Origin: Mesostigma viride
Lineage: Eukaryota > Streptophyta > Mesostigmatophyceae > Mesostigmatales > Mesostigmataceae
Reading direction: 5' to 3'
Assembly (NCBI GenBank): GCA_009746045.1
Contig: RPFO01000819.1
Span: forward strand, 310,001 to 374,000
Length of the DNA stretch: 64,000 nt
Of this stretch, positions 1 through 64,000 are shown piece after piece. Position numbers and translations under genes: made by a program. The notes beneath the pieces are model-generated. The model did no database searches. It was not told where the DNA came from and was given only the letters and a program-made list of their open reading frames with translations. Position 1 is the first letter of the stretch, and the number at the start of each line of letters is the position of its first letter.

Positions 1-639
1 AAATCGACAAGGACGCCTTTTACCTTTAATTCCGTGGACTTTCCGGTTTGGGTCTTCTTCGTCTTGTTTGTTTTCAGTTTCTCCAGCATATCGTAATGCC
101 TTGGACATCTCGGGTATCCTAAAAAATCCGCGGAAACGATTTATAAGAGGGAAGTATCTAACTTGGCGATGTGCCCTTCTTGTTGTTACTGTCTCTCCAT
201 TTCTATCTTCGTATTGTTCATATCTATTGTTTTTACATACTGGGCAGGTCTGGACTTCTTTTGTTTTGTATATATATTTTTCACAGGGGCACGCGTCATA
301 TACACGCATATCTAACCCTAAACCCTTCATGACTTTCTTGGCTTCTTTTACACTTTCTGGAAGAGAATTACCGGCTGGCAGAACTTTGCTGATGAAAGTG
401 AATACCTCATCCGCTAGGGCAGCCGATGCAGAATGCCTGCCGAGTATAGACAAGAGTTCCAACGCGCTAGCTATGGCAGTGTTACTGGATCCTGAATAAA
501 GTGGTGTGTCTGCTGATATTTTGCCTACTGTAGCTGCGAAGTTTCTGGCAAACGCTTTTGCATCCTCCTCCCCGGTACCAGGCAGATGATCGTCCCCCTC
601 CTGTAAAAAATCATCTATGCTACAGTTCAAATCCGCCAT
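1..639 (-). CDS. CACTA-type (Transposase_21/TNP2-like) transposase, N-terminal 213 codons, runs off the left edge
   Basis: An open minus-strand frame starts at the ATG at 639-637 (MADLNCSIDD) and stays open to base 1, giving 213 codons. Around residues 115-140 there is a cysteine cluster (DACPCEKYIY, then CPVCKNNRYEQY), followed by RYFPLINRFRGFFRIPEMSKALRY. A CPxC-xxRY zinc-knuckle-like region followed by a YFPLIxRxxxxF block is the usual N-terminal signature of the TNP2/Transposase_21 transposases of En/Spm (CACTA) elements, so the call is inferred from motif order. The DDE core would lie left of the window. The frame is undamaged, so the copy may be recent or active. It is divergent from the five-exon gene starting near 903, with about 260 bp between them. 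I did not find a CACTA terminal repeat. Confidence 0.7.
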   Translation of the reverse strand, partial: MADLNCSIDDFLQEGDDHLPGTGEEDAKAFARNFAATVGKISADTPLYSGSSNTAIASALELLSILGRHSASAALADEVFTFISKVLPAGNSLPESVKEAKKVMKGLGLDMRVYDACPCEKYIYKTKEVQTCPVCKNNRYEQYEDRNGETVTTRRAHRQVRYFPLINRFRGFFRIPEMSKALRYAGETENKQDEEDPNRKVHGIKGKRRPCRF

Positions 640-902
640 TGTTAGTATTCAGGAATAAATAAGACAGTAAATGTAAAGTCACGGAAGGCCCCGCGTCAGA
701 CTTGATGCGAAATCGTCGAAGCCACAGCAGACCTCAAAACGAACGCGTTGTTTAAGTTGCGCGGTGCTCCCTCTGTCGGTAGGTGCCGTTTGGTGCCGCC
801 GCGTGAATCGCGCGGACGCGTCAACACACTGCGGCTGACGTCGATGAGTGCCAACCGACGGCTTGGGTCACTTCTCTGGAGAACTTAAGGTAAGTTAAGT
901 TA
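640..902. promoter_or_regulatory. Divergent intergenic spacer
   Basis: This 263-bp gap separates the minus-strand transposase start from the plus-strand gene. It is GC-rich in its middle and has no open frame worth reporting. By position it should hold both promoters. I see no clear TATA box. Confidence 0.35.
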
Positions 903-3900
903 ATGCAGACCAGTGGTCGCACGCGTTGGGAACCGGCCAACGGCTCTCCTGCAAGACAAAAAAAAGCGGGATACTGCATGAGTCGTCGGATCGGTGCAGA
1001 TGGACGGTCAAGATTTCAAGATGATGTATGCGTTCAATTTGCCGCGTCCACTGAAAGGAGTCGTTGTTGCCATGGAGCCGCAAACACAGGCGGCCGACGC
1101 ATTGACCCAGGTTCCAACTTTTCTACCCAACCGCCGTTGGGTAGTTACATGGCAGCAGAGCAGGATGGGCCTTACATGGCCACAGAGGAAGAGTGGCGCT
1201 CATTCCGTGTTAACAAGATCAGCGAGGAAGTCCCTTTGCCATTTGTCGCCGAGAGTAACCGGCTGGCAGTCCTCCGCAGCCAGATAGCGGTGCTATCGCG
1301 GAGGTACCTTCACATTGGGGACCCAAAAGCTAAACAAGATGCTGCGTTAGTTGCCGCAGTTGTCGATAGACTGCTAAAAATATGCGATTTTGCGGGGGCA
1401 TTAGCAAACTCAGTTTTTGAGTCAGCAAAGCGGAGGTACGAGGAATTGCATAAAGTGGACCCCGCGAAGGCGGGCAAGGCTCCGGTATTCCAGCCGGCGC
1501 GGAAATTTGTAGCCGCCGAGCTGTCTCGATACTTGTCGAATTCGAAGTACAAGGCAAATAGCGGGAAGCGCGGCGTTCGCAACCCGGACGAGGGGGGTGC
1601 CTTGGCCAACCTAACCAACCTGGACACGCCAAAGGTATAGCTAAGCTCTACATTGGACTTATTCGAACTGAATGCTTTTCTTTTCCCGATGCAAAGGCAA
1701 CCGAACTTCATGCATGCAATATTTTCTGATCCGGCACCATTAGTATTGGAGTAAAATGTGTACTTGCCGCTAGCTTCGACGTCAAGTTCCTTCTTTTAAT
1801 TGATTTGCTTGTCTTTGTCCTCACAATCGTCGTATCACTCGCACGATCTTAGGTGAAGGTCGGGGTGCCAAAGCCCAAGATGGCGAATCCCAAGCAACAC
1901 AAGACTCACCTCGAGCCACAAGCCCCGGCCAAGGTAGGTTACGGCAAGAAAGCATTCTGGCTACTAGCTTACTGTATGTCGTCCGCAAAGATTGTTGCTT
2001 TCCACTCTCCATGCTCGTGACCATGTTCTTTTTAAACCGTGGGCATTCACGCGCCCTTATATAAATCTGGTTAAGAAATGCTACAGTGACTGACAAGCCT
2101 ATAAAAAAATTTTAATACATGTAATCCATGCCAGCACCCCACCCCATTTATTTTTGCATGCCAGCACCCCACCCCATTTATTTATGCATGCCAGCACCCC
2201 ACCCCATTTATTTATGCATGCCAGCACCCCACCCCATTTATTTATGCATGCCAGCACCCCACCAACCTGTTACGCCCGCCTTAAGGCGGCGGGCTCCGCT
2301 TTGCCTTTGCCATTTTCAAGCGCCCCCATGTCAGATGAGCAAATAGCTCAAGAAATCACGTCCTCTAACTATTGTACCTAGTTGGTTGTGTCCGTTTCCC
2401 CGAAATTGTGGCATGCGCAGGTCGAGAACACCCTGACGCCCCAGGAGCAGGAAATCGCGCTCCTCCGGGCCAGGCTCGCTGCACTTGAGCAATCTACAAA
2501 GCCGGCCTCAGCTTCAGAACAGTCGGTCGTCTATATCATGGCGCCGCCCCCTGTGCCACCAAGGAACCCTGTCCTTGCCGTGGCCGCTTCCCCATCGGCC
2601 ACGTCGGCTCCCCCCGCCGCAGAAACCGCGGCGCCGGCAGCCAAGGCCGCGGCGCCGGCAGCCAAGGCCGCGGCGCCGGCAGCCAAGGCCGCGGCGCCGG
2701 CAGCCAAGGCCGCGGCGCCGGCAGCCAAGGCCGCGGCGCCGGCAGCCAAGGCCGCGGCGCCGGCAGCCAAGGCCGCGGCGCCGGCAGCCAAGGCCGCGGC
2801 GCCGGCAGCCGAGGCCGCGGCGCCGGCAGCCGAGGCCGCGGCGCCGGCAGCCGAGGCCGCGGCGCCGTTCATTCCAAAGACGCAGAAAAACAAAGTAGAG
2901 AAGAAAGCTGATGTGCCGCCAAAGAAACTCAAGAAGGAACGGGAGCCCCAAATAAAAAAGGAACGCGGTACCCCCCTCGACCTGGGCCTTGGTCACTTTC
3001 TGCCGCAGCTCAGCCGCGTGGCCACCATCCGAAAGGATGCCCAGCCGAAAATCGGGATGTTCATCGCCGTGCGGTTTCTCCTAGAGGACCCTAAGAAGGA
3101 CCAGGATGAGTGGATCTGGGAGTTTGGTAAAGTCTGCTCCATCAACAAGAAAAGGAAGATCCCACACTCAATCCTGTTCGTCGAGCATGACGGCGCAAGC
3201 AAGACTTACGAGCTCGCCCTCAACGACCTCCCCCAAGACGAGAACAGCAAGGAAATATGTGCTTGGGTGGCTCTTGATGGAGTGTACCCCGAGGACATGA
3301 CGGCGTACCGAGTCCTCAAGCGGTCCCAAGCAGCCGTGAAGGCTGCTGCCTCTGTGGACCCCAACAACATGCAGGATCCGGTGAAAAAGAGACAGGTGGA
3401 GGAGTCCGCGCAGCAGGTGCCTGTGAAGCGTGCGAAGGGAGTTGTGGCTGGGGCTGCGGTGCAGGGCAGCGAGGCAAAGGCAGGGACAAAGGTGGTAGTC
3501 ACCACGCCTGCTGTGGAGAAAGCCAAGGCGGAGGTTGCCACGGCGGCGGCGGCGCAGGCCAAGGCGGAGGTCGCCACGCCGGCAGCGGCGCAGGCCAAGG
3601 CGGAGGTCGCCACGCCGGCAGCGGCGCAGGCCAAGGCGGAGGTCGCCACGCCGGCAGCGGCGCAGGCCAAGGCGGAGGTCGCCACGCCGGCAGCGGCGCA
3701 GGCCAAGGCGGAGGTCGCCACGCCGACGGTGCTGTCGGTTGCGCCTGCTAAACTGGAATTCAGCGACGTGGATATGGAGCTCGAGCCGGATTTGAAGGAG
3801 GCAGAGCGAGAACTGGCCAGGCTAGAAGCCCTCCTAGCAAAACAAAAGGCCCTTGTTCGCGCCCGGCAGCAGGGTACTGCGACTATGGACATCTCGACGG

Positions 3901-4563
3901 CAACGGGGATGACATCGGTAAGTATACCTTTTTAGTCGTGCCTAAAAATAAGTTGTTTGCATCTTGCATGCATGCCATATTGTTGTTCATGTAATCATGG
4001 TAAATTATGTTGGCTGATTAGGTTTTGTTGTTTTTCCCCCTATGATTTCTGAAATTTTGTTCCGCTATAAAAATCGCCATTTATTGATAGCATCTTTTTT
4101 CTGCAATTAAGTTTTCCTGAACATGATTTAGTTGACTTCCTTGTATGCCTCTTACTTGCAGGTAAACTGGACCGCCTTCGAAGAACAACGTGGTGGGAGG
4201 ACTGACACTGACGACGCCGATGACGATACCATGTCATCGGCGTCGTCAGTTGCATCACCATCCAAGGTTAGCTGCACTGCTTTCATTTGGGGGGGAATTA
4301 TAGGTGTCATGTTTTTGGCATTTGAAGGTATAGATGTTTATCTGCAAGGGCCTGTTTTTTTTTCCCCTCTTGCATGCATGGATGTGTGGAATTGTATGTT
4401 GCTTGGTTTGATTTGCCATACACATTTGCTGCATGGATTGTTAGGTGGTGATGAGCTCAAGATCATTGTAGAACGCTTACATCTATGTCAAGGATCTGAT
4501 TTCTTTTCCTCTTGCATATATTGTGTCGGTTTGCTTGATTTCTTGCAGGCACCACGAGAATAA
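903..4563 (+). CDS. Five-exon gene, Ala/Pro/Lys-repeat protein with a Tudor-like segment (about 809 aa)
   Basis: Proposed exons are 903-1634, 1853-1933, 2421-3917, 4162-4266 and 4549-4563 (stop TAA). Every junction is GT-AG and every intron is phase 0; the sum is 2,430 nt. Exon 1 encodes a helical region (LAVLRSQIAVLSRRYLHI). Exon 3 opens with a short coiled coil (VENTLTPQEQEIALLRARL), then about 11 copies of a 7-residue AAPAAKA unit, a basic stretch, then a compact domain beginning IGMFIAVRFLLEDP and continuing WEFGKVCSINKKRK, which resembles Tudor or PWWP beta-barrels. A second 12-residue repeat (AQAKAEVATPAA) precedes an acidic Leu-rich helix. Exon 4 is acidic and Ser-rich. The start is uncertain: ATGs at 978 and 1150 are in frame, and a different frame from 994 also reads sensibly. 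It may be an accessory gene of the neighbouring CACTA element or a host gene; the function is unknown. Confidence 0.6.
2128..2262. repeat. 30-bp intronic minisatellite, about 4.5 copies
   Basis: The unit reads CCAGCACCCCACCCC then ATTTATTTATGCATG. The copies are nearly identical and lie in intron 2 of the five-exon gene, upstream of the GCGCAG acceptor at 2420. Short frames across it encode only repeat peptides and are not genes. Confidence 0.9.
2626..2868 (+). repeat. 21-bp coding minisatellite (AAPAAKA units)
   Basis: The 21-bp unit GCGGCGCCGGCAGCCAAGGCC is repeated about 11 times in frame inside exon 3. The last three copies change the Lys codon to Glu (PAAEA). The nucleotide identity of the units points to recent expansion. 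Confidence 0.9.
3530..3724 (+). repeat. 36-bp coding minisatellite (AKAEVATPAAAQ units)
   Basis: About five in-frame 36-bp copies in exon 3 begin GCCAAGGCGGAGGTCGCCAC. This is the second array in one exon, again a multiple of three, so copy-number change would keep the frame. Confidence 0.88.
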
Positions 4564-4880
4564 AAAGTCAGCATGTGACGCCCTGTCGAGCGGCCCGCGA
4601 TGTTAGCTAGCTGCCATATAGTATTTGATGAAAGGCATTGAATGCCGAAGATGTCATAACGCCATTACAGACTGCATGTGTTGAACAGGCATTGAATGCC
4701 GAAGATGTACATAACGCCGTAACAGTGTTGAATAGTTGAATCAACGGACCCGTTCTTGCAGCTGTAAACATTAAAATTATTCAAACATTTAATGAAAAAA
4801 TCATGATTGTTCGTGCTGTTTTGAACAGCGGTTGTTACTGGCACTGCCTGCATGTGCATGGCTGCCAGCATATTGCATTA
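4564..4880. other. 3' flank of the five-exon gene
   Basis: About 320 bp follow the TAA. A segment around 'gcattgaatgccgaagatgt' occurs twice (about 4636 and 4689), suggesting a local duplication. No coding sequence was recognised. Confidence 0.4.
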
Positions 4881-4905
4881 TGGGTGTGTTTTTCAGCGCT
4901 GTGTT

Positions 4906-5235
4906 TTCTCACTTTTCTCACTTTTCTCACGTCCTGTTTTTCTCACTTTTCTCACTTTTCTCACGTCCTGATTTTCTCACTTTTCTCACGTTTCACACCT
5001 CCCGTTTTTCTCACTTATCTCACGTCCTGTTTTCTTGAGATTTTTCTCACGTTTTTCCCCTTTTTTGACCTTTTTGGGGCAATCTCACCCGGGTGAGAAA
5101 CGTGTTTTCTCACCCATTCTCACCCCATTCTCACCCTTTTTTCTCACCTTTCTCACCCATTCTCACCCATTTCTCACCCTTTTTCTCACCTTTCTCACCC
5201 TTTTTCTCACGATTTCTCACCCATTCTCAAAGCCG
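4906..5235. repeat. TTTTCTCAC-type degenerate tandem repeat
   Basis: This pyrimidine-rich block is built from CTCACTTTT and CTCACCC units with irregular spacing. It ends where the RT-like LINE fragment begins. The short frames over it are low-complexity F/L/S peptides. Confidence 0.8.
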
Positions 5236-6500
5236 AGTTCCTAGTGCACTTCGGTGCGCACTTCCTACGGGACCACGCCACCATGCCCTTTACAGAACCT
5301 TGGGTGTGTGGCAGGGCTGCGTGCTGTCGCCCTACCTGTTCATGATCGTTGTCGAATACGTAATGATTCAGGCGCGCAAGCGATTTGCCCGCATCGTGGG
5401 TAGGGCCACCAGGGGTGCAGGTCGACAACCGTTTCTGGCATAGCGGGGCGGAAACGGAGATTCGGCTGGCGGACATTATCTATGCAGATGACACGTACCA
5501 CGTCCGGCTCTTCAAGAGCACTGAGCCGACGTGCAGACGTGGCTTGACTGCCTGGCAATAGAGGCCCGTGCAGTGGGCCGGCTTGAGGTCAGCAAGAAGA
5601 CAGAGGCTTTGGCGATTGGGCTCACTCAGCCACCGCCACCGCCCCTCTATCTCCTAGCTGGACGGCTCGATCTCGAGTCCTGTATCGGGACCGCGTCAAG
5701 TTGCTGGCCGGGCAGCCTCCTCCCCACTGCTGCGAGGCCGATGCGGACCACCGTATCTCTCTCGCCTGGCACGCTTTACGCCATGCAATACCGGGCCCTG
5801 TGGCGCAGGCCCTTGGGCAAGATAGAGAAACAGGACCTGTTTAAGGTCGTGGTCCTTCCTGTTCTTACGTACGGGGCCGAGACGTGGACCCAGTCAAAGC
5901 TGACCTAGCTAGCCAGAAAGCTGGACGGCGCGGTCACCAACATGCTGCGATCCATCTTCCCGGAAGTTGTTTGGCCGCTGTCCTGAGGGATTCTTCCGTG
6001 TAGGATATGCTGCTCATGTTCGCAATGAGGACCTGTACCTCGGCATGCCATATATCACAAGCACCATTAAGCAGCGTCGCCCGTGCAGCTAGTAGGGCAC
6101 TTAGCTCGCACCAACCAGGTAGATACCTCACGTGGCCCCCCCGCGGGACTGCGCCCAGCTCAGCCTGGCCAGCACCTCCTTACGTGGGCCGGGCCCCGCG
6201 ATGCTCGACGCCGCAAGGCCCGCACCTTCAAAGAACAGCTAGTAGAGGATATGGGGGGCCTAGGCCTCTCCGTGATTTGGACGAAGATTCATGATGGACA
6301 AGGCCAAGTGGGCCCAGGTCATAGAGGACAACGAACCCCCCCCCGTGGGGAAGCGCCCGCGTTTACAAACACGCGCCGGGAAGCACGCCAGACAGAGTCC
6401 CATCGAGTAGAAAGCTTAGACTAGAGTTGGCTTGATGTTGTACATAGATTAGACCGGTGGTTGTCTCCTTGAGATTAGACCGGTAGGACAGTGTGCGTCC
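5236..6500 (+). pseudogene. LINE A: degenerate reverse-transcriptase 3' fragment
   Basis: Translation in shifting frames gives VWQGCVLSPYLF (RT block before the catalytic motif), IIYADDT (YADD catalytic motif), LEVSKKTEALAIGLT, DLFKVVVLPVLTYGAETWT and NEDLYLGMPYITST, in the order expected of a non-LTR RT and its C-terminal domain. Frame changes between about 5430 and 5900 break it. The 3' end reads TTAGACCGGTAGGACAGTG and passes directly into the CATC array. It is a 5'-truncated copy of the same family as the fragments at 11389, 10014 (reverse) and, more distantly, 20265. Confidence 0.85.
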
Positions 6501-7616
6501 CCATCCATCCATCCATCCATCCATCCATCCATCCATCCATCCATCCATCCATCCATCCATCCATCCATCCATCCATCCATCCATCCATCCATCCATCCAT
6601 CCATCCATCCATCCATCCATCCATCCATCCATCCATCCATCCATCCATCCATCCATCCATCCATCCATCCATCCATCCATCCATCCATCCATCCATCCAT
6701 CCATCCATCCATCCATCCATCCATCCATCCATCCATCCATCCATCCATCCATCCATCCATCCATCCATCCATCCATCCATCCATCCATCCATCCATCCAT
6801 CCATCCATCCATCCATCCATCCATCCATCCATCCATCCATCCATCCATCCATCCATCCATCCATCCATCCATCCATCCATCCATCCATCCATCCATCCAT
6901 CCATCCATCCATCCATCCATCCATCCATCCATCCATCCATCCATCCATCCATCCATCCATCCATCCATCCATCCATCCATCCATCCATCCATCCATCCAT
7001 CCATCCATCCATCCATCCATCCATCCATCCATCCATCCATCCATCCATCCATCCATCCATCCATCCATCCATCCATCCATCCATCCATCCATCCATCCAT
7101 CCATCCATCCATCCATCCATCCATCCATCCATCCATCCATCCATCCATCCATCCATCCATCCATCCATCCATCCATCCATCCATCCATCCATCCCCATCC
7201 ATCCATCCATCCATCCATCCATCCATCCATCCATCCATCCATCCATCCATCCATCCATCCATCCATCCATCCATCCATCCATCCATCCATCCATCCATCC
7301 ATCCATCCATCCATCCATCCATCCATCCATCCATCCATCCATCCATCCATCCATCCATCCATCCATCCATCCATCCATCCATCCATCCATCCATCCATCC
7401 ATCCATCCATCCATCCATCCATCCATCCATCCATCCATCCATCCATCCATCCATCCATCCATCCATCCATCCATCCATCCATCCATCCATCCATCCATCC
7501 ATCCATCCATCCATCCATCCATCCATCCATCCATCCATCCATCCATCCATCCATCCATCCATCCATCCATCCATCCATCCATCCATCCATCCATCCATCC
7601 ATCCATCCATCCATCA
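6501..7616. repeat. 1.1-kb (CATC)n microsatellite at a LINE 3' tail
   Basis: About 278 nearly perfect CATC units with one interruption (CCATCCCCATCC near 7195). It starts immediately after the LINE A 3' terminus. Two other copies of this 3' end also carry CATC tails (14278-14303; reverse at 8130-8141 with 10005-10013). The array is therefore best read as an expanded retrotransposon tail. Open frames through it on both strands encode only four-residue repeats and are not genes. Confidence 0.95.
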
Positions 7617-7623
7617 GGGTTAA

Positions 7624-8119
7624 TGCTCCGTGACTCCCCAACGGGAGCATGATGAGTCTAATCAATTAATTAATTAGTTAATTTTTTAATTAATTGTACA
7701 TGTACGCCTATTATGGGCCCCATACCAGCTGACGCATTCATGCATTAGTTAACCATGTACATGTGTGCCTATGATGTGCCACACACCACTGACGGATCGA
7801 TGATGCCTAGCTTTATTTAGCTATGCTGTGCCCACGCAGAGAGCTGCTCTCTGCTGAGATGCCACGCTCGAGCCATTGTCTAGCCTTGATGTCTGTGATT
7901 GGCCCCCCCTCTGCCGGCGCCCCTCAGGTGCCTGATTGAATACAGAGGTGGGCTGCAGGTGCACTTCGTGCACCCAGAGTAGGTGGCAGTTTACATTCCC
8001 CCAGTGACCTGCAGGAAGTAGCCAAGAGTGTATTAAAAGCCACTGGATGCCCCTTCTCAGGGCTATTAATTATTAATTAATTGATTAGACTCGTGCTCCC
8101 GTTGGGGAGTCACGGAGCA
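7624..8119. mobile_element. TTAA-flanked inverted-repeat element containing a LINE 3'-UTR copy
   Basis: TTAA lies at 7620-7623 and 8120-8123. The ends are inverted repeats of about 55 bp: TGCTCCGTGACTCCCCAA on the left and its complement on the right, each leading into AGTCTAATCAATTAATTAA. Between the arms (about 7690-8072) lies sequence homologous to the 3' UTR of the ORF1-only LINE family (compare 9556-10000 and 22085-22520), so that copy probably inserted into the AT-rich centre of a palindromic MITE. A half-copy of the same arm occurs at 16218-16270. No coding sequence. Confidence 0.6.
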
Positions 8120-8141
8120 TTAACCCCGATGGATGGATGGG

Positions 8142-10004
8142 TTCCGAATCTATTACGCAATATATGACGAGCAAACGCCCCTCGACGCAACGCAGTTTGG
8201 CGGATGCGCTCGCCCATGAAAATGCGGCAGCTGACTGAGGCTGCAGCTTCGCCAGATCCGGCAGGCAGCGGTGACACTAGTCGTGCACTGGTGGTCGCCC
8301 AGCAACCTCCCGGGCTCAATGCCTCGCCATCGGCATCGCCTGACCCTAAACGCGCCCGCTCAACCGACAAAACAGCAGGAGGGGCTTCACGCCCCTCGGA
8401 ACCGCGCTTTCGGCTCCAACCTTTCCAGGTCGATGATCACGACTGGACCAACATGTCTCCGGACGTCCGATGCTATGCACTGCATCTTCTACGGGGACTA
8501 CGCCTCGCTTTACGACCTGTGCCTCCATCTCCACGCCACCGGACGCCTCCTCGTCACCGACGGCCGTCGCTGGCACGTACAACGTCAGCATGGTTTTCGG
8601 CTCCCCCTGCCCCGCCCTCCAGCATGCCATCCTCAACTCCCTTCTCCAGGCTCGCTCTGACGGCGAGATCTCGGGCCCCATCCGTTTCCGCCCCCACCCT
8701 CCGTTCCATCCTCACGGAAGCCTTCCAGCAGCACATGACCCCCCTTGCTGCCGACGTAGCAGCAATGGGTGGCACGCTGGCTACTGAACTTCCTCACATT
8801 TCCACCGCCGCCGCCTCCACCTCCGCACTGCCATTTCCGCCTCCACTGCCGACATCAAACGGCCCAGCTCCTCGACCTCGACCAACGCCTTCAAGCCACC
8901 GCCACCGCCCTTGAGTGCTTGCATGACACCGCCGGCCTCACCGCCCAGGCGGTGAAGGACATCGCCGCCCAGCCGGAACCTGCTGGCCCGGCCGGCGATG
9001 CTCCCTCCACCTGGGCGGACTTGCTTAAGCATCACACCACCTCCACCGGCCACCTCCACCATCACGGCACAACTCAAGCAACAAGCCCTCGACCTTCGCG
9101 AGGAAGCCGACATCGCCAAGCGCAGCTAGCCACAATGTCATCCGGTCAAGCACTTCGACCAGCCGGCAGGTGAGACCTCCACGAGCCTTCTTGAGGCATT
9201 TAAGCGCGACATTTTTGCCCCCATGCTACTCACTGGTGAGCTGCGGATGTCGGCTCAGTGTCCGCCTCCCCCGCGCGCGGGGGAAGGCTGGCCCGGCACC
9301 CGTGCTCCTCACCTTTAAGTACATGGCGGACAAGCTGGCGTTCCTTGAAATGCCGCAAGAAGCTCTCGGAGACTCGCTTCACGCTGGACGACGACTTGAC
9401 CCTGCATGGCCCAGCAACAGCGGCGACGCGAGCTATGGCCGACCAAACTTCAGCCGGCTCCGGCAGAGCGAAAGGGGGAAGCCGGTATACTGGAGGGGGG
9501 CGGTCATCCACGTTGACCACAAGCCCTGGCAGGCCCCTCCAGTGCCACCTCAGACTAGGGAATATATACCAGTAGTATAGATTAGTCAGGCTTTAATAGC
9601 CTAGCATGTGGCCCACGCGCATGTGCGCCCATAATGGCCCCCATGGATGATGCCTTCAGAATTTAGCCAAGCCATGCCTATAATGGGACCCCCGCATGGA
9701 TGTTGCATTAAGAATCTAGCCATGCCTATGCAGAGAGATGCTCTCTGTCGAGAAGCCATGCCCTAGCTCTTGTATAGCCATGATGATATTGCCCCACATG
9801 ACATGCTCCCCCTTAGCTGGGCATAGCGTGATAGATCATGAGGGTGCAGGTGCCCTGGTGCACCTAAACTAAAGCAAGGGTAGCTTACATTCCCACCCTT
9901 GCAGGAAGTAGCCTAGAATGTATTATAGGCCATCTGCCCCTTCTCAAGGGCTATGTGCTACAGATACTCCCAACGGAGTTATGTTCCTAATTAATTAATT
10001 AATT
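8142..10004 (+). mobile_element. HAL1-like non-autonomous LINE (ORF1 plus 3' UTR, no ORF2)
   Basis: The element is bounded by 9-bp direct repeats ATGGATGGG at 8133-8141 and 10005-10013. It holds a broken ORF1 (8204-9555), a 3' UTR of about 430 bp, a hairpin CTCCCAACGGAG and a TAATTAATTAATTA tail. No RT, endonuclease or YADD motif lies between ORF1 and the UTR. Two other UTR copies (22004-22535 and inside 7624-8119) support a family rather than one deletion. The target was the reversed tail of another LINE (GATG units), so the 9-bp duplication sits in simple sequence and its length is less certain than its existence. Confidence 0.7.
8204..9555 (+). pseudogene. LINE ORF1p-like pseudogene (coiled coil, RRM-like region, C-terminal domain)
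   Basis: Read across several frames, the order is: a Pro/Ala-rich start; a block including FQVDDHDWTNMSPDVRC and DYASLYDLCLHLHATGR; an Ala/Thr-rich heptad region (about 8790-8960); REEADIAKR; TSLLEAFKRDIFAPMLL; YMADKLAFL; TRFTLDDDLT; and KPVYWRGAVIHVDHKPW. Coiled coil, then an RNA-binding region, then a DDLTPxQ-like basic C-terminal domain is the architecture of L1 ORF1p/Transposase_22. At least four frame breaks make it non-functional. The assignment is motif-based. Confidence 0.65.
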
Positions 10005-10013
10005 ATGGATGGG

Positions 10014-10200
10014 TGCAAACAGTCCTACCGGTCTAATCTATCTACAACATCTATCTACAACATCTATCTACAACATCTATCTACAACATCTATCTACAAC
10101 GTCAAAGCAAACAAGTCTAAGCTCTCAGGGCTATGTGCTACATATCAAGGAGAGGCTACATATGGTTGTCTCCTTGACATATACTCCCAACGGAGTTATG
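10014..10200 (-). mobile_element. LINE B: reversed 3' terminus of the CATC-tailed family
   Basis: GGTGCAAACAGTCCTACCGG followed by five ACATCTATCTACA-type units is the reverse complement of the 3' end at 14190-14280. Its GATG tail resumes at 8130-8141 beyond the ORF1-only insertion. It is a short 5'-truncated copy. A CAAGGAGA motif and a CTCCCAACGGAG hairpin follow at 10146-10200. Confidence 0.7.
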
Positions 10201-10204
10201 CTCC

Positions 10205-10875
10205 TAATTAATCGAGTCCAGTTCTCAAATTCTCAAGTTCTCGAATTCTCAAGTTCTCAAGTTCTCAAATTCTCAAGAGGACGTTTAATTCATTCCGACT
10301 TCTTCATTTTCACCGATGTGTCCAAAAAGGATCACTTATATCCCCGACTTTTCCGTAAAATCTCATCGACCGGGTTTCGAAACAACCCACGAACGCCGTA
10401 GATGCAGATCTAACGGAGCAAACAACGTCAAGACCGACGCGGCACCAAATAGTCGCCTAGGATTCTTTTCTGCGAGCCTTTTTACAACGTCGTGCCGCGT
10501 CGTGTACCTAAGCCCTTTTCTGAATGTTGAGTTGAGTTGAGTTGATTCCCGCGCCGGTGGTCCCACAGGGTTTCTGAACGTGAGATGCAAAATCCGCTTG
10601 CCAGACCGGGAACTCCGTCCAATTGCATCGTGCAGTACCACCAATGCACTACCATTCAAATCACCGATATCGCTGGAGGTTAACCCAGGGTACACCTCAT
10701 ATTTAATTTCGCCATCTAGAAACGTCTCCGCGACACTACCGCGACTTCAGTACTTTCCGTCACCCTTGACATGTTGTCGTACAATACTACAAATTAACGC
10801 CAATAGAAACTCGCCTCCGAAAATATATGATGTCATTGCTTTCGACAACCCTGATTTCGCAACTCATTTGTATAT
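10205..10875. other. Non-coding spacer with TTCTCAAG and GTTGAGTTGA repeats
   Basis: 10216-10276 is a short array of TTCTCAA(A/G) units. 10528-10558 reads GTTGAGTTGAGTTGA then TTCCCGCGCCGGTGG, a motif that returns three times near 31.6-31.75 kb. Frames here are short and have no recognisable content. Confidence 0.4.
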
Positions 10876-11258
10876 CAAGGAGACAACCAGCGCAGGCCAG
10901 AAATCGGGAGAATCCGGACCATGGTAGCTCGAGCCTGCCGTTATCTTGTCCGCGTGTTCGAGTCGTTCAGGATGATGAAGATGAATGGTGATGGAAATGT
11001 GTATCCTTGTGCATTGAAATTATGGCTGGCTTACGTGTAGAGCGACTAGATGACCTAGACGGTGGGGCCGGAAACAGCATGCTTGATCAGGGCGTGTGTT
11101 TTGAGCCTAACTGGCCGGGAGTGTCTAGTGGTGAGCACCATTGCTGCGATCGCCGCTCTCCCACCATTTACGAGGAAATACCCGCAAATGGAGAACCACT
11201 GAAAAGGTCTAGCTAGTCAGTCATCACGTTAGCCATGCCATGATTCCAAACGCCCAAG
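10876..11258 (+). mobile_element. SINE-like repeat, copy A (383 bp)
   Basis: It begins CAAGGAGACAACCAGCGCAG and ends TTCCAAACGCCCAAG. Copies at 22876-21961 (reverse, interrupted), 27641-28022 and 43898-44094 match along most of their length. GTTCGAGTC near 10958 fits the Pol III B-box consensus GWTCRANNC, and TAGCTCGAG about 30 nt upstream is a weak A-box. This suggests a tRNA-derived SINE. There is no coding capacity. Confidence 0.6.
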
Positions 11259-11388
11259 ATCTGCACACATTAGCATATCACCGCTGGTCTGCCTGGCATC
11301 TACCCGCAAGCGTCCCTCACATTAAAGCTCACGTCGGAGGATACTCATTGCAAGTACCTCGATCTTAACATTACCCTAGCTGTATGAA

Positions 11389-12155
11389 GGGTCCACCACT
11401 TCGGTGCGCACTTCTTACGGGACCACGCCCCCGTGCCCTTTACAGAAGGGTGTGTGGCAGGGCTGCGTGCTGTCGCCCTACCTGTTCATTATTGTGGTCG
11501 AATACGTAATGATTCAGGCGCGCAAGCGATTTGCCCGCATCGTGGGTAGGGCCACCAGGGGTGCAGGTCGCTAACAAATACTGGCATGGCGGAGCGGACA
11601 CGGAGATTTGGCTGGCAGACATCATCTACGCAGACGACACCACGGCCTCTTCGAGGACACTGGGCACGCGCAGACATGGCTTGACTGCCTGGCTATCGAG
11701 GCCGGTGCCGAGTGGGGCTTGAGGTCAGCAAGAAGACAGAGGCCCTGGCGGTTGGGCTCACCCCGACTCACCGCCACCCCTCTATCTCCTCGACGGCTCT
11801 CGAGTCCTGTATCGGGACCGCGTCAAGCTGCTGGGCTGCCAGCCTGCTCCCCAGCTCAGTGCGAGGTTGATGTGGACCATCGCATCTCCCTCGCCTGGCA
11901 CGCTTTACGCCAGTACCGGGCCCTGTGGCGCAAGCCCCTGGGCAAGATCGAGATACAGGACCTGTTCAAGGTCCTCGTCCTTCCTGTTAATCTCACGTAT
12001 GCGTCCGAGACGTGGACCCTCACCGCCGACCTGGCCCGCAAGCTGGACGGCGCGGTCACCAACATGCTGCGTTCCATTTTCAGAGTAGGATATGCTGCTC
12101 ATGTCCGCAATGAGGACCTGTACCAGGGCATGCCATACATCACCAGCACCATTAA
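11389..12155 (+). pseudogene. LINE C, 5' part: degenerate RT fragment
   Basis: It parallels LINE A: GVWQGCVLSPYLF, IIYADD, KTEALAVG-like, LTYASETWTLTADLARKLDGA and AHVRNEDLYQGMPYITST. The frame is broken near 11700 and 11900. The copy stops at CACCATTAA, where a TTAA element is inserted, and resumes at 13849 with GCAGCGGCGC, exactly where LINE A continues (GCAGCGTCGC at 6069). Confidence 0.85.
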
Positions 12156-13844
12156 CCCCTAAATGGTCTTGCGGCCGATTTTCCGCCAAAAATCGAGTTC
12201 CAGCCGATGCATCGGCCCCTTCTCGGGCGACCAAATGCCGCGAAAACTATTGAGAATTAGGAAAAGTTTAGCTGAGAAGATCGAAAGTTTATAAAATACT
12301 CTAAAGCATGGTATATGGGTTTGCATACTTCTGACAAAGTTATAGAGGTGTTCTGGCCGGTCAAAGTACAAGGGGTCAGGGTACTTTTTCACGTACAACG
12401 TGCATTCCGGAAAACGACGACCTGGCCATGGCGGCTTGCGCCCACGCATGGCATTTACGTTTTCGTTCGAATTTTCTGACCAAACTTAGGATATTGATTT
12501 TATACGTCCTAAAGATCATACAGGCCAATTTTTGGTTCGCGGGAATGCCATTTGATAGGTGTCGGCAGCGTTCTTGCTGGAAAAAACTGCGATCAGGCCG
12601 GACGATAGAAACGTTGACAGCAATACCTTTCCGGCGTATTTTAAAGGATATATCGGTCTCTTTGTACTTTTTATGATACATGGTAGTCGTAAGCGTGCAA
12701 GGGTGGCCAGAAATCGCCGAATCCAGCGACCATGCTGCACAACTTTGGTGTGCCGAAATGCGCCATTTTGCGGCCACCGCCTGGGCCAAGGTAACGCCAT
12801 CCATGCCTGGTAAAGCTTAATCATCGTTTTCCTATCGATGTGTGACGTTTATATATACGTTTTAGCTTGTGTAGCACATTCTTTTTGCATTATTCATGCT
12901 CTTTCTTGACCCTGGCCTGGCCCCTTTCTAAAACACCCTTCTTAGATGCTTCCCTCAGTCAGTTGACCTGCCACAGGGTGATGGTGATAAGTTTTAGAGG
13001 CTGTATGGGTTTGAATACCTCCATATATGTTTGCTATACATTTCCCATACACATATTGCATGAGTGTGAGGCAGTTGGCTGGTCTCTGTGGCATCATCAA
13101 GCACGTAACTGGTGAGTAAAAGATTCCCATTGACAGCATGTGCCACCAGGTGTGCTGGCCATCACCTGGCAAGCTATAGCAGCTTAGGCCTAGTTTATCC
13201 TTGCTAGGGCAGGCTGAAATAGGCTCAACATCACTAGTTTGTTGGTGGCTGCCTCCTAGAATGCATGCCTTGCGTAGGGTATCCGTACCACGTTACCTAC
13301 GTGCATGGACAAGGTAGCACCTGCACATAGGTGCCATGTAAGGGCAGTGTGATGATGCAGTTATGTTTCCCCATCATTGTGGAAGGGAAATGTATTGTTT
13401 GGCATGGTTGGTGGCCATATTAGTAGGTAGTATGCCCACCCTTACCCCCTTGGTTGCTTTTTACCAACGGTACCCCTATGGGCTTTACTGGGTGTAACTG
13501 CTGGTATACCCAACCAAATGATGACCCCAATGGCTCAAACTGTTCAGCAACTAATTGTTTATCATCCCTGAAGTGGTAGGTGCCTAGCTCTTATAACATA
13601 ATTCAAAATGCACATTCTACCAAAAATGAAAACGCGCGTCTTGACCCCCCTGACTTTGACGGCAGTTATATATGGCCTACCCTGCATATATGTGAGGTTG
13701 TGATATACCAACCCGAAGGGCAACTCATGGACATGCTTGGCCCCCAAGGACAGCCTTTGGATATGGGTAGGTTGGATGGCATCTGGTTTGCAAAATTGTG
13801 AAGATCCAGCCGATTTATCGGCAGGATCTCAGACCATTTAGGGG
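12156..13844. mobile_element. TTAA-target non-autonomous DNA transposon (1,689 bp)
   Basis: The terminal inverted repeat is CCCCTAAATGGTCT on the left and its complement on the right, flanked by TTAA at 12152-12155 and 13845-13848. The uninterrupted LINE A reads CACCATTAAGCAGCG, so LINE A provides an empty site with a single TTAA. A second, inner inverted motif, CCAGCCGAT then ATCGGC, lies close to each end. TTAA duplication with CCC-type termini is typical of piggyBac-like elements; Kolobok elements also duplicate TTAA. I found no transposase frame inside. Confidence 0.85.
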
Positions 13845-13848
13845 TTAA

Positions 13849-14305
13849 GCAGCGGCGCCTGCAGCTAGTAGGGCACTTAGCTCGCACCAACCAGGTAGAC
13901 ACCTCACGTGGCCCCCCCACAGGACTGCGACCAGCTCAGCCTGGCCAGCACCTCCTGACGTGGGCTGGGCCCAGTGATGTTAGACGCCGCGAGGCCCGCA
14001 CCTTCAAAGAACAGCTAGTAGAGGACATGGGGGGCCTAGGCCTCTCCGTGATTTGGACGAAGATGATGGACAAGCCGCCAAGTGGGCCCAGGTCATAGAG
14101 GACAACGAGCCCCCCCCTGTGGGGAAGCGCCCGCGTGTGCAAACCCGCGGGAGGCACGCCAGACAGCTCCCCTAGGGCAGCGTGCGGCTGTCCAGATAGA
14201 TGCTGTAGGTAGAATGCTGTTAGATAGATGTCGTAGGTAGCTGATGTAGATAGATTAGACCGGTAGGACTGTTTGCACCCATCCATCCATCCATCCATCC
14301 ATCGG
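13849..14305 (+). pseudogene. LINE C, 3' part and CATC tail
   Basis: It continues with LQLVGHLARTNQVDTS-like and EDMGGLGLSVIW-like sequence, then a 3' end with TAGATAGATG-type units, TTAGACCGGTAGGACTG and six CATC units, ending CATCGGGGTTAA. Confidence 0.8.
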
Positions 14306-14311
14306 GGTTAA

Positions 14312-16217
14312 GGGGACTCGCACGTCCAAAAGCCTGAAAAACTGACTTAATGAATTTCAGTTCCAATGCACTCGGGAACCATCTAGTGATGATTGAGTAC
14401 CATAAATATGATGTTTGGACATTCATGCCACCACTTGTTGGGGGTACTACGCCCAACCACGCACCGGTGGCGAGCTAAAAATAGAAAAAGACGCTATTTA
14501 TGAGATATTTTGCCCAAGACAAACCACTTATCCAAATGACCTGCCCATACATTTCTGCAAAGTTCCCCCACTTTTTTAAAAGCTGGGCTATTTACATGGC
14601 CAAAATGGTCACATTTGTTTGAGTTATTAATTTTCCCGCAAAATGGGTACTTTTTTGAGCCAAAAAAAATAAATCAAATCATTAACACATCAGATTGGGT
14701 CATCCATACATTTTACATTCCACTGAGTGGGGGGAAACACAACCCCAAAGTTTGAGCTCATTCTGACAAGCGTAGCTCAAGTTATTGATTTTCCTGTGAT
14801 GCCACCTGGGTAGACGCTAAAAGAGAATTGAGCTAGTGCTGAGCCAAAATGACATCTGTTTTGCTACCCTAGACACCCAAAAACATGCCCACTTTGATCA
14901 CGGAGTGTGAGGAGGATGTCCGGAGCGTCATACGCCCCACCCCTCCATCGTCACAGCCAGCCTTGTGAGTCTACCCTTAACAACAAGGCTGGTAGGACGA
15001 CACGCCTGAGCAGCATATGTCATGCCTATCTCAGGCTAATAATGTGTGATTTTGTGCCAACAACCAAGTTGTTCCACCCAACAACACATTAAAAACCCTC
15101 TTCCAAAATGCCCAACAAGCCGGACATGTGGAGGACCACACACGCAGTATATAAAGAGAAAATAAGCTGACTTTTTATCCAGCCAACCTGTGGCTAGCTG
15201 CTCTGGTTAGCATGACAAAGGCTATCATTTACTCAGTGGGAAAGGTGAAGAGACCATTGGAACAACCTACCTGATGCATGTGCCACCAAAGCATTGTGTC
15301 CCGCAAAATGCACACTGCCTCCTTTCTAACAAGCACGAGCCACTTTCTTTAGGAGACAGGTGCCAGCTCGTCAGTGTCTGGGGAAAATGATGCCGCTGCT
15401 TAGGAAGACCGCGTGAATTTCCTCGAACACAACTGTCTATAAAGCAAAAGAAATTTCAGAGAAGCATGGAAATAAAAGCATTACACCTTCCCGACAGGTT
15501 GTGGGCCACGCGCTGCAGCAAGCCAGCCACGTCACAGACGAACTTGCTAAAAAACATCCAGGAATCCAGCGATGCAGCGCCAGGACCCGCAACTTCATGG
15601 CTGCATCTGGCCGGAAAGAAGGCAAAAAGCTTACGCTCAACGAGCTAAGAAAGCAGGAAAGCGCTATCTTAGGACGTTTAATACAAGAACGTACCATAAC
15701 GGGCATTTATTCGTGCCCAGGCGCACAAGAAAGGCCACCCTTTCATGGAGAGGTCGGGCGCGCATCGCGCAGGCCTAATGTTATCTTACCGCAAAATGAC
15801 GGGAAAGGTAAAGATAGCAGCGGGAATTTTTACGGCTTTAGAAACATCATTAAACTAGCTTCCATTAGGACCATCAAAACTGGCAACAATCGACAATCAC
15901 ACCTGCAGGCATCAATTATACTTAATTCATCCCGACAGAAATTCAGGCCGGACCCCCCCTGCCGATGGTAAAGAAAAAGAGCCCGCGACATTATAGATCG
16001 CAACTATCCCACCATAAATTAGAATCAGTAACTAATTTTCTCCAAGAATCGAGCATTTTTTCTGCTTTCCGCGAGCCAGATTTGTCACGTTTCGTCTTAA
16101 AGCAGTCGCCATGGCCACTTCCGCAAGGGGTGCGCGCACCGTGCACCCACTTTTCACGGTACGGAGGGTACCGCGGAATTTTTTTGGCGCGGAAAATATT
16201 CGCCGCGCCGAGTCCCC
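14312..16217. mobile_element. Probable TTAA-type transposon related to the 16277-20103 element
   Basis: The left end is TTAA then GGGGACTCG; the right end is the complement CGAGTCCCC. The right subterminal block (GGTACCGCGGAATTTTTTTG then GCGCGGAAAATATTC) matches that of the 16277-20103 element, and both share interior phrases such as AGCTCATTCTGAC and a long A-tract followed by TCAAATCA. The right TTAA is missing; a 5'-truncated AT-tailed retroelement end occupies that place. The interior has one modest plus-strand frame at about 15501-15971 (no ATG start) that I do not recognise. Confidence 0.45.
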
Positions 16218-16272
16218 GCGCTCCGTGACTCCCCAATTACGGGAGCACGAGTCTAATTAATTAATTAATTCA
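16218..16272 (+). repeat. Hairpin plus (TTAA)n retroelement 3' end
   Basis: It reads GCTCCGTGACTCCCC then GGGAGCACGAGTCTAATTAA, with a tail of TTAA units. It is homologous to the arms of the 7624-8119 element, and its tail abuts the 3.8-kb TTAA transposon. Confidence 0.55.
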
Positions 16273-16299
16273 TTAAGGGGTCCGGACACACCTGAACCC

Positions 16300-17128
16300 C
16301 CCCAAGTTGAATACACGTGTTTTGCACTCAATACCCATTCTGGCAATGCAAATTATGATGGGGGGCCATAAATATGACCCTTGGGCATGCATCTGGCTAC
16401 TTTTTGAGTTCAAGGTCCATCACCATACATGTGCACGGAGCTATTTTTAGCGCGCACACCCCCTAAAAGCACGGATTGCCTAGGACAACCCCCCCACACT
16501 TGTGGACCAAACACCTCATTTTTGTCAAATCCCCACCCAGACCAAAGAATGGAGCTAATTTGCAGCACCAAAATCGCACGTCTGGGCATACTTATGCAGT
16601 TTACCGAAAAATACGTCTTTTTTGTGACTAAAAAAAAAAAATCAAATCAAATACGCATGGGTTGGGCCCAGGGAGTCAAAAATAACTTCCACAGGGTGGG
16701 AATATCAATGGGACCAATTTTCAGCTCATTCTGACCACGTATGTGAACAGTTATGTTCTGTTGTATGAAAAAAAAAATGCACGAAAATACGGTTTTATGC
16801 CAAATGGCTGCACCAATCACAACCTTGCCCACCACAGTGTGGGCCAAACAAGGTGCCAGCAAGTTATTTATCATGCAAACTATCTTGGAATCAAAATTCA
16901 GGTCGTTCTGAGCTAGACTGATGGCATAAACTAGTGTCCTCAACTACCACCCTGTAAGCCATGCAACATGCAGGCAAAGGGGTTCCACCAATACATGCAT
17001 AGACAATCCCCCTGCTGGGGCAGGGCAGAGTCAATAAACATCATGAAAGTAAAAATAAACAACACCATGGTCCTACCATGCAACACCCATGATGGCATGA
17101 GGCACCTAATAACACATGGCGGCTAGGA
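16300..17128. other. Subterminal non-coding region of the TTAA transposon
   Basis: About 830 bp between the left terminal repeat and the transposase stop. It is A-tract rich and contains AGCTCATTCTGACCACG and related phrases also present at 14740 and in the 172-bp satellite at 48.5 kb. No gene seen. Confidence 0.4.
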
Positions 17129-19597
17129 CTAGTCCTCATCTGAGCTGTCACCCTCCCCACAGCAGTTGGGGCAAAACCACGGTTCCCGTTCCTGGGGCAG
17201 GGTCTTGAGGGTGAGACCAACGCACAGCATGTGAGCCCCATGCCCATCCACATCCGGGGTGTCGCACAGCAGGAAGGGGTTGGCGTCAGTGCTAGCCGCC
17301 CCCATGCATTTGATGCACAACACCCTGTCCACGCCATCATCAGAGCTGGTACTGCTGGCATCTCCCCCCTCGTCCTCCCCGCTGGCCACATCCTCATAGC
17401 CGCATCCATGCTCGTACTTGGCGGCTGCCTCCTTCTCCTTGGACCAGTTCAGCCCCTTTGCAATCCGCGACCGCTTCTGCTGCCGTCTCTTGAAGTTAGG
17501 GTCCCGCTTGGTTTCCTGCTTCAGGGTGCGCTCCTTCCGCAACGTCTCCAGCTGGTCCGTCACCGCCTCGGTCACCGCTATGCCCAGCTTGGCCGCCAGC
17601 ACTGACCACCAATCTTCTCCATCACGGGCCTTGAGCACGCCCATCATGCAGGCATACGGCCAACGCAAACCCGCAAAGCCCCCCTTGCCCCCTGGCACAA
17701 AGCCGATCTGCACGGAGTGGTGGAATTCATTCATGTTGGACGAGGCATCATGGTTGCAGCGGTCAAGCAGTGCAGGGTTCACATACTTCTCAACGGCGTT
17801 GTCCACCACACCACGCACGTCCACAATCACCCCCTTGCTGGTAGCCTCGGCAGGCGGCAGCCAGCGTCCTCCCTTCCAGCCCGGCCTGTTGCTGGTTCCC
17901 TTTGCCACGCCACACCAATCCTCCTTCGTCACCTCCTTAGTCTCCTTGTCCTTGTGGTGGTTGCAGTACGTCTCACACCCGTCGTGCTTGTTGAAACAGT
18001 GGTCTATCAGGTTGTGCATTGCCTGTGACAGCCACTCCCCCTTCATGTGCCCATTAATGCGAATGCACCACCTGAAACTGGTACATATGTGGGTGATGAC
18101 ATCATCTGTGAGAACCTTGGGCAGCTTGGACAAGTGCTCCTTCCTTGCTTTCAGAAGTGAACCATACAGGCAGTTGCCTAAATGGTTCAGATCTTCCTGC
18201 TTGGCTGGCACGTGCTCCGTGAGCTTCTCCTGCACCACAGCGTACCAGGATGTGTCACCATCGCTGACCACCTCTGCTGCGTACAGGCGCTGCTGCCTTG
18301 GCTTAGCACAATCCCCCCCTCCCCTCCCTCCCCTCTCTCCTTGCACACCATGCCAATGTTGAGGCCATCCTGCAGTGACATGAGGTCATTTAAGAGGGCT
18401 ACCGCCCCCCATGCCTCCATGCTCTTGCTGGACCCACCGTGATTCCGCCAGCACACGTGCTCAGCCCCTCATCATTGCTACCCCTTGGTTGCTCACACGT
18501 GGGGCACCACCTACCTGAGATGTGGATACCAACAACCTTCTTGCTGGGGCTATGGATCAAAAGCTGCTGCCCCCACAAACTCTTGAACCCCCTATTGGCC
18601 CAGCTCCCATCAAAGCTCACCCTGCAGCCCTGCCTACCCTTCCCATCCATCTTGAACCGCTTGCACTTCATCTCCATCTCTCGTACCGCCACTCTGTTCT
18701 CCTTGATCACCTCAATCAGATGCTCCATGACCACCTGCTCCACAGCACGCACATCCTTATCCCACGTGTCGTGCCCACGTGGGAACCTAATGCCAAGCAC
18801 GACGGAGAGACGCACAAGCTGTTGGCGGGACAAGCCAAAGAGCACACCTGCACACGCCAGCAGGCTGCTACAAGCATTGCGCCTCACACCCAGCCTCAAA
18901 TCTGAGTTGGGCTGAAGAAGGGGAAAAGGCTGCCACCACGGCTCATTCTCATCACCCGCACCCTTTCCCCTCCCATCCGGGGCCGTGCTCAGCCTCAGTG
19001 GGCTTGCAAAAGGGATTGGTGCACCACAGCACAACATCCGAGCAGCTGCCCGCTTCGCGCTTTGGCTTCTCCAGCATGCCCAGCTTGAGAGTGAACCCTA
19101 AACAGCATGGGCACGGGAGGGCGGCAGCCATGGCCTCCAGCCCACAAGAATCCACAATAAGCCGGGGCATATCAAAAGGCAAGCCCTTGTCCTCGACAAC
19201 GGGAGGCAGCACGACAGCATCTCTGACTTGTTTACCATGCGGCAGCACTTTCTCATCATCGGGGCGACGGCCGGTAGTGATGTGGAGGATTCCTCGCTCG
19301 CTCCGCATCGCGCAGCACTCCCTCGTCCTCGACAGATGGAGCACCACCCGAATCGCCACCAGCTGTCGCCGTCAGCCCTTCCACCCCCGCGCTAGCAACC
19401 CATTCTGCCCGAGTCTGCTCATCCGCGGACTTACGAGGCCGCCCACCACGACGTTTGGCCTCATTTGTAGTCCCCGGCGGCCTGCCTCGACCCCTGCGCT
19501 CCTCAACAGGCGCAGGCAGCTCCACCCCGGATTCGTGTGCTGCGCGTTCTTGCTCCCAACGCGCATATTGAGCTCGCGATTGCCGCGTTCTGCCCAT
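17129..19597 (-). CDS. DDE transposase, Mutator-like/Kolobok-like, with a C-terminal PHD-like finger (interrupted)
   Basis: Starts at ATG 19597 (MGRTRQSRAQYARWE). Order: AT-hook-like RGRGRPPG and GGRPRK; zinc cluster CPCC then LWCTNPFC; an N-terminal domain RLGVRRNACSSLLACAG; VSFDGSWANRGFKSLWG (first Asp) and GRWCPTC; GGSSKSMEAW; VVSDGDTSWYAVV (second Asp); DLNHLGNCLYG; then SFRWCIRINGHMKGE and ETYCNHH. Residues from CIKCMG to FCPNCC form a PHD-like finger, before an acidic end. Likely splicing includes a 56-nt intron at 18348-18293. Frame changes near 19300, 18930 and 18450 are either short introns or mutations; at about 18450 the shift from STCAGGI to HGGSSKSMEA looks like a true 1-nt frameshift. 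It would cut and rejoin the element at TTAA. Confidence 0.65.
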
Positions 19598-19639
19598 GAT
19601 ATTGCGCTAATGCTCTGACGTGCTGGCCGGGGTCAAAAT

Positions 19640-20014
19640 CTACTTGCGAGCCCTAGACGGTTTGAAGCCGGTGTATTCCCCCCCGGCGTCGGGCCAGCGC
19701 TCATGAATGATCGTCTCTACCTCTTCGGGCAACTTTTTCGCTCCGCCCTTCTCGTCAAACCAGTTCATTTCTTTGGCAAAATGCCGGTATGCGGCGTGCC
19801 TGAATGCTTTGTTAGAGGCGTCCACCGTTTGCGGGGGGCGGTGATCCTCTGCAGCTGGGCGATTAATAAGATATTTCCTACCCAGAATTGGGATTAGCGG
19901 GACGTGCAACAAATTATTTTTACGCATCCACACGTACAGCTTCAATTGACAATCAACTTCCAGCTCTACGTCCGCGCAACTGTCCGCCATTTCCACCCCG
20001 CACACACTTTCCAT
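19640..20014 (-). CDS. Small transposon-borne protein with a P2X7-tail-like domain (124 aa)
   Basis: ATG at 20014 (MESVCGVEMADSC), stop at 19640. The C-terminal half reads NKAFRHAAYRHFAKEMNWF, ending GGEYTGFKPSRARK. An RHxAYR block, a basic middle and a final G-x-YTGFKP is the pattern of the P2X7 receptor intracellular (ballast) domain and of small proteins in animal and protist transposons; the usual paired cysteines are not obvious here. It lies just inside the right terminal repeat and upstream of the transposase, same strand, with a 42-bp gap, so it may be a first exon or a separate DNA-binding accessory. Confidence 0.5.
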   Translation of the reverse strand: MESVCGVEMADSCADVELEVDCQLKLYVWMRKNNLLHVPLIPILGRKYLINRPAAEDHRPPQTVDASNKAFRHAAYRHFAKEMNWFDEKGGAKKLPEEVETIIHERWPDAGGEYTGFKPSRARK

Positions 20015-20264
20015 TTCGCATTGCGAATTTCTGTGGTCCGGAGTCACTTTCGGTACCGGCGGGAATTTTTTGGCGCGAAATAATTCCGGTGTGTCCGGAC
20101 CCCTTAATTAACATTACCCATAACAAGAAGGGCTGGCGTACGGCTGTCTATGATAGGCGCAAGGATCCTAAATACCAGCAAATTCCTTTTATTCGTTACC
20201 CCGATATTCACAGTCTCAGGACTTTCCCACACAGCAAAATATGGTGTTGTTCTTAGTCAGTTAC

Positions 20265-21582
20265 ATCGTTTTTCCCGTCTTTGTTCTTATTGTGTCGATT
20301 TCATCATGACGTGTATGATCGAGGGGTCGACCACTTCGGTGCGCACTCAACACGGCATTACCCCGCCCTGCCCACTGCAGACCGGCGTCTGGCAGGGTTG
20401 CGTCCTGTCGCCGTACCTGTTTATTATTGTAGTGGATTATGCTATGCGCCAGGCACGTGCTCGCTTTGCTAGCATTGCAGGCCGTGCCCCTGGCCTAGCG
20501 ATCACGAACGAGCTTGGGGAAGGGGGGCCGACTAACAAGCAGAATTTACTAGCTGACCTCATTTACGCCGACGACATCACGCTCATCGAGAAGCCGGAGT
20601 CTGCCCAACTTTGGCTGGACTGGGCCTGGCGCTCGAGGCTCGGGCGGTTGGTCTAGAAATCAGCCCCAAAACGGAGGCCCTGGCCCTCGCCATGGCAGGG
20701 CCCCCACCCACACTCCGCCTCTTAGACGATGCCGAGGTCAACTACCCTCCTTCAGGCCGCTTCAAGCTGGCAGCTCGGCAGTTGGCTTCCCGACTGCGAG
20801 GACGACATGACGACACGGATCGGCATGGCGTGGGCGCACCTCCATGACCACCGCCGCTGGTGGAGCAACCCCGCCCTACCCCGGATCGTCAAGCGTGACC
20901 TCTTCAAGGTCGTCATTCTGACGATCCTGACCTACGGCGCCGAGACGTGGACACTGATGGCAGCACTGAGGAGCTGGAGCAACGACTCGACGGCGCCGTC
21001 ACCAAGATGCTGCGCATTGAAGGCCCTTAACATCCCCTTTGGCTTGCACATTAGTAATGAGGATTTGTACGCTGATTTGCCCTATGTTTCCCACATTATT
21101 AGGCACAGGCGCCTGGGCCTAGCCGGGCACCTGGCCCGCACAGATCAGGTAGATACATCAGATAGACTAGCTGGCACCAAGCCCGCCCAGCCTGGGCGAT
21201 ATGTCCTCACCTGGCGTGCCCCCGGCCGCGCGCGGCAGGGCCGCCACCCGTGGACTTTTCGTGATAGACTCGGCATGGACATGTGCTACACTAGACGTGA
21301 CGGGCTCACCCCCGGGCAGCCTCCTGGTTTGTCTGTAATATGGAGGCAGATGGTGCGCAAGGATAGATGGCAAGTAGTGATGAAGGAGACCACCCCCAAG
21401 CCTGCGGGGGGCTCCGCGTGTGACCAAGTGTATGGCATTCATAGCGATTCGGGCCGCGGTGCCCACACCCCTGTAACTAGGACCTAGATAGCTTATACCA
21501 TCCATTCCATCCCATGTTCCGCTCCCACTGAGGACTTATGCTCACGTGACGCAGTCACGTGTCTATTAATTAATTAATTAAT
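20265..21582 (+). pseudogene. LINE D: RT 3' half, near-continuous, with hairpin and (TTAA)n tail
   Basis: 20265-20656 reads TGVWQGCVLSPYLFIIVVDY, LLADLIYADDITLIEKPE (YADD box) and LDWAWRSRLG. After one shift near 20650 it continues VGLEISPKTEALALAM, then (20729-21487) DLFKVVILTILTYGAETWTL, NEDLYADLPYVSHIIRHRR, AGHLARTDQVDTSDRLAG and PGLSVIWRQMVRKDRWQVVM before TAG. The 3' UTR is about 60 bp with a hairpin (CACGTGAC, loop GCA, GTCACGTG, 21543-21561) and a (TTAA)n tail. It is the best preserved RT copy here. RT activity would copy its own RNA at a nicked target. Confidence 0.85.
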
Positions 21583-21960
21583 CACGACGCTTGTTGAACT
21601 CTTGCATTGTTTGTTGGTCAAAGACTATGACCGAGACATTATGCTCCGTCAAGTCCGGTGTTTTTTGCAACGTCACCCACATCTGTTAGGTGCTGCCCCT
21701 TGGCACAAGCTCTGCAAACAGGTCGTGGACCGGCTGGATCGCGCAGTATCTCCGCACATCTGAACCCTGTGGTGCCAGATCTCAAGGAGACAACCAGCCA
21801 GATCTCCTTTGCGGCCGCCGGTTCCGAGCCTGGAACTGGATTCGTTGTTCACATCGTCGCGTCGCTGCAGCAACACGATGTTTTCTGGCATACGCGGGCT
21901 TTTGGTTCCCGCCGCACATTTGAAAGTGCTATCCTCCGGATTTTTGCCTATGCAGTTTAG

Positions 21961-22876
21961 TTGGACGTTTGGAAACATGGCATGGCTAACGTAATGACTG
22001 ACTGCCGGTCTACTGGAAGGGGGCGGACATCTACGTCGCCCACAAGCCCTGGCAGGCGACCCCTGCCGCCCCCGCCACCCCAGCCACCCCAGCCTAGGGA
22101 ATATATAGCAGTAGTGTAGACTAGAAAGCTTAGTGATGTGGCCATGTATGCCTACGTGATAGGCCCACACCAGCCCTTGCAATAGCCGTAGCAATTTCGA
22201 GTCATGCTTTGCCCATGCAGGGAGTTACTCCCTGCTGAGAGGCCATGTGTACCCTAGCTATAGCCTAGCCACATACCTTCCACCCCATATGTCATGCAGG
22301 CCTTCTCTAGAGGCCCTCTCCTCAAGCCCCCCCTGGGTGCCTGTGCTTGTTTAGGAGGCATGAACCATCATGGAGGTGCAGGTGCACCTAGTGCACCCAG
22401 AGCAGGTGATAGTCGTACATCCTACACCTGCAGGTTGTCGCCCTGATTGTATTACAAACCCATAGATGCCCCTTTCTCAGGGCTATGTGTTACATATGCT
22501 CCCCACGGAGCTATGATTTTAATTAATTAATTAATTAATGACTGACTAGCTAGACCTTTTCAGTGGTTTCCCATTTGCGGGTATTTCCTCGTAAATGGTG
22601 GGAGAGCGATCACAGCAATTGTGCTTACCCCTAGACACTCCCAGTGGCTCGAAGCACACGCCCTGATCAAGCAAGCTGTTTCCGGCCCCACCGTCTAGGT
22701 CATCTAGTCGCTCTAAACGTAAGCCAGCCATCATTTCAATGCACAAGGCTACACATTTCCATCACCATTCATATTCATCATCCTGACCGACTCGAACACG
22801 CGGACAAGATAACGGCAGGCTCGAGCTGCCATGGTCCGGATTCTCCCGATTTCTGGCCTGCGCTGGTTGTCTCCTT
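21961..22876 (-). mobile_element. SINE-like repeat, copy B, split by a LINE-derived insertion
   Basis: Minus-strand parts 22876-22548 and 22003-21961 together make one 372-bp copy. The segment between them is bounded by TAATGACTGACT at 21992-22003 and 22536-22547. The uninterrupted copy C reads through this site with a single TAATGACTGACT (reverse complement at about 27980). Confidence 0.8.
22004..22535 (+). mobile_element. 5'-truncated ORF1-only LINE copy with a 12-bp target duplication
   Basis: It starts inside the ORF1 C-terminus (VYWKGADIYVAHKPW-like in a broken frame), passes at 22087 directly into the shared 3' UTR (AGGGAATATATAGCAGTAG, GGTGCACCTAGTGCACC, CCCCTTTCTCAGGGC), then the hairpin CTCCCCACGGAG and an (ATTA)n tail. 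The 12-bp flanking repeats fit target-primed reverse transcription. Confidence 0.85.
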
Positions 22877-22899
22877 GATATCTTGATCTAGAGGCACGC

Positions 22900-23225
22900 C
22901 TCTTATTGAATTTAAAGGTACCTCTTAATTCATCTCGGCCCCCGCCCTCTGAGAACTTGAGAATTGAGAACCAAAAGCCAGTTTTATACCTATTGCAATA
23001 ATACTAGTTTGATCACGACTCAATCCCACGCTTCAATCCCACGGCCAGTAAGGGGGAGCCACTTGATACACTCAGTACACCGCCTCTACACAGATCATTA
23101 ACAGGTACCCATGCCGTTTATATATGAGACAACCAGACTACATGTGCTTGTCATGATCATCCAAGAAGAAAAATCAGATATCAAAGCCCCCCCCGTTAAT
23201 CAGTGTCTAATATCCACAGTCTCAC
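22900..23225. other. 3' flank of the 348-aa minus-strand gene
   Basis: No coding sequence recognised. A polyadenylation region for the minus-strand gene should lie here; I see no unambiguous signal. Confidence 0.3.
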
Positions 23226-26200
23226 TTAGTACTCTTCCCGCCGAAAAGCCCGCTCCGCCGCGGCCGCCTGCTCCGCAGCCAACTTCTCCCTCTGCACCCT
23301 CTCCGCCTCCTCCCTCTCCCTCTGCACCCGCTCGGCTGCCTCCCGCTCCCTCTGCGCCTTCTCTGCGGCCTCCCTCTCCTTCTGTGCCCTCAGCTGCGCC
23401 TCCCTCTCGCGCATCGCCGCCTCCTCCCTCTCCATCTGCGCCCGCTGCGCCGCCGCCGCCTTTTGTGCCGCCGCGGTCGCCTCCAGCTTGCTCCGCTCGG
23501 CCTCCTCCTCCGCCATGCGTTGCTCCTCCGCCTGCCGGGCCGCACGGTTCCTCTCGCGCTCCTCGTAGGCCAGCTGCTCACGCCGGCGCAGCTCCTGCTG
23601 GAACCACTCCTCGCGGCGCTCGACCAGGCCACCCGCCGCGGCCACCTGGGCGGACACCTCGGCGGCGGAGCACGCTGCGTGGGGCAGAATAAGGAACAAT
23701 CAATGTGTTGTGATGGTTTTTTGGGGGGAAGGGGTGAGCAGGAGGGTCATGTGGCCGAGAGATGCCGGTCAGCTGACGGTAGGGATGGGACTGCCTGTCA
23801 GAACAAACGGAAGTGTACGAAGTAGACAACCACCGTAAGTAGGACAAACTGTTCCTGGACGCAGTGGGACAACTATTCCTGGCGTTCCAAAGTCGGGCAA
23901 TGACTAGAGCAGTTGTCTGAGAGGCTTATGTTCTTTCCAGGGGTTAGGTAATGCGGTGCCTACATATGTGGGGCATTTGATGCAGTCACTGGATGTACAC
24001 TGCCTGCTACGCTATACTGCGCAACATGGTGGGTTGGAAAAACATGTAAAAAACTTCTGCGGCAAATTGTTCACTATATCTTTATAGGGAACCATTTTTA
24101 TATATTCCTGTATGGCTGCAGGTAAGCTTTTTGCACCGTTCTATGAGTATGCAAACTACAGTGCTCCTGTTATAAAAGCAAGTGTTCAGTGGCAAAAAAA
24201 AAAAACTGTCTGATACAGCTCCCAGCACAAAGTGGCAAAATACTTCTGGCTATCAGAATGCCTGTCATTACAATCGGAAACTGCCTGTTCGTCAGATAAA
24301 CATATAGGTAAGCGATGCGATAATAGGCTGCCTTGCAAAGCCATAGCAACGCATCACTATGCCAAGCACGCGCATTGCTATGCCAAGCACTCCTCACTTC
24401 ACCACCTGACACAAACAATAACTTAACACCTGCCATGTGCTACATGGACGAGGTCTTGAAAAAGGAAGCCAGGGAACAACGGGAAAAGCAGGGGGGCCAT
24501 GATAATATAAATAGAAACACAGGCCTGCCATAATGATTAAGACAGACGGTCATGGGGAACAAGAACGGGCGGACGACCCTGCTATGCTGTAAAGGAAGAA
24601 AGCCCTCACCGGCGAAATATAAAAAGAAACACAGGCCTATTTTCAGGCCTATTTTCAGGCCTATTTTCAAGGCAGATTATACCACAGGCTTTTTCTTCCT
24701 TCTTATAAAAGAGGGGGGGAAAAAGGCCTTCGGGGACACAGACCTGAGGCCACCTCAGTGCAGAACCGGATGCCACGCGAAGACTCCTCCTCGTCGGGCA
24801 GCATAAACAACTCCTCCAGCTGAGGGCGGTACCCTGACAGCAGCTCCCCGCACTGCCTCTCCAGCGCGGACGTCGGCGGCTCGTGGTGCATCGCCAGCTC
24901 ATCGCAGATGTCACCCACACGGTTGCGGACCGAGTCCTCTGGGAAGCTTCCCTGTGACCTCGCGAACGGGTACTGGCGCGCCAGCTGGAGCTCAAGATTG
25001 TCAACGACCGCCAGGCACCCTGGAGGGGTGAGGGGAGGGGGGGGGGGGGCGAAAGAAGGGGGGGAGGAGGGTACGTGTGTGAGATGCAACCCGGATCATG
25101 GAAAAACCTTGTTATAGGTGATCACGCTGTTTACCCATCACTATTACCTACCTATCATCTACCTATTAGTCCTAGTCGTGTTATCATCCACCTGATAGTA
25201 GTATCAGGCCCGTTCTGCATACCGGGGGCCTGACACCCCCAATAATGACATCAACTTGCCCCCCCCTCTTTCGCCAGGGGATATATCCGGACCCAGTATA
25301 CAGGTAAAAATCGCAGGTATAAGCCGGCAAGTCAAGAGGGAGGGGAGTACAATCCCGTTTTGAAAGGTTTAGATGGCGACCCCCTGTGACCTTGAGAACG
25401 AGCCTAGTAATGTTTTTATATCATCCACTTGCATAATCTATGTTGGGGAAATGTATGCGGTGGCGGGATGTACCCCAGAGATGCAAGAGACAAGAGCAAG
25501 AGCAATTTTACATAGTATGTACATAGTATGGTATCTGCCATAGTCATGTTGCGGTGGCATGGGCTGCGAGATGACTTGAAAGGAGCATCCTGAGTGCCAT
25601 CTCTATACTGCCACTACATGGTAGTGCTGGCACAGTCTTATACCTACACGGTACCCACCAAAACAGCGACAACTCCACAAGACGCAGAAATATAAGAGCA
25701 ACACGACACGCCCGCGTTGGGCAGCGAAGACAACAGCCATCAAAGGCGAAATTGATGACAAGAGCAAGCACCACGCAGTGCACAGTTGGAGCCCACTGTA
25801 TAGGCCTCCACTGTGTAGGAGTAATGACTAGGAGCCACCAAAGTCACTGTGGGGCGACCATTCAACTCCCCCACGGGCAAATTAGGGGTTACACACGGAG
25901 GGCACCCAGAGACATCCGCTGCAGGCGCGCTAAAAAGTGGCTACCATTACATCGCGATGCCGTCATATATTTTGCATGTGGGCAACCAAGCCCCGAGAGC
26001 TGATTCACCTTTCGCCGATTCATGCCCCGACTAGGCCCACCCTGCGATCCTCAGCACTTCAATTAGCACACGATACATAGAGTGGTAATTAGATAATCGA
26101 TTACCAGCACAGGCCTGACATCGCGAGGACATTGCCACATCTTGGCATGTCCATAAGACATATGCTCATGCCGGCATGTGCTTATGGGGGCATGTGCCCA

Positions 26201-29200
26201 AGGGGTCATGTGCCTACGGGGGCATGTGCCTATGGGGGCATGTGCCTCTAGCTGTCCCTGGGCCAACATTATCGCATGCCAACCCCTTTTTGGGTCCCTT
26301 ACCCTGGCACTTGGGGGAGACACCGGGCACCTGGGCCACCTTGGCCGGTGGGCACACTGGTGATGAGCGCAGCAAAGGATGCCACACGAAGGAGGAGAAG
26401 AAATAGCAGATACAGTGTCTCAAGGTGTCAGCACCAAGCAAGTTGAAGCGGGCACACTGGCACTATGACGTGGGCAAATGACAGGGCAATAAGAAGGCGG
26501 TAGGGTCGAGAAGAAGAGGGTAGAAGAAGCAGGCAGACAAACAAAAACGGCAGCAGGCGCACAGTCGTTGTGAAGTCATCATTTTTACGAGTAGGGGCAA
26601 AAGCACGACCTGACTCCTGTGCGCGACATCACAGACAGGATCTACATCATTACAGACAAGATACGCAGGGTAGGCTCGGGCGTGCAGCGTAGATGACGCC
26701 CCCCTTTGTGGCTCATGGACTCCCGAGGCCACCCACATGCACCCTTTCCCGTCCACACCCGCCAGATGCAACTTGATGATCCGTATGCAAGTAAAAACGA
26801 GATCAAGAGCTGCGGTACAGACAGGACCTCAAAAGTGGGCAAAGCCAATGGCAGGACCTGGGGGAAGGACGAAGCAGGGGGGGAGGAAAGAATGGAGAAA
26901 GAATTGAGGAAGTAATGGAGTTAACTGCGACAACGGTTTCCTTCCTTGAAGGACATGATCCAGAATTGATTCCTCTACTTGAAGCAGCTGTCACAAGCGC
27001 AACATCTCAGCGGTGAGGCATATCATGCCCAACGGTTGAACAGTGGATATGCCTTGTCTTGCCATTCGTGGCGACTACCCTCCACCTCTCATGCCTCAAA
27101 ATCAGGCACACATAGACAAGAGGGATATACCTGCCAGTGCTCCGCTGCCATCCACTATCCATCCCGAGCCCCCACCAACTTCCTCCCCTCCAAGTGCCCA
27201 CCCCATCCATTCCCCCCCCAAACTATCCCACTGCCATCCATCCCACCACCATCCATCCCACCACCACCAAGCGCCCCCCCACCGTAAAGTGCCCCCCCCC
27301 AAAAAAAGTCCCCCACGCAGAAGCTTCACAGGGCACCCCTCCCTTTGCACTTGAAAATTGGATTTGCAAAAGTAGGCTGGTGAAGTAGGTTCGTTAAGTG
27401 GGCTGGTGAAGTATGCTGGTGAAGTCGGCTGGTGAAGCAGGCTGGTGAAGAGGGCTGGTGAAGTGGGCTGGTGAAGTAGGTTCGTAAAGTGGGCTAGCAA
27501 AACGGTAGTAGGACGGCAGAACCCTACCCCAGTTGATGGCCAAGGCGCATGGTGACCTGACCATGTCATGAGAGGAGGGCACAGGCTTGTCATGAGAAAA
27601 GACTGGTATGTCTGGCATGACGAATTGGAATCCGATACATCAAGGAGACAAGCAGTGCAGGCCAGAAATCGGGAGAATCCGGACCATGGTAGCTCGAGCC
27701 TGCCGTTATCTTGTCCGCGTTTTCGAGTCGTTCAGGATGATGAATATGAATGGTGATGGAAATGTGTAGCCTTGTGCATTGAAATTATGGCTGGCTTACG
27801 TTTAGAGCGACTAGATGACCTAGACGGTGGGGCTGAAAACAGCTTGCTTGATCAGGGCGTGTGTTTCGAGCCTAACTGGCCGGGAGTGTCCAGTGGTGAG
27901 CACAATTGCTGCGATCGCTCTCCCACCATTTACGAGGAAATACCCGCAAATGGAAAACCACTGAAAAGGTCTAGCTAGTCAGTCATTACGTTAGCCATGC
28001 CATGTTTCCAAACGTCCAAGAACCGATACATGCACACAGACACAAAATAGAAAGATGGGGTCTGAAGGGTTAGGGTCTCAACAATTAGGAGGTGTTTTCC
28101 TACGGTCTGCGCAAACAGGGTCTGCAAAATCAAAGGCAAACAGGGTCTGCCTACTAAGGCAAACAGGGTCTGCCCTTAGTAGGCCTGTCCAAACATCGCT
28201 CACCGACCACGTCATTTTCATTCAAAACAGAGCATTGCATCACCATGCTTTGACACCCCCCTGCTTGACATGTACCCCACTCCCGTCCTCAACCTCGCTC
28301 CCCCCCTCACCTTTCTCCGCCTCCACGCAGATGTGGTTCTTCATCTGATCCAGTGAGCGCAGAGCGCACAGGGCGCGGTGGGCACATGGCACATAGCAGA
28401 GTGGGCACAGGGCACATAGCAGAGTGCGCACATGGCACATAGCAGAGTGGGCACATGGCACATAGCAGAGTGGGCACAGGGCACATAGCAGAGTGGGCAC
28501 AGGGCACATAGCAGAGTGGGCACAGGGCACATAGCAGAGTGGGCACATGGCACATAGCAGAGTGGGCACAGGGAGGGGACGGATGCAAGAAGATACAGGG
28601 GTCGGATGCAAGAAGATGATCCCACGAGTCAGAAGCAAGCAAGGTTATCGATTGTCAGCTTGTCCAGTTTAAAGCGAGAAGGTGACCACGCGGAACAGCG
28701 GAGCAGATGATGATATGATGATCCCCCTTTGGAAGTGACAGGATGACCACGTGAGCGAGCGGAATACATGCGCGAGGGGCTTGCCTTGCAAAGCGCTGCG
28801 AATAGCAAGCGAGTCGGCCAAGCTGCCGGTCGGCATGTGTGGGGAACTACCATTCCCAAAGCAGCGGTCCCTGCATAGAGTGACTCCCGAGGGGGAGATA
28901 AACGAAAATTCCTGCTGGGGGAGAATGGAGATAAATAAAAATTCCTGCTGGGGGAGAATGGAGATAAATAAAAATTCCTGCTGGGGGAGGAAAAAAACAA
29001 TTCTGCACAATTTCTGTTGGGGGAGAAAAAAGACATTTCAAGGGTGGTTGGAATCCCAATTCTAGTTGCGCCTGTCCTGTCTCTCACCCTCCCCTTGCTG
29101 GCTGGCATGCCGAGACTCCCTACCCTGTGATGCTTCCAACAGGGGCACAGGAGCTTTATTGCCAAACCTGTTCCCATTATGCATGCTGAACATTCACCAA

Positions 29201-30986
29201 ATAGTCTTGCTTGTGTCTGTCCTGGTTTTCATACGTCTCACAGGTTAGTGGTTTTCATACGTCTCACAGGTAAGTGGTCGGCATGCTTAGGGATAGCTTC
29301 GGCATTATAGCGCTTGGAATGATATTATTAGCTCCGCGTTATATAGTACCTTAAACTAGCTCTTGCTCCAGCTCGTGGCCATTAGCTTGCGCTTTAGCCG
29401 ACGTCTTGAGCCTACCTTTCTTCTAGCATAAGCTAGGCGTGAGCCCACCTACAGTACTGCATGGTTGTATTGCACCCACAGTGTTGCGCCCCGGCACCCT
29501 GCTGTGGAGAGAGCGCTCTGTGGCCTGCCCACTTGTGGCAGTGAGAGAAGGTAGGGCGCCCTCCTTCCTCATGGTGTACAGGGGTTGAAGGTTCCTTTAC
29601 TTTGTATTGGCACCCACGTGACGCAGTCACATGTTAAACTATTAATTAATTAATTAATTAATTAATTAATTAAGTAATTAAGTAATTAAGTAATGCCTAC
29701 CACCCACCCAGTAGGCGTGCGCGTGTCCTTCCTGTCCCTTTCCCCTGCTCTGTGTCTCCCCTCTCGCGGGTTAGCGGTCGGCATGCCTACCACGTACCCA
29801 GTAGGCGTGCTTGAGCTCAGGCGAGGACCCCAGCCCCAGGAACGCGTTCACAAAATCGTCCTTCTTGCTCGCCACCAGCTGGCGGCAGCCACGGATGGCG
29901 TTGGCAGGGTAACCGTCCCAGCGCCCGTCCACGCACATCTGAAGCACCTTCTCAGCACGTGCCTGCCCAAGGCAACACACAAACACAGCAAGGACAAAGA
30001 GGGGGGCAAAGGAGGGAGCAGAAAGGGGGGAGTGCCTTAGGATGGCGCCTGGTCAGCGCAGCTGAAGCGATTCCTCAGCGCGCGCCAACGGGACGACATG
30101 TGAACAAAGGGGGGCAAACTACGCTCCATCAGAGCAAAGGGGAACAAAGGGGGCAACCAAGCGGGGGACAGAGGGGGGAATGAAGAGAGGAACAAAGGGA
30201 GGAGCACCATTTGATGGTGTCTAGTCAGGTGTTGGCACACACTTTGTCTGCGCATGCCTGGGGGCAGCGCGGCGAGAAAGGGGAGGGGAAAGGGGAGGAG
30301 AAAGGGGAGGAGAAAGGGGAGGAGAAAGGGGAGGAGAAAGGGGAGGAGAAAGGGGAGGAGAAAGGGGAGGAGAAAGGGGAGGAGAAAGGGGAGGAGAAAG
30401 GGGAGGAGAAAGGGGAGGAGAAAGGGGAGGAGAAAGGGGAGGAGAAAGGGGAGGAGAAAGGGGAGGAGAAAGGGGAGGAGAAAGGGGAAGAGTAAGGGGA
30501 GGAGAAAGGGGACGGCTTGGAAAGAGAGGAAAGTTTGGAAATGAAGGGAAAACTGGAAGGGGAGGTAGGGAGGAAGGGGAGGTGCCGGTAAGCAGCTTGC
30601 GATGTGCATGGTGTCGTGTCGTGCCGTCCGCCATCTTTTGCCGCCCATGATTAGACGTCATTAATAGACACGTGACTGCGTCACGATTAGACGTCATGGG
30701 GTGGGCCAAAGGGGGGATGGTGTAGCCGAGGGTGAGGCACTTTGCCAGATCACAAATGAGGAAATTCAACATCACCAATCTAGGGCCATGGGTGGGCAAC
30801 CTACAAACCTACCACGCCGGACCACGAAATAGGTAATAACGTATGACGGTACAACGCGCTTACCGTTAAGGCCTCGACGGAGACTGCCTTCGCCGCCCCG
30901 CTCTGTAAGTAGGCCGTCATGTCTTGAGTAAGCATCTCCGATATTAATTCACAGGCTGCAGATGGTCGCCACGCGAAACCAAACAT
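23226..30986 (-). CDS. Five-exon gene: possible saposin-like core with a charged coiled-coil tail (348 aa)
   Basis: Minus-strand exons: 30986-30864, 29962-29798, 28344-28311, 25019-24744 and 23674-23226 (TAA). Sites are GT-AG, phases agree (0, 0, 1, 1), and the sum is 1,047 nt. The last donor could instead be at 24754, but then the phase fails. Exon 1 starts MFGFAWRPSA; exon 2 has DGRWDGYPANAIRGC. Exons 3-4 carry six cysteines: HICVEAEKGCLAVVDNLELQ, DICDE, RQCGELLSGY, RFCTE and ACS, the spacing of a saposin-B or canopy-like fold, though no signal peptide is evident. Exon 5 (149 codons) is an E/R/A/Q-rich helix, probably a long coiled coil or single alpha-helix. It is divergent from the kinesin, with a 1.6-kb shared upstream region. 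Introns hold SINE, LINE-tail and minisatellite insertions. Function unknown. Confidence 0.65.
23700..24743. other. Intron 4 of the 348-aa gene
   Basis: About 1.07 kb between exons 4 and 5 (minus strand). It contains three tandem TTTCAGGCCTA-type units at 24640-24670. No further exon is required by phase. Confidence 0.45.
25020..27630. other. Intron 3 of the 348-aa gene, right of exon 4
   Basis: Repeat-rich non-coding DNA: a G-tract at 25031-25051, GGGGCATGTGCC-type units at 26180-26250, CCATCC/CCACC motifs at 27230-27290, and a 14-bp GGCTGGTGAAGTAG-type array at 27377-27495. Frames are short and proline- or alanine-biased. Confidence 0.4.
27641..28022 (+). mobile_element. SINE-like repeat, copy C (382 bp) with a 9-bp target duplication
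   Basis: CCGATACAT at 27632-27640 and 28023-28031 flanks a complete copy from CAAGGAGACAAGC to ACGTCCAAGAA. This copy defines the family ends. It lies in an intron of the minus-strand gene. Confidence 0.8.
28393..28575. repeat. 24-26-bp minisatellite (GGGCACATAGCAGAGTGGGC)
   Basis: About eight near-identical units, immediately upstream (minus sense) of exon 3 of the 348-aa gene. Frames through it are repeat peptides. Confidence 0.9.
28890..29040. repeat. 33-bp intronic repeat, about 3-4 units
   Basis: Units of GAGATAAATAAAAATTCCTG then CTGGGGGAGAATG, with the last unit diverged. Intronic. Confidence 0.85.
29611..29694 (+). mobile_element. Solo LINE 3' hairpin with a long (TTAA)n tail
   Basis: CACGTGAC, loop GCA, GTCACATG at 29615-29633 is followed by a tail of TTAA/TTAAG units to about 29691. 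It matches the LINE D terminus but has almost no LINE body upstream, so it is an extreme 5' truncation. Intron 2 of the 348-aa gene. Confidence 0.6.
30281..30512. repeat. 12-bp GGGGAGGAGAAA array
   Basis: About 18 units of a purine-only 12-mer in intron 1 of the 348-aa gene. The strand asymmetry makes it a candidate for triplex (H-DNA) formation. Confidence 0.93.
30662..30684 (-). mobile_element. 23-nt LINE terminus insertion with 13-bp target duplications
   Basis: GATTAGACGTCAT occurs at 30649-30661 and 30685-30697. Between them lies TAATAGACACGTGACTGCG then TCAC, which reversed is the LINE D 3' hairpin plus the start of its tail (compare 21544-21567). It sits in intron 1 of the 348-aa gene. 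Confidence 0.8.
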
Positions 30987-32618
30987 TCATAAACACATTG
31001 TCAGAACAAGCGACTCAGTTAGAAAGATAGACAAGCGTACTCCTGGCTAACGGCAGCAATAAAAACACTACGTGCTTCCCAGCGATATGGCTTCAACAAG
31101 TTAAGCCGAGCAATAAAAAACTGTAAGAGCGTCACTCGGTATAACTAACCTGTGCAGAGTGAATTGAGTGGTAAGGGCGCGGCTGCCTGCCCAGCCTGGC
31201 AAACACAGGACAGAACAAGCAAGGTCGCGATCAAAGGCCGCATCGTGGAGACTGCTTGCCACAATTATAAAGGCCGGTGTCTCTACTGCAGAGAAAGAAT
31301 TCCGACAAATGGTAAAAAGAAAGGGCACGCTGTGCTCAAGGCACCTTGTCGAATTATCTGTTCGCCCTAGTCTAGTATGTTCTCCGGACCGACCGGCGAC
31401 CTGACGCCCTTTAATTAGCTTTACCAGAAGGCGACAAGATAGAAATCGCCTGTCGCGACAGTCGCGTGAAGAGGTCCGAGGTGTCAGCTCCCATGCGGGG
31501 CGCGGCCCCCCAGCCCGCGTCGCTGCGCTGCCCACGTGGCGATAGTTTGAGTTTGTTGCCCACGCCGTTTGAGTTGCCGCTAATAACCCTGTCGGACCAC
31601 CGGCGCGGGAACAAACTCAACTCAACTCAACTCAACGCCGTTTGAGTTTATTCCCGCGCCGGTTCAGACGAAGGGATTACAGTTAGTTTTGGTACCTTAG
31701 GCAATCTCGGAGTTGAGTTGAGTTGAGTTTATTCCCGCGCCGTTCATTCTCGGCTGCACACGGCGGCGTGGGAAACAACAACAACAAATTTAATTAGGAT
31801 TCGCTGATACTCATTTCCCCTCTCACCTCTTTGGTCCATAATTGGCTAATAAAAATATACCCATTTCCCCGAAAAAACAACAACAACAACAACAACAACA
31901 ACTTGGGCAATATTAAGAACTAGAGATAGTAGTTTTCGGCCGTTTCCAAATTCTCTGCTAGCCCATGTCCGGCGTGGGCAACAACAACAACAACAACACA
32001 TAGTTGTGACTTGGTAGCCAGGCGTTGCGCGTTGGACAGCCCTGGCTCTTGCCCTGGATTTGAAGCACCCTAAAATAGTTTTCATTCAACCTGTGGCCAC
32101 TGGCCACTGGCCAGTAACATAACTGTGCATGCTTGCGAACCTCACGAAAAGCCCAGCGAGCGGACGAAGATATAGCAGCCATTTTTATGATCTGGCCAAG
32201 GCATAATTGGGCGCACGTCCGCCTAACAGGAGACACGCATTGTGAATTCCTTTTTGAACCTGAATAAACTGGTATGTTTACCTCGGCGGATGCATGGAAC
32301 AAGCCTAATCGGCACGAGTAGCCCGGTAAATTTGACACAGCAGCCTGCAAGATCATGGAATGCGCAGGCATCGACGATATCGCCTGACTATGGTGGATCG
32401 GTTGAGCACATGCTGCTTCAAAACTGCGTCATAAGAGTTTAGGATACCATCCACTTGGAAAGGATTCCCACCTCATTCGGAGAGTATCGTGCAATAGAAG
32501 TTCATGGGCAACCGCTAATATCTGGACTTGCCATGAGGCAGTATAATAGCCGACGTCGGCCAATTTGGCCACCAAGCTGCCATGAGCAAACCACATTGTT
32601 GACTGGCAAGCATTGAAT
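30987..32618. promoter_or_regulatory. Divergent upstream region between the 348-aa gene and the kinesin
   Basis: 1.63 kb. It holds three copies of a motif GTTGAG units plus TTCCCGCGCCG (about 31590-31620 reversed, 31638-31662, 31710-31745) and three (CAA)n tracts (31776, 31878, 31981). Promoters for both genes should lie here. No gene recognised. Confidence 0.45.
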
Positions 32619-45611
<12,993 letters not shown>

Positions 45612-46010
45612 ACGGAGCATAATCCAATGATGTGAATGTACAGAGAACTCTCATGGGTGGTGACCGAGTACCATGCAACTTTGGTTGGCGAAAAACGTTT
45701 TTACTGTTGGTGGAGCTTGGGTGATAAACTAGTTATCTGCTTGGACAAAGATTGCCAGGGAGGGACACATAGCCCTTACCCTGCTACTACAAGTTTCATG
45801 GTTGATAATATAGTAGTATTCACACTACCTTTAGCTCTTCATAATTATCACAACTTCTGCCGCCTGCATCAATAAGTCACGCGCTCCCGTTGCGCCATTG
45901 CGGAGCACAATAATAATACAGAATATTATGGTGCTTACCATCCCTGTTTTTTGCACACCGAGAAGGGGGGCAGAAACTCCTGTCTGCATATAGGTACAGT
46001 GGGCATACAT
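45612..46010. other. Kinesin 3' flank
   Basis: A CTCCCGTTGCGCCATTGCGG hairpin-like remnant of a retroelement 3' end is at 45885-45906. No gene seen. Confidence 0.35.
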
Positions 46011-46190
46011 ATGCGCCGGCTCCGGGAGGACCGCCTGGACCTGGAGGGCCAGGGGGCCCCTTGGTCGGCGCGGATCGACCTGGACGTCGTACTGGCGCCA
46101 ACGCCTTTCGGTAGCGCTTACCCGGGCTATGGCTGACATCTTGCTCCGCCGGACGCGGGCTGACTTTGCAGCGCAGCACGGTTATTAGGC
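46010..46190 (+). pseudogene. Retroelement C-terminal fragment (same family as 59100-60425)
   Basis: EDRLDLEGQGAPWSARIDLD, then in a shifted frame a match to RLSPIALTRTVADALFRRTR at 60330-60400. It is a short 5'-truncated copy ending in TAG or TTA near 46187. Confidence 0.55.
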
Positions 46191-47204
46191 TGTTTTAATT
46201 CATTCCGCGGTGTGGATCGAGCTAGTGACCCATGCCGGCTGTAGTTATTTGGTCGTGGTATCTCTTGTTAGCGTTGGCTTTGTTCATGTTTAATTGGGTG
46301 TCTTCACTCTGATGTAAGTCATTATACTTTTTAATACATATGCGCCGAGGATCGACACTCAAGTCAACTCACCCAAAAGTGGCACTCCCTTGCAAGCTCA
46401 GACGCATTTGTGTACTAGCTAGCCACATTGCAATCTCCTTTCATGCACAAGACTTGATATTCGATCGAATGAAAAAAAGGTAAAGATGACAAAATTACCA
46501 ACACGTTATCATGGTGAGCATGAGCTGACATTCATTCATTCACACGCCCCCGTTGGGAGAGTCACGGCCTCACGAGGTACCAACTTTTTGAATTGGTGCA
46601 CACCTTTCATCCCTGTTTGTTGCACAGCAGGGAGGCATGGGACCCCCCAGCTTATCTCGTTGCCTTGAAAGGCAGGCCTGCCCCAGGTTGATTCTGCTCA
46701 CTGAGAGAGTCCATGGCAACTACTGTGGGTGCAATAAACCCTCGACATAGCAAAGGCATAGCAGATGCAGTAAGGCGGCCCCGTGGTCCAGAGGCCACTG
46801 AAAGGCTTGGCACTACATTTAGAGGCGCCGGTTTGGGATCGAGAATATGAATTATATGAAGGCCTAGCTCTCCCGGACCCTTAGGGGTTGTAATTAGGGG
46901 CATATCCAGGACTGTAGGTGTAAGTTGGCGATGCCATGGTATCCGGAGACGTCCGTCCTATAGTCAGCAAAATTGGTGCGAGAGGTCCCCAGTTCGATTC
47001 CGGTCGGATTCATTTGCAGATCGCGTTTTCCGCGTTTTCCGCGGCCTGGCACTGAACGCAAAGGTTTTCACCTTTGCGGAGTGTCTGATCAGAATATCCA
47101 GGGTTCACCCACAAACCCCTGTGATCTGACAATGGAATTAGGTAATAGGGGGCAACAGTTATATAATGCGGCCGTGTTTAGCGTTTACTGTTATACGTAC
47201 ACTG
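46191..47204. other. Intergenic region with tRNA-like promoter boxes only
   Basis: A-box-like TGGTCCAGAGG at 46783 and B-box-like GTTCGATTCC at 46992 are present, but no full cloverleaf can be drawn. No coding gene seen. Confidence 0.3.
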
Positions 47205-48425
47205 AATTAATTAATTAATAGACACGTGACTGCGTCACGTGAGCATAAGTCCTCAGTGGGAGGGCAACATGGGATGGAATGGATTATGTAAGCTATCCAG
47301 GTTCTAGAACTATACAGGGTTGTGGGCACCACGGCCCGAATCGCTATGAATGCCATACTCGGTCACACGCGGAGCCCCCACAGACTTGGGCCGGGGTGGT
47401 CTCCTTCATCACTACTCGCCATCTATCCTTGCGTACCATCTGCCTCCATATTACATGCACACAAACCAGGAGGCTGCCCTGGTGTGAGCCCGTCACGTCT
47501 AGTGTAGCACATGTCCATGCCTAGTCTATCACGGAAAGTCCACGGGCCGGTGGCGGCCCTGCCGCGCGCCTGGGGCACGCCAGGTGAGGATGTAACGCCC
47601 TGGCTGGGCGGGCTTGGTGCCAGCTAGTCTAACTGATGTGTCTACCTGATCTGTGCGGGCCAGGTGCCCGGCTAGGCCCAGGCGCCTGTGCCTAAGAATG
47701 TGGGAAACATTAGGGCAAATCACTGTACAAATCCTCATTACGAATGTGCAAACCAAAGGGCCTTGCGCAGCATCTTGGTGACGTTGGGCCGTCGAGTCGT
47801 TGCTCCAGCTCCTGCGTCAGTGTCCAGGTCTCGGCGCCGTAGACGTCACGATCGTCAGAATGACGACCTTGAAGAGATCACGCTTGATGAGCCGGGGTAG
47901 GGCGGGGTTGCTCCACCAGCGGCGGTGGTCATGGAGTTGCGCCCACGCCATGCCTAGCCGTGTCGTCAGGTCGTCCTCGCACGTCGGGAAGCCAAGTCTG
48001 CCGAGCAGCTTGAAGCGGCCTGAAGTAGGGTAGTTGAGGCGACCTCGGTGTCGTCTAAGAGGCGGAGTGGGGGCGGGGCCGGCGGCCGGCCATGCCGAGA
48101 GCCAGGGCCTCCGTTTTGGGGCTGATTTCTAGACCAACAGCCCGAGCCTCGAGCGCCACTGAGGCAGTCCAGTCAAAGTTGGGCCGGCAGTCTGACTCCG
48201 ACTTCTCGATGAGCGTGATGTCGTCGGCATAAATGAGGTCAGCTAGTAAATTCTGATTTCTGCCTGTTGGTCGGCCCCCCTTCCCCAGGCTCGTTTGTGA
48301 TCACTAGGTCACGGCCAGCAATGCTATACTAAGCCGCAAAGCGGGCGCGTGCCTTGCTCATAACATAATCCACTACAATAATTAAACAGGTACGGCGACA
48401 GGACGCAACCCAGTGCCAGACGCCA
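47205..48425 (-). pseudogene. LINE E/F, 3' part (minus strand): RT C-terminal half with hairpin and tail
   Basis: The reverse complement matches LINE D: RT text around CVLSPYLF, YADD, KTEALAL, then HILRHRRLGLAGHLARTDQ and the hairpin CACGTGAC/GCA/GTCACGTG at 47223-47241 with a (TTAA)n tail at 47205-47220. Several frame breaks. It stops at 48425 inside the CVLSP-coding region, where the 8.37-kb element begins; the missing RT portion continues at 56797. Confidence 0.8.
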
Positions 48426-48529
48426 GCCCTACCAGCCATTAAGAATGTACTCCAGCACGCAAAATGTACTTCGTACCGAAGTTTGTCTTTTTATGCTGAA
48501 AATTGTCATGCATGATGTTTGCAACCAAA

Positions 48530-49262
48530 ATAGACCTCGTACAAAGTTTGGTATCGATCGGACGTCATCTTGGTGACATTTGCTAGCAATAAAGGTACAT
48601 TTTTGTCATTTTTTGTTAAATTAAATAGTAATAAATAGGAAACAGTACTAAATCACGTCAAACCATCATGGATATTTGCAAGCAACCTAATTACCACTAG
48701 AATAGACCATGCACAAAGTTTGGGGTCAATCTGAACTCAAAATAGTGACGTTTGCTAGCATAAATACTGCATTTTTTGCCATTTTCAAGCATTTTGCTCA
48801 GTGTAAGCTACTAAACAATATCAAACTACGTCATAAAGCTATGAAATATTGGAAGCAACCTAAACACCACTAGATTAGACCATGGGCCAAGTTTGGGCTC
48901 AGTCTGACGTCAAAATAGTGACGTTTGCTAGCATAAATGGTGCATTTTTTGCCATTTTCAAGCATTTTGCTCAGTGTAAGCTACTAAACAATATCAAACT
49001 ATGTCAGAAAGCTATGAAATGTTGGAAGCAACCTAACACCACTAGATTAGACCATGGGCCAAGTTTGGGCCCAGTTTGATCTCAAAATAGTGACGTTTGC
49101 TAGCATAAATGGTGCAATTTTTGCCTTTTTCAAGCATTTTGGTAAGTATAGTTGCCTCAAACTATGTCAGAAAACTGTGAATTGTTGTAAATAACCTGTT
49201 TGCCACTACATTAGACCATCCTCAACTTGTAAGGTCAGGCATAGGTAAAGGTAGTGACATTT
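48530..49262. repeat. Satellite-like tandem repeat, about 172-bp unit, 4-5 copies
   Basis: Markers TAGACC(A/T)...AAGTTTGG recur at 48532, 48702, 48879, 49051 and, degraded, 49215. Units share GTGACGTTTGCTAGCATAAA and GCCATTTTCAAGCATTTTG. Divergence rises toward both ends, typical of an old subterminal array. Confidence 0.85.
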
Positions 49263-49914
49263 GCTAGCACTATATACAAGCATATTATGCCTCTTTTCGC
49301 ATATACACATTAAAAATAACAAGACATCATCATATCATGGCCTTAATACAAGGTGTGCAAATGCAAATCACACCAGATCGGATGACCAATGATGGGTGGC
49401 TGCATGCCATCACATCTACCAGGCTGCAGGGTGAGAGGCCACATCGCTACAAGACAGGAATCCTCGCAATTGCACAACACCGCTAGTACACTGTGCACAT
49501 ACCCCAAGAGGATTTGGCTACAAGCCATAAAAGTTTGGCCATGCTAACACATTCTTCATCCAAGCAAAATGCAGCCTCTCCAAACTCAACTCATTGATTT
49601 AAATTCAGCTAGGCCAGGCGTGCATGCTCTACTTGCCGACAACCATGAGTAAACTTGTCTACCACTTCATTCCATGCGCCGGTAGATGGCACCGTCTCAT
49701 CTACCAGTCATCCCCGGCTCCCATTCCGCATCCTCCTCTCCCTCTCCCTCTCCCTCTTCCTCCTCCCCCTCCCCCTCCCATTCTCCCTCCCCCTCTCCCT
49801 CCTCCTCCCTCCTCCTCCCCCTCTTTCTCCCCCTCTTTCTCTCCCTCTTCCTCCTCCTCCCCGCCTTCACTGTCACTGTGCACAGCAGGGACGGCATCGT
49901 CTATGTGGGTGCCA

Positions 49915-51683
49915 TCACCTGCGTTCACGGTGCCAGCCTAGCTCCTGTGGAAAGAAGCGAGCGCGGCCAAATGCCTCGACTGGGTGTGGGCAGCCGCACA
50001 CGAACTGCGTCACCTCCGCCAGGGCATGATAGTCCTCATACTGCCCATCAGCCCACATCGCCTTGATGAGCAGGTGACCTCCCCTTTCCTGAACCTTAGT
50101 GACCCAGCCATGGAAGCGCTCCCTCTTCCTCGCTATCCCCGGAAACAGGGCACACAGGCGCATCCCGATAAGCGCACGTGCTCCATGCTCGGCAAAGTAG
50201 GCATTGCAGTCATCCTTTGCTGCTGCCCTGGCGGCGGTGGCAGTCTTGTAATGCTCAAAGTCAATCTGCGGGTGCTCTTTCAACGCCGCCACCGTGGCAG
50301 CTGACAGTTTGCCGGTACTGATCAGCTCAGGCTGGTGCACCTCTGCCGTACCGCCCACTGTCCAGTGCTGCAGGTGTACATCAGAAATGGGGACCGTCAT
50401 CCCTGCGCTGCCGCCACCTAATGTCACTCTAGAAAACTGGCCCGTCCACGACGGTGCGTAGTAAGGAGAGGCGACAATGCTGTCACGCTCCGTGCGATCG
50501 CCTTCCAGATCAAGGACCTTCACCAGCATGTGTGGTGCCCACGGCATTCCCTGCCCGCAGGTGACGGCTGGCCGCTTAACAACGAGTAGGTCGCTGCGTC
50601 GTATGAGGCTTCCATTCACCTTGAAGGTGTGCCTGCCGGAAATCAGTGTGCGCAAAGCGGGCGTTGCCGTTGATGTGCTCCCTCGCGCAGCGGGCGCACA
50701 TGCGCGGTTGATCTGCGCTTGAATCTCGCGGGCAGGGCAAGCGACGTGTGAGATTACTTGTTTTATGGGCAGCCTCAGTGCTCGTGTTGCCCGCGCAACC
50801 GACTGGTCGCCTGCAGATCGCAGCGGTAAGGGTACCGCCTTGTTCGCTTGCAGTTCACGCTTCTCTTTGAGCTTTTGCTCCATGATGTCGAACAGATTCT
50901 CGTTGTTGGCACGCACATCCTCCACGGACTTTGGCACCTGCTCAATCCATCCGTCCAGCAACTGCTGCTTCTCAGCGGCGACGATGTCAGGAAAAAGGCT
51001 GTGAAGGCTAGCGCAGGTACATCTCCTGGCACCGCCCTCGTCCCATTCAAAAAGCGGCACTAGACCAGGACTTCCTTTGGGGGCCTTGCCACGCTCTATG
51101 AGGAGGCACCCATAGACAGGATCTCCCTGCGGGGTGTACCCAATGGGCGTGACCCCGTCACAAGCCTCGCCATTAGGCCCTGTGGGCTGCCACTTGTTCA
51201 CCGGTGCATTTACCAACGTCTCCGATGCGGCTAGGCGCCAGCGGACATACACGGTCATATCCGGGCCCCAAAACACTTCGAGATCGAACACCTTCGAAGA
51301 GCGGTGCCTCTCCCTCTCGGCTTCGGTTGCTGGCTCATCATCCAAGTCGGCGGTGGCGCCCGCGCCCGCACCCGCGCCGGCGCCTGCGCCCCCACCCCGC
51401 CCGCGCCCGCGCGCGCGCCTTGGGTGGCGCCCGCGCCCGCACCCGCGCCGGCGCCTGCGCCCCCGCCCCCGCCCCCGCCGGGCCCGCGCCCGCGCCCGCG
51501 TCTTGGGTGGCGCCCGCGCCCGCACCCGCGCCTTCTCCCCCGCCCCCGCCCCCGCCCGCGCCCCCGCCCGCGCCATGGGTGTGGCCCGCGGCTGGCTTCT
51601 TCGGAAATGCGTCCATCGATTTCACCCACCGGCCGTCAGCGGTGGATGCACCCTTTCGGCCACGTTGTGACATCAAGCGCGGC
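49915..51683 (-). CDS. Transposon-borne gene: Gly/Ala/Arg-rich N-terminus and Tudor-like C-terminal segment
   Basis: The frame from about 51370 to 49915 is continuous. It reads ERERHRSSKVFDLEVFWGPD, YVRWRLAASETLV, CTCASLHSLFPDIV, QISHVACPAREIQ-like, SGRHTFKVNGSLIRR, then IGMRLCALFPGIARKRERFH and GWVTKVQERGGHLLIKAMWADGQ, which resembles a Tudor or PWWP barrel, ending HPVEAFGRARFFPQ. Upstream, a natural start (MSQRGRKGASTADGRWVK, ATG near 51671) is in another frame; the 51340-51580 GGCGCGGGC-rich tract between them must hold an indel, a short intron or an assembly slip. It shares the Tudor-like segment and low-complexity N-terminus with the gene at 903-4563. Function unknown; possibly a cargo or DNA-binding accessory of the 8.37-kb element. 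Confidence 0.5.
51340..51580. repeat. GGCGCGGGC-type GC-rich coding repeat
   Basis: Roughly 240 bp of hexamer-like (GCGGGC) units broken by APPK/R-coding spacers, repeated twice as an 80-90-bp block. It is a likely site of the frame break in the surrounding gene. Confidence 0.75.
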
Positions 51684-51956
51684 GTCCCCAATAGAACAGT
51701 CATGCAATATGAATAATCATTAGTATCAACGATGCGTTCATGCAGGCGTGAACTGTGAAATACAACAAGCATGCAACAACGACTCCAGCACACTTAGTAA
51801 ATACTGCTCATAATATCTGTGGCACATGCAACATGGTTAAAACACACATGGATGACCTGTATGGCTGCACATGAACTGTCCACCTAGAGAAGACTAGAAA
51901 TTCAGCATGATATCAAGAGCCATCCACACAAATATATGTCTTACCGCAGCTTAGGG

Positions 51957-52577
51957 CTTCTTCGGGTTGAGTTGGCGAATCGAGCTTGTTGAGCCCTGCT
52001 CGAAGTAATGCTCAAATGCGATGCCCAGGCCCGCCAGCACATCATCAAATGTGATTAGTTTCACAGGTGGTCCGAAGAGTTCCAAACGTGGTTGCTAATT
52101 TTCAGGCAGTGCCTGAAGGCCGCCTCGAAAGTGAAACGCGAAAGTGAAAAGGGGTCACAAACCCTATGTTCATATCCTTGACTCCCCCGTCGAGAACGAA
52201 CCGAAAACCAGCGCCATGAACGAACTTGTGACGAGTAGATGACGACATCGTGGTTATGGCGTCGTACCCCCCCTGGTGCAGCTGCTGCTTTATCGCCGCC
52301 TTCCTGTCCTCTTGCTTCCGCCCGGGCGAAAACCAGGCGCTTCGCAATGCCTGGAGATGTGATATTCTAATGGGCTTCATGCACTCGTGGCCGCACTTAC
52401 AGTCGAACGTCTCGTCGGTCACTAGGCTGCCGGCATGGGTGCTGCCGCTTAGCACTATGGCTGCGAACTTGCGCTTCCCATGGTGTCCCATCACCATGAT
52501 AGCGAAAGCCAGGAAGCAGATAGCCACGATTATGTCCCAGCAAAGCCATAGCACACCTTCCGTTTCGACCGCCATGT
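51957..52577 (-). CDS. Transposon-borne gene with a membrane segment and Cys cluster
   Basis: ATG near 52577 gives MAVETEGVLWLCWD, then a hydrophobic run IIVAICFLAFAIMVMGHH (probable membrane helix), FDCKCGHECMKPI (Cys cluster), HLQALRSAWFSPGRKQ and FVHGAGFRFVLDGG. The frame is open to about 52102. A second segment (52050-51957) ends GIAFEHYFEQGSTSSIRQLN then TAA, and is probably the last exon, but I could not fix the junction. The first 14 codons and the upstream region lie inside the left palindrome arm. Confidence 0.4.
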
Positions 52578-53149
52578 CGGCCACTAGTCCGGATAGCTCA
52601 ATGTGCACCTGACCTTGACACTAATCGCACAAACAGCCACAATTTTGCAAGCAAGAAGACATGGCTACCTCGGCATTTCATGAAATGTACTTCGTGAAAT
52701 GCATTTCGTGAAATGTACTAAGGAACGTGATTGGCCGGCGTTCGCTCGCCAAATCTCGCAAAATGTACTAAGGCACGTGATTGGTCCCGCAAAATGTACT
52801 AAGGAACGTGATTGGCCGGCGAAGATTCTGTAGGGAATTTTAATTGCAGCAAACAGAATCTTCGCCGGCCAATCACGTTCCTTAGTACATTTTGCGGGAC
52901 CAATCACGTGCCTTAGTACATTTTGCGAGATTTGGCGAGCGAACGCCGGCCAATCACGTTCCTTAGTACATTTCACGAAATGCATTTCACGAAGTACATT
53001 TCATGAAATGCCGAGGTAGCCATGTCTTCTTGCTTGCAAAATTGTGGCTGTTTGTGCGATTAGTGTCAAGGTCAGGTGCACATTGAGCTATCCGGACTAG
53101 TGGCCGACATGGCGGTCGAAACGGAAGGTGTGCTATGGCTTTGCTGGGA
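52535..53149. repeat. Long palindrome: 296-bp inverted arms, 23-bp spacer
   Basis: Arms 52535-52830 and 52854-53149 appear identical in every stretch I compared. Each arm contains direct repeats of AAATGTACTAAGGAACGTGA followed by TTGGCCGGCG, and the motif AATGTACTTCGT found at the element terminus. Spacer 52831-52853 is TAGGGAATTTTAATTGCAGC plus AAA. The start of the 51957-52577 gene is mirrored on the right (from 53109). Confidence 0.9.
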
Positions 53150-54330
53150 TGATTATCATCGTAGTACATCATATGTATTACAGTACATTTCACGAAGTAC
53201 ATTTCATGGAGGCAGAGGGAAAGTTCCTGTTCATGGTGAGTCGGGGTTAGCAATCACGGCAATGTCGATACATGTACTTGCAGTATATACAAATGCCATA
53301 ATGTCCTTAGATGCAGCATGAATGTCTATTGTTCGGATTTCTTTTATCACGATGCTTAGGATGCCTTCCGACAGAAATCTGCTGCGCTACAGGTCGGGAA
53401 TACCTGAACTTGATATGCGTGGCCAGTGGCCATGGCAGCCGGGGTCGGTAAGAATTAACTTCGATAGCCATGAATAATGCGGAAAGTGAACGTTGTCCAC
53501 CCGCTGCACAGGGAAAATGGCTGCACAGGAACGGCCTGACGTGATACTGTCGCAAAGCAGTTCTCATAAGCCGACAATTACACATTCGACTTATGATCGA
53601 TAATCGGCGCAGGCCTTCGACATTCAAGCGCGCATCGAAACGTCGTGAGGATTTCGGACATTTAGATGAAGTTGGATTGTTTTCGGCCCTCGTATTTGCC
53701 ATGATCTTGGCCATCCAATCTTTTTGCTTCGTGCACAGTTTGCGTTTGCAGTTAAGCGTAGGTACATGACAAGCTTGCGTTTGCGTTTGCGTTTGCGTTT
53801 GCCTTTGCCTTTGCCTTTGCGTATACATTTGCATGTGCGCTTGCGTTGCCGTTTGCTTATGCGTCCCAATGTATGTCTGGCTTTGGGCAATTCTATTTCC
53901 TTGTCGTTGGGATATGAGTGGGTGCTGGCGGTGGTGTTACTGTCGGCAGGTAGAGTGGCAGTGGCTTCAACTTCTGTTGCTTTTTCATTGCATTTGCATT
54001 TTCATTGGGTCTCTGTAGTTAACAACTGCTTTAAATATCTTTGTTAATAGCCGGCTTCAGCTGTAATTTCGATTGCATGTTGCTTTTGAATTGCATTCGC
54101 ACTGGGCACATGCAGTGGGCATTAGGCATTGGTAGTGCAATTACACATGCAGTCACACTTGCAATTGCAATGAAGTTGAAATTGAAGCTGCAGCTAAAAT
54201 TTGCTACGTGCCTACTGGTACAGTCGCATGTGCAGTCAACTTTGTGCTTGTTTATTATTATTATTTCTTCTTCTTATAATTTCTTCTTATTATTATTATA
54301 ATTTCTTCTTGCTTTTCGTAATGTGTGGTG
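53150..54330. other. Non-coding interior of the 8.37-kb element
   Basis: Contains (TTTGCG/TTTGCC)n at 53773-53860 and TTATTATTATT tracts at 54255-54300. No coding sequence recognised. Confidence 0.4.
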
Positions 54331-54342
54331 GTTAGAATGGTG

Positions 54343-54515
54343 ATGGCAGGGGCAGGAGCAGGGGCAGGGGCAGGGGCAGGGGCAGGGGCAGGGGCAGGGG
54401 CAGGGGCAGGGGCAGGGGCAGGGGCAGGGGCAGGGGCAGGGGCAGGGGCAGGGGCAGGGGCAGGGGCAGGGGCAGGGGCAGGGGCAGGGGTAGGGGCAGG
54501 GGCAGGGGCAGGGGC
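54343..54515. repeat. (GGGGCA)n hexanucleotide array, about 28 units
   Basis: Nearly perfect; one AGGGGCAGGAGCAG slip at the left and one GGGGTA variant at the right. Four-G runs every 6 bp make quadruplex formation likely on the plus strand. Confidence 0.96.
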
Positions 54516-54785
54516 AATCATGAGTTGCTTTCGGCCTGGCATGTGCACCAGAACTGGCATATGTGCTCGCAATGCAGCTTGCTACTCTTGTTCCTTTTGT
54601 TTGCCTTTTCTTTTGTTTGGGAACTGTTCGTGCAGGGGGGTGGGATGAGGCCGCGAGTCTCTGGGCAGGGGCATTGACGTGGGTAGGTGTGTGTCTGGGC
54701 TAAGTCTGCAATTGTCGCTGCTGTGCTGTACTTCTGGCTGTGGCTTACGGTGCATTTGTGGCTTGGAGTAGGGGTGAGGCTAGGG

Positions 54786-55580
54786 TGGGCGCAGGCGCGG
54801 GCGTGGGCGTGGGCGTGGGCGTGAGCGTGGGCATGGGCGCGGGCGTGGGCGTGGGCGTGGGCGTGGGCGTGGGCGTGGGTGTGGGCGTGGGCGTGGGCGT
54901 GGGCGTGGGCGTGGGCGTGGGCGTGGCATGGGCGTGGGCGTGGGCGTGGGCGTGGGCGTGGGCGTGGCGTGGGCGTGGGCGTGGGCGTGGGCGTGGGCGT
55001 GGGCGTGGGCGTGGGCGTGGGCGTGGGCGTGGGCGTGGGCGTGGGTGTGGGTGTGGGCGTGGGCGTGGGCGTGGGTGTGGGCGTGGGCGTGGGCGTGGGC
55101 GTGGGCGTGGGCGTGGGTGTGGGCGTGGGCGTGGGCGTGGGCGTGGGCGTGGGCGTGGGCGTGGGCGTGGGCGTGGGCGTGGGCGTGGGCGTGGGCGTGG
55201 GCGTGGGCGTGGGCGTGGGCGTGGGCGTGGGCGTGGGCGTGGGCGTGGGCGTGGGCGTGGGCGTGGGCGTGGGCGTGGGCGTGGGCGTGGGCGTGGGCGT
55301 GGGCGTGGGCGTGGGCGTGGGCGTGCGCGTGCGCGTGGGCGTGGGCGTGGGAGTGGGCGTTGGAGTGGGCGTGGGCGTGGGCGTGAGCGTGGGCGTGGGC
55401 GTGGGCGTGGGCGTGGGCGTGGGCGTGGGCGTGGGCGTGGGCGTGGGCGTGGGCGTGGGCGTGGGCGTGGGCGTGGGCGTGGGCGTGGGCGTGGGCGTGG
55501 GCGTGGGCGTGGGCGTGGGCGTGGGCGTGGGCGTGGGCGTGGGCGTGGGCGTGAGCGTGGGCGTGGGCGTTGGCGTGGGT
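54786..55580. repeat. (GGGCGT)n hexanucleotide array, about 130 units
   Basis: GTGGGC units with sparse variants (GGGTGT, GGCATG, GAGCGT). All long frames here are GV, GRGR or AWAW repeats and are not proteins. Confidence 0.96.
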
Positions 55581-55677
55581 AGGTGTGTGTCTCAGCTACG
55601 TCTGCTATTGTTGCAGCTGCGCTCTACTTCTGGCTGTGGCTTTGGGTATAATTGTGGCTTGGAGTAGGGGTGAGGCT

Positions 55678-56005
55678 AGGGTGGGCGTGGGCGTGGGCGT
55701 GGGCGTGGGCGTGGGCGTGGGCGTGGGCGTGGGCGTGGGCGTGGGCGTGGGCGTGGGCGTGGGCGTGGGCGTGGGCGTGGGCGTGGGCGTGGGCGTGGGC
55801 GTGGGCGTGGGCATGGGCGTGGGCGTGGGCGTGGGCGTGGGCGTGGGCGTGGGCGTGGGCGTGGGTGAGAATGGGCGGGTGCGGGGGCAGGGGCATGGGC
55901 ATGGGCGGGGGCGGGGGCGGGGCGGGGGCGGGGGCGGGGGCGGGGGCGGGGCGGGGGCGGGGGCGGGGGCGGGGGCGGGGGCGGGGCGGGGGCGGGGGCA
56001 TGGGC
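55678..56005. repeat. (GGGCGT)n then (GGGGCG)n arrays
   Basis: A second GGGCGT array (55678-55865) passes into GGGGCG units (55900-56000). Its left flank (AGGTGTGTGTCT through TGGCTTGGAGTAGGGGTGAG, 55581-55677) duplicates the left flank of the first array (54680-54785), so the block arose by a tandem duplication of about 0.9 kb. Confidence 0.93.
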
Positions 56006-56763
56006 GTGTGCATGGGCGTTGGGGGGTCAGGGGGGCTGGGGTTGGGTTTGGGTGGGTGGGTCATTGGTGCAATGTTTGGAGTTGGGGCTTGTGTGTGTGT
56101 GGGGGGGGGGGGCATGGGGATTGCCATGCGCGTGCACGTGGGCGTCCGCGTGATCCTCTGTTCGTGTACATGTTCATGCATGTGCCATGACGGCACAATG
56201 CATGTCAGATTCGTGACTTTATCGTGTGTTCCCTAGTTGCAAGTATTACTGCTAAAATTCATTGCAGCATTCCATTCCTTGCATAATGCTTGATTGCTTG
56301 CATCAGTTCATTCTATACTTCGATCATGACCTGAAGTGCTTAAGTATTACCAGACTCTCGCGCAGTGTCAGAATGTCCAATTTTTAGCACACATGCATGT
56401 TTGCACACCAAAGCCCTCATTCCCATGTTGATAAGGCTAAGTAAAACTTTTTTTTTTGTGCGGTGATCCACGAAATGCAGCTGTGAATGGCTCTAGGAGG
56501 TCACCAATGGTGGCCAGACCTGTTATTGAGCATTGGGAGACGTTACAGGGGCATCAATCACAGTTACATTTAGTTCATATGTAGTTCAATTTAGTACATT
56601 ATAGTATAAATGTAGTAGAAAATAGTACAACCTAGTATATTGTAGCATATACTAGTTCAACTACCTCCAGATGAGATCCAGGGGCTATGGGGACACTTTT
56701 TATGCAAAACTGAACTTGAAACAAGCAAAAAACAAGAAACTTGGAAAAACTCAAAATGTACTT
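56006..56763. other. Right interior of the 8.37-kb element
   Basis: G-rich decay of the hexamer array, then unique AT-richer sequence to the right terminus. No gene seen. Confidence 0.35.
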
Positions 56764-56796
56764 GTGCTGGAGTACATTCTTAACGGCTGGCAGGGC

Positions 56797-57490
56797 AGAC
56801 TGTCTGCAGTGGACATGGCGGGGTAAAGCCGTGTTGAGTGCGCACCGAAGCACTTGGTCGACCCCTCGTACAGCGTGCAGATGACGGTAATCAGGGGAGT
56901 GGGGGGCCGCGAGCGCGAGCAAGGACAGCCCATAGAGCGGCCCGGCAGAGGACAGCATCAAAAGCCTTGATGAAGTCGACGAAGATCAGGATGGCAGGAA
57001 ACTCACCAGGTTGCAGGAGAGAGCGGTTTCCTCGAAGAGGCCGGGCGCGCGACGAAGATGGCCATGACGGTGTTGCGCTTAGGACGAAAGCCTATGTTTC
57101 TGTGAGAGCAAAACGCAGCAGGCGGTTGAGGATCATGCGCATGAACAACTTCAATGCGCCGCTCTGGATGCAGATCGACTCGATCCGCGGTACTGAGTTA
57201 ATTGGCAGGGTCGTCAGGGGAACCGGCTTTGTTTTTGTACAGCATAGTAAACGGTAGTAGCTGTGCTGCCACTCAGGAATCGGCGGCGCTTCGGCAAGCA
57301 GGATCTGGTTGCAGTCGTCAAGCAGGAACCCCGTGAGCGCCGTCAGTTTAACTTGTCACGGGGGCGGGGAGCTGGTCAGGTCCAGGCGGCGGCGTAGAAG
57401 CGGAGTTGCTTGGCGGCTGTGCTCAGCTCGATCGCTCGGTGCAACGGCGGTAGCTCGTTGGCCGGGGTGGGCCAGGGGGTACACTGAATA
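56797..57490 (-). pseudogene. LINE E/F, 5' part (minus strand): RT N-terminal half
   Basis: Reverse translation gives LFMRMILNRLL, then ILIFVDFIKAFDAV (the RT block with the first catalytic Asp) and a segment matching the start of LINE D (GAGGGGTCGACC, CTTCGGTGCGCACTCAACACG, CACTGCAGAC). Frame breaks are present. It is the upstream continuation of the copy at 47205-48425. Confidence 0.75.
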
Positions 57491-57689
57491 TCGGAAAGCA
57501 ATACTCACTATTAATTAAGTAACAAAATACCTAGCGTGTCTATTCATTAGCAATATTAATTAATACTACTATTAGCATTCCATTCCGCCGCTCGGCGCTC
57601 GGCACCATTCATGCAGTACGTTTACTATACTTGTTTCTTGCCTCGACAATTAATTAACTGCTGGTTGACATGAATACAGTCTGCTGATC

Positions 57690-58885
57690 GACAATGAATA
57701 CTGCAGATTGACCACTCCCTCAATACCACGGGGTGTGGCAAGGATGTGTCCTGGACATCCGGCCCCATATATCTGTTCATTATTGTCGTTGATCACGTCA
57801 TGCGCCATGCAGGCATGTGCGCGCTTTTATACAGCTCTTATTAAGGTTTTTGAGCCTGGCTTCAATGTCCAACATCCTTGTCGATCGCGAAAAGGGCGGT
57901 GGTGGCCCTGGCTACCGCCTGTCCGACCTGATTTATGCTATGATACCACCCTCATCGAGCGCCCCGAGCAAATTCAGACCTGCATGGCTGGACTGTTTGG
58001 GCTTGCCGGAGGCGCGGGTAGTGCGGTTGGAGATTATGTAGTGCCAAAACCGAGCCCGGATGCCGGTGCCGGATTGGGGCTACCAGTTGCCCGCCCCGGC
58101 CGCTGCTGCTGACGCGAAGTCCCGTTCTGTGAGCGCTTCAAGCTGCTGCCAGGGAGCATGCTCCCCGACACCGTCGACGATGTGAACACCCGCATTGGCC
58201 TAGTTGGCCTGGGCCAGGCGCCGCTCGCTCAATTACACCTTAGTACTGGCACTCGAAGGACCTGGGCGAGGACTGCAAGCGCGTGCTCTTCAAGGTCCTG
58301 GTCCTCACGTGGTGCTCACTAGCCACGGCACCGAGGCTCGGGCGCTGACGGACAAGCTGGCCACCCGGCTGGACGGCACGGTTCACATGCAGGAGTGCTC
58401 CGCCCGGGTCCTGAACGTAGGGTTTTCCACACATAGGTCATTAGAGTCAGTACAAGGGTATGCCTCGCATTACGGACGAGATTAGGAAGCGTAGGATAGC
58501 ATTCGTAGGACTGATCTTGCTCGCACCAGTCAGGTAGACACCGCCCAGCTCGGTCTGACCGGCCCCCAGCGCGGCTTGGCCAGCGCCCGAGGGTGGCATA
58601 TCCTGACCTGGCCTGGCCCCTTGGAAGGACATTCCCAGAAAGGTTGGTAGGCCTGCCATGAACTATAGTATCCAGCAGTTGCTGGCCAACCTAGTGGACA
58701 GTGGTCCCAGCCCAGTTTGAACACCACATTTCCTCCCTCTCTCTTGCTTGTTGGACTGCTATGCAGAACAAGAAGAGGTGGCAGACCATTGTCCAGGCAC
58801 ACACGCCAGCTCCCCTGTGGGCAACCCGGCCCCACCCCCCCAGGAGGAAGGGGCGCTTTGCTGAGTAGAGTAGTTAGGATTTTCT
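57690..58885 (+). pseudogene. LINE G: strongly degraded RT fragment
   Basis: GVWQGCVLDIRPHI-like, GYRLSDLIYA (remains of the YADD region), ARVVRLEI, KRVLFKVLVLTWC-like, TDKLATRLDGTVHMQECSARVLNV, then TSQVDTAQ-like, a CTCCCCACGGAG hairpin at 58982 and an AT-rich end. Related to the other copies but the most diverged. Confidence 0.65.
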
Positions 58886-59086
58886 AGATAAGCTTAGAGT
58901 TAGCTTAGTTCGGAACTTGCGCGGCTTCGCTCACCTCCATCCACGTACCAAGCAATTAAGGGAATCTAGGTGCTACATGATCTCCCCACGGAGTCCGATG
59001 TGATACTTCAATTTTACTTTAATTTAATTGACATGAATGCGCTATTCTTTTTTGGCCATGCCTAAGAAAATTGATCGCACAATCGA

Positions 59087-60425
59087 TTGTCATCTATATT
59101 TATTGAGAATTGTCATATATATAAATTCTCCCCGGCCCTAGCCTGCCAGCTCGATCACTCCATGCCGCATTGGCCACCCTCCGTCCCCTGCCGCATGGGC
59201 GGGTGTGGGCTCACCCTCGCCGCCCGCCTCGCCCCGCGCCGCCTTCCTTGGCTCTGTTGCTCAGGCCTGGGCGGAGATCCGCCGGTTGGTCCCCAGCGCC
59301 GTCAGCGCCATTCCCGACCATGGTCACCCCTGCATCCCCCTTCCCCTTTGTGCAGGCTGTGCAGGATTCTTACCTCGGGATCCAGCAGGCCTGCGACCTC
59401 GTCCGCCCCGCCCAGGCCGTCCACCGTCGCCTGCCCCGGGGCACGCCCGGCGTGTCCACTGTCGTCAGTCCTAGTGTCTTCCCTGCCTGCGTTCATGAAA
59501 ACAACAAAAGACCGGCTACGCGGGTATACTACACTGTGCCGACTGGATGGGTCTGCATGCGAGCTTGAACGATCAGGGGAAGGCTTGGCTTCACTCTGTT
59601 TCCCTTGAGGGGAGCGTGGGGGCCGCATGCATACCGCTGCGTGCCCTCCCCTTTGTTCACGCTGGTGCCGCGGCCGGCCTTTACCGGCCATCGCTCTCCA
59701 CCACCAGCTGTTTGCCCCGCAACCTCTCATGCATCATGGCGGGTGCGTCCTGCGGCAGCTGCGGGCTTGCAGTCTCGATACTACTGGGACGCACTACATC
59801 GCGTGCATGGGTGGCCATGAGAACCAGATCTGTCGAACCCGCCAGCAGAACCAGATCAGTTCGAACTGGTTCCTCTATCTCCATTCCGCTCTCCTCAGGG
59901 TGGTGTGTGCCATGGTTCGGTCGGTCTTTCCCCACTCCACCATCAAGTGCGAGGACGCGGATGGGGCCGCCCTTTACTCACCCAACCACCGCCCCAACAT
60001 TACCGTGCTTGACTACAATGGGCAGGGTGGCCACCTGCTCATCCATGTCTCCGTGGCTCGGCCGCTCTCCGGTCGCCACATCCTCCGGCCGGGCGGCTGT
60101 GGATGCCGGCGCTGCGCAGCCGCTGTGGCTGAGTGCGACAAGTTTGCCTCCTACGGCAATGTGGGGCCGGCCCACCGGGTCATCCCCTGTGTCCTTGAGG
60201 AGTTCGGGGCCATGGGCCCCAAGACGGCGGAGTTTTTCCACGAGTGCTGCCAGCGCCGTGAAGACCGCCTCGACCTCGAGGGTCAGACTGGCCCGTGGTC
60301 TGCCCGCACTGATGTGGTCCTCGTATTGGCGGCAGCGCCTGTCACCGATCGCCCTCACTCGCACCGTGGCTGATGCGTTATTCCGCCGCACCCGGGCCGA
60401 CTTTGTCGCGACCCATGCGGTCTAG
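59087..60425 (+). pseudogene. Retroelement pol C-terminal region (post-RT, Cys/His and nuclease-like)
   Basis: In shifting frames: CRMGGCGLTLAARLAP then AAFLGSVAQAWAEIRR; GKAWLHSVS; a Cys-rich segment with THYIACMGGHENQ; RPNITVLDYNGQGGHLLIHVSVARPL; DKFASYGNVGPAHRVIPCVL; EEFGAMGPKTAEFF; EDRLDLEGQTGPWSAR; and RLSPIALTRTVADALFRR before TAG at 60423. The order (Gly-rich block, CCHC-like cluster, PD-type acidic pair with DVS-like strand) recalls post-RT domains of algal retroelements and possibly a restriction-like endonuclease. The nuclease idea is inference. At least two frameshifts. Confidence 0.5.
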
Positions 60426-61108
60426 ATCCCTCCCAGGCCTGCATGGTGGGCCGGCAGCGATGATGCTGCGTCTCGTAGTTTTGTGACGTAATTAGTTGTA
60501 CCTTGTGCAGCTGGCGTGATCCTTGAATGTCCGCGTGTCAGATTACTATTAATTTCTTCAGGGTTCTTCTTCTTTTCGGGGTTTTCCTTTTGTTGCATGC
60601 CAATCTCACCTCCGTAACTTATCATTCTCAATTAATATATATTAAAAAGTATTTATATCAAAGAGACAACATTTATATTTTTATAATATATATATTAAAA
60701 AGTATAATTACTTACATCAGAGTGAATTGTCATATAAATGATGCTGCGCACAGCGCATGCGTTGAACTACCAAAAAAGTGCATGCATGAAAATAGTACCA
60801 CCATACATTTAATTCTGCAATAGCTAGCGTAGATCCCATCGTTTACTACATTATGAAACGCCCGGCCAGTGATCTGAAAAGGCCTCTGTTATAGTTTTAA
60901 CTGGATTCAATCCCTTCACTACTCTGGCCCGCAGTACAAGTGGCACTGTACATCATGCCAGCGAGCATTGCCTGCACGAAGGAGGACTGACCCCTGCATA
61001 AAAATCCATGGTCATGTGCTGCGGGATAATCACGTGCAAGAATAAAAAAAACACGCAAATCCTTCGTACAGTTCCAATCCATCCTGGGGATGTGCCGGGC
61101 AGCAGCCC
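60426..61108. other. Intergenic, AT-rich
   Basis: Contains two ATATATTAAAAAGTAT units (about 60636 and 60694) and a CAAAGAGACAAC variant of the SINE head at 60659. No gene seen. Confidence 0.4.
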
Positions 61109-64000
61109 TCACGATTTACACAGCGGGACAACCTCGCGCACGAACTCCGACGGCTGCCGCATCTGCACCAATATCTCCGCCAGCGCCTTCCCGGCCGGCT
61201 CGTCCTCCAGATCGCAGCTGTCCAGGATCTTGATAAATGTGCCCTCAAAGTCCTCCAACACGGCCAGCGCGTGCCGTTCCTCGATCACGAGCTTCTTCTC
61301 CTCGTTGAACCGCAGCATGCCGTGCTTGTGGTACGTGTTGTGCGCGTGGATCGCAAAAGCGATGTACGGCTGCATCGGCTGCGAGTCCCACTTGCTGAAA
61401 TACCGCAGCCCGTCAAGCAGCATGTGGATCAGGTACTTTGTGACGTCCTCCAGCGACAGGGTGCCCTTGCGGTACAGCAGCAGCATCGCGTACGTGGCCG
61501 TCAGCTCCGCGCGAGGCTCCTCCAGCAGCATCTTCGATGCGTCCGAGAAGTGCGGGCCGCGGCTGCGGAGGTGGTAGATCGCGTGGCCAACCTCGTGAGC
61601 GGCCACGTGCCAGACCAGGTGGTCGATCGCATCAGGCTGGTAGCGGTCCAGCACCGAGGTCTCCCCGTCGGCAAACAGCTGCCGCACCTTGTTCTTGATC
61701 TGCGTTCCAGTGGGAGCATCCATGAGCGCATACATGAGCACGTGGGTTGCGTGATGGCTCGCACACAAGCCCATACAGGGGGGTCGCAACGATAGTCTAT
61801 GTAAGACTATATAGATGGTCTAGATAAGACTATATAGATAGACTATATAAGATATGTGCAATTTGATGATGGCACAGGCGCAAGACTATGGGGTGGTAAG
61901 CGATACCACTTACCAAGCCTGTGCAGAGGATGGCAGCTCATAGAAGGTGGTAGCCCGCCGTGGCGCTGTACGCATTTATTTCGTCCTTTATCTAGTTCCT
62001 TATCCATAAGCAAGCGTTGGTTATAATATCGTCCTTTATCTAGTTCCTTATCCATAAGCAAGCGTTGGTTATGATCTCGTCCTTTATGTAGTTCCTTATC
62101 CATAAGCAAGCGTTGGTTATTATTTCGTCCTTTATCTAGTTCCTTATCCATAAGCAAGCGTTGGTTATGCCAGCCCGTGCAACGGCCAGGTGCCAAGCTC
62201 TTTCACTCGTGTTCTCTCTACGACAGGGCTTGGCATCTGCATCATTGTAGGATGTGAGCTGGCAGCATGCACCTTTCCTGGGGGGGAAACCACAAAGTGC
62301 GACAAACTTCAGAGCGCGCTCACAGAAACGCAGTATTTACTAATTGTAGAGGGTGCTCACATGGGCCGGTTGGTTGAATGAAACACGGTCCGGGGCACAT
62401 GGCAGCCGCAGTTGCCTAGAAACAGTCACATCAGATCAAGTAATTTTGTTCGGATTATATTCCTCGCATTACCAGGTTTGCAATGCATGTATCACAAACC
62501 ACAGCTTGGTACTTCACTAATTTATTTGTCACACATAGGTCTCCTACAGGAAGTGCACGTACCAGCTATGCCACTTGGCAGTGTGCGAGAAATCGACAAG
62601 CTCACATTTTTAATGTGGTGCTTGTACAATTGCAAAGCTCACGAATCACCAATGTACTTGTACGTGACAAAGCTCGCTGGTAGAAAGCACGGTCCACCCA
62701 ACGTCCCCTGCTTGATTTAACATTGCAACTGCGCTGCTTGTCTCGTTGATACCACTTGTAATCCCTCCCACCCACCCACCCACCCACCCACCCACCCACC
62801 CACCCACCCACCCACCCACCCACCCACCCACCCACCCACCCACCCACCCACCCACCCACCCACCCACCCACCCACCCACCCACCCACCCACCCACCCACC
62901 CACCCACCCACCCACCCACCCACCCACCCACCCACCCACCCACCCTGCTTACAATCTCGATGCTCTCATATCATACATATCATATCACATATCATGTATC
63001 ACATCGTGTTGATGCCACATTACTCCCCACCAACACACCACCCTTCTCCCCCCCCCCCCCCCCCCCCCCTGCTTACAATCTCAATGCATGCTGTGACCAC
63101 ACCCACCCCTGCCCACCACCACCACACACACACAGCCACCCTACACTCACAATCTCGATGCGTGCCCTCGTCTCATCCACGTTGAAGTAGATCTTGACGC
63201 CCTTGTCCTCCTTGACCGCCTGCCGGTTGGGGACCGACTGCCCCGAGAACGTGAACACGAGCGAGCAGCCCGCGTGGTACGGTGAGTAGTAAATGCCAGC
63301 CATCGTGTGGGACAGCGCCCGCAGGCCCGCGCGGGAGAGTGGGGTTGGGCGGCCTCGGAAAAACTCCTCCAAAAGCCCCTGGATGGAGGCGATGGTCGTG
63401 TTGGCGGCCGCATACTGCTCGTCGAGGAATCGGACCGAGAAGTCCGGGCCTTGCTTCACGCGCAGGGGGTCACTGTAGCCAGTCTCGATGTCTGTTGTTG
63501 TTGGAGGGGGGGGGACGGAATGGTTGGGCGGGGGGGGGACGGAATGGTTGGGCGGGGGGGGGGGAGGTTGTATTGTCGACCGGGGGGGATTGTTGGGGTG
63601 GGTGGGTGGGTCAAATTGTTGGGGCGGGGGGTGAATTGTGTGTGTGGGGGGGTGAGTTGTTGTGTTGCCCTCCCTGCCAACCCCCCAATAACCTTCCCTG
63701 CCACTCCCCCGTTGGCCCTCCCCGCCACCCCCAGCCACCCACGGGACCGCTTACACACTCTCCTTTACCCACAAGAGTCACGCAGAAAACACAACACAAC
63801 GACTGTGGGGGGAGCTCGCCATGCCTTGCTGGGCGTCAACCCTGCTGCATCACGTCACATGCACGATGTGGATGTAGGGCCCTCACCGTGCACAATCTGG
63901 ATCGGCCCCCGGCAGTCCATCCACTTGCGGTCCGTCGCCTCCCACTGCGCCTCCAATTTTTCCACGTCACGCTCCGCCATTGCGTTACGATACTCCTTCA
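61109..64000 (-). CDS. HEXXH zinc-metallopeptidase-like protein, C-terminal three exons, continues past the right edge
   Basis: Minus-strand exons: 64000-63887 (partial), 63491-63151, 61699-61109 (TGA). Junctions are GT-AG with agreeing phases (1, then 0). Exon a ends DCRGPIQIVH; exon b starts DIETGYSDPLRVKQGPDFSV, with FLDEQYAAANTTIASIQGLL and KGVKIYFNVDETRARIEI. Exon c reads IKNKVRQLFADGETSVLD and HVAAHEVGHAIYH, giving the HEXXH zinc motif; LLEEPRAELTATYAM about 20 residues later can supply the third ligand (Glu). HEXXH with a later E-x-x-x-AE pattern resembles gluzincins, with some likeness to the M49 dipeptidyl-peptidase III type. It would hydrolyse peptides; substrate unknown. The start lies right of the window. 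Confidence 0.65.
61975..62170. repeat. 46- to 62-bp minisatellite, about 4 copies
   Basis: Units TTTCGTCCTTTATCTAGTTC then CTTATCCATAAGCAAGCGTT and GGTTAT, nearly identical. Confidence 0.9.
62766..62944. repeat. (CCCA)n microsatellite, about 44 units
   Basis: Perfect CCCA repeat; same motif as the kinesin intron 2 array. Confidence 0.96.

Follow-up and report, generated by a model that had tools for sequence, protein, structure and literature searches.

To what kind of transposon does an 8369-bp element inserted in a LINE of Mesostigma viride belong, and where is the enzyme that moves it encoded? The element lies in a 64,000-nucleotide stretch of DNA that was analysed as a whole (hereafter, the window). 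It carries inverted ends, two open reading frames and several kinds of repeats. The initial annotation left the choice between a new superfamily and a non-autonomous element with cargo.

Ends, insertion site and copies

The left terminal inverted repeat (TIR) is CCCTACCAGCCATTAAGAATGTACTCCAGCAC, and the right one, inverted, is CCCTGCCAGCCGTTAAGAATGTACTCCAGCAC. They are identical at 30 of 32 positions. The inverted ends had been described as 33 bp long with 31 identical positions. The ends are real, but their true length is 32 bp. The outermost base of the claimed repeat is part of the target duplication CAG, and the G and the C pair there by accident. The coordinates of all features are given in Table 1. 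Target duplications of 3 bp are seen in 13 of the 14 fetched sequences with both ends complete, the exception being L017. A piggyBac-like duplication of TTAA is ruled out by this length, and the TTAA sits within the TIR.

Table 1. Features of the transposon (48427–56795, 8369 bp) and its target site, in window coordinates
Feature	Position	Strand
Left target duplication CAG, 3 bp	48424–48426	.
Left 32-bp terminal inverted repeat	48427–48458	+
Subterminal satellite, period about 172–173 bp; has a homologue in DUF7869 family d (L039, L040)	48529–49270	.
CT-rich tract	49735–49861	.
ORF1, listed at 553 aa; homologue of DUF7869 C-terminal halves; putative Tudor-like end	49915–51576	-
GC-rich hexamer run inside the ORF1 start	51356–51574	-
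ORF2, 157 aa; hydrophobic start and cysteine motif	52102–52575	-
Palindrome, identical 297-bp arms and 21-bp centre; ORF2 start within the left arm	52535–53149	.
GGCAGG hexamer array	54345–54516	.
GTGGGC hexamer array, contributing to copy length variation	54785–56019	.
Right 32-bp terminal inverted repeat	56764–56795	-
Right target duplication CAG	56796–56798	.

The LINE had been reported to be interrupted by the element and to resume beyond it. Upon removal of the element, the host LINE closes up. The joined flanks align across the junction to a second LINE copy at 20320–21579 of the same window (86% over 1331 columns).

Within 3 mismatches, 479 termini (235 + 244) are found in the 440-Mb host genome, while the reversed pattern used as a control finds none (0 + 0). 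This corresponds to about 240 copies. Among 100 termini listed, all of them exact, 80 make 40 inward-facing pairs, and 36 of these pairs are 7.6–8.9 kb apart (median 8423). The pair at C335 is an ordinary copy with its right part longer by about 1.7 kb. Comparison of 20 copies with the window copy reveals 33 mismatches in 43 kb (region 51580–53770), so the amplification burst is very recent. In a protein search of the genome with ORF2, the best 150 of 686 candidates are identical copies. A hybrid terminus is seen at only one place (L033 on C91) among the best 40 of 252 candidates; it belongs to a relative with 91% identity over 567 columns, followed by a run of N.

Could these copies have arisen by segmental or assembly duplication, with no transposon involved? 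The neighbouring copies L014 and L015 on contig C1579 have a common left flank, and some copies adjoin gaps or sit in short contigs. The exact ends, the 3-bp duplications, the clean LINE site and the otherwise differing flanks of the copies read, however, leave this explanation with almost no probability. The window element is a real, multi-copy TIR (cut-and-paste) DNA transposon without a recognised transposase domain.

Proteins and repeats of the element

Both annotated proteins are present, ORF2 with a hydrophobic start, and a profile search agrees that there is no recognisable transposase: no Pfam family is near the cut-off in the window proteins, and no transposase domain is seen among them. 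A PDB sequence search with the same proteins finds nothing useful.

MSQRGRKG, near 51670, is the likely start of ORF1; only some copies have it in frame. Twenty-one sequences were examined, of which 20 contain both anchor strings; ORF1 from this start is complete in two of these 20 (586 and 588 aa). The frame of the other copies is shifted by indels, mostly in the GC run, where assembly error is possible.

A profile of three C-terminal halves of DUF7869 proteins scores 32.8 bits against ORF1, while the best of 4000 shuffles scores 8.9. With hhalign the E-value is 2e-9, and an alignment with these proteins covers most of ORF1. Judging from these comparisons, ORF1 is a homologue of their C-terminal half, a part that does not include the DUF7869 domain. 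The description of ORF1 as a Tudor-like protein is modestly supported: the corresponding exon of a relative matches PTM_DIR17_Tudor with an E-value of 5e-4, below the Pfam cut-off, whereas ORF1 itself has no match to this family. The AlphaFold model of ORF1 (mean pLDDT 43.7, from 4 sequences) is too poor for use. Foldseek with this model finds nothing at E ≤ 0.001; the highest-ranking matches, mainly to Tudor, BAH and chromo-like folds, are weak (E ≥ 0.03).

It is possible that ORF2 is what is left of a broken N-terminal part of a DUF7869 protein; none of three sequence tests is significant. Its match to the N-terminal profile (cysteine region) has an hhalign E-value of 0.31; it is outside the top shuffles; and its frame-tolerant score against the N-terminal region is equalled by 378 of 1500 other pieces.

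The repeats are largely as first described. The left satellite, annotated at 172 bp, has a period of 173; the GC hexamers on the right, about 1.3 kb, are the GTGGGC array; and the palindrome consists of two identical arms.

Related elements with DUF7869 and the origin of the window element

DUF7869 (PF25273) is a domain of unknown function in Pfam and is not mentioned in the literature searched. It is present at no fewer than 150 places in this genome (the best 150 of 275 candidates, all above the cut-off), and the search is empty in 14 control genomes. Searches of viral contigs with ORF1 and with the DUF7869 alignment find no relatives. Three families that were read share the invariant acidic motifs DKxD, DGGSENRN and GHTHxDxDQKFG. 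These motifs, together with the occurrence of the domain in multi-copy elements, suggest that DUF7869 could be a nuclease. The AlphaFold model of this region in family c (mean pLDDT 41.9, from 3 sequences) is too poor for use.

The proteins of families a (L037), c (L038) and d (L039–L041) have C-terminal halves homologous to ORF1. All three families hold the DUF7869 domain, whereas the window element has no Pfam match to it. Family d is also similar to the window element in structure. Its apparent inverted ends, like those of the window element, are 32 bp long and identical at 30 of 32 positions. A satellite homologous to that of the window element and equal to it in period lies beside the gene end; among the DUF7869 families it is seen in d alone. 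The two satellites match with a blastn E-value of 5e-20, and in a shuffle test they score 88.7 bits, against at most 29.2 bits in 500 shuffles. The order of gene end, satellite and terminus is common to the window element and typical family d copies. The terminal sequences differ: GGGGATTCATARGTG in family d and CCCTRCCAGCC in the window element. A 12-mer resembling the right terminus is found within coding repeats of L038 and is taken as chance.

Of the two proposals of the initial annotation, the non-autonomous element is favoured. Cargo is probably the wrong word for the larger protein, since its relatives are the C-terminal halves of DUF7869 proteins, which are transposon-borne, and the satellite is shared with such an element too.

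Is an autonomous partner with the same ends present? Among the matches listed for both, the nearest pair of ORF2 and DUF7869 is 14.8 kb apart. With no DUF7869 domain in the window and none closer than this to any ORF2 listed, the window element can be at most a core-less derivative. In two further copies, ORF1 directly follows ORF2. Two widely spaced pairs of termini, at C113 (3.5 kb read) and C373 (3.0 kb read), were considered as candidates for a full-length partner and were rejected, as the stretches read show the ordinary order of ORF2 and ORF1. Pattern tests find, among the matches listed, no element combining termini of the CCCTRCCAGCC type with the DUF7869 domain.

The lack of a same-ended partner in these tests would fit an autonomous element of its own superfamily, whose transposase would be ORF1, alone or together with ORF2 or spliced exons. 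The element is very young and mostly full length. Of 21 copies, 19 have an identical ORF2 and 12 an ORF1 that stays open for 550 aa or more. Against autonomy, the similarity of ORF1 to DUF7869 proteins lies outside the DUF7869 domain, and the window proteins have no Pfam transposase domain. Besides, purifying selection has left no sign in ORF1: its copies show 12 nonsynonymous and 3 synonymous variants, where 2.77 to 1 is expected. With the burst so young, this argument carries little weight. Autonomy is unlikely on this balance.

CACTA/EnSpm transposons are known for subterminal repeats and for dependent deletion derivatives. A non-autonomous member of CACTA/EnSpm, Harbinger or Zator might have captured a fragment of a DUF7869 gene and the satellite. 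Duplications of 3 bp are described for CACTA/EnSpm (PMC12730594) as well as for Harbinger and Zator, and the window element shares this length with all of them. The EnSpm termini described there begin with CAC (PMC12730594), whereas those of the window element begin with CCCT, and the window proteins contain no transposase domain of CACTA/EnSpm, Harbinger or Zator. Inheritance is also simpler than capture, because the order of gene end, satellite and terminus is the same as in family d. Membership in one of these superfamilies is improbable.

The window element is thus best regarded, with reasonable confidence, as descended from a DUF7869 transposon, with the catalytic core lost and the moving enzyme supplied in trans. 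This enzyme is probably made elsewhere in the genome. The ancestor would be of the DUF7869 protein type; from it, the C-terminal accessory half was retained as ORF1, along with the subterminal satellite of about 173 bp. In this reading, the termini, and probably also the satellite, would be recognised by a DUF7869 transposase encoded at another place in the genome, which would excise the element and reinsert it with a stagger of 3 bp. ORF1, including its putative Tudor-like end, may continue to be produced and to act as an accessory or targeting factor.

Implications for DUF7869

Judged against Pfam and the literature searched, DUF7869 proteins could tentatively be considered as transposases of an uncharacterised and unnamed superfamily of DNA transposons, a proposal that is about as open to doubt as to belief and leans slightly to doubt. 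Its marks would be TIRs of 32 bp, target duplications of 3 bp, subterminal satellites of 173 bp and a protein tail resembling a chromatin reader. The window family would be its highly amplified core-less derivative, in which the satellite and the palindrome with its 297-bp arms may be sites where the transposase binds or processing takes place. An element that could not be placed becomes a testable two-component system, in which the core-less element and the candidate transposases are found in one genome. The data suggest a possible role for DUF7869, that of a transposase for multi-copy TIR elements. With a burst so recent, both components may remain active in Mesostigma viride.

Boundaries and insertion site

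The element is a clean insertion with terminal inverted repeats (TIRs) and a 3-bp target duplication. The initial annotation assigned it 33-bp termini. The inverted ends stand at 32 bp (30/32 identical), and the 33rd pair comes from the two flanking CAG copies, in which the final G on the left happens to pair with the initial C on the right. A 3-bp direct duplication is seen in 13 of the 14 sequences with both ends recognised, among 21 examined: CTG, TTG, TTG, TCG, CAG, GCG, AAG, GTG, TTG, CTG, ACG, GAG, and CAG. The sole exception is locus L017 (ATG/GGG). Locus L013 has two right ends, the outer of which was taken for this reading, and locus L015 is outside the 14. The final G shared by the duplications is a selection effect, because the 40 listed copies all match through base 48426. 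Published work gives 3-bp duplications for EnSpm, with CAC..GTG termini (PMC12730594), Harbinger (PMC12730594), and Zator (PMC10045372).

The minus-strand LINE proposed to be interrupted by the element does resume beyond it. Once the element and one CAG are removed, the LINE aligns across the rejoined junction with another LINE copy of the window; identity is 86%, and small gaps occur near the insertion site. Since the flanks align through the junction, the two halves represent one insertion and not, as had been considered, different insertions.

Coordinates of the element and of other features in the window
Feature	Position	Strand	Detail
Element	48427-56795		8369 bp
Second transposon-like gene	17129-19037	minus	
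Mutator-like transposase PF20700	18399-19037	minus	Pfam E 1.4e-10
Weak PHD-finger ORF adjoining PF20700	17129-18046	minus	E 6.8e-5, just below cut-off
Tetranucleotide array CCAT	6501-7615		x279
Tetranucleotide array ACCC	33629-34522		x225
Tetranucleotide array CCCA	62763-62945		x46

Copies in the host genome

Copies of the termini, on whose existence the initial annotation had made its reading depend, are abundant. With up to 3 mismatches, 235 and 244 termini are found, against 0 for the reversed control. Halving these 479 gives about 240 copies, some of them cut by contig ends or gaps. One hundred listed termini all match exactly; 80 of them pair up facing inward, the two members on one contig, and in 36 of these 40 pairs the spacing is 7.6-8.9 kb. 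Two neighbouring copies (L014 and L015, on contig G000:C1579) are 8938 bp apart and have a common left flank, as if a copy had been tandemly duplicated together with its flank.

The amplification of the family is recent. The window copy was compared with 20 of the best 40 of 275 candidates. At 51580-53770 each copy shows 0-4 mismatches, or 33 in 43,460 aligned bases. Divergence is uneven along the element: bins between 50000 and 51399 have 0.25-1.5 mismatches per kb, those at 53000-53399 have 2-3, three bins of the right-end area (56000-56599) have 3.6-7, and two satellite bins have 16-17. The region 52000-52999, picked post hoc, shows 1 mismatch in a total of 20,000 aligned bases from the 20 copies, and its neighbours are several-fold more variable. 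ORF2 and a large part of the palindrome fall within it.

Nineteen of the 21 sequences have an identical ORF2, and the best 150 of 686 candidate places in the genome are all identical. Twelve of the 21 have a stop-to-stop ORF1 frame of 550 aa or longer. ORF1 (49915-51330) has 12 distinct nonsynonymous variants and 3 synonymous ones, where 2.77 to 1 is the neutral expectation; therefore, no purifying selection on ORF1 is visible at this depth.

Relationship to DUF7869 elements

The initial annotation saw no recognisable DDE transposase. The profile search of both window proteins revealed no catalytic domain, and neither comes near any Pfam family cut-off. PF25273 (DUF7869 in Pfam) was tried on the basis of a pattern of a cysteine motif followed by conserved aspartates and HTHxDxD. 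In the host genome, the best 150 of 275 candidates were scored, and all 150 are above the cut-off, falling into equal-score sub-groups. The profile had no match in 14 control genomes. DUF7869 has no mention in the literature searched, from which absence from Repbase and other journals does not follow.

One member each of three DUF7869 families was examined: a (L037), c (L038), and d (L039). Family c has a single open frame with an N-terminal cysteine region, the DUF7869 domain, and a long C-terminal half. In family a, the C-terminal half lies in a different frame behind a GC-rich repeat run, and in family d the parts are split over separate exons or frames. The motifs DKxD, DGGSENRN, and GHTHxDxDQKFG are invariant in all three. 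The multi-copy elements and these acidic motifs suggest that DUF7869 is a nuclease.

The C-terminal halves align over most of ORF1 with 21-25% identity. With their three-family profile, ORF1 reaches 32.8 bits and the highest of 4000 shuffles, 2000 made from ORF1 and 2000 from ORF2, reaches 8.9; hhalign gives E 2e-9 at residues 256-451. This sequence similarity indicates that ORF1 is homologous to the C-terminal halves of DUF7869-type proteins. The Tudor likeness proposed in the initial annotation is modestly supported by a relative: the family d exon aligned to the ORF1 end matches PTM_DIR17_Tudor below the Pfam cut-off (E 5e-4), whereas ORF1 itself has no match to it.

ORF2 was considered as a remnant of the N-terminal cysteine region. 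By eye the two are collinear, and the likeness extends into other frames, where AAFRHCLKISNHVWNS stands beside AIRKMAGVTRATWNN. The hhalign E-values are 0.31 for ORF2 and 0.17 and 0.24 for the pieces after it, and in hmmsearch ORF2 does not rank with the top shuffles. A frame-tolerant comparison scores 24.3, a level that 378 of 1500 other window DNA pieces and 354 of 1500 shuffles also attain. Such descent is not claimed.

The left satellite matches an array of family d with the same period (E 5e-20). Its best local match scores 88.7 bits, and none of 500 dinucleotide shuffles exceeds 29.2, which indicates homology with the satellite of DUF7869-type elements. In the listed family d copies, satellite units come after the gene and are oriented relative to it as they are in the window; the copy read in L039 and L040 has most of its array inverted. 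The terminal inverted repeats differ from those of the window element. The apparent inverted ends of family d are GGGGATTCATARGTGTTTGCTCAATTTCA, 30/32 identical between locus L041 and the end in L039. The 3' end is also found in place in one further copy. A separate element, itself highly repeated, ends at L041:3095, immediately beyond the 5' end of family d; 1-3095, 1-3083, or similar stretches of it are matched at 99-100% by 38 other places among the best 40 of 929 candidates.

Search for a partner and possible mobilization

Between the best 150 of 686 ORF2 places and the best 150 of 275 DUF7869 places, none lie within 14.8 kb of each other. In two copies whose termini stand 15.6 and 16.0 kb apart (3.5 and 3.0 kb read), ORF1 directly follows ORF2. 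The genome gave 0 matches for the exact TIR with a pyrimidine immediately after it. A 14-base core with a non-standard inner base had 6 matches (reversed control 2), and a second such pattern had 1 (control 0). Judged by sequence or position, most of them resemble the window family's own ends in altered or interrupted form, and no clear second family is indicated. The patterns covered about three quarters of the possible contexts and required the 14-base core; therefore, a partner with looser ends would escape.

At G000:C778:149399-149432, G000:C1679:1249309-1249341, and the right end of locus L019, left or right termini of the window family are broken off or doubled exactly at TTAA in the TIR, as if TTAA-specific elements inserted there. 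In locus L033 (G000:C91:436722-446721), positions 201-767 contain a right end 91% identical to the window family, with a hybrid terminus followed by an N run. It is the only such place among the best 40 of 252 candidates and may represent an older or master copy.

CACTA deletion derivatives rely on a partner element. By analogy, the window element probably depends on one as well. A DUF7869 transposase would read its termini, probably also its satellite, and would move it in trans.
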